A DNA stretch of 64,000 nucleotides. Origin: Siniperca chuatsi. Its lineage: Eukaryota; Chordata; Actinopteri; Centrarchiformes; Sinipercidae. The stretch lies in contig NC_058044.1 of NCBI RefSeq assembly GCF_020085105.1, positions 24,859,206 to 24,923,205 of the forward strand, written 5' to 3'. Positions 1 to 64,000 of the stretch are shown here, one piece after another (positions within the stretch are counted from its first letter, which is position 1; each line of letters begins with the position of its first letter). Below the pieces are notes generated by a model. The model worked only from the letters and a program-made list of their open reading frames with translations. It was not told where the DNA came from and did not search any database. Position numbers and translations under genes: made by a program.

Positions 1-324
1 AGATATCTTGCTGTTAGACAAACAGGTGTGTAAGTGTAAGCATTGTCCAAATTCATTGTTGGAGAGCTTGAGAAGAGACTGGGGAAAAAAAAGAAGAGAA
101 AACTGCTCTGAGTTAACAAAATAAAGCTTAAATATTTAACAGCATGAAACAAAAACAAAATTTAGAGAAGTGAAAATCTTTTTTTGTGATGTCCAAATAG
201 TACGGATGAACATGGACACACTGAAAATATGTATTGAAGAATAATCTCTGGCGCCTGCAGCCAAACTTTAGGGAGTATCTGACATGACATTCAGTCGTAA
301 CATCAGCATTTTCTTGCTCCACAG
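1..324 (+). other. Intron of rab40c (3' part)
   Basis: AT-rich sequence ahead of the final rab40c exon, ending in a pyrimidine-containing acceptor (TTCTTGCTCCACAG). I see no other gene or repeat in it. Confidence 0.7.
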
Positions 325-626
325 TCTTCAGCCTCCAAGATCTGTGCTGCCGTTCCATCGTCTCCTGCACACCGGTGCACCTTATTGACAAACTGCCCCT
401 CCCTGTGGCCATCAAGTCCCACCTCAAGTCTTTCTCTATGGCCAACGGCATGAATGCAGTCATGATGCATGGACGCTCCTACTCAGTGGCTAACAGTGCA
501 GCCTCGGGTGGTAGCAGTGGCGGAAGCAAAGCCAACAGTCTCAAACGCTCAAAGTCCTTCAGGCCTCCACAGAGTCCTCCAAAGGACTCGTCGTCTTCCT
601 CTAAGGGGAACTGTAAGATTTCATAG
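325..626 (+). CDS. rab40c: RAB40C, C-terminal coding exon (5' part outside window)
   Basis: This is the last coding exon of a RAB40 small GTPase, the substrate-receptor subunit of a Cullin-5 E3 ligase. The exon starts after an acceptor ending CCACAG at 324 in phase 1 and reads [19 protein letters not shown], then [20 protein letters not shown]. This covers the end of the SOCS box, with the Cul5-box tetrapeptide LPLP visible. A Ser/Gly-rich tail containing [13 protein letters not shown] follows and ends in CNCKIS-type sequence (here GNCKIS), a cysteine-containing terminus suited to lipidation. About 99 residues are present; the GTPase domain lies upstream of the window. The similarity to vertebrate RAB40C is very close as I remember it, and the neighbours wfikkn1 and mettl26 are the same as beside human RAB40C. 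The stop is TAG at 624-626. Confidence 0.93.
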
Positions 627-2400
627 TGAGGGAGTGGACTAATGGTTGCCTCCATAGGACCAGTATTAAAGGCGTTGTTGCTCCAAGAGGTCACGAGACC
701 ACAGAAGAGCATGGAGAGCTACCAGCAACCTTCAACAGAAATGGATATGTTACATTGACCTATGGATGGACCTTTGGCCCAACTTGGATGGTCGGATTGG
801 TTTCTGTTCTCTTTGCGCTTGCTGGTGCCATCTTGTGGATGTCCGTTTACTCGTACTCTTAACTACAGAGGCTCACTGTGATCAAGTACAAGAACAAGAT
901 TTCCCTGGGACCAACAGATGTGAATCAAGGATTATCACTCACCTCTTAACACTACAAATGAGTGGAGGGACATTAGCTAGCTTTTATTCGGAAAATGATT
1001 GTTTATCGTATTTAAAATTGGACTTGAAGTTGTAAATATACTGTTTGTGTTTTGGTCTGTGTTTGGTAATTGATCTTGGAGGGGAGCTTTTTATGCTTGT
1101 TTTGTCTTGAATGTTTTGGGAGACCTGCTTTGGTGTACAACTTATCTGTGTGTTTTATGCCTTTTGTCTACCGTAGAAAATTCCCTTTGCAACCTCAAGG
1201 GTGCTGAGCTACTTATTTAAAACTCAGATTAGTTAAGCTTTAAATAAGACTGGCTTAAATTGAATGTCATGAGAAGAGCGGGGCTAGTTTCCCAGACAGA
1301 CTAGTAATGGACTTAAGAAAATGTAAACAAGGTTAGTCGAGCCAAGTTGTCTTGTTTTGAGGACTTCCTGCTGTGCCGCTGTGCTCCTAAATTCTAGCCC
1401 AAATGAATTCACCCTCCATCCCCATCAGTCATTGGTTTGAACATCTGTTGACTTTCTCAGGCCATTTTTGCCTCTAAATCTAATATCCTTAGTTGTGGCT
1501 TTAAGTGGTTTAAACCACCAACAGCATGATCAATTTAAATCTATGGACTCGTAGGGGCAATTCAGACATTGCTTGGTGCTGACGAGGAAGCCTTGTACAA
1601 ATGCAGATGCACAGATTGTTTGCTTAGTTGTGGCGTTTTGTCTTCAGGAAGTGCTGCAGTCATGTCTGAGTCCTTAACAGGAATTTGTAAACTGACTGGA
1701 CATTGGTGAGGGGGATATTTTAATTTTATTTCTCTTTGGATTTTTTATGCATATGCTATGTATTTATGAATGTAAAACAATATTCATCTGCTACTTTTCT
1801 GTGGCCATGTGTTAATATGTGGGACTGTAAGAATCAGAGGTGGAAAGTCATTGGGTACATCTTCTACTGTAAGATTTTCACTGAGCCTTGCTCCTTGTCT
1901 GAGTATTTGTACTTTTGCTGCTTAAGTTAATTCTTATTTTCCAAAAAATGTATTGTGGACATTGGGTTAACAATGCAAGAACCATGTAATGTCAGATGAA
2001 CTTCAGAAAGGGCACAGAAAGTCTTGTTTTTTAATCAGAGCTAACAAATGCTATTGTTTTAATAATTGAACAATCTACACAAATACTTTTATTCTAATAT
2101 AAACTCTGTTTTCTTTCCACCTCTGATTAACATGTGCTGTATTTCCTCTCCAACATTCCCAGTGTCATGGCTGTATGTCTGTGATGAGGTCATCCAGGGC
2201 ATAAAAAATGGTGCATGTTTTCTGTGGTGTATTGAGACAGGTACAATAAGCAGAACTCGGGTGAACATTTAAAGCACTATGTGTAAACGTTTGATAATGA
2301 TTGTTGCTATCAGAGCTGTGTGTCGAAAGGTTTGGATACGGGATTAATTATAATTTTGTCTCCATCGAAAACAGTCGCCCATCAAAATAAAGGGAAAAAA
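627..2400 (+). other. rab40c 3' untranslated region with poly(A) signal
   Basis: Non-coding, AT-rich sequence follows the rab40c stop with no convincing gene of its own. The first canonical AATAAA on this strand is at 2386-2391, followed by an A-rich stretch. That fits the end of a 3'UTR of about 1.77 kb, and mammalian RAB40C also has a long 3'UTR. A second AATAAA lies at 2524-2529. The exact end of the UTR is inferred. Confidence 0.55.
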
Positions 2401-3702
2401 ACTAGAAGGTTGCCTTGTGTTTTCATCAACTTGTGTGCTCTGCTGCCGCTGCAGTGAGTTTTCATTCAAACATTTATCAAGGTAATTGTGGGAATATTTT
2501 TTGTACCCTTTGTCCAGTCCGTGCAATAAAACTCATGGGGGGTGCTGAATTGATTAGCTGCTCTCTCGGTATTGGCCCGTTTTGGATAACCAGCACATCG
2601 CTGCAGCGCTTGAATGCAGCGCGGTCAAAAGTCACCCAAAGGTTGCAGGGTCACTTCCAATGAAAAGATGAGGGGTGCTGCTTCTCATCGCCTCGAAGCT
2701 GCGCCGGGACAAAGATGAGTCGCGCACTATTGAAAATGTGGCGCTTTACGCCTTCCCACCTGACCGTGGCATCTCAGAGCTCCGTGTGAATGAGGGATGG
2801 TGGTAAATTGACCGATGTCTAGACAAGACGGACGTGAACAACATGTTTCACCAGACATGACGCGACACGCCCCGTGTTTGGTTTTTACGCTTTCCGCCGT
2901 GCGCTCCGGGCGACTTTTTACAGTCTGACCTTTGATTTGCGCAAGAAAACTAGTATCTGCAGAAGTTTTCATTGCGTAAAACATCTGGGAATATGTAATT
3001 ACAACCGAAGATGAAATTAGATCCAACAACTACAACAGCTCTCAGCGAGAAAACAAGTTGATTACCTTATTTATGAATGACACCTCTATAAATTCTGTCT
3101 GGACACATTTAACGTTGGATTTCTCACCGGAATGTGTATCTCCATGCGCACGGTTGATGGGACAGCTTGCCACCACGGCCCCACGTTTTCTTTGATGTTT
3201 TTACAATGTTTGTCCAGTTGCTTAGCGAATGGGGCTGCTTCATAAGAGTTTCAGACACTGGACGACCATGGGGGCGGTCAGAGGGGCTGCCCTTTCCACC
3301 TCCATTCACACACTGAAAGGCTGATGTTGCGTCTTTCTCTCTCATTGTGCAGTTTCGTTCGCTTATTTCGCTGTTCGGGGAAATCGAACTGAATGAGAGT
3401 TTACCCATTGTTGCAAGAGTTTTGTTTTGATTATCAAAGCAAATCTTTAATGCAACCCGACTGCATTTTTAAACGCGTTTCTGGGATATATTTTGTTAAG
3501 CAAAGGCCCAGCGTATGGAGACTCGTCTTGATCGTTGGGACTGCTACAACTCTCCTCTCTGCGCACAGAAAAGTGATTTCTACAACGTTTACGCACAAAA
3601 CGGGCGACCACATTTGAAAATCGACATTAGACTTATTCCGAATTTGAAGACCTAAAGGAGGAATGGATTTATTCCGGGTGCGACTCATGCAAAAGAGCAA
3701 TA
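2400..3702 (+). promoter_or_regulatory. rab40c-wfikkn1 intergenic region, putative wfikkn1 promoter and 5'UTR
   Basis: Between the rab40c poly(A) signal and the wfikkn1 ATG. The GC content and CpG frequency rise around 2560-2900 (many GCGC and CGGG words). A TATA-like CTATAAAT is at 3086-3093. Several short upstream ATGs precede the coding start, so any transcript beginning near 3100 would have a long 5'UTR with uORFs. There is no open frame I would call a gene. The transcription start site is not determinable from sequence alone. Confidence 0.35.
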
Positions 3703-5595
3703 ATGTATAAAATCCCTCTACAATTTTTGGAGGATAGATGTATAAAGGACAGAAGTCGGCAAAATGCACCCAACTCAAATAAACTAGTGTTAGGATGGAT
3801 ACGTGCGTGTTTGCTGATGCTCTTGGTTTGCGAATTACCCGAACTTTCTTTATGTGCAAGTGTGACAGGAACCAAAGTTGAACACGAAGGATTTTGTCCT
3901 AACAAGCTGAATTCCAATCTCTGGGTTGATGCGCAAAGCACCTGCGAGAGGGAATGCAACGTCGACGAGGTGGTGTTATTTATGTAATCCCCATTAGTGT
4001 TAAACTATTAATCGTCTGTTCATTTTGTCTTTTGTTCATTTATATTTGCTTTGGTAAATTCTGTTTTGTGTGTGCAGGACTGTGCCGACTTTGAGAAATG
4101 CTGCACCAACGTGTGTGGCCTCAACAGCTGTGTGGCTGCACGTTTCTCTGATGGCACCCCTGCCCAGCCAGATGGGCAGGGTGGAGGAAAAGGAAATGAT
4201 GCCCCCATCTCCACCGCTACCTGTGAAGGCTTTATCTGCAGCCAGCAGGGAGCAACATGTGACATCTGGGATGGACAGCCCATCTGCAAGTGCCAGGACC
4301 GGTGTGAGAAAGAGCCCAACTTCACCTGCGCTTCGGATGGCCTCACCTATTTCAACCGCTGCTACATGGACGCAGAGGCCTGCATCCGTGGGGTGACTTT
4401 AACTGTGGTTACCTGCCGCTTCTACCTGGCAGGCCCCCACACCAGCCCACTGCCTCAGGACACTACAGCTAACCCCACCCCGACAACCTCTCTGGAGGAC
4501 CCCATGCCGCCCACACTGTACTCCAACCCTCACCACCAGTCCATCTATGTCGGAGGCACAGTCAACTTCCACTGTGACGTTATTGGAGTCCCCAGACCTG
4601 ATGTAACGTGGGAGAAACAGAGTGAGCGGCGTGAACGGCTGGTCATGAGGCCTGACCAGATGTATGGCAATGTGGTTATCACCAACATCGGTCAGCTTGT
4701 CATTTACAACGCGCAGGTGTGGGATACAGGTATCTACACCTGCATCGCACGGAATCCTGCGGGAGTTCTTCATGCAGACTACCCGCTGTCTGTCATCCGC
4801 CGGGCTGATGATGATTTCTCTGAAGATCCTGAGATGCCCATGGGGCGGCCATTCTCACCAGCGGACTGCCTGGCTGAAGTAGACCTGAGAGTGTGCAGTG
4901 GTGAGCGTCACGTTGACTGGTATTTTGACAGCAAGCTGGGCTCCTGCATGGCCTTCAGCAACGGTGGATGTGACGACAGCCGCAACCGATTTGAGACTTA
5001 TGAGGAGTGCAAGGCCTCCTGTCAGAGAGAGGGGATGGGCATCTGCTCGCTACCTGCTGTCCAGGGCCCCTGCAAAGCTTGGGAGCCACGTTGGGCCTGG
5101 AATTCCCTCATGAAACAGTGCCAAGCCTTTGCGTATGGTGGCTGCCATGGGAATGCCAACAGCTTCCACACCAAGAAGGAGTGTGAGGCAAACTGCCCAC
5201 GACCCAAAAGGAAACCTTGTAAGGCCTGTCGGGGGAAGGGGAAAATGGTGCCCAGCTTATGCCGGAGTGACTTTGCTATTGTGGGGCGGCTGACGGAGCT
5301 GGTGGAGGATCTGGACTCTGGGTTAGCCCGCTTTAGCTTGGAAGAGGTCCTGAGAGATGAAAAGATGGGCTTGACTTTCTTTAATACCAAGCACCTAGAG
5401 GTGGCTATCACCAAGATAGACTGGAGCTGTCCCTGTCCCAACATCACCATGGAGGAAAACCCTTTGCTGGTGATGGGTGTAGTGCAGGATGGCATGGCCA
5501 TCATCCAATCAGACAGCTATGTCAAAGCCATAACTGAACGCAGACTTAAGAAGCTACGTGAGGTTCTGGATAAAAAGACCTGCAAGGCATTGTAG
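3703..5595 (+). CDS. wfikkn1: WFIKKN1, secreted WAP/Kazal/Ig/Kunitz/NTR protein
   Basis: Two coding exons, 3703-3969 (donor GAG|GTGG) and 4078-5595 (acceptor TGCAG|GAC), phase 0, 594 aa; human WFIKKN proteins are about 550-576 aa. The ATG at 3703 is the only one ahead of the hydrophobic stretch IRACLLMLLVCELPELSLCA (signal peptide, with an unusually long polar n-region). Domain order is WAP (about 60-113, split by the intron), Kazal (about 148-202), Ig (about 239-330), two Kunitz domains (about 353-404 and 412-462) and a C-terminal NTR domain (about 469-593) ending in CKAL. The family binds and inhibits myostatin/GDF8 and GDF11 in the extracellular space. Kunitz 2 has Lys after GPC at the P1 position, while Kunitz 1 lacks a canonical P1 loop (RVCSGERHVDW). 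The choice of wfikkn1 over wfikkn2 rests on the rab40c and mettl26 neighbours. Stop TAG at 5593-5595. Confidence 0.92.
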
Positions 5596-6445
5596 AGTCC
5601 CAGGACTCGGACCCGTTAGCCCACAGAGGGTCTGTGGTCACCTTTACCTTTGGCACTGAAGATAAGCATCAGAATTACAACAAGAAAAGCTGATTTTTAA
5701 TAACAACTCTTTAAATCAAAAGACAAAAATATGTTTAATACTGTTTGTTAATGACATTATGAGAGATAATTTGTATGTACAGTATATATTCATTACAACA
5801 CAGGTTGTACTACATTCCAGATGTATTGAGTCCATTAATACGAGTGCTGAAATGCTCTTTTTAAATAAGTTTAAATATAAATATTCTTTCTTTTAACATG
5901 TATTTTGTTTGTTTGTATTCTGAAATATCAGAAAGTAGCCAGAATAACAGCCACAGAAGTTGATCAACTTGCAAAAACGCCTAGCTTGTGATGCTAAAGA
6001 AATAGACACCTTAAGTATATTCCCTCTATATTGTGTTTTACTGTTCTACTGTTTGTTTGTTTTGTATTTGGCTCTTTATATTTGTCATTTAGTCATTAGT
6101 CGATCTAGCACATTCTCTCTTAAATATCTCCCTCTGCAAAGCACTTCTGCTAACTTGGTTTTAGCCTCTGCAACCTGAATGAAGAAATAAGAAATAGTAG
6201 GTGGCCGCATCAAGGTAAATACAGTACACAGACAGCATATATGTGAGCCTTATTTATTTTACTCAAGTGTGCAACACTGAAGAATATAGCGTATAATAGA
6301 TGACAGTATCTCAGTTCTAATGTCAATGTGTATTAGAATATGAGGAAACAATTCATTAACAGTTCTGGAAAATGTGGCACTGAATCTGAGCTTCAAGTGT
6401 AAGTTAAGGCGTTTCGACCATCCAGAAAAGGAACAACAGGATACG
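5596..6445. other. Convergent 3' regions of wfikkn1 (+) and mettl26 (-)
   Basis: AT-rich 3'UTR sequence between two converging genes. On the minus strand AATAAA (plus-strand TTTATT at 6253-6258) is about 190 bases after the mettl26 stop and is its likely poly(A) signal. No canonical AATAAA is evident on the plus strand for wfikkn1, so its poly(A) site is unresolved. No other gene is seen. Confidence 0.5.
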
Positions 6446-8595
6446 TCACACCAAACTCTCCTTCCTGAACAGAAGACACTTGTTGTTTGCCGGCATGTCC
6501 ATCTAACAAAGAAAACATTTAAAATCATACATTTGTAAACCAGTAACTCCCATAACTGCATTGTTGAGGTTCTCATCTTTTTACATTTAAAAAGATAAAA
6601 AAAAGTGTTGATGCTTAAATGAGCTGTTGTACTTACTATTTTCTCCAGGAATAAACCATTTCTTTGTGCTGTAGAATTGAGGAGGGAGATATCCCGGAGT
6701 CCCCACTCTGGGTTCCTGTAAAATAAAAAAATATAGCCTTTATATATCTTTTACACCTTTGCATTATTTATTATATGAATGACAAAAACAAATGAACCTT
6801 CATGGTTGTGTACACAATGCTGCTCTCTCTTATAGATGTTACTTGTATGTCTGATGAGGAAGTAACACCTTTTAAGTAAAATTCCTGACTACTGAATGTT
6901 TTTGATAAGAAAAGACCGTGAGCACTCAATTCCTTTCAAATGTCTTTATAACAGAATTAACTTCATAAAACAGAGCACTTTACCTCTGCCGTAGGCTGTA
7001 GTCAAAGTCAACATTACTTTGAGGTGTGATCTGACCATTCACTGCATAGGGCTGAGGGGAACGACAAAAGATGTTATGTAGCAAATAATGCCACATATGT
7101 TTAGATCTGATAATAACGTCATGAAAGTGCATGTTTATGACAGTATGAAATGGTTTTTCACTCACCCCATATGTCAGTAGAAGACCTTGTGGCTTCAGCA
7201 CTGCTCCAGCCCCTTTGAATAAACCCTGGAAGAAAATAGTGATGTTTTAAGGTACTAGCATCACATCACATGTGGTGGGGGGTTGAGTGGCAGAAGGGAC
7301 AACTACTCCGGCCCTTTTTGCTCCAGGTGTCTTTTATAGTCTGAGGCAGAAATTGTAAAGTGGTATTGCTTACAGTTATTTTCTGAGGAGTCAAAGGGTC
7401 ATACTGTATATATACACTCTGGGGGGATACACTGCAATATTTCTGCTTTGTGGAAACTGAACACCAGGACCAGTCAATAGATCACTGTACAAAACGTAAA
7501 GCCAGACTATGTCAAATTTGAAAGAAGAAATAACACAATATTTCTCTCTGGCAGAGAAAAAAAATGAGCTGAGGGCCCCTTTATAGTAATTAGTTTGTGG
7601 TGAGTTGATTTATTACAGACTTGTTTAGAAATATGCACCATGTAAGCACAATATAAACCTAAATAATAAAAGGCCATAAAACTTGATTTTATCAAGGGGA
7701 GGATTTTATCCCTCTGCTACACAGGGCCTCAGGATTAGGTAATAATGCAGGTGCGGATAAGGCCTTTAACATTTCAGTTTATATTGTGCTTTAGTGTAAT
7801 TTGCGTGTGTAATTTATCATACTTCCACAAACAAATCGCCACACATTAAACCTGAAGCCTTCAGGGGTCCTTAGGGCAAGGGGAAGTTACCAGCTTTGGT
7901 ATTCCAGTTTGGGGTAGGATCCTTGGGTTAGAGATGACCAATCACAACACTATGTGCATATAAGCATCTATAAAATCTACCTCTGTGCAAGCAATCGGAG
8001 AAATGTGGATCATGTTGATGTTGACTACCAGATCGAGGCTCTCTGGCTGGATCCCTCCCCAGTACTGATAGGGCAGAGAAGCATCCAGGTGGATGGCAGG
8101 CTTCACATTGTGCAGCTGGTAGTGGGCTCTGTACGCTTCTATACTGAGAATGGGAACAAAAGACATTATTGTTAATGCAGGCTCCCCCAGCAAAACATAC
8201 GCAGCACAGTATGCCTGTCCTGCATCAGTAGTATTAAATTAACTACAGCAATACCTGAGTTAAATGGCCAGTGCCCTTTTTCAAGTTTGCTACGCAGAAA
8301 TTAATCAATACGTTACCGTAAAAACCCGAGTTTATATGCTGTTTATACGGTACACCAGTCATTTGAATTGTTATTAAATGATACACACAACCTGTTTTTA
8401 CCTGGCAAGAGACTGGCGGTCATACTCTGAGGGCTGCCAGATTATATTCCGCAGGGCCTGAGCGAAGTGTGTGACATGCTGCCCGGTACCGGAGGAGATC
8501 TCCAGAGCCTGCAGGGGTCTCCCGGTGTTCACGCTCTCCCGGAGCACCGCCAGGATGGGCTCCTTGTTCCTCTCCGCGGCAGCGGCACTCAGCAT
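6446..8595 (-). CDS. mettl26: METTL26 (C16orf13 family), methyltransferase-like protein
   Basis: Six coding exons on the minus strand: 8402-8595, 7981-8143, 7166-7225, 6984-7051, 6637-6715 and 6446-6502. All have GT-AG borders and matching phases, giving 206 aa against 204 in human. The start ATG at 8593-8595 gives MLSAAAAERNKEPILAVLRE, aligned with the human start. An open frame continues upstream but has no ATG. The protein shows the Rossmann SAM-binding motif I, LEISSGTGQHVTHFAQ (about residues 31-46), then WQPSEYD, the motif WGGIQPESLDLVVNINMIHI and ISPIACTE, and later QITPQSNVDFDYSLRQRNP and DMPANNKCLLFRK near the C-terminus. It belongs to the DUF938/UPF0585 family. A SAM-dependent methyltransferase fold is evident but the substrate is not known to me. 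Stop TGA at 6446-6448. Confidence 0.92.
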
Positions 8596-8850
8596 CTTGC
8601 CAAACCCCGGGTATAACTGTCGAGTTATACGGTACAGTGTATGCAACCACTCCAGCAGACCTGAGTAACGTCAGTCCACATTGAGTAACTCAACACCACC
8701 CACGAATGTTTTGTTTTTCGGCTGAAAATGGACCGCTTCCGCATTGCCCCACGTGACTGACCTCACATCCAATAAGAACAGTGGACGGGCACGGGTTCTC
8801 GTGCGCTGTTATAAAACAATGACAACAGCAAATGCATATTTTACATAGAG
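8596..8850 (-). promoter_or_regulatory. mettl26 5' flank with E-box and CCAAT box
   Basis: The short space between the mettl26 start and the end of the next minus-strand gene. It holds CACGTGAC at 8750-8757 (E-box of the USF/MiT-TFE type) and CCAAT at 8769-8773, in moderately GC-rich sequence, consistent with a compact TATA-less promoter. Binding is inferred from motif only. Confidence 0.4.
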
Positions 8851-9503
8851 GATTTCTTTATTTAAGGGAAAATAGCATTCAGGTACACATGCTATTTACA
8901 AGATTTACACATTTTCTCACATATGAGCTTCACATTCCCCCCAGGCTCAAATTTGAATATAACACACACAATAATCAACTTAGTATAATTTAAATGTTCT
9001 GTCCCAGTAACAGGACATAAATAGAAACAACAGAAATGAACATACTGTTTTTGCAAACACAAATATACATAACAGGATTGTCAGTGTAGTAAAGGTAAAC
9101 AGGCTTGAGTCACAACACCAATCTAATTTTTAATGGGCAAAAGAGGATATCTATTCGTATGTAATTGAGTTATATTAAACAGAATTTGTGCAAAAAGATA
9201 ACCTGAATGGAGAGATAGTACTGTGAATCTCTGGATCTATTACTCAGGTATATTAATATACCGTAAAAGCTGGTAATGTTACTAAAGCAGTGTGAAAAGA
9301 ATCAGAACCAAAAGTACCTAAACATCTTTTTATTTACACCTTTTAAGATTAAAATGTATACTCAGGTAGTCAGTGAAATAAAATGCAAACATATTAAACT
9401 ACAGTGACTTAAATTGTGTGCTTCGGTTGATGTGATGAAAAGTGGCCTCGCAGCTACCTGCTTTATTTGAATGAAACAATATACAATGATGTGACAGCTG
9501 CTT
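8850..9503 (-). other. 3'UTR of the girdin-like gene
   Basis: AT-rich sequence downstream (minus strand) of the stop at 9504. A minus-strand AATAAA (plus TTTATT, 8857-8862) sits about 640 bases past the stop and about 260 bases from the mettl26 ATG, and is the likely poly(A) signal. Confidence 0.55.
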
Positions 9504-12306
9504 TCATGCAATTGTGAGCGGCTTGTCCTTCTCTTCCAGCCCGGCTGTGTGTTCTGTATTTTCCATGTTGAGCAGTGTTTGTGGTGTGTTAGGAGGAGAC
9601 TCCTGGCTCTCAAGTGGACAGTTTTGCGCCAGAGATGCATTCAGACAAAGGAAGGTCTGGTTGTTGCCAAGGGCATCCAGGCTAGTCGTGGTCTTGACCA
9701 CAGAATCGCTGAAGATTGTGTTTGAGAAGACAGATTTGAAAGTGAATGAGGAGCCAAAAGGTAACTCCTGCGCAGGGGATTTGGGGTGATCTGTGGGAAC
9801 TGTTGGGTCTCTGGGAGGTTTGACAGGAGGAATGGGCTCAGTCTCACCATTGGTGTCTTGTTCCAGTTGTTGCTGACTCGCTGTTTCCTCCTGATTATTG
9901 TTCTCTTCGGAAACCTGGACAGAGAGCGGGTCAGTCTTGACTGTCACCCTGCACTCGCTGTTTACACTGCAGCGTCGGGACGACCCCTCTGCTGTGGAAA
10001 TGACACTGCTGGCTCGGGGGAGACTTCTGGGTGACCTGGACCCTTTCAGTCGCCCCTCTTTCCCCAGAGGGGTGGAGAAGCAGTTGAGGCAGCCAGACAT
10101 TGAGGACGACTTACCCTGAACATACAGCACTGTGATGGGTGAACAAGCTGAGGCTCGGGTAGTTTCAGCTTTGCTACAGTTCAAATTTGAATTCATTCCA
10201 TTGAGCCCTGGGTTCATTTTTACTGTTCCCCCTGAATCTGACGAGCGACGAGTCACTTTCCCTCTTGACCCCCTTCTGATGCTCTTTGTACCCCTTGTGA
10301 GCCAGAAGTCCTGAGAGAGTCCAGGATCTTTCCGTTTTGGTATAGACTGGATATCTGAATTCTGACTGTTGGTGATGGGCAAGGTAGAGGCTTTGTCCTT
10401 GTGCTGCAGCTGCTTCTGTGTGTGTTGGGGGGTGGAGGCATCGCTGGGTGGCTGGTAGGAGGAGGAGGAGCGGCGTGATGGGGGCAGCTGGACAGGGCTG
10501 CTGCCATTTGACCATGGCTCATTTTCCAGGCTCAGGCTGAACTCACCGCTGCTCTCACTTTGGGCTCGACTCTGGACGCCGTTCAGCCCTGAAAAGAGAT
10601 TATGATGTTTTTTTTTTAAAGAACTACAATAATTTATATACACATTTTTACGTCTATCATGAAAACATCTGTCAGCTGTATCAACATACTATTCTTGATG
10701 ACCAACAGGGGGCGGCAGAGGTTTTGGCCTCTTTAGTCAGCACAGAGATTAACATAAAACAAGGTCATGATTGCAATTTGATGGATTTACTCTAATTCCC
10801 GAGCTGGTACTACATCTGTATGCTAGCTGAATCCTTTATACGAGTATCCACAGGGCTTTACCGTGATTCTGCAGCTCGTCATTGTCCTCAGATCCAGATG
10901 GCACAGTGCTCTCATTTGAATCCTTGTCTGCGGGGCATAAAATGAGAAACCACTGAATAGTTATAAGTGACACTTTTCAACACTTCTAGCGTCTGTGTTT
11001 AAAACAAGAAAAGCACATGAGAGTGCTGTCTTTACTCTACTCTCCATCTAGACTTTATTCTAGGGTCTAACTAATGATGATGACATCAAAACAAAACAGT
11101 GGCTCGTGAATGCCTCTACCTGTCACCCAAAGCTCAGAAACATCTGGAACAGTGTTGGTGGTGTCAGTGGTTGTGGTGGTGACGTGCCCAGATGAGAGTA
11201 GAGTGGTGGGATGATTAAGGTGGAGGATGGACAAGATGGATGTGGTAAGGGATGAGGTCAATGCGTTCTTCCTGTCCTCCTCCACATCAGCCTCTGACCC
11301 TTCCAGCCGCTCTGAGCCGTCTGCCCACTGCTCCTCCTGGAACAGGGCAGAGGGGTACGCCAAGCTGCTCAGGGCTGCATTGTTGGACCAAGGTGAGGGA
11401 GATAGACAGGTGAACTGGTCATGGAGATTAGGAGGTATTTTTGTTCTATGGCGTGTAAAAACATGGAAACAGGGATGGTTTGCTTTCTCCATAGATGATA
11501 AAATTGTCTAGAATTTTGGTTTGTTCAATTTTAAAAATGTTAATCTTTCCCTACAGTACAGCTGGCTCCTGGAAGGACAGAGCTCATGCAGCACCAGTAT
11601 CCTCCTGCAATGCAGCATTTCTTTGACCTCTTTTGTTCTAATAAAATACCCCAGATTGTCTTCAAATATAGCCACTCTGCTAGAAAAATGACTGCTGCAG
11701 ATGCTTAAAGCTGTAATATCATATGTTTTAAGTTAGTGTGGTGAAATCAGGTCGGCACGGATGGACACATTACTAACATATGACTGCTGATTTTACACTT
11801 GCTGGGAATCATCTTTGCTGACAATGATGAATCCTACTCAAACTAGGGTTACCTCGGTGTTATGGCAAGTAGTAGATGATGAAAAAAATAAGCATAGATA
11901 CACTTAGTATTATAAAGTTAGCAGTGAAATAAAAGGCTACAGTGAAGATGAGGGTAGACACCGGACCACAGTCTTTCTTACACATGGAACGTCGGAAGAG
12001 GGACTTGACTTTGTCTCTGTCCTTCAGCCTGTTCCTCATACGGGGAAACATTTTCAGAGTGGCTATTTAACAGCAAGCGCAGCCACATGGGAGGTAGACA
12101 AAGGGATGGATGCAAGCAGAGAGAGGCATGTAAGGGAAGAGAGAGGTAGGAAGGGAAGGAAGGAAAAGACAAGGGAAAGGAGGAAGGCAGGGGTGAAGAG
12201 ATACATTAACAAACAAGAAAGACACAGGGAAGACATAGTGATGACCGCTGAGGAAAGTTCACACACACATCATGCATCAGGAAGAATGACCCTTTGGACA
12301 AGACAT

Positions 12307-12358
<52 letters not shown>

Positions 12359-14971
12359 ATACCTGCATCATTTATTTATTTATTACGCAGATGGTCTGGA
12401 TCTTCTTCACTACAGACATGCTAATTTTTTTGAATTACTAAGATCTCATTTTTTATGTGTAAGGGTTTGTAAAAAGGCAAAAAGGTAAGTTAAAGGCACA
12501 TTTTGAGAATATCACATTTCTCCCCAGCATTTCCAGCTTTTGTTAATTTAATTCACTTGATATAATTGAGGCTGAGACTCTGTTTAGGTCACACTGTGTG
12601 AAGGTTGCGTACAATGGATATGACCAAACAAAGAAGTGCACATGACAACAGTGCTGGAACAGTTTTATTTTTAAATCCATTTATTTGGCTTTTTTGCGTC
12701 GCCTTGAAAAATGCTGAGGTGGACGGGGTAGTTCTGTCAAGTTTTGGGAAGATGTCTGTCCTGCAAATGCAGCTTCATGTGTAGATGCAACTGCTGTGGC
12801 TTCATCCATATCTCTTCTTTTTGCCCTGCCTCTGATAATGATCTTACTTCCTGGTCTGTGGCTGAAGCAGTGAAGGGGGGACTTTGGTCTAGTGAATTTG
12901 AGAAGTTCATACTCACTGCTGTTACGTTGGGGTGAGATGGCATCACCTATTGAGGTGAAGGCTGAGCCTCCAGAGCCATCTGAGCTGATGAAGGAGCTGT
13001 TGTCGTGACAGGAGAGGTGTGGCTCAGTAACGCCAGAGTGTGTGGGTGTGGGTGGGCGGTCGGGCCCATGCTCACGGCTACTGGATTTAATCAACTTCTT
13101 AAGTTTCAGAGTGATCCAGTTTCCACGTCTGTGGAAGGGCAGATATACCAGAGGAAAGACAAACCGTAAGAGAATGAGACACAAATAACACGTAGCATGG
13201 GCACCAGGCGTGCAGAGATGAGCTAGACTAGCAATGTTAATGTTTGTCTAATATTCTGATTAAACAATGGATACTTAAAGCTGCAATATTCTTAAATTAA
13301 ATTTTAATTAAATTAACAATGGACTACTAGACATAACAGACGTGTCTGTGAAAGGAGTCGATAGTAGTGATGAACCCCTACAGAATTGTTATCCAACTAT
13401 GCAATTTCTCTCAGCTTTACGGAGCGTTTCAGCATCTTGCAGCTCATTGTTTTGGTTTTACTGTTTTGATTCTCTCTCACTGCTCTTATAGCTGCATTTT
13501 TGGCTGCAGCAGGCAGCTGTTTTCAGTGAAAAAGCTCCAATAAACCGACTGTACCTGCCCAGCACCAAACGACACACAGACAAAGTTAGCAACTAGCTGG
13601 TGAACATGGTGGAGCATTTAGCAGCTAAAGATTTATTTCCCTCAGGAAGTTGGTGGAAACCAAAAACAGAGCTAAAAAAAACAACAGTTAATGTGGGTTC
13701 AAAAGTACAAACATGACAGAAATTTGACCCGTCACAGTCATTAGCAAAAAATAGTAAAAAAAAAATCATAGTTATTTTTATATTACAGGCAACTTACCTG
13801 CGAGGAGGCGATGGCTCATAAAACTTGTACTGGTCCATTATCTTTTCCTCCAGCTTCTCCTTCTGCCTCCTCAAATCATTAAGCTTGTCACTGAACAGAG
13901 ACAGGCAGAGACAGAAAATAAATAGATCCTCAATTATAATTGTGGGCCTGCTGTTGATTACTGTGGTACTTTGGTGTCCTAAATAGGGTCCATTATGTGC
14001 TGTTTGCAAGTATCAAACACTTAATGCGTTAGCTCATTAACAAATTAGAGTGACATGCTGTAAATCCACACATAAGACCCTATTTAATGCTACATTATCT
14101 TGTCATGGTGTTAGTCCTATTTGCTTACATATACTGTCGCTCTTCAACGTGAAACAGATCCTTGCTCTCCATAGTCTGCTCCAACAAGGTTCGATTCTGC
14201 AGCATCAGGGTCTCGATCTGGTTGAGCAGGTGGCGATTCTCTTCCTCCAGGTTGCCCTTCAACTGGCTCAGCAACTAAACACATACACAAGCAGGCATAT
14301 GTGCACACACGTAAGTGTGTATACAAAACACACACTATCATACAATTATTAAAACAAAAAATTGGAATACTATACATAACGTCAGCAAGAGGCAATTACA
14401 AGGTGAAGTTATATCATTTAATCATTTAATAGGCACTACCACACCAGCTCAACCTGCTGCATGTCAGTACCTCACACTGGTTGGTGAGCTTTGTGGAGGT
14501 GATGTCCAGCTGCTGAAACTCCTTCTTGAGCTTGGAGAAGTCGGCCTCCAGCCAGGTGTGCTCCAGCTTGGCCTCATTCAGCTGGCTCTTGAGCAGCTTG
14601 TGATCTGCTGTCAGCAACTCGTTGTCGTTAAGAAGCTGACGGTATGTCTGGTTCAGCCTTAAAAAGAGATGTAACGGTGATGTTTATCCCCTTGTATAAG
14701 CCCACATCCATGCATCAGCCTAGGTGTGCATTAGTGTGTATATGTATAGGTACATGTTCCAAATGTGTGCATGCTTGTGCCTCCTCACCAGTCCTTCTCG
14801 TCACGGAGCCTGCAACATTCATCAGCAGTGGTCCTGTGCTGTTCTTTCTCCAGAGCCATCCTCATCTGCTCCTCCTTCAGGGCTTTCTCCAGGTCTTCTA
14901 GCTTGGTCCGCTGCTGCAACATGCTATTGTACCTAAAGATACCACCAACACACACACAAACACGTGCATGT

Positions 14972-15010
<39 letters not shown>

Positions 15011-18000
15011 AACATGCAGGGATCTCGTACCACAATGCATGACAATTCATTGATAGTGCCTAGATTGTGGCTGTCTCTCCTTTCCCCCACCTGTCCTGCA
15101 GTGTGCGATGCTCCAGCTCCAGTGTGCGATGGGTGTTTTTCAAACAGCCATGCTTGCCCATCAGGGCCTCATACTCCATGGCCTGCCGCTCATGCAGAGC
15201 TGCCAGCCGCTCGTGATCTCGTAATAGCTGCTCGTGAACACCACGCAGCTCTTCACGTCCCTGTGTGGCGCTGTCCCGCTCGCTTTCTGTCCTTGACTGC
15301 TGTTGCTGCAGCTGAGCATTCTGGGCCATGAGGGAAGCACTCTGTGAGTTTAGAGTGGATTTCTCCACCTGGGAAAGAAAGGGACCCAGTTGATAATAAG
15401 TTAATGTAGCATAAATGCTTTCAGTGTGTACTGTCTGCACAAATAATCTTATAGGACTCTATCAGCAATATACGTATGTGTGTACAGGGGTTGTTACATT
15501 AAGTATACCACAGAAAATAGCGTGTGTTGTAGTGGCACCTGCAGGTTAGCGTTGTGTGTCTGCAGGGCTGTGTTGTTCTCCTGCAGTGAGGCAGCCTGCC
15601 TCTGCAGGGCGAGGATCTGAGCCTGCTGGCTGTCAGACTGACTCTCCAGCTGCTTCAGTTGGACCTGCATAGCCTGGCGCTCTGCCTCCAGAGTCGCATT
15701 CTGGAGAGGACAGGAGAAGGAGGAGGATGGGAGAAGAGAAGAGAGAGGTAAGATGATGATAAAACTCTTTGACAAACTGTCCAATATGTTGGCTGTTTTA
15801 TGTATTGTAAATGTGACTGTTTGCAGGAGGAAGAAGAACATGAAAACCAGGAATTAGTGTTAACTTAATGCCCTCAGTACATTGTTTGGTCTATTATTAA
15901 CATAAATCACATTAAATTTAAGAACCAATAGGAGATTTTTATAAATTGGTCACTATATAGGTCATCTACTACTTACATTCCTCTCCACTTCAATGAGATG
16001 GTCTTTGAGCTTCAGCAGTTCCTTGGTGGCCTCCTGGCTTTCCCGCAGCCATTCGCTCATTGCCCTGCCCGTCTCTCTGGGAGGGGTGGAACTTGATGCT
16101 GTCCACTCTTCCTCCCGCTTCTGTTGCAAGGCCTCATAGCTCAGCTTCACCTGTGGGGTCAAAGGGGTCAAACACTTGGATCTGCAACAAAGTACAATGT
16201 ATTTTTAAAAATATTTTTCTCAAATGTAACACTAACAGGCTTGCAAAGGTGAATTTTAAGACAATGTTTAAGACTTACAGTCTTGAGCTCTTGGCGCAGC
16301 TGCTGGTTCAGGGTGGAGGATTCCTGCAGACGAGCCTCCAAAGCTGCCATCTTGTCCTCTTTAATCTGAAGAGATTTTTTCAGAGACGACTCCAACTCTG
16401 ACTCCAGCATCTTGAACCTGCTGCATAGAGGAAAGAAGGAATTTTGTACAAACTGTGGCATTAACACTCCTAATTTCTTATCACATTCTCCTTACAGGAT
16501 GGGAACTCCAAGCAGTATGTAAGCACCTGTTGTCTGGTTCCTCTGGTTCAGCCTGCTGTGTACTCTCCTGGTTCAGGACTTTCATTTCCAACTCATGGGC
16601 CAGCCTCTCCAGTTCATTGTCTCTCTGCTGGGTCTTCAGCTTCTCGCTCACCAGCTCCTAAAGATGGACAGTATAAATGTCTCTTAAAAAATGTCTCTTA
16701 AAAAAGCACATTAATGTTATTTTTGGAACTTAAACACCCAGAACCCATTTAATTTTCCTGTTTAGGAAAAGGCTTTTTATGTATGGAGTTCTGGTGGTTT
16801 TAACCAACATGGCAGTCAGGAGATAATGACCAAATCTTCCTTTGTGGTAAAACTGTGCCTTTAAGGTTAGGACACAATTCTAAACACACAAACCAAATGT
16901 AAATAATCTTTTTTTTCTCTACAATTTTGTGTTAATCTACAGGCCTAGTTATAAAAATGTATTTGTCATAGAATCAGCAGACCATTGCACTTGTAACAGC
17001 CTTCATATTATTAGGACATAAAATGGCATTCACAATAGAATAATGCTTTCCCTGATTGTCACTGATTAGGTGCTTTTATCTGTCATTTTTCCAAATAAAT
17101 GTTTGTAGTTAAAGTGAGTGAGTTGTGGATCTAGTCAAAGGTAAAATCTGGGAACCTCTGTGAAACACATGCACACTGCTGCTGCTGTAAAAAATTGTGC
17201 ATTATCAGTGAAACGTCAGGGTGGGTCAGGGCAGATTATTTATTCAGTCAGCGTAAACTCGACAGCACAGACTTCCTCCCCTCACCTCTCTGAGGGTGGC
17301 CAGGGTCCTCTGGTCAATAGCAGCTTGCTTGGTCAGTTCTCTGTTGTCTCCCTCCAGGCCTTTGACCCTCTCAGCAGTCTCCCTTAACCCCTCCATCTCC
17401 TTTACTAGAAAACGCATCTCCCTTTCCAGGCTGGCCATACAGACATTGCTGCTGTCTAAATTGGCTTCCTGGATTTCAGCCTGAGACAGAGGAAGATAGA
17501 ACAGTAGTCATTTTATTCAAGGGCAACCTAAGTCTTCCAAATATCATCCTACCTTTGGTTAGCAACTGACAACTTGCCCTTAGAAAACAAGCCTACCTAC
17601 CTGCTGGCGGAGTCGTCGATTCTCTTTCTCTAGCTGCCTCTTTTCCCTCTCCAGGACTGTGGTTTCTTGCTCCAGGCTTTGCTTCTCTGTTTCCAGTTGC
17701 TCCAGACGTCGTGCAGAGATCCGAAGTTCCTCTAAAGTGGCCTGCAGACTCTGGTTCTCTGCCTCCAGCTCCTGAACCTCTGCCTCCAGGCGCTGAACTT
17801 TCCGGTCTAAAAAGACGGAGTGGGGTAGAAGAAATAAACTAATTAGTAATTGTATGACTGCATCACTGAATCTTTAATGCTTATTTTATCTACAGAACCT
17901 ACCAGTGTTATCGAGGGAAGTCTGTAGATGCTGGTTAACTGTGTCCAGGGCCCTGCACTTGGCCTCCAGCCGCTGTGTGTGCTTGCTGGCATAGGAGGAA

Positions 18001-21000
18001 CGTGTTGGCAGACCTGTGAAGATGCTGTCATGGCAGGGACTGTGACTCTTCGAGCCAGGGGAGTGATCACCTGAGCCAACAAAACAATGGAGTCTGTTGT
18101 GACTGTTTTCTAAGACTTCCAGATCAGACATCAGTTCTTTGAAATGATCTCCACCATCTCCATCCTCTAGCTGTCCTTTCTCCTGAATATGAAGGTCTGG
18201 ATTATCTGTGAGGAAGATCTTACTCTGGACTTCCTCCTGCTCTTCTGCGTGAAGTGGCTGATGGCAGTTTGAATCTCCATTTAGCATCTGCTGTGTTACT
18301 GTTCTGAGCGGGAATACACGAGTGCGGTTTTCCATTTTTGAGCAGGAGGTTTGCAACTCTGTGGGTTCATCTGTTGATGAGGTACAGTTGTTGGTGCTAC
18401 AGACCACCTGGCAGACATGATCACACTCAAGGTGGTGGCTATGTTTGGGATGTGTGCTGTTGTTCACAGAGGTGGCTCTGAGTTCCTCTATAGTCCTTAA
18501 GAGACTTTGGTTCTCCTTCTCCAGCTTCAGCATCCGACTGCGGGTCCTCTCACTCACCTCCTCGCTCAGAGTCTGCTGACCTTTACACAAACACATGATG
18601 GCAATTAGCAGAATGAGATGAGGAGACAGAACTAGAAACACTAATTGTAAACATTTAAAGGTGCTGTTAGGTTTTTTGTACACAGAGCTGGACACAGTGG
18701 TGGAGACCTTTATTATGCCTGTGCACAGTTTGAATGTTTGTTGAATGTAGCTTTGGTCACTTAGCCTATTATATGTCTGTAGGAGCAGTAGCAGGTCCAC
18801 TTTTTAAACTTTGCCATACATATAACATTGTTCATTATACATACAAAATCCTAACAGTTACATTAATTTGATATACAGTAATAAAACGTTACAATTTGTT
18901 TTAACTGAAATCATAAATCTGTACATCACAATTTACAGTGTTTCGTGAAACTTCTCCTAATCCAGTAAATGAACTAATAGTCTATGTCATGCATACATTC
19001 AAACTGCATGCAGAGACATAAAATAGATAAGAAAAGTGCAAATAGATTAAAGCACTCATGCTTTCATGTATCAATGCAAGAACACACTTAATTTACATAT
19101 CAATTTCCTTACTTACCCTACCATTCCAACCGATCCCATCCATTAATTTTCCCATTACTTCATCCCACTGTATCACCAGCTCTTACCCTGAGAGTTCTCA
19201 GTGGTCTTGGAGAGCTGCTCTAACTCCCAGCCCAAGTGCTGGGACTCCTCCATGCTCCTCCTCTGAGCTAAACACAGAGCCAGATTCTCCTCTTGCAGCT
19301 CTTCAATGCGCCTCCGATCTGTCTCCCTCTCCTGAAGTGGAGACAGAAAGTATCAGCAGAGTTATGAGAACAGATTCTGTCCAGCCACTGAAAGGACTAG
19401 ATGATCAGTAAATCTAAAATAAGACATGCGATGTCTTTTAATTATATTGCCACTGATCTCTGTTGTCAATATTAGAAGAGGCTTAATACAAGGCAACACA
19501 AAGGTAACAAAGAAGACACCTCCTTGTGTGCAGTGTGGGTTATGTCTGACCTGTTCCATGTCATGGACCCGGGCATTCAGCAGCAGACTGTGCTTCTCCA
19601 GCTGGTGGATTTTATCTGAGCGTGCCCTCCAGCCTTCTAACTGATCCTCCAACACTTCTTTGGTCTCCTGTAGCACCCTGTTATCCTCCTTTAGCTCCTG
19701 AAACACACACACACCTCAGATTTATACACTCTATCTTCCACTCACTAAAAGTTGTTGTTGCTCTTTATTTCCATCTCTCACTTTTCCATATCTACGGAAA
19801 TTCTCATTTATAATCTAAATAGTGAATATACTATAAAAAATATATCAATATCAAAAATTCATCAATAGGTGATTGTTGAGTATTCAGTGATTTTCTAAAT
19901 TCCAAGCATATATAATCAAAATGTATGTCTCAACATTCACTGGTAAAGCATTTATAAGACTGCAACAACCTCCACTTTGGCCTTGTAGAACTCCATCTTG
20001 TGCAGTTGCTCCCTGTAGCGCCCCACTTCACTCTCCAGCTTGTCCGCCTTTATGGCTCTCTCTCTCAGGGCGTCCAGCTCGTCGCGGTAGGTGCGGGCTG
20101 CGCGGGCATCTACGAGCAGCTGGGAATTCTGGTGAAGGTTCAGACAGAGGCATGATTTATAGCAAAAACCTCAAATAAATGTACCATTATTTTCTCAAGT
20201 GTGAGTGTCAGTTTATTACATTATTTGTATTTAAAGCTGCATTGATCAATGTTTTTATATTAACAATAGATCAAATAAGTACCTGTATTGTGAAAGGGGT
20301 TGCTCGTAGTGACAAATTATCACCCAACTCTGCAGTGCCCCTATTACCTTTAACTTTCCCTTTTTTAAGCTTTTAGTGTCTTTCAGCTTGTTGTTTTGGT
20401 TTTACGGTTTACTACTTTACGGTTTTGGTTCTGTCTCACAGCTCTCATCAACCTCATTTTGAGGCAGGGAGCTGTTTTTAACAAGCAGCTTTGATAAACT
20501 CACTGTACGCTATCGGCCCAGCATTAACTGGACATATAGACAAAGTTAGTGACTAGCATTGAGCAGCTAAAGAGCCATATATTTCCCTCAGGAGTTCAGA
20601 AATCAGAGATAAAAGGAGAGTGAATGTTTTTGATTTACATTCATCAGGTGGCCAGAAACATGACTCCAAATGAATGCTAATGTTGCTCAGTGTCTGCTGG
20701 ATATATACATAGGCAGCTGCTTGCTAGCACATTCGACATGTGTTGCTAACATGCTAACTTGTACAGCCAACCTAAACCACAAGGTTTAAACAGAGAATAC
20801 AAATTGAGATCTCCTGTTCAGACAAATCCATATAAGCTTTAGTTTTATGTCAGAGTTCAGAGGTTTAAATTTGCTGTCATTAAGCGCTGCTCTGCAGCAA
20901 AGTATGGTGTGCAATAATCTGTATAATCTGCAGAGCGTTCAGGAGGTTACTGTGTGTCACCATCAGAAGGAGCTGAAATTTATTCTTCTATTCTTCAAAC

Positions 21001-24000
21001 CTCCTGCTGGATCCTCTTCAGCTCTGCCTCTATGTTCTCCAGCTCATGTCTACAGTCCAGCATCTGCTCATTCTTCTCCTCTCTGGTGGGGTCAGATGTG
21101 CAGTGCAGAAAGACAAACAGGCAGGTTGGTTAGTGTGCACTACTTACTACTTTTCTGCAATACTTCTACATATATTTAAATACCACAAGTGACCAAATAC
21201 ATGAGGGAGCACATATGCACACATGGAGAACAAAAGAACATTTTTTTGTTTCAAATGCTGAGTGGCAAATTCAAAACGATAAGTAGGCTCTCATTATCAA
21301 TGTTGCTACAAATGTGCATTACACAAACCTACACATACTTGATTCCAACATAAAGCTCATTAAACCCCATTTTATTTTATTTTAAGTAGTTGAGAGACAG
21401 ATGCATGCAGGAAGAGCTGTTGCAGGTTCAGATGTATATATGCACATGAAAGAACAGTCTAATGCCATGGCCATTCAAAAGTGCAAAGTCAAGCCATACT
21501 TGAAGCTTTAAGTGATATTGTGTTTGCTCAGAGGCAGCAGTATCCCAACAAGAGAGGACAATACGGGGGGAGACGATGGGATGGAGAGCAAAGATGGAAC
21601 TGAGATCTTGATTGGGTTAGTGTGTGTGTGTGGGTGTGTGTGCGAGCGTGCAGTATCCGCTGAAATTCAGAGCCAATGTGGGTCAGTCATAGCCACTGAA
21701 CCTGCCAAGGCAAGCAGTAATGTGGGCCAAACTCCCCGGGGCATCTCTAGTATATCTCTCTCCCTATCATTCACTCTCTATTGGCAATTCCCCTGAGGAA
21801 AGGCTACAGTAACTCTTTACCAGTAGCAATCCTGAAGAGAAATTCATACTATACTAAGAAACGATATTAAATCCAACAATCACTTACTGTGGGAATGGAA
21901 AACTTCTACCAGTGAGTGTGGATTTCTGATCTCACGCCATTTGCGCTATATTCAGATCTCAGAACAACAGTTTTCCTATGCATTGGCATGTTTGCTGTAA
22001 GATGCTTTTATGAAATTGTGAAATTGTTAAAGAGTGAAATGTTTCTTTACTCCTGAATGTGTAAACTATATGTTAACCTTTTAGCACCAAGAAGATTTGT
22101 ATTCTATTTTCCCTCTCACACTTGTTTAACTGCATTGTATTTTTTTATCTTTTTTTTCTCTCTCTGTCCACTTGGTACTCACAGTTCTTGTCTAAGTCGT
22201 CTGATCTTGGCCTTAGAGTCAGCCAGCTCCACCGCCAGGTGTTGCTGAGTCCCCGCCTGCTGCTGCTGCATGCTGGGAGAGTAGCTGGCGGACTGCGGAC
22301 TGGAGGGGCTACTGAGCAAGCTAACCACGCCTTCCTTTTCCTGCATTAGCTCTGCTATAGTCTGCAAAAAGGACAGATTACAGATTACCTTTAGCATATG
22401 ACTAAATACCCAATTTACCTCTTAACATCTGTGCACTCATAGTAGAACTGTAAAAATGTGTTTATTGAAACTGTTTCACTGTCCACAGACATTTTCTGTG
22501 TCTTATTATGCATGCTTTGTAGCCACTTTATACCTAAAATACAACTTCATGTACAAAATACTATGTTTGGATTCATACACGGGTTCAGATACGTTCCCAA
22601 ATTCATAGAAAACATGCCGTTAAAATGTACCTCTTAAACAAAGAATAAATGATGAAAGAAAATCAAATATACCTCTAGATGGGTGTCCCTCTGGTCCAGC
22701 AGATGTCGCAGGTGCGTGGCCATGTTCCTCGCCACAGCCTCCAGCTCATCCAGGTGCACCTCACTGGATTCCAACCACTGCAGATCCAGCACGTTCTCCT
22801 GACTGTGGGTCAACTGGTAAACAGGGAGGGACAGTCAGAACAATATAATGCGAAAGAATACAAGGTGGCACAAGGATCCTCAGGATGCAGCTACAGTTAC
22901 TTCTTTCAGTTCCCAGTAAATCCTTACTACTGAGTTACTTGAACAAGTTTCTTGCTGATATCAGAATATGCATACATTTATAGGAAGACATGAAGGGCTT
23001 CTGTAGTTGATGATAAGAGTGACCTTTCTTCATTTTACAGGAATTTCATATAAACTACTCACAATATATTTAGCTAACAATAATAGCATGTCATTTGACC
23101 TTCTCTGCTGGCTGTGAAACCTACTGTATCTACAGTATTCTTTATTTGTCCCAGACACAAGCACGACTATACACAAACATATTTGTTTTGAGGCATTTTA
23201 AAGCTCATGTCATATAACGTCAGATACCTCCTGAATATGTGCAGCTATGGCAGCTTTCGTGTCAAAGTCAAGTGTCTGGATCCTCTCAATGTACTCCTCT
23301 TTTTTCTCACACTGAAAATAAAAATGTAAAAAGATTTAGATCGCCATAGCTCATGCAGTCTGTTTCAGGTTTTCTGCACACAAATCATCAGATAGTCAGC
23401 GTTTACCTGAACTGCACATCCCAACAGCAGCAGCAAAAGTTTCTTCATTTCCTCAAGACTTTGTTCTGTGGAGAGTAAAAAAAGTTCATTATCTGAAATA
23501 AAACTTATCAGATTGAAGTACTGAGGGCTGCTGGCATAGATTTAAGTTGAAACGAGTACGAACTGGTGAATTTGGGTCACCACTCTCCAAAGCCTTACCA
23601 TCACAAGCAGTGTTGTTATCAGATCGAAAGAGTGCAATTGAATTAAAACTGTATCAGAAAGAGCTAAAGCAGTCTGTCTATGAGGAAATACTCCCACTTT
23701 TCAGTGCCTATTTTGGGGAAAAGTGCTACCTGATTTTCATTGTTCACTATTTAGAAACAAAGATTATCACTTGTTTTGCATTGTTACCATTTTCTATATG
23801 CAATTAACAATGGCATTAATACTAGTATTTCCCTTGAGTTTCATAATTCAAATTATAGATATATCATTTTGTTAAATAAACTCTCAATTCTCTTAGATCC
23901 TTTAATGCCACCAGTTTAGCAGTCAGCCAGAAATGACACTGAGTCTATACTACATATCCTTATCCTAATCTTAGGTAAATTATGGGAAATCAATGCAGTG

Positions 24001-27000
24001 CATATTGAGTATCAGCAAACAGACTAATCAAGCTTCCAACCATATACTGACTTAGCAACTCCAATGGAGAGGAGAGATGAGAAATACTCTGAGTTTTCTT
24101 TAAAAGAGCATACCACAGTAAGGAGTCCTGCCAAGCAGCAACACGTTTGGCAAAGGAATCATGATTAACTGTCTCAGATTATCCTGCAAAAAAAGAGACA
24201 AACAGATAGGGACGAGGGAGATGGGTTGAGAAAAGGGAAGATAGCACATTTTAGGCCAAACTGAAACAAAGACAGAATAAAACACTTTTTGAGGTCTAGC
24301 CAAAGTGCTTGAATGGACAGGGACGTATGTATGTACAGCACATAGCAGATGCTTAAACACATGTATAGAAACAGCCAACAAATGGAGGAGTTCTCTGAAT
24401 GGGTAGATGACAGAGCCAGTTTCCCTGGTGCAGTGGTGAAATCCACCAAAACTGTTTGGTACGGCCTTGTCTCAGGCTATAAGTGGCTTGCGTTCATGGG
24501 TGTGTGTACAGTATGTGTGCTAGTGTGTGTGCAGTGTAATAGTGATTGTTAATAGCTCCTAATAAGGAACGGTGACCCTGTTAATTTCAGGAAACTATTA
24601 ATTCCCACATGCAAAGACAGCTACAGTTGACTGGAGTCATTTAGTCTCTGATGTAATACAGTTCATTTGTTCGACTTGATACCAGTATAAAGCATACCAG
24701 TAGTATCTGTATTATGCCTCTGTGAGTTGAAACCATTGTTTCTCCTAAATGTCACTTTTAAAGAAACTAAGCGTTGTTGTTGCATTTTAGAGTCGATCCA
24801 ATGGATTTTGAGAAGGCGTATAAAGACTCAGTGTCGCAGGATTTTTAGCCACACTAGTGGCATGGCTCTAGGATGGCAATGTTCATGATTGGTCAGTCTA
24901 CCACTTTGGTCCAGACTGAAATATCTCATCAACTATTGGATGGATTGCTATAGTTATTGTGTACAATCTGTACAATTTTGTACAAACATTCATGACCCCA
25001 GATAATGAAGTACACTGACTTTAATGGTCCCTGACTTTTCCTCTAGTGCCACCATGAGGTTGACTTTTTTGTTTGTTGTAAAATATCTTGGCAACAATTA
25101 GATGGATTGCAATGAAATTTGGTACAGACATTCATGGTTCCCAGATTATGTATTCTACTGACTTTGATGATTCCCTGACATTTCCTCTAGTGCCACCCAC
25201 AAGGTTGACATTTGGGGTTTTGACTGAAATATCTCAACAACTATTGGATGGATTACCCTCAAATTTGATACAGACATTCATGCTCCAATTGGGAAAAATT
25301 GTAATTGTAATTCTAGCGCCATCATCAAGTCAAAATCTTAATTTGTCCAATACTTGTTTATGACCAAATGCCTGCAAAACTAATGGTGTTTAGTGCTAAT
25401 TAGCAATAATAATTAGCACAATAGCATGGCTGTAGAGACTCTTCAGTCTTATCTTTGAACTAGTGGAGAAAGCAAGTCCTTCAACTGACCTTACAACATA
25501 AAAATAACCAAAATTGGACCAGAATAGATGTGGTCTTCACATGACAGCAGTTAAAAGATGCAAGAGCTGCCCTACATCTACTTTTACTGAAGTAACCGTA
25601 CTTTATGCTTAGCAAGAGTAACTACAGTAGAAACAACGATTAGACATGCCATTGATGATATCAGATTCTGTCAATCTGTGGTAACAAAAAAATATATAAA
25701 CCCATTATTCCTTTGTGGTGCTATTCTGAAGAACTTGATTGTCCCGTCCTCAGTGAAACTACTTTTCTTGTGATCTTAACAGATCTTAACAGAAGAAAGC
25801 TTAGCTCGAATTGTACTTAATTACTCTGACACAGACAGAAAATCCAAGATTCACCATCAGTGGTGTCTGCCCATGAATTTCGTGACTTTATGTGTCAATC
25901 TAAGCTCTGTCTGTCTGTGGCTCTGACTGCGGCTTTACTGAGGGTCTCTGCTGTGCTCTAACCTCGCTGCTGTGCTGATTACACAGATGTGTACATGGCT
26001 GATATTTAGGGCATGCATGTTAAGAAGAACTAGTTGATCTGCTGCGACGCAAGTGCTATCAACTATCTGGTTTGTGCATGTGTGAGCCAGTGTGTGTGTG
26101 ATGGATGATGCAAAATTGAGGTAGAATTGAAAAATTCAAATCTAATGTTCAGATATCATAATTCGATGTAGATGCAGATGGAAAGCTTAGCAGGCTAAAG
26201 ATTGGATACATATATATAACATATTGCATGGCTGAGAAACAAGGGGAGGGAACATCCAAAACTCACCAGATAATACGTCTTGATTTGCTGGGCAAGGAAG
26301 TTCAGGTTCTGGATCCTCTGACTTGGATCCCTGCTCACTTTTTTTGCACCCTGAGGTGCAGCTGAGGGATTTCTGAAGATGGGACAGAGCATAAAGGCAT
26401 TTTACTTGACATTTCTTGCTATTCACAAACAAACAAATGGTTGTTGGAGTGAGAGGAAGCTGCGAGCTGGTAAAAGTCTTGGCTCAAGCATCGCCATGAA
26501 AACATGTATGAGGTCTCTATTCATTCCTAACTTTAGCCTGTGTGATGTCATTCCTTTCAGCCAACAAACTGGACTGTTTTCGAGCCAAATGGGGTGGCAT
26601 TAGACTTTCCAACCAAAGGAAACCCTTTAGCTGGATTCTTGGGCTGTTGGCTCAGACCTACTGTAGTCTGAGGTTGAACTGTCATACATTATAGCTGAAA
26701 TGTTATCATTCATGGACTTTAGTAGTTATAGTTAGCAGTTATATAGGTCAGACTTCACCTTGTTGCTCAGGAAAGGAAACCTGTTGTGTTAAATTTATTC
26801 TGTACCTGGGGAAACAGATCGAGAGACATACAGAAAGACATAATGGATGAAAGAGAGACATAGCTGCTGCCTAGCTGTCCAGTGCATCACATTTTTTAGT
26901 CCGCCTGTCTCCATCTCTGTGCTGTTTGTCCTGTTTCTGTGCTTCCTCCTCCCTCCCATCTGTGTCCCAGTGCCACTAAACACCAGCAATAAAGCCCTAA

Positions 27001-28185
27001 TCCCAGAGGGTCTCCCAATCCAGGAGATTATCCCGCCTCTTCCCCTCCCCTCCCCTCAGCACAGCATTGTTTTGCAGTTAGAGCTGGTTATTGCGACCCT
27101 AGGGGATAAGTGGGATGAATGGATACTGTAGACTTGGGGTGGCTAGACAGCATTATCCACAAGTACATTGGGTCATCAGTTTTTTACCCTTTCTTTGCAA
27201 CTCTTCAGTTTCAGTTGGTACTCTACCGTCGGTGTGTGAACTGTCATTTCATCCCAACATGGAGGCTAAAGTAAATGTGTCGCCACCTATTAGACACATT
27301 ACAAACCAGAGGACTGCCAGAGGACTATGAGTTAGTTTGTTTTTAAGGGTGAGGGTAATTCCCTCAGAACATAAGGCACCCAAATCATAATCTCTTAAGT
27401 AGCGTCTTGACAGCATCTATGATGTCCCTCATGTCTTGGCAGATCTGGTCCATTTGTAGTCTATCTCTTACAGGCGAGGTCCCTCAGTGTGAGCTGTGTA
27501 TCTGTAACTTCCATGCTAATTCTAAAAAGTTTTTTGAGAACCCCTAACCTGTAAGTAATGAGGAAGTTGAATTTAAAGACTGCTGCAAACTACAAAGATC
27601 CCCTTTATTACTGCAGAGTGACAAAGCCAGTACTGTTGGCGCCTGGATAAGAATGTTAGCAGACGCTTGATACCGCATCAGTATCTGCTATAGATGGCAT
27701 CAGGGGAAAATATACCTAATTCTTAAAAAAAGATTTAATTATTTCTAGCGTTTAGAAGATGTGCAACCACTGACATTTCATCTGAGCTTTTTCCCTATAA
27801 AAACTTCACAGTTAATCATAACTTAATGGCAGATGCTACATCAAGTCTATGACAGCCAACAGCTTCAAAACCCAGGCTACTAATCTGAATATCCATCTGG
27901 ACAATGTGACAAATGAAATATGAGAAGAAAGCTGGCATGAAGTGACTTACATTTGTGTCATTATGTCATTCAAAAAGACTCCATCCAGTAATTCAGAAAA
28001 GTCCAAGTGCATGCCCCCATCATTTGGCACAAATGTCTTCACCTAAATGACAAAGAGAATACAGGATGAGAGGTTGATATCACAGTGTCTGGCAGGAAAT
28101 CAGAGCCTGATGCTTTTCTTACCCAAGTGACAAGGGGGCTCAGCATGAATTGATCCAGACAGGGCAGAAAAACTCCACTTTCCAT
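9504..28185 (-). CDS. Girdin/Daple (CCDC88) family protein, closest by eye to girdin (ccdc88a/ccdc88b-like)
   Basis: I assembled 29 coding exons: 28123-28185, 27951-28042, 26267-26372, 24114-24183, 23407-23465, 23228-23311, 22673-22813, 22183-22361, 21001-21082, 19970-20128, 19551-19697, 19187-19331, 17903-18580, 17601-17806, 17286-17480, 16527-16657, 16279-16420, 15977-16150, 15539-15700, 15091-15368, 14789-14932, 14471-14657, 14129-14274, 13798-13890, 12917-13128, 11982-12062, 11120-11374, 10862-10927, 9504-10588. All phases agree and the sum is 5562 nt (1853 aa; girdin about 1870). Residues about 1-205 form the HOOK-type microtubule-binding domain ([20 protein letters not shown] at the start; [20 protein letters not shown] within). 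Long coiled coil follows at about 240-480 and 640-1290, interrupted by a non-coil exon. A basic motif [17 protein letters not shown], the phosphoinositide-binding motif in girdin, is at about 1285-1302. The Ser-rich tail holds PPVKPPR (SH3-ligand type). I see no Gα-binding (GBA) motif and no GCV PDZ-binding end. The 11374 acceptor and the 19970 donor (GTTGTT) are the weakest borders. The family scaffolds actin, membranes and polarity complexes. The paralogue assignment is not settled. Confidence 0.88.
12308..12355. repeat. (CA)24 microsatellite
   Basis: Uninterrupted AC dinucleotides over 48 bases, in the girdin-like intron 12063-12916. Confidence 0.95.
12681..12916 (-). CDS. Possible alternative 3'-terminal exon extension of the girdin-like gene
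   Basis: If the donor at 12915-12916 (A|GTGAGT) is not used, the exon at 12917-13128 reads on in frame for 77 codons: [20 protein letters not shown] at the start, a basic middle, and RRRKKAK at the end. The stop TAA is at 12681-12683. A minus-strand AATAAA overlaps the stop (plus TTTATT, 12680-12685) and another lies 16 bases on (12664-12669). An open frame followed directly by poly(A) signals suggests intronic polyadenylation that would give a short isoform of about 1435 aa lacking the Ser-rich tail. This is inference; it may be chance read-through. Confidence 0.35.
13260..13760 (-). repeat. Dispersed repeat family C, reverse copy
   Basis: Contains GTACCTGCCCAGCACCAAAC, CAAAGTTAGCAACTAGCTGG and TTTCCCTCAGGAAGTTGGTG, the complement of words in the 57050-57450 copy. 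It lies in the intron between girdin-like exons 13798-13890 and 12917-13128. Confidence 0.6.
14974..15008. repeat. (CA)n microsatellite
   Basis: About 17 uninterrupted AC units in the 158-bp girdin-like intron 14933-15090, so the array takes up over a fifth of a short intron. Confidence 0.9.
20215..20830 (-). repeat. Dispersed repeat family C, reverse copy
   Basis: Contains AAAGCTGCATTGATCAATGT, GACAAAGTTAGTGACTAGCA, TATTTCCCTCAGGAGTTCAG and AACATGACTCCAAATGAATG, the complement of family C words. It lies in the girdin-like intron 20129-21000. Confidence 0.6.
24835..25440 (+). repeat. Dispersed repeat family A with internal tandem subrepeats
   Basis: Lies in the girdin-like intron 24184-26266. 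Three successive, diverged copies of a unit of about 150 bp are built on CAACTATTGGATGGATTGC, AAATTTGGTACAGACATTCA and TTTCCTCTAGTGCCACC. It ends with GTGCTAATTAGCAATAATAA and is typical of percomorph interspersed repeats. Confidence 0.6.
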
Positions 28186-28900
28186 CGTTGCCAAGGTTGT
28201 GGGTGATTAATCACAACAGAATATCCCAGCTGTTTCAATCAGGAAAAGACTGGTAGCAACCTAGTCACTACATTTTCTTCAGAAGTGAGCCAGTCTTGCA
28301 GATTCAAATCGTCCCATCCATCTTATTTAAACTAGTTGAGCATTTCCTCTCGGCACTGCGGTTTAGATTGTCGGTGTTTCACACAGACTCCTCTTGCCAC
28401 TAACAGCTACGAGATCCGGGAGTTTAAATGTCGCCAAGTCGGTGTTCAAGCACAGTCCTATCCGCATTTTGTCCCGCAACACCACACACACATCCTCCTT
28501 GGTCCTCTGCTGCAAAGGCATCTGCCGTTAGCCCCCCGCCCCCCCAGATTCCCTGCTCGTCACACAGAAAGAGTTAGCACTGATGTATGACTGATTTTTA
28601 ACAAAAATATTAAACAACCAAAAGTGACAGTTTAGCCAAATGCGCTAATTCCTTTTAAAAACTCGTAGTCTAAACACCATAAAATGCAATGTTCCCTCCC
28701 TTTGGAGTCATAGTTTGAAGCCACTGCAGCAGAAGTGCTAATAGAGCCATGAAATATCTTTGCCTTTAATCTGTTACCATGACAACGGCGCCCCCACCCC
28801 TCCCCATTAGCTGCAGCAGCCTTTCACGCCACAACAAAAGCAGCACTGCTGCTAACGCACCCACTTCAACGTTAGCCACTTAGCGGGAGACGATATTTTG
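28186..28900 (-). promoter_or_regulatory. 5' flank of the girdin-like gene, GC-rich with an X-box
   Basis: Sequence upstream (minus strand) of the ATG at 28183-28185, with pyrimidine runs and a GC-rich patch near 28525-28560 and 28787-28805. It contains a consensus-like RFX X-box, listed separately. There are no coding features I trust; short frames here lack splice or homology support. Confidence 0.4.
28773..28786. promoter_or_regulatory. RFX-type X-box
   Basis: GTTACCATGACAAC matches the RFX consensus GTNRCC-N2-RGYAAC in every constrained position. It lies about 590 bases 5' of the girdin-like ATG, next to a GC-rich patch. RFX factors drive ciliary and centrosomal genes. Function here is inferred from the motif and its position. 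Confidence 0.5.
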
Positions 28901-30368
28901 TTGTTCAAGAAACTATAAAGAGCCATAACAAAAATAGGATATACGACCACATCTTTATTTTAATTAACTATTTTAAAATGTTGCCACATTTCACCGAATA
29001 AACAACTACAAACAAAGTTTCATTTCCAAGTATATTCCCCCAACATGAATACCTTACTGTATAATGTAGCCTAATATGATATTACACAAAAAGATTTGGT
29101 TCAGCTCAGAGAACCTGTTCAGCCTGCTCAACTGAATTTAAAAGGGTGTACTTTATCCAAACTTTGGCTGCCAAAGGTTGTAATGGTGCTATGGCACCAC
29201 CCTGTGTTAAAGACTGGAAGCAAATCTGTAAATATGTCATAGATGTCTGTTAGACTGTAAAAAAACCTTGTAATACTACACTGTGATGACAGTATACTAA
29301 TAATGTACAAAGTTATATTCTTTTGTGGTGCTGTTGAAGTGTTGCGTTAAACAGAGAGGTGTTTCTGTTATTTAGCTTGCCCTCATTGATATAAACGGGG
29401 TGGACACAATAATAAAAACATCTGCCAGTGTAACGTAGTAAAATTCAACAGCACCACAAAAATGTAATTATATCAATATAGATTATTATTAGTTTAGTCT
29501 ATCAATATAGATTATTAGTTATATAAAGCTAGAGTTGTAGAGTCGTTATTCTTTAATAGTGTGTAAAAAGTGTTGTTTTAAATAGCTGTACTTTTTTGCA
29601 AATGCATTCACTGTCTATAACAATAATAATGCAAAATTTTAAATGACTAAATGATTTCTTTGAAAAAATGATAAGCATGTTCTAAATTTCAATCTTAATA
29701 CATTTGATGAATCTAAATGCCAGATGTGAGATGTTTTCCCTCAGTCAACAGCCAAATATACAGTATATAGTCCACTTGTATTAAAAGAGGAAACAGTAGT
29801 TTGTACTGTTATTTGACATAAAATATAATCCAAGTGTTTCATCTTTATTACAACTGCAGGCAATATAGCATTAAAGTACTAAGTGCTATGCAAATCCAAA
29901 AGTATTAAAAAGTTTATAAAACACAAATTAAAACTGCAAACAAAAATTGTGCATCATCATTAAATACTAAATGTGATTTGTTTTGGTGCATTTGATGGGA
30001 TATGTTTATGGAATTAAATACATTTCACATAGAGCATATTGATTTTATAATCAGCATATTGCTTGTCTTAGTATGTAGTTTGCATTTGAATATTGCTTTC
30101 AATATTCATGCAGCATAGCATGCCCATATAACAGTCAACAATTAATTGTTGTAAAGTGGTTAGATACTATGACTGTAACTTGCAACTGCAGTGAGTCAAA
30201 TTATAACCTCAACATTGTCTTTATTGACTGCAATTGAATCTATTAAAATAACGTCACAAAATAAAAGTCAAGTCTAATAGTGTAAGTCACATTCTCATAC
30301 TGCGTACATGTCTTGTAAAATATTCAGCCTTATGATGCTTTAGGATATAGAAAGACATTCTGTGCTTA
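28901..30368. other. AT-rich intergenic region, includes pld5 3'UTR
   Basis: Very AT-rich sequence between the girdin-like promoter and the pld5 stop, with no gene-like open frame. A minus-strand AATAAA (plus TTTATT at 29844-29849) about 520 bases past the pld5 stop is a candidate poly(A) signal. A small inverted-repeat element sits at 29311-29475. Confidence 0.45.
29311..29475. repeat. Small inverted-repeat (MITE-like) element
   Basis: TTTTGTGGTGCTGTTGAA at 29321-29338 is matched by its perfect reverse complement at 29444-29461. Weaker complementarity continues outward through A/T-rich ends. Total size is about 165 bp with no coding capacity. Confidence 0.5.
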
Positions 30369-33300
30369 TCAAGATAAAGGGTTCTTCCACTCATTCTCCT
30401 CCTTAGTCTCCATATGAATTTTGGCTTGTTGCAGGTTTCTGTATGTGCCCTGTTGATCTTTGTTTCCTTTTAGGCTCTTAGCGTAACGTGACCTCCAGTC
30501 TCTTTCAAAAGCAGCCTTGACGTGTTCCAGGACTGTCACTCCACTCTCTTTAAGATTATTTTTCATCTTGACCACCAGTCCAACTCCTGCATTAATGGCA
30601 AAGTCACTCCCAACCCAGTCATGGTTACCTGTGGACAAACAGCAAACCTTAGATATTGTGTTTGTAACAGGTCTCAAGGAAAAATCACTTTGAGTCCCAG
30701 CACTGTGCTTTTCTTTCTGGTGTGCATGTTCAAATGTATATGCAGTTTGGTGCTTGTGTGTCAGTTTCTGTGTGTGAGTGAGCAAACATTATAAAGCAAT
30801 AGTTCCACATTTGGAAAAATACCCTTCTTTGCTGTCTTGCTGAGGGTTAGATGAGAAGATTGATACCATTCACACCATATACTGTGTGTCTGTTAAATAT
30901 GAAGCTACAGCCAGGAGATGGCTAGCTTAGCTTAGCTAGTCTGGCTCTGTCCAAAGGTGAAGAAATCTGCCTAGCACCCACCTCTAAAGGTGATTAACGC
31001 GTTATATCTTGTTAGTTTAACATCGTTAATCGTTACGAAAAACCATAGGTATTTTACGAAGAGTTATGTGCTGGACTATTTCTTGGCCGGGCACTGTGAC
31101 TTCCTGGAGTCTCTGGTAGCTTGCTTAGCACACCTCACAGTGACAATAAGACTAGTAGTCTCCCATAATCCCTATATACTGTATGATAGATGTAAACTAG
31201 CTAGCAACGGATGCATTGACCATGTGTGTGTGGGAGTGTGTTAGTGTTTAGCTCAGCCTCTGACTGAAAGAACTCTGGTTCTTTCTGTTATTTCCCTCCA
31301 GTCTCTCTCCTTTCTCCTCTTGTGTTTGTTTATGAAGCGAATTCATAAAGCGAATTGAAACATTTTCAACACGTCAATTCGTGTTGTCCTGGGCGAATAT
31401 GTGTCTAATCACGTCTTAACTTTGACTGTATGCAAGTACATGGGAAGTTACTGCTCCAAGTCAAGAAAAGTAAAACTGTAAAACTGCAACCTGTTGGTTT
31501 TCCACTTTTGTTTTTGTACAGATTGAACGCAATAGTTAACTTTAGTGGTGTTCTTAGGCAGAGTTTTTTTTTTCTTTGGACACAGCCAGGCTAGTTGTTT
31601 CCCCCTGTTTTCAGTCTTTGTGCTAAGCTAAGCTAACTGTCTCCTGGCTGTAGCTTCATATTTAACAGATAAACATGAGAGTGGTATTAATCTTCTCATC
31701 TAACTCTAGGCCAGAAAGCGAACAAGCCTATTTCCCAAACTATTCTATATTAGTACTATAAAAAAGTACTGTCTAATGTTTTTAAAATAGCACTCGTGCT
31801 AAAATCAAGACCCACTAAAATACCTTTAAAATGTGTAAATGCAAATAAAATCGACGTAAAAATGTATGTAAATGTAAATTGAATTTGTTGCAAACACATT
31901 ATACACTGCCTACCAATGTAGACAGCATTGTCGGTCACCATGTACTTGTTGTGGTTGAGTCCATGTTGAATGTCATCCTCTTTCTCCTTGTGACTAAAAA
32001 ACCTCTGCAAAAAATTAAGTTTAACAGTGTGTAAGATACCACATCCACTCAATGTAACATTTGCAGTATGAATCAAGAAGTTCACTGCAAATACTAAACT
32101 ACAGCTTTTGTAAAACATGTTTGGAGGAATTATGCTAACTGACGTACCACCTCTAATGAACAGTTGCGCAGCTGCATGCAGAGCGACTTGAGGGAGGTGA
32201 CAAAGTTAAAGGTGAGGGGGTGAGTCTTCTTCCAGAAACTTATCAGCAGGCGAACTCTGACTCCTCTCAGTACCACAGCCTCTCTGATCACCTCATCAAT
32301 AGGTGACCAGTACCTATTGATGCAACCATTGTAATTAGACATGTTTTACAATCTAAAGGCAATGATACACTTACAGTGTGTTTCTCAAATTTAAGTTACT
32401 GAAAGATTTGATTTCATTCAATTTTTCATCCCTAGACCAACAAATATAGAATTTATAATTATAAAAACTTATCTGTCACAAGAAACTATGTTTGAATGTC
32501 AAAGTTCTTAGGAATATAGAGTTTTAATGTACCTTGTGACTGAGGTTCCTCTGAAACTCCTGTTCACCAGAGGGAGGTAGTCTGTCACGGATATGAAGAT
32601 AAATGTCTTTGCACTCTGGATGACTTGATAGATGGCGTCTACATCTCTGGTGCGATCTTTAGAGCAGAAGACTTCAGGAGAGGTCTGCAGAAAGGATACA
32701 TCACTCAGACAAGTTTGTACTCAAAATTATATAAAGATTACAAAAATGATTTAGACGTTTTTGAATATTCGGTTTGTTTCAGTTCATCAAACAAAAGTTG
32801 ACAAAAGTATCTTTTAATTTACACTCCACTGAAAAATGTTACACTGATGAGGACAACATCATTTGGGTTTATAAGTTTCCAAACTGACAGATTCAGTGTA
32901 ACATTTTGACAGAGGAGGCTAAAGGGCAAGAAAAACAACAAGGCACATTTCTCCACCCATGTATCACTACTGGAAGAAGTGAGGCACAAGAGCAGGTTGG
33001 AGTTGCCAGCAGCTTCTGACAGCATGACTTCATTAGTTCCTGTAGGATGATAAATGTCCTAAATGCAACTGATAAGCGTCTTGTCGCTTAGAGGGTAACA
33101 AGATTCATTACTGTCAAATTAGGCTGAGGTACTGAGATATTCAGACTCAAGATGCTCCTCAGCGTGATAGTAACATGATTAATCACCCGCCGTGTGTGTC
33201 TGTTATTAGTCGGTAATGAAATTTTTATATGACATTCACCATCTCATCCAGAGTCAGGAAATTGGTGCCTTAAGTGGAATATAAACCAGTCTAAGAATGC

Positions 33301-36300
33301 ATTACGGACACAACCTGTGGGTTGTGCATTTTGTATAGAGTCAATCGTAACATACAGTAAATACTGCAACATAACAAAGTCGTTCCTCACAGAGACATAT
33401 GCAGTGGCCTGGGTGGTGTTCAGTTGTAGCTCCAGGGCGTCATGTCTCCCGTAGAGGGCTGTAACTCTCTTTGACCAGATGGAGGGGATGTAGTCCCTCT
33501 CATGGAGCTGCCAGTAAAATGAAAAGACTCGGTGGAGGTCCAGAGCCAGACAGCTGCAGTTATATACCACCAAGCCCAGTTCTTTCCTCTGTGGGGTGTC
33601 AGAAAGGAGCACATAGAGAGAGGTGATGCAGCAGAAAAGTTGCAGTGTAGGTTTGTTTACTGGGTAGACATGCTTTAGCAATGTGAGAGAGGAATTAGAG
33701 TTAAATAAAAGGCAAAAGTGATTTTAGATTAAGAATAGTAACACTCTGCGAGAGGATCTGCTCATCTAATAGTAGTAATTTTAAGATTAGAATAGGATCA
33801 GGATTTAAAGAGCATTAAAGAGTCTCTAGGCTCAGTGGTGCTTTGAGCTAAATGCTTACATTAGCATGCTAACATGCTGATCATATATAATATTTACCAT
33901 GTATGGCAACCATAGTAAATATTATACATTTTAGTTGGGCGTATAAGCATGTTGCTAAGTAGCACAAAACACAACAGCTAAGGCTGCTAGTACTTTGTCA
34001 TAAATCAAAGTACTGGATGAATTGAAATTTTGACCTGATGATGGCGCTAGATGAAAAGTTAAGGTATCACCAAAGTTATTACAATTCATCAATTAATTTG
34101 TGTACCACATTTCATGACAAATCCATCAAAGAGTTGTCAAGACATTTCACTCAAAACCACTAATATCAACCTCATGGTGGTGCTAGAGGAAAAGTCAGGG
34201 GAGTCAATAGGAGGTATCCACTAGGCAGAGTGGGCATATGTACCAATGGTAAATGGCAATCCATCCAATCATTGTTGAGATATCTCAGCCTGGACCAAAG
34301 TGGTGGGTTACCGACCGACCGACAGACCAACATTGCCATCCATAGAGCTGCTAGCATTGCTAAAAACAGCAAAATGAAAAGTGAACAAGAGACAGTTGTT
34401 CTAAATATATTCTTGCCTGGCCAGCAGAAATTTGTTTTGTGTTTATTCTATTTTGGTGAGTGACCCAGAAGCAAGCACACAGAGGTTTCAGTCTATTCTA
34501 CTGAATGTATGGTGAATTTCTGACAGATTCTGCCTTGCTCCCTTTTTGTCTCTCTTCTTTCCTGCTCTTCTATCATTTGCTCTGTACGGAGTGTGTGTAT
34601 GTGTGCACGCCACTTCCTTCCCTCTAGCTCCTTCGTTAATTACACTGAACAGTAGTTCTACCTCGAGCCAGTATTGAAGCATGAAAACTGCCAGGCAATC
34701 ACTTCAAGTAGTAGTATGCTAATGCTCCCTGGATCCTCCTCTGTGAATTACTACATGTTAAATGCAAAGGGAAATGCTACTTGTCTTTCTGGACTGCCTC
34801 AGGCAGCATCTTCAATCATCCCTGATGCCCATTAAGAGTTGCTGGAGTAACTGTATGTACCGGTGTACAGTGGAATTAATCCAGACTCTGTGTTTCAAGT
34901 CCTTGTGGGGTGCCAAGGTCAATTTGTGTACGTCAGCTTTTATTTCTTAGAGACCAAAAGCTACTGTGGCCATTTTGAGGCCAGAAATGAACTGCAGACT
35001 TGACCACACCTGACTGCAGGCGCTCATTTATCCTCAGGTTGTTGATGTTTGTTGTTACCTTGGAGAGCGACCTCCAATCCATATCAGCACTCCCGATGTA
35101 AATATGCTTCCGATCCACTATCCAGAATGAGGAATGTAGTCGTCCTCTGGTAAGAGCTGTCATATTAACAAAATGAACCTCTGCATCTAGAGAGCGTGAG
35201 ACAGAGAGACAGACATGGAGTGGTAAGTATGAAAGGTTTGAAAGAATGAGATAGAGAGAATCGAAAATCTGCCAATTGGATCTTGGTCTGTCTGACGGAC
35301 ACGTGGGCAAAGCAAGCAGGCAGCCTGAGAGGCAAAGGCTTCGAAAGGAAACCAGTCAGGTACATTTGCACATTCGTGATTTTTTTACCTTCACTGTGAA
35401 GTTTGGCAGACATGAAGGTTGTATGACCCGTGCTGTGGAGCTGCTGGATGGAGCTGCACGGTGTAAATGAACCTACATCTGTTTTCCTTGAGACAAATCA
35501 GAGATACTGTATGCGATATGTACAATATTGTGCTTCTGGCCTAAAACAGGCAACTAAAAAAATGACTAAAATTGTCATGAAATACATGGGAATCTTCTTT
35601 TAAAAACTGGTTTGTGCACAAGAAATGTTGTCGGGTGAGTTGTTAGGAGCTATAAATCTTCGGTCTAGTTGGCTACAGTGACAAACTACAAATTGCTTTT
35701 ATAAAATGAAAATATGACAGTCACTCACTGTGTGCTGCCAAGGTCTTCAGTTCAGCAGAGTTAGTCAGACTGCTGGCAATCTTCAGTTTAACCCCACGAG
35801 ATTTCAGACTGAGCAGTCTCTGGAACAAAAGCTGACCCTGAGGAAGAGAGTGATGTTCTGTATTACTGTAGTTGGGCATCTGAGCAGCGTTTTCTGAATG
35901 TCTTTTAAAAGGGCAATACTCACATCTCAGCAGGACTAACCTCATTAAAAGACTATATACAGATTTACTTGAAAATAATTGCATTTCCTCTTACAGAACA
36001 CCTGGGAAATGCAATTGGTTCATGCTCTGCTGGAATGTAAGGGGATACATTCAGACAGTCTGCCATGACTTTGTACCTGTTTGGCAGTGCTTGGCGTTGT
36101 TTCCGGGTCCCAGGGGTTTAAGGCCCAGACAGGTGACACCACCTCAACTGAGTGCTTTGCCTGGTCCAACAGTGTGTGAAAGCCAACAGAGAGAGAGAGG
36201 TGGGGTCTGACATCCACGGGAAGAGAGAGGTCGTCTGGAATATTCTCCACAAGCTCGATGCTGAAAGTAACACATGCGCCTTGAGTTTCTGGACCGTTAA

Positions 36301-39300
36301 AGTGGAACTCAATGATTTTACACATCAAAATCTGTTTATTAAACAGACTTTGATGAACAAAGTCTGTGGAATAAAAAGATGATATCTCTGATTCTGCTGC
36401 AGCGATTTTGATACTTTTTCAAAATGAAAACTGTCCATCGTGAGTCTGACGACGTTATAGCAGTGCAATGCTAAATTGGTGGAGTACTCTTTTAAGAGTG
36501 TGTAGAAATATGGCACTGTACTCTTTAGGTGACAACACTTACAAAATCCTGAGTTTCCAAGGAACCAGTGAGAAACGAATCAGGAGCGACCTGATAATTT
36601 ATGAATCCTAGTCCCTAAATAACTCTGAATTGAGGATTATGTAGTAGATAATGATGAGTTACTGGAGAACAGACTTGAGATACTATGTTCATGAATCATT
36701 ATTTTATGATTAGTTCATAGACATTTTGCACTACACATGAATGCCAACCTTATTTTTTTCTTGCCTTTTTATGTTATCACGTCACACTTGCAGAGCATCT
36801 TACCGGCAGTCTCTGCTACAGTTTTCCTCTGTGATACCGTCCTCATCGTCCCCCCAAATGTCCACTGATGAGAAGATCAGCGCCACCAGCACAGCAAAGC
36901 AGCAGAGAAGGGCGAAGATGGCAATGCACTTCTGCTGGGTCTGGAAGAGGAGTTAGACACACACACATTAAGCAAAAGTCAGACTTAGTTCTTTAACGTG
37001 TTTTTGTGAAGGATGCATGAGCCGCAGCCCTGTAGAACTCATCTCTTCCCCTGTTGTGATACAGCAGGTTAACATCTTGCAGTGAAGACATACAAATGGG
37101 AAATGATCAGCCCTTAAATGCTAATGTCCACAGTCAATATCATTGATTAGAGGATAGGATTCATGCTCAATACAACAACAACTACATGTCTTCTTTTGAC
37201 AGTAGAAACCCTTGAATGGACAACCAGGCTGCAGAGGAATTCAAAACTCTGGAGCAAAAGTTCCCCAGCTTCACAAATCCCACTTTATGCCACAGAGCAG
37301 AGGACAAGTGAAGTGGAATGCTCTCCAGCTGACGGCAAATTGATACACACTAAAGCCCAACCATAAGGAATATTGGAAAGCTCTGGTTAATGCTTTTCTG
37401 TACACCACCTGCTTTGTTGTTCAAGCGAATCCCAGCTGAAAGGGATTTTATGACCTCTGTGTCAGGATGGATATGCCCAATGTCGCATTTATGACAAGCA
37501 ATATTAAAGGCTATATTGGTGTGCATGTATGTGTGCACAGTATGTGGTATATACTGGTTGTAATAATGGTGGAGTGACAGTCAGTGTGGTCAGTGGTTAT
37601 GAAGCAGCAGCCTCATTGCCCTGATCTCGCTCGAGGAGTCTTGATTTTCACTGTTTTAAAAGTGCAGTTAGGCACTTCTGTTTTGCTTACGACTACAGAT
37701 TTTCACCATCTCATTCCCTGCCCTGTTTGGCTTTGTCGGTTTTGTGAGCTGTCATCACATCTCATTACATATTCTCTTTTGTTGTGTTCAATCAATCAAA
37801 TGAATTGTATCCCACTGATAAGTTCGGTAGCTTTAACAGCAGCTTTTCTCAGAGAGATGACTCCCAGCTACAACTTTTATAAAATTTGACTATTGAACAG
37901 AAGAAAAACACTATTCAGCACCAAGTCATAGAGAAAACAGGGGTTGGAGGATGTTTGTCAACCTCATCTCACACTCTTTTCTACACTGTCTGTTTGGGGC
38001 AATGAGGCTGAAAGACTGGTGCAAACCGGATGCACCTTACACTCCTCTGCTGTCCACTGAGCTCTTCATCACATTTAGCAGAGTCAAGGACCATGCTTGA
38101 CTTGTGGATGTGTACATGGCTGCTAGGAAATAAAGCCTCATGATACAGAACAAGACTGACAGAATGAGACAGGTCAGTCGACTTACAGCTACCGATGCAG
38201 TAAGATACAATATTTCCTTCACTTCAGAAACATATAACATTTTCAATAAGTTTCCACAGCTGTTCACTGCAGTAAAAATAACCTTATCACTGAATTTAGA
38301 GCTGACACGATTAATTGATTATTCAGTTATTTGATTCAAAGAATGGCAATTGGAAAAATGGATAACTGTCATTTATCAAGCAGAAATGTCCATTATTAGC
38401 TGGTTCCAGCTTCACAAAAGTGTGAATTTTCTTATGTGATTTTCTTTTATATCATGGTAAATTGAAAGTTTTGGGGTTTGTTATGTTGGACAAATGTTAA
38501 GACAAAACAAATAATTTGAAGACATAGACTTTAGCTGTGAGAAATTGGGATAGTTGTTTTTTTTTATAGATTTGAGATTAAATCATTAAAAGAAAAGGAA
38601 TTGGCAATAATTTTGATAATCACTAGAATCTATCCAGCAAAAATGACAAACACTAGCTGGTTAGAGCTTCTCATAAATGTGAGAATTTTCTTTTTTCCCT
38701 GTTTTATATAAAAATAAATTGAATATCTTTGGGTTCTGTACTGTTGTTTGGACAAAACAATCAATTTGAATATGTACCCTCGGGCTGTGAGAAATTGGGA
38801 TAGTCATTTTTTAACTATTTTATAGACTGAATCCTTAATTGAAAATGAATTGGCCACAATTTTGATAATCAATAGAATCATCCAAGTCCTTTATCAAGCA
38901 AAATGCCAAATATTAGCTGGTTCCAGCTTCCCAAATGTGTGGATTTTCTTCTTTTCTCTGTTTTATATCATTATAAATTGATATATCTGATAATTTTCTG
39001 ACATTTCACAGGCTAAATGATTAATCGATTATTCCAAGAAATTATTGTTAATTGATAATGAAATTGTTAATCACAGCCCTAACTGTGTTTATTATACACA
39101 TCTGTGTTTTCACTGGATAACTGAAGAACACATGGAATGAATTTAAGGCTTCATTCAAATGAATCAGTGAATGAATAATGTAATGGAAGGCAGCAAGAAA
39201 AGCCTAAGGCAAACATGCACTAAAATCCCACCAACAGACAAAGTGAGAATAATATAACGTATTAAATAGATGCAGAGTGACGCAAGTGTAGTTGAGGGCT

Positions 39301-42300
39301 GTAAACGTCACCTTCAAGGGCTCCTGTGTGGTCGGTCCCGCCATGAGAGCAGCACTCCTTCAAACTTCTCTGACAGGTGAGAAACAGCAGCTCAGTCACA
39401 CATCTGTGTCTGTCTGTCCCTCAGCCCGTCCCACTCTGATGTCTTCACTCTTTGTCGCTGTCTTCATCCTGCTGGCTCCTCACTGTCCTGGAAGGTATGT
39501 GTGTGTGCACCTCAGCTCCTGGTCTGTTCCATGTCCTGACATGGTTCTGCCAGACTCTGGCTGTGTGTATGTGTGTGTGTGTGTGTGTGCGTGCGAGCTG
39601 TATGTGTGCTGCTCACTCTCAGTGGAGGTGGTGAGAGAGATGGAGAAAGACCAACCCCTCTCGTTAAAACGGCCAATACAGAGCTGTAGCTGTGAGCCCC
39701 CCCCCCCCCCTCTCCTCGATTCCTCCCTCCTCTTCCTCTTCTCTCTTTATCTTCCTCTTTTTTATCTGCCTTGTGAACAAACCTCATCTGGCAGAAAGCA
39801 GTTGGGCTTGGCTTAGACGGGAGGGATGCTGAAACATGCCACTGGTGATCCATTGTGTTTGACAGCTGCTATACAATACCAAATTGTTCACTCATTAGGT
39901 GGGATATGTACACACACTCATATGCACCCAGTTCTGATCAGAGAAGACAAAAGAATTTAAAACAGCCCTATAGCTCACATTAATTACTTCAACTGATGAC
40001 ATGACTGTAAGTCAGCAGTATTGTCAGCTTTAATCCCCAATGTGTTTAAATTATTGTAATATATGTGCTTTTCGGTAATGCACCAGATACCAGAGTACTC
40101 ATTCATGTCACATCACTTGTATACCACTTGTACACCACTGTATATAGCATAAAATCTAAAGTTTTGCTTTTTCCTATCGCACAGAAGTACATCGAAGGGC
40201 CTCAGTGGGGAAAAATGAAAATATGCAAATACTTTCTTGCACCCTTTTATTCGCCCCAACCCTTTTCTCACAGCTGAATATAGCATCGCCTAATAGCAGA
40301 AAACAACATATGCTGCTGACTGCAGGCAAGCTGCTGCTCTGTTTATGAGTTCACCACTGTAAAGGGAGTAAAGGAAGGACCTGATGGGGGACGAGAGAGA
40401 AATGAGATCGAAGGAAGGTGGAAGAGGTTTACGTGGTTGTAACTTCTGATAGTTATAGTAGTGCCCATTAGACTGAACATACACAATGGGCAGCAATCTG
40501 CCGTATAGTATCAAAACAAGTTTAATCTGAGGTTTTTTTTGTCACACTAGCTTCTTCTTCTTCTTTCGGCTGCTCCATGTAGTGGTCGCCACAGCGGATG
40601 ATCTGTTTCCATCTCGCTGACCAACAGGGCCCCGCCCAACCTGGCATGGAAATCTGATGATCCGCATATTTGATTGGCTTTGGCTTTTTATGGCTTTTTA
40701 CGCCGGATGCCCTTTCCGATGCAACCCTCCCCATTTATCCTGGCTTGGGATGGGCAATTAGGAATACACTGGCTTGTGCATCCCCAGTGGCTGTGGAGCG
40801 ACCCAGGATTCAGTGTCTTGCCCAAGGACACTTCACCATGTGGACAGGAGGAGGTGGGGATCGAACCACCAACCTTGTGATCAGTAGTTGACATTTGTGG
40901 TTTAGAGTGAAATGTCTCGACAACTACTGGGTGGGTGGATTGCTACGAAATTTGGTTCAGACATTCATGTGTCCACAGAATGAATTGTAATAACTTTGGT
41001 GATCCTCTGACTTTTCATCTAACGCCATCATCAGGTACAAATTCTAATTCATCCAATGCTTTGGTTTCTGACCAAATACCTGCAAAAATAATGACATTCC
41101 CACGAGCCTCAGCTGTACTTTGTGTTTAGTGCTAATTAGCAAATGTTAGCATGCTTACATGCTAAACTAAGAAGGTGAACATGGCAAACATTATAGAGAG
41201 CCGAAGTGAAACAGGAACTTCCGGGTTCTGTTCCAGAAGTAAGAAAACCTCATTCAAAATCCCATTGACATTTGCAACTATGCTAATAACTCAAAATCCA
41301 GTTTTGGAACAGAGCCTTAAGCCGTAGATATACTTGCTTTTAACTATGCGTTTGCGTACGCATGATGGCTCCCACGCGTATACTGCGTCCGTTTGGCGCG
41401 TCGGTTCTGCGCGTCCTCAGAAATTAACACGTTGCGTCCGCAAGATGCACATACTCACACACTCTAGTGTAATCCTCCAGTAACACACTCAGTATATAGG
41501 TAAATATGTGAACAATTCCGTTCACGACGCAGCCGGTTGTCTACGCAAATGCATGGTTAAAAAGCAAGTACGCCTATATCTCCGGCTTAACTCAACAGTA
41601 TGTCGTGCGGCTCGCTTCATGTTTAGATAAGGACAGTAGTTTTTTGAAAAACATTATAATATCGTTGTTTAATCAATATTTATGTTTTTTTCCCCAGTAG
41701 GCTACATCACAGCAGAGCCTCTAGCGTGGCTGTAGATTCTTAGTCTTGTTACATTCAGTATATTAAATTACACAGTAATTACACTATAAAAAGATCCCAG
41801 CCTGAAGCAGTATTTTAACTTATCTGCTTTACATACTCATGATCAAACTAAGAATTTGTATCAATGAAACAACTGATGATTTGTCAGTGCAATTCCCACA
41901 GAGCATGTAGATTAAGGGTGATTTTTAATTATAAAGACTTGTGGAGCACTGTGTGGGATTCCAGAGAGATATAGGTTGCAGAGGAACAAAGTCATAGCAG
42001 TGAAACCTGCTGTGTTCGTCTGGGGCAGGTGCCCTCTGCACATCACCCTGTCTGTGAGCGAAAGACAGAGGGGACAGAAAAGTTTGGACCACTTCCCGAG
42101 AGAGGTGAATGCTCCTAAAGCTTCACATATGGGGTCAAACAGTCACACTTTCAAAGTCAAACAGGATGGGTTTTTACTGTTTGTGTTAGCTGACACAGAA
42201 CCACAGGGCAAATTTTAGCTGAGTAAAAACATGAACAAGATCCTCAACTAACGGTCAGTGGCGGTCATGCCAGGAAACTGTTGACATAAACAATTCACCA

Positions 42301-45300
42301 ACAGCACAGTCACCACCATGATGCAACACTGAATACTAATGTATGAAGTGCCTATCAGTCCATTTTCTTTTCCGTTATGTTGAACAGCTGTAAGAGTTCT
42401 TTTGATCTGTACACTTTTCAAGGCGCTCTTTGCAGGAGAAAAGTTCAGAGGTCACAGCAGCCATTACAAGTTTATTCCTACTCCCTCCCGGCTCTCTGTA
42501 CAGGACATCATTATCTCGTAATGTACGGCACAGTTCTCCAACACAAGGGACCAATTATAAATAGTCCTCATCTTTAAGAGCCACACTGCAAGGCACATTC
42601 AGACATTTTGCACACAAATGAGCAAATCATAATCCCATGGGCCTACACCGGTAAAGGCTTTTATGCACAGTGTGTGTGTGTGTGTGTGTGTCACAAATAT
42701 GGTGTTGAAAGAACCTATAGACTACATGACTACATTTGGTCAGTTATTACTTTTTTAAATGCAAGAATGGGAAATGGATCCCTTGGTTTTTCCTCTATCA
42801 TGTCTTTGCCATTTTAGTAAGTTTTGATTATGCTGTTTCAACAGCATTTCAATGACACTATCTCAGTATGTAGTTAGGTCCTACTTCATGATGAAATATA
42901 GTCATTGAAATGCCATGAAAACCGTTATATGTAACCGAGACATCCACAAAACGTTCACTTTTTTAACAAATTTAACCTTTGATTTTGACCTGCAAATCAC
43001 CTAACCTGTCCTTATAGGCATACATTTATAATCATTTAAAATGACATTTTGTTGCTATTTAGTTACGCAAGAATTATGTCCCCCCCATCCAAACACACCC
43101 TATGAGTGCCTATGAAGGACGCCTCAATGTTGGTGTTTCACCTTCACACCAAAGCTCAACAGCAGGTTTCCATGCGTGCACAGGACGCAGTGTTTTTTTT
43201 AATGTTGCCATGGCGTCATACTCAGGGAGATATGTGCTGAGTGAAGGCTGACTGGGCGCGACGCCACAGGAGACAGCTGGGCCACATGCCAAAGGGACTG
43301 TGGATGGGGTGCAGATAGGGATCCAGCAGTGAAAAAAATGATCCTGTTAGGTTGTCTTGTTCAGAAAGCTCCATAAGTGAGTGTCTGTCCACAGTGGAGC
43401 ACTGGAGCTAGTTCCGCCTCTACAACAGGCCACATGGTTAAAATAGAGAGGAGGAATGAATTGTTTAATTGATCATTTGATAATGGATTTTTTTTTTTCA
43501 TGACTATGCACTTTCTGGATGGAAAAAACCCCAAGAATAAACAACTAGAAAACACTCAGTGATGGAAATTATTGACAGTCTGACACCTTTTTCTTTCCTG
43601 CTTTTAATTTGTATATGTAACAGGAAACAAAAGGAGGGATAAAATGAGGGGTTTGTACGTTTATATGCTGTTAAAAGTTATGTGGAGGAATGTGGATTAT
43701 GTTTGTTGGAAAAATGTATAATAAAAAGATAATTTAAAAAAAGAAAGAAAGAAAAGGAGGCTGCACCTCTAATGTGTTGGTTGGATCACAGCTAATGTTT
43801 TTTTTTTTGGGAAAATCCCTCGATCATGAATCCTATCTGGGAAGATTGGGACTTTGTACACAGATGAATTGTGCGCAAGTTTAAAATTAGTCAGATTTAG
43901 TAAGTTATGATCATTTCAATTTATCATGTTTAGGTAAAATACATCTATCTGATGAAGAGCCAATATGGGATCGAAACATTGCACTCTTTCTAAATGTAAT
44001 AAAGAAACATATTTTAAGGGAGTATTCTACAGTGTTGCGAGTCCTTGCGAGTATCTACAATTTTCTGGGACTCAGCACCGGGACATGAAGATGTGCGTGC
44101 GTTTTGCACACTGACGTTTAGGGAAAATGCAATCAAATTTTGCATTTGTCATCACAGTTTAATTGTAATTGCCCTGTGCATTTAGGAGTTAAGACAATTC
44201 ATGTCAAACAGGCTACAAGGACAGGAACTTGCCAACTATCTATGAGAAAACCGTAAGGCAAAGCATGCCAAAAATAAATTTAAGAACTTTTTCAGGCTCA
44301 TTCATATATTTCATATACCAAATTGATGAATATTGGATAAAATGTGTAGGATGTTAAATAATCCCTGCAAAAACTTCTAATTCAAAATGGTGGACAGTCC
44401 TTTTGGGCAGAAATATGTGAGAACTACTTTTTTGTTCATAGAATGTAGCTTATCCGCTGTTCATGATTTATAAGCAACATAAAGTGCTTTATGAATGACA
44501 AGGTGGTACTACCTGCACCAAAAACTAGTCGATTCTTCCTTTACAGATGGCCTAACTTTCCACCAAATCTTATCTGTCAAGTTGGTTTTGAGATATCCTG
44601 CTAAATAATGCAAAGAGAAAACTACTCATGTGAACAGTCATTGATAAAAATGCATAAAAAGGCTACAGATTTAGGCAACTTGTTTCAAGTGGATGCACTT
44701 ATCCTGAGGCAGCTCTGGTGCCGCCACTTCTTTTTTGTCTTCTTTTTTTTTTTAAATCAGCTCGTTCAACACAAAGAAAAGCAGCAAAGCTAGAACCAGC
44801 AAATGTTTGGCATTTTTGCTCGAAAAATGGATTTAAGGAATAATTGATTATAAAAATTGTTGCCAATTTATTTTCGGTTGATCGGCTAATTGATTAAATG
44901 GCTGATCATTTCAGCTCTGCCCTGTTTGAGCTTTTGTGTGCAGAAGAGTCCCCAGCTCATGAAAATGATTTATCTGTAATTTTGATCATTTACATACATA
45001 GAAGACTGCTCCACTGTTAAAATGCAGGCTTCCAAAGAATATGCTTTAAGTAAAAATGAAGGTTTACAATGCTAAAACACATTGACACTCAGACATGAAA
45101 ATAAATAAATATCTAGAAGTTCTGTTAGTTAAGATTGTATGATCTTTGGTGTGGGTCTTTTTTGTGTTTGTACGTGTGTACTAGGTGTGTGGCAGCAGTA
45201 AAGAAAGTGGCAATCAATTCTTATTGGAGGCAACAGCTCAACTGCACACAAGCTGATGCACCACAAGCATGCAGAATGAATGGGTTTCTATGGATGAAAC

Positions 45301-45731
45301 TAATGCCTCTCCTGGGCTCACGGGATGCTATATTGCATACTGGACAATGTGGCTGGTGAATAAATTCCTCTGAATATATTTTTTACACACTTGAGATACA
45401 TCTGGATATACTTAAAATATTTAATTTCAGATAATTCAAGCTAGTGGCTGACTTTGTTGTCACATGCCCCTCTTAAATTTAAGTTTTAACTTCACCTCTT
45501 CACCTTCCAAAAGGCAGATATACAGTTCAATAAATGGCATGATGTTTGAGAAGTACTTGACACTTATCTCACCTGTTCCAGCTTGTCTCTGCGTCGGAGA
45601 AAGATGGATGCAGAGTAGCCCTGCTGCTGGACAGCACTGTAGCTGCTGCTTTTCATTTGGGACACACAGGGCAGGGGTGCTGTGGGAGCCTCCTCTTGCC
45701 CCATCGACCTTGGATCATCTGACAGTTCCAT
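30369..45731 (-). CDS. pld5: Inactive phospholipase D5 (PLD5), membrane pseudoenzyme
   Basis: Ten coding exons: 45573-45731, 36804-36940, 36077-36260, 35729-35837, 35059-35186, 33391-33588, 32533-32684, 32148-32313, 31914-32004, 30369-30628. All phases agree, giving 527 aa (human PLD5 about 536). The start is ATG 45729-45731; the same frame runs 13 codons further to an acceptor-like CATCAG, so an additional 5' exon cannot be excluded. The cytosolic N-terminus ends SASIFLRRRDKLEQ. A transmembrane segment, CIAIFALLCCFAVLVALIF, at about 58-76 makes it a type II membrane protein like PLD3/PLD4. Two PLD domains follow. HKD1 reads H214-S-S216-F-W-I-V-D221, so the catalytic Lys is Ser. HKD2 reads H429-N-K431-Y-M-V-T-D436 and is intact. 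Residue-level matches such as YNCSCLALDLHRVF and PLTFNF favour PLD5 over PLD3/PLD4. The adjacent cep170 gene agrees with the human PLD5-CEP170 neighbourhood. The intron 36941-45572 is 8.6 kb and repeat-rich. Stop TGA at 30369-30371. Confidence 0.9.
30795..31745. repeat. Foldback interspersed repeat (family B), about 950 bp
   Basis: Lies in the last pld5 intron. Two long inverted arms of about 170-190 bp (about 30795-30965 and 31560-31745) share AAATATGAAGCTACAGCCAG, GAGATG/GAGACA, TTAGCTTAGC and TTAGATGAGAAGATT in opposite orientation. The centre includes GGACTATTTCTTGGCCGGGC. I recognise this as a common fish interspersed repeat but cannot name its superfamily. Confidence 0.65.
33815..34375 (-). 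repeat. Dispersed repeat family A, reverse copy
   Basis: Reverse-orientation copy in a pld5 intron. It contains TTAGCATGCTAACATGCTGA, CCTCATGGTGGTGCTAGAGG and AATCCATCCAATCATTGTTG (complement of the family core), and ends with a CCGACCGACCGACAGACC tract. Confidence 0.6.
36941..38289 (-). other. Large pld5 intron, proximal part
   Basis: Unique-looking AT-rich intron sequence between the transmembrane exon and the first repeat cluster. I see no exon with splice signals and homology in it. Confidence 0.5.
38290..39080. repeat. Dispersed repeat family D, three tandem diverged units
   Basis: Three head-to-tail units of about 250 bp (near 38290-38600, 38600-38850 and 38850-39080). Each carries ATTAGCTGGTTCCAGCTTC (or a close variant), TTTATAT, a TTGAA word and GCTGTGAGAAATTGGGATAG in order. 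It opens and closes with ATTAAT/ATTGATTATT-type sequence. Other family members are at 44750-44930 and 62000-62420. Known to me as a widespread fish element, family name uncertain. Confidence 0.6.
39312..39344 (-). CDS. pld5: Candidate alternative first coding exon of pld5
   Basis: Inside the large first intron, the minus strand has CTCATGG (good start context) opening MAGPTTQEPLK, which ends exactly at AAG|GTGACG. The exon would be 33 nt and phase 0, joining in frame to the transmembrane exon at 36940 (TQQKCIAIF). This would replace the 53-residue cytosolic segment by 11 residues. Short-N-terminus PLD5 isoforms are known in mammals, as I recall. A pyrimidine/purine-biased tract lies about 350-450 bases upstream. 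Supported only by start context, donor and phase. Confidence 0.3.
39562..39590. repeat. (GT)n microsatellite, imperfect
   Basis: GT units with one TAT interruption, in the pld5 intron about 220-250 bases from the candidate alternative first exon. Confidence 0.85.
39692..39790. repeat. Poly-C and pyrimidine-rich tract
   Basis: A run of about 14 C residues, then about 80 bases of nearly pure C/T (CTCCTC, CTTCCTC, TCTCTTT words). The purine-rich complement lies 5' of the candidate pld5 alternative exon on the minus strand. Confidence 0.8.
40540..40890. repeat. SINE/MITE-like fish repeat (family E)
   Basis: CTTCTTCTTCTTTCGGCTGC, ATGTAGTGGTCGCCACAGCG, CGCCGGATGCCCTTTCCGAT and GATCGAACCACCAACCTTGT in order. 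This combination is a frequent interspersed repeat in teleost genomes. Open frames on either strand here are derived from the repeat. Confidence 0.6.
40895..41190 (+). repeat. Dispersed repeat family A, partial copy
   Basis: AGTGAAATGTCTCGACAACT, AAATTTGGTTCAGACATTCA, CCATCATCAGGTACAAATTC and TTTAGTGCTAATTAGCAAAT in the family order, in the large pld5 intron. Confidence 0.6.
41321..41586. mobile_element. TTAA-flanked MITE with about 45-bp terminal inverted repeats
   Basis: TTAA at 41317-41320 and 41587-41590 flank a 266-bp segment. Left end GCCGTAGATATACTTGCTTT and right end (reverse complement) GCCGGAGATATAGGCGTACT are similar, and the similarity runs on through GCTTTTTAAC and GCGTTTGCGTA/GCATTTGCGTA. 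The interior is CpG-rich, unlike the surrounding AT-rich intron. No coding capacity. Confidence 0.6.
42670..42691. repeat. (GT)11 microsatellite
   Basis: Uninterrupted GT units in the large pld5 intron. Confidence 0.9.
44750..44930. repeat. Dispersed repeat family D, fragment
   Basis: AGAACCAGCAAATGTTTGGC, AATTGATTATAAAAATTGTT and AATTGATTAAATGGCTGATC followed by ATTTCAGCTCTG, the end of the family, in the large pld5 intron. Confidence 0.55.
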
Positions 45732-46336
45732 TGATGACCTGTGAGCTGCTGCCTGCTGGGGCACAGACAGCCTGATGTACACACACACACACACACTCAC
45801 AGCCAAGCACACATAGAGATGCTGTCACTCCCGTTGTCCCTCTTTTCTTTTCTATCTATCATTCAGTAGCTGAATCAGCCACCATTGCTCTCTGTGCCGT
45901 CTGAGCTACAGTATGCACCCTGCCTGTTTGTGGCCAGAGCACCAATGCCTCCTCACACTCCCACACACTTGTTGGGGAGTGTGTGTGTGTGTGTGTATGT
46001 GTGTATGTAGTACAGTCTCCCAGGCGGTATGGGAGAGGCAGACGATGGGGCGGAGGTGCAACAGGAGCTGCAGCACTGGGCAACACACAGAGCAGCAGAC
46101 AGAGAAGGAGAGTAATCTGATTGAGAAACGTGTGAGGAGACTATCAGACATGAAGACACGTACACACTCTCTCACACACACTCACTCTACTGTATGAAAT
46201 CTAATTTCTCCCATTTGCACTGCACATACAGAATACAGATACTAGCAGAGACAGAATGTCCTGAAGTACTGTAGCCTCTCCTTAAGAAACCTTTGGCACA
46301 GGTCGAGAAAGACACCATATGCCTGCTGTAAAAGGG

Positions 46337-46337
<1 letters not shown>

Positions 46338-46385
<48 letters not shown>

Positions 46386-46393
46386 CACACACA
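46338..46393. repeat. (CA)n microsatellite, one interruption
   Basis: AC dinucleotides over about 56 bases with a single GC interruption at 46379-46380. Confidence 0.93.
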
Positions 46394-46614
46394 AACAAGA
46401 TGACTGAATATTTTTATAGCCAGCACAATTTATGTTGTGGATACAAAAAGGTGCTGGTGTAAGAAAAATTGACTTTGCACTGATCTAATTCAAAACACAA
46501 ATCCCCCTGTGGCCACTGTGTCAATACTAGCATAGCTACTGTAAGTAGTCTTTTAGATTAATTAATTCAGTCCTTGTGGAGCATTTTAAAATGAGACCTC
46601 CATAGCTGTCATTA

Positions 46615-47970
46615 TTTTTAAAGCAATAGTTCACCATATTGGGAAATGCACTTATTTGCTTTCTTACTGAGAGTTACATGAGAATATTTATACCACGCTC
46701 ATGTTTTTTTCATAACTGTCCAGTAAAGGCTATAGTCAGCAGCTGGTTACCTTATATTAGCTGAAAAATTGGAAACGGGGAAACAGCTAGTCCGGCTCTT
46801 ATCACGGTAACAAAATCTGTACACCAACACCTTAAAGGTTCCCTGTGGAGTTTTTGACCTCTAGTAGCACTATGGAGCTGTTTTTCTATGAATGGGCCCC
46901 CGTTTTGTTTATCTTGTGCACGTGTGCGTCATCGTGTGCATGCATGAGACAAACAAAATGGGGGTGTTTTCCTGCCAATGGCTTCACACTATTACACTGA
47001 TCTACAGGTGGTGGTAATGCACCAAGAAATGCAGCAACATGCCAGCAAAGAAGAAGACTGCAAGCTAGTAATACAATGCAAACAATGCAATTCAAACTTT
47101 TAAGAAAAATTGCTTTGCAAGTGTTTTATGAGGAAGGAAATGCATTCACCACATGTGTTAGACCTCAAAGATACACACAGTGCATTTTGGTGAGTAACAC
47201 TGAATGTAAACATAACTTTAGTTTGTTCACAAGAGAACTCCAAATAGCACCTTTAAGGGCTGGGTTATACTTAAAAAGAATTAGTTTGTACGATGTCATC
47301 AAATCAAATGTGTTTAAAGTTGTCCCTAACAGCCACACTGGAAGGTGAAGTGAAAAGCTGGTTATCATAGAGAGAGGGGAGATAATTGTTAAATATGGGG
47401 ATAACGCCACACATTTTTTACAGTCTCTCTTGGAAGGCATTCTAGTGTTGCACTCGGTTTTTCACGTGAAAAGTGAACGAAATAGTTGTATTAAGAATGA
47501 AAAAAGAGAGCTTGGCAGTTCAAACCCTGCCTCCTTTCTCACCTTTGCACAGCTGGCCAGTCACAGCATGAACATTGGCCATCCGACAAGCAGTTCTGAC
47601 GAAGCATACTGGCTGCTCTAGTCTCTGCTGGTTGCCTGGCAACCTCATGGTGAAGACAAGACCAGCCAAGAAAAGTCCGGCATATAACCCCTGTAAAACT
47701 GCGACCTGTTGTTTGTCCACTTTTGTTTTTGTACAGAAACGAGATATAACGTGTGAAGTGGTGTGCTTTAGAGGTGCTAGTCAGATTTTGTTACCTTCAG
47801 ACAGAGCAAGGCTAGCTGTTTGCCCCTGTTCCCAGTCTTTATGCTAAGTTAGGCTAACCGCTGCTAACCGCTGCTGGCTGCAGTCAATCTGAGTGGTACC
47901 ACTCAGATTGATACCTGAGTGGCAGCAATCATCTCGCATATTTACCAAAATGCTGAACTATTGCTTTAAC
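46615..47970. repeat. Second foldback repeat (family B) with nested insertion
   Basis: Left end AAGCAATAGTTCACCATATT and right end ATGCTGAACTATTGCTTTAA are inverted. Internal words GGAAACAGCTAGTCCGGCTC and TTATGCTAAGTTAGGCTAAC mirror the copy at 30795-31745. It is longer because a TTAA-flanked MITE (46836-47253) lies inside it. It also contains a 15-bp palindrome GGTTGCCTGGCAACC at 47630-47644 and a 28-bp perfect palindrome at 47884-47911. Confidence 0.6.
46836..47253. mobile_element. TTAA-flanked MITE nested in a foldback repeat
   Basis: TTAA at 46832-46835 and again at 47254-47257 flank a segment opening AGGTTCCCTGTGGAG and closing AATAGCACCT, so the two termini are short imperfect inverted repeats (AGGTNC). 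It has no open frame of note, so it is non-autonomous. TTAA duplications suggest piggyBac-type mobilisation; the superfamily is inferred from the target site only. Confidence 0.45.
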
Positions 47971-48516
47971 ATTATCTCTTTTTTTTTTACATTGAGGTTG
48001 CTAATCTTTCAGCTTTTCAACAGTAAAGGTCAATCGTTACTTTTGATGGACTATACATACCTAACTGTGTTTGTGCATTACTTCTGCACCACCCTATAGT
48101 GGATTTGAACACTGAATTTGTTGCCAAAGCATTGTTTACCTTTTTCCAATTGTTCTCCTCATGTTGTTCTCCTCCTCAATGCCCATAAGCAATGATGGTC
48201 CACCAATGAGGAGATGCAGAACATGTAAATGCCTCCAGAATCCTGCACACACACAGCGTAGCATCATACATCTTATTCACTCTGAGGCCGCATAGGTGCT
48301 AAATCATCAGTGGCAGTTCAAATTACACCGAATAGCACATAGGGGACATCATCTGGCAAATATTTTATATTCATACTAATTTTTTATTTGCCTACATGTG
48401 CAAATGAACACATAAACCTTTTTTATTTTAAGGAGGTCCAGACTGACACCTCAGAGCCAAAAAAGCAGTGATATGAATATTTTATTTATATTCAATAAAT
48501 GCAGGGAACCTGAAAA

Positions 48517-48554
48517 CTAAGTGGGAACAATTCAGCCAAACTGTTCCCACTTAG
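48517..48554. repeat. Perfect 13-bp hairpin
   Basis: CTAAGTGGGAACA at 48517-48529 is followed, after a 12-base loop, by its exact reverse complement TGTTCCCACTTAG at 48542-48554. It sits in the pld5-cep170 intergenic region. It could be the remnant of a small inverted-repeat element. Confidence 0.6.
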
Positions 48555-50574
48555 GTGAACACCTGCAGAAGCGCTGATGTGCACCAGCAGCTGCAGTCAA
48601 TGTTGCTAGCAAGGGAGAAAAGCCCTGACACAGCTTTAAGGATTAAGGAAGTAGAGCAGAATATCTGGAGACATACAATTACTAGTGCAGTGGCTCTGGC
48701 AGTGGGGCCTCTAAAACCTAATTTGTCGTGTGTACTTGCCTCTGCAAAGAATGAGAAAGGGGCCTGAAAGGGAGGGGGATTGGGCTTCTTGTGGAGGAAG
48801 GATCTGGGAGGTTGTAACTTCAGAGTGGGGTGATACAGAGGAAGAAGAAGTACTGAAATACTTTTTACTTATGTATACCACAATACTAAAATGTGAAAAT
48901 ACTTTGTTACAAGAAATTCAAGAAAACACCTGCCTTTAAAAATTTTACTTAACCATGCAATAACTTATTTTTTGTCGATTTGGGGGCAGCAACAAGCTGT
49001 GAACACAACCCTGACATAATATCACCTTTTAATGGTTATATTGATAACAAACATAGACAGATTAAAAAACAAAACATCCACAGAGCTTTTAGAAAGGTGT
49101 GGAATAAAATCATCACTTTTCCTAAAAAAATATTATGATTGTGAATTAATCATTTAAAAAATGTTGACGGGTCCAACATGAATGTTTTGTTTATCTCTGT
49201 GTGAGATGTTTGACGTTTGTTTCCTGCTTCTAACAAGTCTTGTGAGCCAATAGTATAATGGAGTTGGTATCACATGGTATAGTTGCCAGTGTGGAAAAAA
49301 CGTACACTGATGTTAGTACATATTAGCTAACTTAGTTTAATAGTCTGAACAACAATAATCCATAAAATTACAACTCTGCATATTTAAACAAAATCAACTA
49401 ATCAACAACTACCAACAATCATAGTCCTTACAACCTTAACTAATGTGTTGTCACCGGTTAGATTAGATTAGAAAAATAACAGCTTCAATCCCTGAGGAGC
49501 TACGTTAGCTTTAGTGACGGTTGCGTCCAATTACATACAGTTCCCTCAAACAATGTAACGTTATAACGAAGCTGCGTATCAGAGGGGATTTAGAAATGGG
49601 CCAGGGTCCGACATAACCGATGGCCTGGGGCCAAAACAATCAGGGCAACCTGACTGACCAGTCACTGGTCTGTCCGGGCCGGTGGCGGACTGGTCTGCTT
49701 ATGAAAGGATCGTCGCTCTTCTTTAAGAACGGAGTGGACGTGGGATCCCAATATATTACCAATGTGTCATGTCGAAGGTTCAGAACTACTGTAAATCTGC
49801 TTATTATAGTGTTTAGACCCAAAACTTGATTGTTATTGAGGGTGTCATCTCATATAGCAGTCTAATGTTAGCCCTATTATGAGACACTTTGTTGAGGTAC
49901 TTGTGGCTAGCTAGCCATTTAGCCAGCTGCATTGAGCTCAACAGCTACGGTACTCACGTTAATATAAAAATCTGAAAATACTGACATGATCATACAGTCA
50001 TCCTTTCTCCCTGTAGCCACTGTTGTTGTGTGGCGCTCAGCTGTTTTTTATAATCCGCTATGAGATTTGTTTTCAGCAAGAAAACACTTTAACTGATGTT
50101 AGGTAAACACTACGCTAACACTAATGCTAGCTAACGTCAACTTTTACTGTAGCTGTCTAATGTCGAGCACTGTGGGTTTCAATAGCATCCCTACAATGTA
50201 CTGTACTGTACTCTTTGATTGGATTAAAATGTAAATATTTGCCTCACGTCTTATAGTGTAAGGATGATTGAAATGTAATTTTATGGTAAGTGTTGCAATA
50301 TAGCGCCCCTATTATTATTAAATGATGGCGTCAAAAGGGTTATCTAAAGCTAGCTAGCCATATCCTAAGATTACCATTGACAACTTTACACGAAACACCA
50401 CTGCACAAAGTAAGCTACATTTATAGCTAATGTATAGCTATATGTTGCTAAATGAATTAATTACTCTATCAGGAAAGACTCCTCACTTGATGTGACTGAG
50501 TCCGAGTCTCACTCCACTCGACCATGAAATATGCAGGTTGTGCATCAAACTTTCAACCACTGGAATGGAGTGGA

Positions 50575-50930
50575 AGGGGGGAGGGGGAGTGCGTCATCTA
50601 GTGGCTGGATGTTATCAATAGCACCTTTAAGTTAATATGGTGAACTTGTTAGCAAACAGTTGCTTATTTACACACCCAGCAGTTACGGAGAAACATCATC
50701 ATTCATTTGGAGTCGTGTTTCTTTCCACATGGCGAGTATAAGTCCAATATTCACTCTCCTTTTAGCTGCAGTTAAAAACAATGAGCTGTGAGATGCTACA
50801 AAGCTCTGTAGAGACGATGGGGACTACAGAGGCGGTGATAATTCTCTGTGGATTCATCACTCCTAGCAACACCTTTCACGTTACACATTTAAACCTTCCT
50901 CATTATAGAAATAATATAGTCACTTCACAT
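50575..50930 (+). repeat. Dispersed repeat family C, forward copy
   Basis: Contains AAACAGTTGCTTATTTACAC, TTCATTTGGAGTCGTGTTTC, TAAGTCCAATATTCACTCTC and CTGTGGATTCATCACTCCTA in the same order as the 57050 copy. Confidence 0.6.
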
Positions 50931-51329
50931 AAAAGTAGTCTACAGAAGTAGTATCAACAAAATATACTTAGAATATCACAAGTACTAATAATGCAGAATA
51001 ACCCCTTTCAGTGTTAAATTATTATTGATGCATTAACATGTAAGCAGCATTTTAATGTTCTAGAGGGTGGACCTGAAGCTAATTTTAACTACTTAATACT
51101 GTTGTATAGTTTAAGCTATGATGCTTTATAATCTGATCATTTGCTTTGCATGCAAAATTTGAATATGCAAAGTAACTCCAGCTGTCATTTAAATGTAGTG
51201 GAGCAAAAAGTGCAATATTTACTGCTGAAATGTAGTGGAGTAGAAGTAATATGTGGCATACAATGGAAATACTCAAGTACAGTACAAGTACCTCAAAACT
51301 GTAAAGAAACAAAATAGCTCATGAGTATC

Positions 51330-52926
51330 ATGCATTTTATTGGAAATGAGACACACAATACACAGGTATTGCAAGGTCAACATTTAACCTAACATCATTA
51401 CAAAGAAAAAAAAACTTCATACAAAACATCCAAACAAAAAATCTCAAAATGCTCAAACAGAATTAAAGACAAAATGCAATTAATAATTGTTATTAAAGTT
51501 GTTTTGGCTAAAATTTTTCAACAGTTCTGATCAGGTTACATTCATATGTAAACATTGGTATGAGGCAAGACATTGGAAAACTTACAGTCATTACAGTGTC
51601 CATCCTTCCATTGCATCGCTAGCTGCAGGACTTGGAGGTAGCCCCTGTCTATGCTGGTTCAAACACAACATTTTGTTTGTGATCAGAAAATAATTTGACA
51701 AACCATTCATCTACAGGCAGCCGGCTTTCACCCTGCTTTGTTTTTGGTCGAGGACATCAACATGATAAAGGAGCATCATGGGGATACGTCATCTCCTGGT
51801 CCCTCAGAGATGAATATTAACATATCAGCTTTATAATGTGCAAAAAAAGCCACTGTAGCATCTCTTATCTCCAACTGTAATGATTGTTTGATCCAGGGCA
51901 CTTGTGACAAAATACATTTGGAAGAGGAAAACCTTTCTGGGAGCTACATTTGATTTTATAGTTTCCATTAACACACATGGTCTATCTTTGATACACTGGT
52001 TTCAAATGACATCGCCACAAGAAAAAAGGCATGGATGGGAGTTTTTCATTTAACTATAATAAACATTTACACTGGAACATACTGTACATACCCAGTTCTT
52101 TTCCTAGCAAATAAGCAACGTGGCCTTTTCTGATGGAAAATCATTACTGAGACAGGTTTGGGGATTGCAATTGCAATAGGCCAACAATATATTATTTTTT
52201 ATAAATAATTATATGGCAGGATAGAAGAACACTTTTCACATACATCTCTGTTGAATAATATTTTTTTTGACACCACTGCCCCTTTCTAGTTTGGGTTTCT
52301 GCATTGGCCTTAGGTCAGCTGACTGACAAGCTTATGATTCGAACACAAAGATTTCAAGGCTTGTAATTAAATGGAAAGACTGAGTTTTACTTTTTGTAAA
52401 AGTCAGAGATGCTCTGATTTAAGAACAAAACACAGTAAAATAATCTAAGCTGGGATTTGAAATGTTTATCTTTAACATCACATCCTCTCATCTTTTACAT
52501 CTGTTCTTTTTTTAACTGTTTTTTTTAAGGATAATAGATAATAAGAATGAGCTGCAACACAAAAACACATATGGGTTACTGTATATTATGTTATAGCTTC
52601 TTCATAAGCCCACCAATTAATACAGTAATGTTTTCATATTGTATATCTGACACCCCAAGAGCTGCTATTTGGTAGCGTTGGACTTTTACAAAGTCCTATC
52701 ATGATTCAGTTAGACAGTTAGGGCAGTCAGGCTTTCCCACAGAATAAGCATCATTCTCCTCCCTCTTTCCTCTTTCATCTGAAACCAAATACTTAAAAAT
52801 ATTCTAAACTCACATCACTATCTGCTTCCAAGAGCTTCAGGATATGTCCAACATAAAGGATGCATTGTGAATTATATCCTTGGTGTATCAGTTGTAGGAT
52901 CTAGAGCTCTTTTGGGGCCCTGAATC
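51330..52926 (-). other. Probable cep170 3'UTR
   Basis: AT-rich sequence, free of recognised repeats, downstream (minus strand) of the cep170 stop. A minus-strand AATAAA (plus TTTATT, 51336-51341) about 1.59 kb past the stop is the likely poly(A) signal. The long T-rich/A-rich tracts are typical of a 3'UTR. Confidence 0.5.
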
Positions 52927-55900
52927 TCACTCTGCCACCTCTGCATGGTCTGAATGTCCACAGGGTTCAGTGGCCAGTCCTTCAGGCCTGGAGGAGGAGA
53001 GTGTGCTGGAGGAAGCTTCAGCTCCAGGGTGCAACACCGATGCCCCCTGCAATGTCCCAGGGCTGATCTTCTGGTCAGTCAGAGGGCTGGTCAGGCCCAG
53101 ATTGGACAGAGCATCCAGGGTACCGTCTGGGTCCACCATCATGTCGATTACTGTTAGATTGGCGCAGAACAAACATTTGAAATTAGTAATCTTAAATTTA
53201 ACACAGTTCCAAACAGTACAAAATATAGACAGTTGTAATTTTATGTGCCATAGTTCACTAAAAACTAAAGAAAAGCATCACATCCATACCAAGCAGCTGC
53301 CTTTCCACTCTCTTTAGATCTTGAATAATGGTTGAAATCTCCTGTTAACATAAATAAAAAATTAAGACTGGTTCAGGATGATGAAGTGAAAGTTCATACA
53401 CCAAATAAATCAACTCAGTTCATTTCTTTGTTGCTGCAGGAATAAGTTTGGATCTGTGCCGTGTACACTCAGCAATGCTTTATGAGCCCTGTGACTGTGT
53501 GGTGGATAGACATATCGCTTCAGGGGTTCACATGAGGCCAGACTGGGTTAAAGGCAGAATTTATGACCACAATGAAATTTTGTGGAACTTTTTGCACCCG
53601 CAACAACAGATGTAAGTCTTTCTTCTCCATCAAAACAACCATATTTGGTGTGCTCTGCTCTCCAAAAAAGGAATTTGCAAGGTAATCTAACTGGTATGTG
53701 CAAGTATCATTGCTTCAGTAGGTAATCAGATGTTGTGTGGTACGACTACAGAGAAAAGGAAAGAGTGGATTTAATACTGTATGGAATTAATCCCATCCTA
53801 TGAAAAGCTAATGAATTACTGGCATAAACAAATTCTTGGGCAAAATATGTAATTACTGTAGCCATATCAAATTGCCTTTCAGTTTCTGTCTTTTTGTATT
53901 AATTTATGACAAATTAATGCCAAAAAGCAAACATTATGCTGATTAGACTTCCCTGAAATTTGTCTGTCTGATGACTGTATTAAAATGCCTTACAATTAAC
54001 ATGCACAGTGCACTTCTTTACTCTTGCAAAAGGTTGTGTAGATTTAATTTTGAAAAGGTTAGCTGTCAACACCTTGTTGACAACCTTGGTGTTCTTCCAC
54101 GCACCTGCATATAGTAGTTTTAAGTTATGAAGACAGAATAATCACACACACATTTACTCCTTTTCTGTGACCATCTTTGTTTAGAGCTATTGCCAGCCAT
54201 GGTTAATACCACATGATCATTCAGGCTTGACATTAAAATGAACCGTGGGTTTCATGTTTTTTTCAAACAGAATATTTTGAGCCTGTACTGAAATCCTCAC
54301 CACACACTTTCTGAAACAACACTATAAGAATCTATAGCCACGCTAGCAGCAATGTGAGGCTGTACTTAAGCACAGCTTTGCATTTGAGCTAAATGTTAAC
54401 ACTGGCATGCTAACATGCTGACAATGACAATGCTAACATGCTTATGTTTAGCAGGTATCTTAGTTTAGTGTGTTACCATGTTAACATTTGCTAATTAGCA
54501 ATAAACACAAAGTACAGCTGAGGTTGATGGGAGTGTCATTAGTTTTACAAGTACTAAAATATTGGACAAAGTGAAATTTGGACCTGCTGGCACTACAGGA
54601 AAGGTTGAGGGATCACCAAAGTGATTACTTCATCCTGAGGGGAACATGAATGTCTGAACCAAATTTTATGGAAAACCATCCAATAGCTGAGAAATGTCAG
54701 TCTGGACAAAAGGTGGACCAACGGACATTGCTATGCCTAGTGCCATGCTGCTAGCGTGGCTATAAATATAACTGTCTTGTCTATTTCACGAGCCTTCAGC
54801 ACATAAAACTGAAAGTGTGGGACAGGTTCATCACCTTATTGGAGCTCTTGAGTAATAAGGAGTCATGCTCTGCCTGCAGTTTGTTCTCAATCTCTTCCCA
54901 TTTTCGTTCTTTATCCTTGAAGAGGATCCTGGAGACCGAGTTGGTACAAAAATAGATGAAAGTAAAATACATGAAAATATGTTTGATATAGCTCTTGATA
55001 GAAGTAAGCCTATAAGTTGACTATTAAAGTGATTTCATTCACGCATTGTCTGTAGATTGTAGGAATGAAAAAAGGCCTTTGTCATCCTGTGTGTGATAAT
55101 GAGTAACATATGTGGCTGGTTGTCAGTGTAAACCTTTGTGATGTGCCACTCAAATTGTGCTGATTGGCCTAGTTCTGGCATAAAACACAGACAGAAATCT
55201 TAACACACTATATAATGTTCCTATTTTGACAATTCTATTCTGCATTTGCCCTTTCCTCAGTATGGTATGTATTAAATTTACACCAAATTACAAAAACAGG
55301 ACATTCCTTTATGGACCAACTTCCTGTTTAGTCATGTAGCATGATGCTCACCTGATTTTGCAGGTTGTTTTGTCAACAGACTGACGTATCCTAGAGGAGA
55401 GTTGAGTCACAGATGCTAGTAGTAAACTGTCTAGCACTGCCTGATAGATGATGAAAAGAAAGACATCAATGTCACTTTTATTTAACAGAGGCATACAATG
55501 AAGGCAGATGGTGGAATTGTAAAGAGAAACTAGAAGCTAACACAACCTTTTCAATGTATAGCCATGACTATTTATGCATTTACACATTTACTAAAATATT
55601 CTTTCTCATTAGCTCAGCCAGTAACTTTGGGTCCAGTCATAAGCAGTTTGTCTTCTGAGTGGTGACAGCAGTTGGCATGTAGGGAGCTCCCTCTAGTGGC
55701 ACACTGGTGGTACAACTTTTCAGCAAACTGTACTGTATATACTGTATGTTCTAACAGTAAACTGCTGTCACCATTAACCAGTCACAGAGTGGAGGTAGAA
55801 AATGAAGCTTGTGTGACCTACATTTTCAGACTTCTTTAATGTTAGAGGAGCTTTCACACTTCGCAAGTTGTGCGTAAGTACACAGTGTTTCTCCTTACTC

Positions 55901-58900
55901 ATACTTGAAATAAAGACTTGATTGAGAAAAACATCTAAAATTCAAACTCTAGAATAGCCCTATGGTATGCAGAGTTTGAGGAGTATTGTTTAATATTGAA
56001 ACAGGGACTCACATCGTCTTTATTCCATGTCTGTCTGCGGATGGAGCGGGAGCTCTGTCCACTTGAGCCTCGGGGTCGAAGCTCCACAGACCGCCCATTA
56101 GTTTCCATAATGCTGCTGTGCTCTGCAGAAGGACCACCCACGTCCAAGCTGTCATCAAATACACGCTCCTCCAACTAAAACCGAATTAAAATTTACAAAA
56201 AAGAAATGTTATTTCATCAGATCCTATTTGTGTTCAATTGTACATACTTTGACTTTATTAAGAATCTGAATTTCATTGTAAAGAACATGTTGAATCTTGG
56301 AAGAAGCAAATAGTTGAAAATCCTGATATTTTGTGGTTATCAAATATAGCAGATAGAAAAAAACAAGCTATGTTGTGGTTGTTTTACAATGTGTTGACTA
56401 CCAGAGCTCCAGGGTCTGTGGCTGCAGGGCTGACTGAGTCGATCTCTCCTGCCACATCATGAATTTCTCTGGCAAGCATGGCTAGATCTTTGGCAAGGTC
56501 TTGGCTAATCCTGACAAACAAACACAAATATTAAATCACCATCTGATGTATGTTAAACCAATTTTTCTTTTGTTTTATTTGGTGATATTTATTTCATATA
56601 CTTCATACAAGAACTCATAACCATCAAAAGCACTGCATAATGAAAAAATTGTAATAACAGCTGTTAGCAGGAGAAGCACGTTTGAATACTGTTATCATGA
56701 CTCATCACTGCTCTCAAACGGCACTAGAGTACCTATCACCAACGTACCTGGCTATTTCCTCGCTGTGGGCTGTCCAGTCTCTCATATACTCGTCCTGTTC
56801 CCTGGAGTGCTGCTTCAGGGCAGCCAAGCCTGCAGGATTAGGAGTTGCAGGGGCTGAACCACCTAGCTGGGCTACCCGAGTGGAAGGGAACGGCCGTGTT
56901 TGGCCCTGCTTGGATATGTGGCGGTTTGAGCCATACTCGTCCTCTGAGGTAGAGGCATACTCAACAGGTACGCGGCGCCACCGAGTGCCGGCTAATATTA
57001 AGAAAGAATGGAAGTTAAGTTTAGATGGTGCTTAAAATGTGCTAATTACTAGATTTTTTTTGGTCACTTGGGGGCAGTGCAACAAGCTGTAAACACAGCA
57101 TTCAGGTTGATATGGCAAATGTTTTACCAAACAGTTGCCTATTTACACATCCAGCAGACAGTGAGCAATGTAAGAATTCATTTGGAGTCATGTTTCTGAA
57201 AACCTGACGAATGTAAGTCCAATATTCACTCTTTTTTAGCGCTGTTTTGGTCTCCACCAACTACTGAAAAAAATATTTGGCTCTTTAGCTGCTTAATGCT
57301 GCACGATGTTTACCAGCTAGTCGCTAACTTTGTCAGTCTGCTGTTTGGTGCTGGGCAGGTAGTGTACAGTGGGATTAGTCAGGTGATCATTTTCTGTGGA
57401 TTCGTCACTACGAGCGACTCCTTTTACATCAAACATAATAATTTGACCCACTGTTCATTTGAAAATAAATTAGTGTAGCCTTAGGGAATAGCTAGTTTTA
57501 CAGGCTGGTAATTACAGATACTTATATAATATTTAGGCAGTAAAAGCATTAATTGGACCAAGGAAAGAACAGAATGTGTCAAAGATAATACTATTTCCAT
57601 TTCCAATGGACATGAAAGGAAATTGTTTACTATAGAAAAAACTACTTACACACAGGTGTGACATGTCCAAAGGAGGAGGTGCCTTTATTCTTGTCAGGCA
57701 GCTTGGAGGCGCTGTTAGCCCTAGCTCTGGGTCCAGACACTGAGGTCACATTAGACCCTCTCAGTCCTTGTCTGATGGCATAATCACCTGCAGCACTCCG
57801 GGCCCCCAGACCTCTACTCCTTGTCACAGTGGCCTCTGAGTCACTCTGGGCGGACGGGGAGCCCACCCTCGGCCTCCTCGGCTGTGCCAGAGCCTCTATC
57901 CTGGACATTCCCCTTCTTGCCATACCTGTCCTGGATGTGGAACTAGCGGTGGAGGCCTCAGAGGCTACCGACATCCGGTCAAGATCAGCAGGTTCAGTGT
58001 CTGATGAGTCCCCCAGCCTGGCTCGCCTCAGCAAGGACGCCCTGGTGGGCCTGGGCTTGGAAACACTGGTGGTTTTACTGGCTGCAGAAGAGGCTTGGGC
58101 CTGGGTGATTTTAGCCCGACTAGACTTGGTGCTAGCCCCCACAGTCTGGGCTCTGGCATGTGAGCTTCTAGATTCCTGTGTAGAGGTGGGCTGGGAGTCA
58201 GACAGGAGAGAGTTGGAGTTGACGTCATCGTCAGTGAGGTCCTGGGAAGTCCAGGGGCGGCTGGGCTGCAGAGGACCAGATGCCCTGGTCTTGACCCTTC
58301 TGTCCTGGTTCTCTCGGGCTCCAGCGGGGCCTTTGCTGGATGAGCACACTACAGTTCTCTCCTTCAGCTGTCCTGCAAGAGTCCGGCGTTTCTGGACTAC
58401 TTTTCTCGCTCCGTCAGCCTGGCTTACTGTGCTGGTCGTGTCTACATCTGACTCTGGTGACATGGAGCCTTCAATAGACTGACTTGGTGGGTCACCTTGG
58501 TCTGATATGGTTGTCTCTAAAAAGGCTGCCACAGCTTCTGAGTCTTTCTGCAGTGTGGTGCTGTCAATGCCAGTCTCCCTACTCTGAGTTCTGCTGCGTG
58601 TGAGCCCATCGATGCGAGGTATGAGCTCAATGGGCACGCTGGAGCTTGGTTTCTCCACAGTAAAACTCTCTTGCCTCAATAATGGTTTGCCACTACTTTC
58701 CCTAGCCTTCTCCTCCTCCTTTTTCCTTCTCCGTGCCTCCTCCATTCTTTTCTCCCCACTGGTCAGTGGACGAGGGGGGAGCTTGGCCAACACACCTGAC
58801 TGGCCTGACCTCCCGCCACCACTATCCTGCGACTTGGCTGGTGAGGAGCGACTGGGGCTACCACCGCCCACACCTCCAGTGCCATGACCAGGCCGATTCT

Positions 58901-61900
58901 TTCCCCTGGCCATCTTCTCCCCCTGGTTGTCCTTCTCCTGTAGCTCTGTGTCCTGTTTCTCCCCCATATCTGTACGCAGGCCTGAGCCTGGGGTCCTCCT
59001 TCCTAGGGCGAGCTCCTCACCAGGTAGCTGGGGCAGAGTTCTCCTCTTACGCTCTGTGTAGCCAGACGAGGCAAAGGAGGCTGAGTGGCTGGACTCACTT
59101 ATTTCAGCTGAAAGGAGAGAAAAACTTATTATTAGTATAATACATATCAATGGTAGGTGGTATGCTAGTAGAATTGATGCACTGGTGCTGTGGTTTCGAT
59201 TCAGTGATTCTCTTTCTACCAGATGAACCGTGAGATGTTATTATGTTCTTCATACTTTAATGAATTGTCAAGCAGTCTGTCATTTTTATAGTGCTGAAAA
59301 ATGTGTGCAAGCATCATTTACAGTACAGAAATCCCTACATGAATTTGTTCATTTGTTCATAGCGTGCTGGAACTTGTAAGAAATAACACAAGCTTACAAA
59401 TGAAAAGTTGAATTCATAATCAGTAAAATGCTTGCTCAATTCAATACACTTACCATACTTGGACTGGTATGACCTGTAGCTTATGGTGGCTCATTTTAGC
59501 AAAGTTTAGATAGATTGCTGTGTAACTGACTATGGAGTCAGTTTTACTGCCTTTGTGGCTCTTCTCTACTTGTGCTGCTGTTTTATCATTTACCCGTACC
59601 CTGTAATTGTCTTTTGGGGCCACAGTGGCTTTTGTTTAGCAAAAGTAACATATCAAAGTTTCGCTTTAAATGAACAAAATCCTGCAGTCTTAGCAATATT
59701 TACCCAAACCCTGGGAAAATAATACTCTGATGAGGTTATACCATGACATTGTGCATCACAAGTTTTCGATAATTAGGTCATGTTTCCCACCACTAGTTAA
59801 TTTCCCCAACATCTTATGGTAGAAGGATTCAACTCTTGAAATTCAAGAAACCTAAACCAACCTAGACCATGAACTTCAAATGAGCTGACCAACCAAAATA
59901 TTTGTGTCTTTCCTGTTCAGATGAGATTTTATATAAGTACCTCTGTCCTCTGTGACCATGATGTGACTCTCCCCTCCTGATCCCTCAGGGTCTGTCCTAA
60001 TGTGACTGGCAGCCAGAGTAGCCCACTGCGAGACCCAGCGAGGGCCACCCACCACCAATTCCTCACGTAGTACCTGGACAAAGACATGAAAGATACAAGA
60101 TACATACACCGATTGTGTTTAAACAGAGTAGCAGTAGCTGCTTGTTCTGTTGAAGCTAATTAAACTGAGACATTTTGGACTGCATTTTTTGTCAGTTGGT
60201 CAGTTTACACACCAGACATTGGTTTGAATTTAAAAACTTTCAGTTTTTGCACCTCTGTCTCCATGCGTCCAGGCTTTCCTCTGTCTCTGGTGCCAGACCT
60301 CTGTGAGGTGAGCGTCTCTCTTTTGTCAGCACCCCCCAACCTGGACACACACACAGCCTCCTGCTCATCCACACCAAACACCTGCAACATACACACATGC
60401 AAAAGTAAACAAGCACACACATACATGTATTAAAATGATTGTTTTATGATAGAATCAGAAGCCGACTCAATACATGGAAGGGGCTTATTTATAAGTTTCA
60501 TCTTCCCCACCTTGTCGATCATTTTCCTAGCCTCCTCCTCTTCATGATCTCCATTCTCCAGCTCAATGGTATAGGTCCCTCTGTCACTATAATCATCCCC
60601 ATGGTGATAGCACTCATCACGGCCACTCTGCTGATGTGGTGCCTCTCCACGTCGCCTCTCCACGAATCCACTTGCCACTTTGGAAGTCGAAGACTTGCGA
60701 CGACGAGCAGGACTGTCCTCCTCTGCGAAGAGCCCCTCTGGTACGTTAGCACGACCCTCTCTGATCTTCATCCCTGCACCGTCCCAAAGCCCCCACGAGC
60801 GTTCCTCCATTGCCACGGCCCTGCGCTGCTCTCCAAGTGCGTTCTCTGAGTCACTCTGAGTACCGTCCTCATGTTTACTGCCTGGCATGGGAGGGTAGAG
60901 AAGAAGGTAATGGGTCAGAATGAAAAAAAAAAAGAAAGAGACAAGGAGGGTTAAAGAGAGGCTTAGGCTAAATTAAACTGAAGCAAACAAGCAAGAAATA
61001 TTTATCATATTATCTTATGATAAATACAGACACACATGCTGCACACAAATGGCTGCACATACACACCTTTAAGACTCTTCAGTTGCACAGGCACATCACT
61101 CTTCACACTTTCCCCATCATCCTCAGCAGCCGTGTCTTTCAGAGCCAACGGCAGCTCATTCTGAGCCAGCCAGTCAGCAACTTTGACCTCCGCAGCTACC
61201 ATGGCTGTCTGAAGTGGACTTAGCTCCTCCCCGACAGCCCTTTTAGGACGCGGCCTGGTCTCTGGTCCCACCTTCGCCACTCGATCTTTGACAGTCACTT
61301 TACCTGTCGCCCCAGGGTCAAACTCAATAGTGAAGGAGGCGTGGCCATGGGTGGGCTCTGCACCAGAAGATGCACCAGCCTCTTGTTCTCGCGAGGGGGC
61401 TTCACCGCTCTCTTTACCTGCTGAGGAAGTATCCTTCGTTGGGATCTCAAAGTAGCTAGGCTCCTGATTGGAAGCTGTTTGCGGGGCAGACTTTGGGACC
61501 TCTGTACTTTTCTTGGTGTCTGTCAGAATTAAAGCAAACGTATGTATTTAGCACCCCAAAGTCTACTAAATATAAGGGAAGTAGTAATATATTTATAAAG
61601 CCTGAACATATTTAAAGCTGCTAACAGCTAAGTTGGGAAAATAGAGATATTTCAAATAACACAATCCACATTAATTACTGCCTTAACTACATCACATAAA
61701 ATAGTATTTTTGCAGCATTGTAAATACCTGTTTCAGCTTTTTCTCGCTTCCGATCTGAGCTCTTTTCCTCAGGTCTCCCTGGTTGCTGGTCATCAGCGTC
61801 TCCATCTCCCCACCAGGCAGGCTGGCCATAGAGGGGCGTGCCTCTGTGCAACAATGCTAGGTCAACTGGCAAAAACAACCCGTCGTTTAATCTTACAAGG

Positions 61901-63572
61901 GACCACAACTTACCACAACTAAAACATTTTAAACAGCTTAAGAAGTGAAGACCAACTGTTGGATCATTTTGGCCGTAGCTGGTTGTTTACTTTGCCAAGT
62001 ACTACAGGGCTGCAACTAGCAATGATTTTCATTATTGATTTATCCATCTTTTAACCCCCTATTTAACCCCAATTTAGCATTTATAAGGACTATCTAAACA
62101 ATTTATAATGATTTATAATACATTGTAACATACTAATGTAGTTGTAAGCACATATTTTTAGTGTTTATAATTTTTTTGTGTTTATGTATATGTGTATCTA
62201 TCTTGTGTATTAAGCATCTGAAACTGGTGTATATACAGTTTAATGACCAACAGACCAAAACTCAAAGATCTTCAGTTTATAAAGATATAAAACAGAGAAA
62301 AGAACCTAATCCTCAAATTGGGAAGCAAGAACCAGCAAAAGTTTGGCATTTTTGATGAATAAATGACTCAAATTGTTGACAAATACATCAATCCACCAAC
62401 CGTTTCAGCACTCAAATACTTTTGAACATAACTAGCCATCAATATGTGATCCTCAGACTCCTATAAATTTGTGAAAGCGACACTGAGATCTGTGTCATTG
62501 ATATGCTCATGCAGTGTTGTGACCTGCATCCTCTGTGCTGCATCCTCTGACATTTTCACCTGTCGCCTTATCATCCACCCTGTTGGCCTCGGGGGGCTTG
62601 GCGGCGGCCCCCTCACACACCGGTGCTGCTGCTGCCTCGGAGGGTTTCACCTCACATTTAGACGATTCCCCTTCTGGAGGTTTCTTCTGGTTCAGCTGAA
62701 GCTGGCTGCTGAACTTCTCATGCTGACAGATGGGACGAGCAGGGAGAGTTTAGAGAGACGGAGGCAAAACTTGACTGTCAAATCTATGCTGCTAAATCTA
62801 TATGACGGCAGCCAGATTTTAATTGAAAATTTTAGAAAACAATCATGTCTAACACATTTATAGTGCATAACTCCAGACTGTACATTTTCTTTTTCATTTT
62901 CTCTTCAGCCATAGCATATAATTGAAGAGACATTATAAATATTACCACTGAACTTTCATCTTCCTCATTAAGAAGAAATCCTATCCTTTCTACGGGTACC
63001 TGGGCAGTTTCATCAGATTCATCAATCTTGAAAAGTAGTATTTTGCACATCAGCAGAACTCTTTGCTCTCTTTGACTAAAATCCACCTTTCAGGGTTTTT
63101 TTTCACACTGATGAAAAAATAGTGCTTTCTGGCTGCACTGCTTTGAGCAGGCATATTTAATCTGCCCTTTTACATATGAACTCTGGCTACTAGTTCCTCA
63201 CAACACGCACAACATGCTGTCTAACCTTGAGGGCCTCCTCTGGAATATGCATCTCCCCCCGAACCACAGTGAACAGGTTGGTATGTGAGGCAGGTTAAGG
63301 TAAAAGATGACGAGCTCTTTGCAGGGGTGAGAAACATACACTGATAGCCTTATCTATTATGCAGCAGGCAGAGTGCATCGAGCATTCACAGCTATTCAAG
63401 AACAGATGAAGTTACAGTGTTGTCCATGTACACTGACCTTGTGCTGTGTGTCACTGGGTTTGACAGGTATACAAGACCATATTCAAAGGATATCATACCC
63501 AAACCTTAATTTGTCATCCATCTTCAGTGTGACATAGATTTGCTCCTGGATTCTGACATCATTGACAAATGT
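52927..63572 (-). CDS. cep170: CEP170, centrosomal FHA-domain microtubule-binding protein (5' end outside window)
   Basis: Sixteen exons, minus strand: 63494-63572, 63226-63284, 62560-62722, 61728-61865, 61067-61519, 60511-60881, 60253-60381, 59941-60073, 57650-59107, 56748-56991, 56402-56510, 56013-56174, 55352-55440, 54835-54928, 53290-53341, 52927-53150. They total 3957 nt (1318 aa) with consistent phases. The first exon(s), including the FHA N-terminus, lie beyond 64000. Visible parts are the end of the FHA domain ([20 protein letters not shown], then KLRFGYDTNLFTVV), [77 protein letters not shown], a large Ser/Arg-rich exon (57650-59107) with [12 protein letters not shown], and a helical C-terminal region ([20 protein letters not shown]). 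CEP170 binds mother-centriole subdistal appendages and spindle microtubules and is a PLK1 partner. FTVV after RFGYDTNL and [13 protein letters not shown] favour CEP170 over CEP170B. An alternative donor at 62522-62523 would add 36 nt (12 codons) to the 62560 exon. Stop TGA 52927-52929. Confidence 0.9.
54335..54775 (-). repeat. Dispersed repeat family A, reverse copy in a cep170 intron
   Basis: GCTAACATGCTGACAATGAC, GCTAATTAGCAATAAACACA, GAACATGAATGTCTGAACCA and ATGGAAAACCATCCAATAGC are the reverse complement of the copies at 24835 and 40895. It lies about 60 bases from the exon at 54835-54928. Confidence 0.6.
57050..57450 (+). repeat. Dispersed repeat family C, forward copy in a cep170 intron
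   Basis: Starts near TTTTTTGGTCACTTGGGGGC, passes AACAGTTGCCTATTTACACA, TCATTTGGAGTCATGTTTCT, GTAAGTCCAATATTCACTCT and TTTGGTGCTGGGCAGGTAGT, and ends with GGATTCGTCACTACGAGCGA. A start-only fragment (TTTTTTGTCGATTTGGGGGC) occurs at 48966-49030. Confidence 0.6.
62000..62420. repeat. Dispersed repeat family D, forward copy in a cep170 intron
   Basis: GGGCTGCAACTAGCAATGAT at the start, AGACCAAAACTCAAAGATCT in the middle, GAACCAGCAAAAGTTTGGCA and CAACCGTTTCAGCACTC at the end. It lies between cep170 exons 62560-62722 and 61728-61865. Confidence 0.55.
63285..63493 (-). other. U12-type AT-AC intron of cep170
   Basis: On the minus strand the exon ends GGGTATG and the intron opens ATATCCTTTG, the consensus of the minor (U12) AT-AC 5' splice site. 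It closes with ACCTTAACC (63301-63293, close to the U12 branch-point consensus TTCCTTAAC) and TGCCTCAC, so the 3' terminus is AC at 63286-63285. The join gives codon G|AT and reads RFGYD-TNLFTVV, the conserved FHA-region sequence. No GT or AG alternative restores this frame. The intron is 209 nt. Confidence 0.88.
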
Positions 63573-64000
63573 CTGCAAACAAAAGCAGAGTGTGATTAAG
63601 AGCAAGAGGGTAAAGATTTGGGCTGGGTGTTGAATCCCAGTTGTGTTTGTGTAATGAATTGTGTCTGTAACACCTAGTACTGAAAACAACCAACGACCAA
63701 AAGCTTGGACCGGACGCTTGGTCAGAATCCTTGTTTAGTTTACTTATTCTTGAAACAGATATTTAATAATTCTGATATTTTTACACTGTCTGTTCGTGTT
63801 ATGACAGCATTACCCATGGAGAAGTTAAGCTTATTTGTCCTTTTTTGTAAAATAGAATTGAAAAATATGTTAATACTACTCATCAAAGTATAATTGATCA
63901 GTACCAAAAACTCATATTGGTAGCAGGACTGAAAATGTGAAAATAATACAAGTTCTATTATTTTACACTGGCTAAACGCTTGATAGCCAAATAAATAAAA
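63573..64000 (-). other. cep170 intron (partial)
   Basis: AT-rich sequence upstream (minus strand) of the FHA exon, whose acceptor is TTGTTTGCAG. No upstream exon of cep170 and no other gene is visible before the window ends. Confidence 0.55.

What the first reader, a model, noticed from the sequence alone, without database searches (positions are those of the whole stretch)
63285..63493. cep170 carries a U12-type AT-AC intron inside the FHA-domain coding region
The minus-strand exon stops at GGGTATG and continues ATATCCTTTG, an exact U12 AT-AC 5' splice site. The other side has ACCTTAACC about 10 bases before a terminal AC. Joining there restores RFGYDTNLFTVV, conserved in CEP170. A standard GT-AG search fails here, so gene predictors would truncate the FHA domain or start the gene late.
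Basis: partly seen in the sequence, partly recalled or inferred. Interest (0 to 1): 0.72.

Follow-up and report, generated by a model that had tools for sequence, protein, structure and literature searches.

The report
Minor-spliceosome AT-AC intron in fish cep170
A gene for the centrosome protein CEP170, probably of a fish, carries a rare kind of intron cut out by the minor spliceosome; the same intron sits at the same place in two sister genes, so it looks real and old, but it belongs to a well-known class.

Summary
Minus-strand intron 63493..63285 (209 nt, phase 1) starts ATATCCTTT, has TACCTTAAC with its two As 11 and 10 nt before the end, and ends in AC. Spliced out, 124 residues align gap-free to the human CEP170 FHA chain 4jon_A (E 7.6e-72), across the junction. 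The only stop-free GT-AG join that keeps PEEALK loses 24 residues. Two paralogues in the same genome have introns at the identical codon and phase, with the same first nine bases, a TTAAC motif and AC ends; their interiors do not align. That fits selection on U12 splice signals in an intron older than these paralogues. Corrections: Pfam's FHA match ends two residues before the split codon, so retention does not lower it (61.8 against 60.8 bits); and the motif pair alone recurs by chance in the window. RNA, a U12 classifier and this genome's minor snRNAs were not tested. The class is well known. Ten paper searches found no held paper identified as describing this intron; databases and supplementary lists could not be consulted, so it may be catalogued already.

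The parts
63285..63493 (-). U12-type AT-AC (A-type) intron, 209 nt, phase 1
   Evidence: gap-free protein homology across the junction
63485..63493 (-). 5' splice site ATATCCTTT (intron positions 1-9)
   Evidence: identical in 3 of 3 paralogous introns
63294..63302 (-). branch-site motif TACCTTAAC; candidate branch adenosines 63296 and 63295, 11 and 10 nt before the last intron base
   Evidence: counterparts TTCCTTAAC (C11) and TACTTTAAC (C15); branch use itself not shown
63285..63286 (-). 3' terminal dinucleotide AC
   Evidence: AC in 3 of 3 paralogues
63494..63572 (-). upstream coding exon [26 protein letters not shown] plus first base of the Asp codon
63226..63284 (-). downstream coding exon (D)[19 protein letters not shown], followed by a GT donor
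57645..59237 (-). open frame with the CEP170 C-terminus domain, same strand, taken as the same gene
   Evidence: Pfam PF15308 CEP170_C, 209.5 bits, cut-off 27; the exons between were not all joined

Best explanation
This is a genuine U12-type (minor-spliceosome) AT-AC intron in cep170, immediately after the FHA core, inherited from before the duplications that gave the three CEP170-family loci found in this genome. Mechanism, inferred from the established pathway: U11/U12 di-snRNP recognises AUAUCCUUU and the UACCUUAAC branch site together, U6atac replaces U11 at the 5' splice site, the branch A attacks the 5' A, and the exons join as UAU-G|AU-ACC, making Asp. If the intron is retained, the frame reads Asp-Ile-Leu-stop, giving a product that ends just after the FHA core and is probably an NMD target. 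Sequence, position, paralogue conservation and the retained reading frame are shown; the spliceosome steps, NMD, the age and any regulation are inferred.
For: Exact motifs and coordinates. The spliced protein matches human CEP170 4jon_A gap-free over 124 aa, E 7.6e-72, and over the two flanking exons alone, E 2.2e-21. Same codon, same phase, ATATCCTTT and AC ends in 3 of 3 introns of 209, 289 and 703 nt. Three-way identity is 9 of the first 10 intron bases, then 0-3 per 10; anchored at the 3' end it is 5 of the last 10, then 0-2 per 10. Intron-against-intron blastn gives only short stretches; the best, E 0.10, is 16 bases at the branch-site region. Branch As to intron end 11/10, 15/14 and 13/12 nt, around the 11-13 nt optimum in PMC3584512 (passages). 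Of 24 stop-free joins that keep PEEALK, one AT-AC join alone gives the 46-aa gap-free peptide. A published U12 AT-AC example, human SMYD2, has the same form, |ATATCCTTTA...AGCAC|, phase 1 (PMC7367187, passages).
Against: No RNA reads. U11, U12, U4atac and U6atac were not shown in this genome: 14 genome-search requests did not complete, 11 of them for U6atac or U12. No trained U12 classifier was run. The branch distance here (11/10 nt) is at or just under the optimum and C11's (15/14) is above it. The branch motif varies at two of nine positions among the three genes. The motif pair occurs by chance elsewhere in the window. Only loci of one genome were compared; no other species' DNA was seen.
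Confidence: 0.96

Rival explanations
1. A major-spliceosome (U2-type) intron with AT-AC ends, so that the minor spliceosome is not involved.
For: AT-AC ends are not exclusive to U12 introns (PMC3584512, passages; PMC8280824, passages).
Against: The 5' site has the full ATATCCTTT and a TTAAC branch motif at short distance in 3 of 3 paralogues; the 5' site and branch site, not the termini, are named as the defining features in the passage.
Confidence: 0.02
2. An ordinary GT-AG intron with a shifted exon end.
For: A GT lies 4 bases before the junction (GG|GTATG), and one stop-free GT-AG join keeps PEEALK.
Against: That join deletes 24 of 46 residues conserved to human and cuts the Pfam FHA match. 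The nearby GT is absent in both paralogues (GGATATG and GGCTATG).
Confidence: 0.015
3. A retained segment or pseudogene: the stretch is not an intron, or the gene copy is dead.
For: No RNA data were available; the frame stops three codons into the segment.
Against: Unalignable intron interiors against well-conserved exons, the intact FHA end and the CEP170_C open frame fit a live gene.
Confidence: 0.01

Closest known systems
U12-type AT-AC minor introns of vertebrates, e.g. the SMYD2 intron in Table 1 of PMC7367187
   Same: ATATCCTTT 5' site, CCTTGAC/CCTTAAC-like branch region near an AC end, phase 1 (passages)
   Different: Different host gene; here the intron is seen in three paralogues of one genome
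A-type introns dependent on CENATAC (PMC8280824)
   Same: AT-AC termini; in human cells 92% of A-type minor introns were affected by CENATAC depletion (passages)
   Different: Response of the cep170 intron is untested; CEP170 does not occur in that main text
Human CEP170 FHA domain, PDB 4jon
   Same: Protein sequence continues gap-free across the junction
   Different: A protein record: it says nothing of the human intron, which I could not inspect

Membership tests
U12-type AT-AC minor intron | 5' splice site ATATCCTTT | tested here: met
   exact at 63493..63485; same in C11 and C15
U12-type AT-AC minor intron | conserved branch-site motif (TTCCTTRAC-like; exact consensus recalled) a short distance, optimum 11-13 nt, before the 3' site | tested here: met
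   TACCTTAAC, As 11 and 10 nt before the intron end; optimum from PMC3584512 passage
U12-type AT-AC minor intron | AC at the 3' end | tested here: met
   63286..63285
U12-type AT-AC minor intron | conservation of position and class among related genes | tested here: met
   3 of 3 CEP170-family loci returned by the own-genome DNA search; that search scores only its best candidates and may have missed others; orthologues of other species not seen
U12-type AT-AC minor intron | score by a trained classifier (intronIC or MIDB matrices) | not testable with these tools
   matrices not held
U12-type AT-AC minor intron | minor-spliceosome snRNAs present in the genome | not tested
   U6atac and U12 requests unanswered; U11 and U4atac were never asked for
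U12-type AT-AC minor intron | removal in vivo, dependent on U11/U12/U6atac | not testable with these tools
   no RNA data
CEP170 gene | N-terminal FHA and CEP170 C-terminus | tested here: met
   FHA PF00498 60.8 bits, cut-off 20.7; 4jon_A E 7.6e-72; CEP170_C PF15308 209.5 bits, cut-off 27

The most novel reading that the evidence does not exclude
The CEP170 family has kept an AT-AC minor intron at one codon in each copy since before the copies separated, because slow A-type minor splicing gates how much full-length CEP170 is made. The centrosome protein would then be a direct target of CENATAC and the minor spliceosome, and retention would yield a short FHA-only product, linking minor-spliceosome disease with microcephaly to centriole and cilium control.
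Probability: 0.12. Interest if true: 0.55.

Novelty: new member of a known kind. Interest (0 to 1): 0.27.

Why it matters
Annotation: a GT-AG-only gene finder would lose the reading frame of cep170 just after the FHA core. Biology: a WDR62-CEP170-KIF2A pathway of cilium disassembly is tied to microcephaly (title of a cited reference, seen), and minor-spliceosome defects have been linked to ciliary defects (passages) and, for CENATAC, to aneuploidy with microcephaly in two siblings (passages). An AT-AC intron in all three CEP170-family loci found here makes the family a simple candidate target to test. The intron class itself is long established.

Tried and rejected
GT-AG, GC-AG, AT-AC, AT-AG and GT-AC joins were enumerated within 63180-63600 (donors more than 20 nt into the exon, introns of 60 nt or more, stop-containing products dropped). 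175 stop-free joins remained: GT-AG 23, GC-AG 7, AT-AC 55, AT-AG 69, GT-AC 21. Of these, 24 keep PEEALK: GT-AG 1, AT-AC 14, AT-AG 4, GT-AC 5, GC-AG 0. Only one, AT-AC, gives the human-like 46 aa without gain or loss.

Other U12-like pairs in the window (6 besides this one) were considered. The GTATCCTT at 32699 on the minus strand is the tail of an intron (GTATCCTTTCTGCAG before a pld5-like exon, read by eye), not a donor. The pair at 1483..1692 on the plus strand lies in sequence where I saw no coding exon by eye. The two pairs from 23954 and the two from 61429 were not examined. Rfam scan of the window at gathering thresholds: 0 matches.

Literature: ten searches. The widest that required CEP170 with U12 by word start gave 6 papers; with RNU4ATAC 2; with minor introns 1. 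Of these I searched only PMC11684760, where CEP170 occurs once, in a cited title; for the others I saw titles and abstract starts only, none of which concerns this intron, so a mention in their bodies is not excluded. Searches did not require CEP170 and listed 20, 20, 20 and 10 of 236, 124, 104 and 79 papers; listed ones had no occurrence of the CEP170, CEP170B or KIAA names searched. Searches gave 0. From recall only, human CEP170 may already be in U12DB or MIDB.

Full report
What was checked. The window lies on contig C3 of a genome of 718,788,923 bases; that it is a fish is my inference from gene content, not a tool result. On the minus strand the exon ending ...AGGTTTGGGTATG (63494) is followed by ATATCCTTTGAATATGG; the segment ends ...CATCTTTTACCTTAACCTGCCTCAC (63285), and the next exon begins ATACCAACCTGTTCACTG (63284). 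The segment is 209 nt long and falls in phase 1, between the first and second base of an Asp codon.

The ends are fixed by protein homology, not by the motifs. The two flanking exons spliced there read [46 protein letters not shown], which aligns over all 46 residues without a gap to residues 67-112 of 4jon_A, 'Centrosomal protein of 170 kDa' (E 2.2e-21). With the two upstream exons, which lie outside the window in L007, and the start of the next exon (boundaries placed by eye from homology and frame), 124 of 125 residues align gap-free with E 7.6e-72. A downstream open frame in the window matches Pfam CEP170_C. The gene is cep170.

No conventional join works. Enumerating stop-free joins in 63180-63600 gave 23 GT-AG, 7 GC-AG, 55 AT-AC, 69 AT-AG and 21 GT-AC (175 in all); 24 keep the conserved PEEALK, one of these is GT-AG, and it loses 24 residues. 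The GT four bases upstream of the junction is not present in the paralogues.

Paralogues. A DNA search of the own genome with 401 bases found matches on two other contigs. C11 (20983882-20984170, plus strand; L005 883-1171) has GGATATG|ATATCCTTTCAC...TTTCCTTAACCTGTCTGTCTCAC|ATACCAACC, 289 nt. C15 (12102209-12101507, minus strand; L006 2210-1508) has GGCTATG|ATATCCTTTTATG...TACTTTAACTCCTCCTGCAC|ATGCTCATG, 703 nt. Spliced, both align gap-free to human CEP170 (46 aa, E 8.5e-22; 76 aa, E 2.6e-34). From recalled sequence features the C15 gene looks like CEP170B; this was not tested. In all three the first nine intron bases are identical; beyond them, anchored identity falls to 0-3 per 10 bases. Anchored at the 3' end it is 5 of the last 10, then 0-2. 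Blastn between introns finds only short stretches, the best (16 bases, E 0.10) at the branch-site region. Sequence that has drifted apart except at U12 splice signals is what purifying selection on those signals leaves. That the intron predates the duplications is a parsimony inference.

Chance. In this window RTATCCTT occurs 6 times and a branch-plus-end motif 45 times on 128,000 positions; the pair within 2 kb turns up at six other combinations. One, near pld5-like exons, reads as an intron tail and not a donor; four of the six were not examined. So motif searching alone is a weak test; agreement with homology-fixed ends in three genes is the strong one.

Class. PMC3584512 (passages) gives the 5' site and branch site, not the termini, as the defining features, with an optimum branch distance of 11-13 nt; here the two As are 11 and 10 nt from the end. 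PMC7367187 (passages) lists U12 AT-AC introns of the same form and gives 22% (zebrafish), 12% (each of two pufferfish) and 26% (human) of U12 introns as AT-AC. It also reports a bias against phase 0 among U12 introns; this intron is phase 1. I therefore file it as a U12 AT-AC intron. RNA, classifier and snRNA tests are missing; the genome searches for U6atac and U12 snRNA did not complete (11 calls, the last being), and U11 and U4atac were not asked for.

Consequence of failure to splice. Retained, the frame stops at the 3rd codon after the junction codon here, the 6th in C11 and the 33rd in C15. Pfam's FHA match covers residues 24-90, profile 2-67 of 67, with 60.8 bits spliced against 61.8 retained; Gly90 is two residues before the split Asp92. 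The forced GT-AG join does cut it (profile 2-53, 53.7 bits). Retention loses TNLFTVV and the rest of CEP170. In FHA folds that stretch is probably a terminal strand (inference).

Function and novelty. Mechanism follows the known minor pathway and is inferred. [quoted passage not shown] nothing here tests it. Ten searches gave no held paper that I could identify as describing this intron, but most co-mention papers were seen only as listings, and gene lists in supplements and databases were out of reach, so the intron may already be catalogued. Verdict: a correct, well-read observation of an ordinary member of a rare, known class.

Noticed in passing
30369-36418, minus strand: PLD5-like exons downstream of cep170 (PLDc motif, PF00614, in 34936-35355). 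The sequence reads HSSFW where active phospholipases D have HxK (recalled), fitting the inactive PLD5; human CEP170 and PLD5 are also neighbours (recalled).
   Followed up: partly
4012-5595, plus strand: Long open frame with two Kunitz stretches, an Ig domain and an NTR module: a WFIKKN-like protease-inhibitor gene (name recalled).
   Followed up: partly
32699-32685, minus strand: GTATCCTTTCTGCAG at an intron 3' end: a U12 5'-site look-alike beside an acceptor, useful as a false-positive control for motif scans.
   Followed up: partly
24973-25282: Tandem array of about 2.2 copies of a 146-base unit, 77% matches.
   Followed up: no
9504-19715, minus strand: Several long open frames rich in coiled-coil-like sequence, perhaps one large coiled-coil gene (girdin/daple-like by eye); the two frames scanned had no Pfam match at 0.001.
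   Followed up: partly
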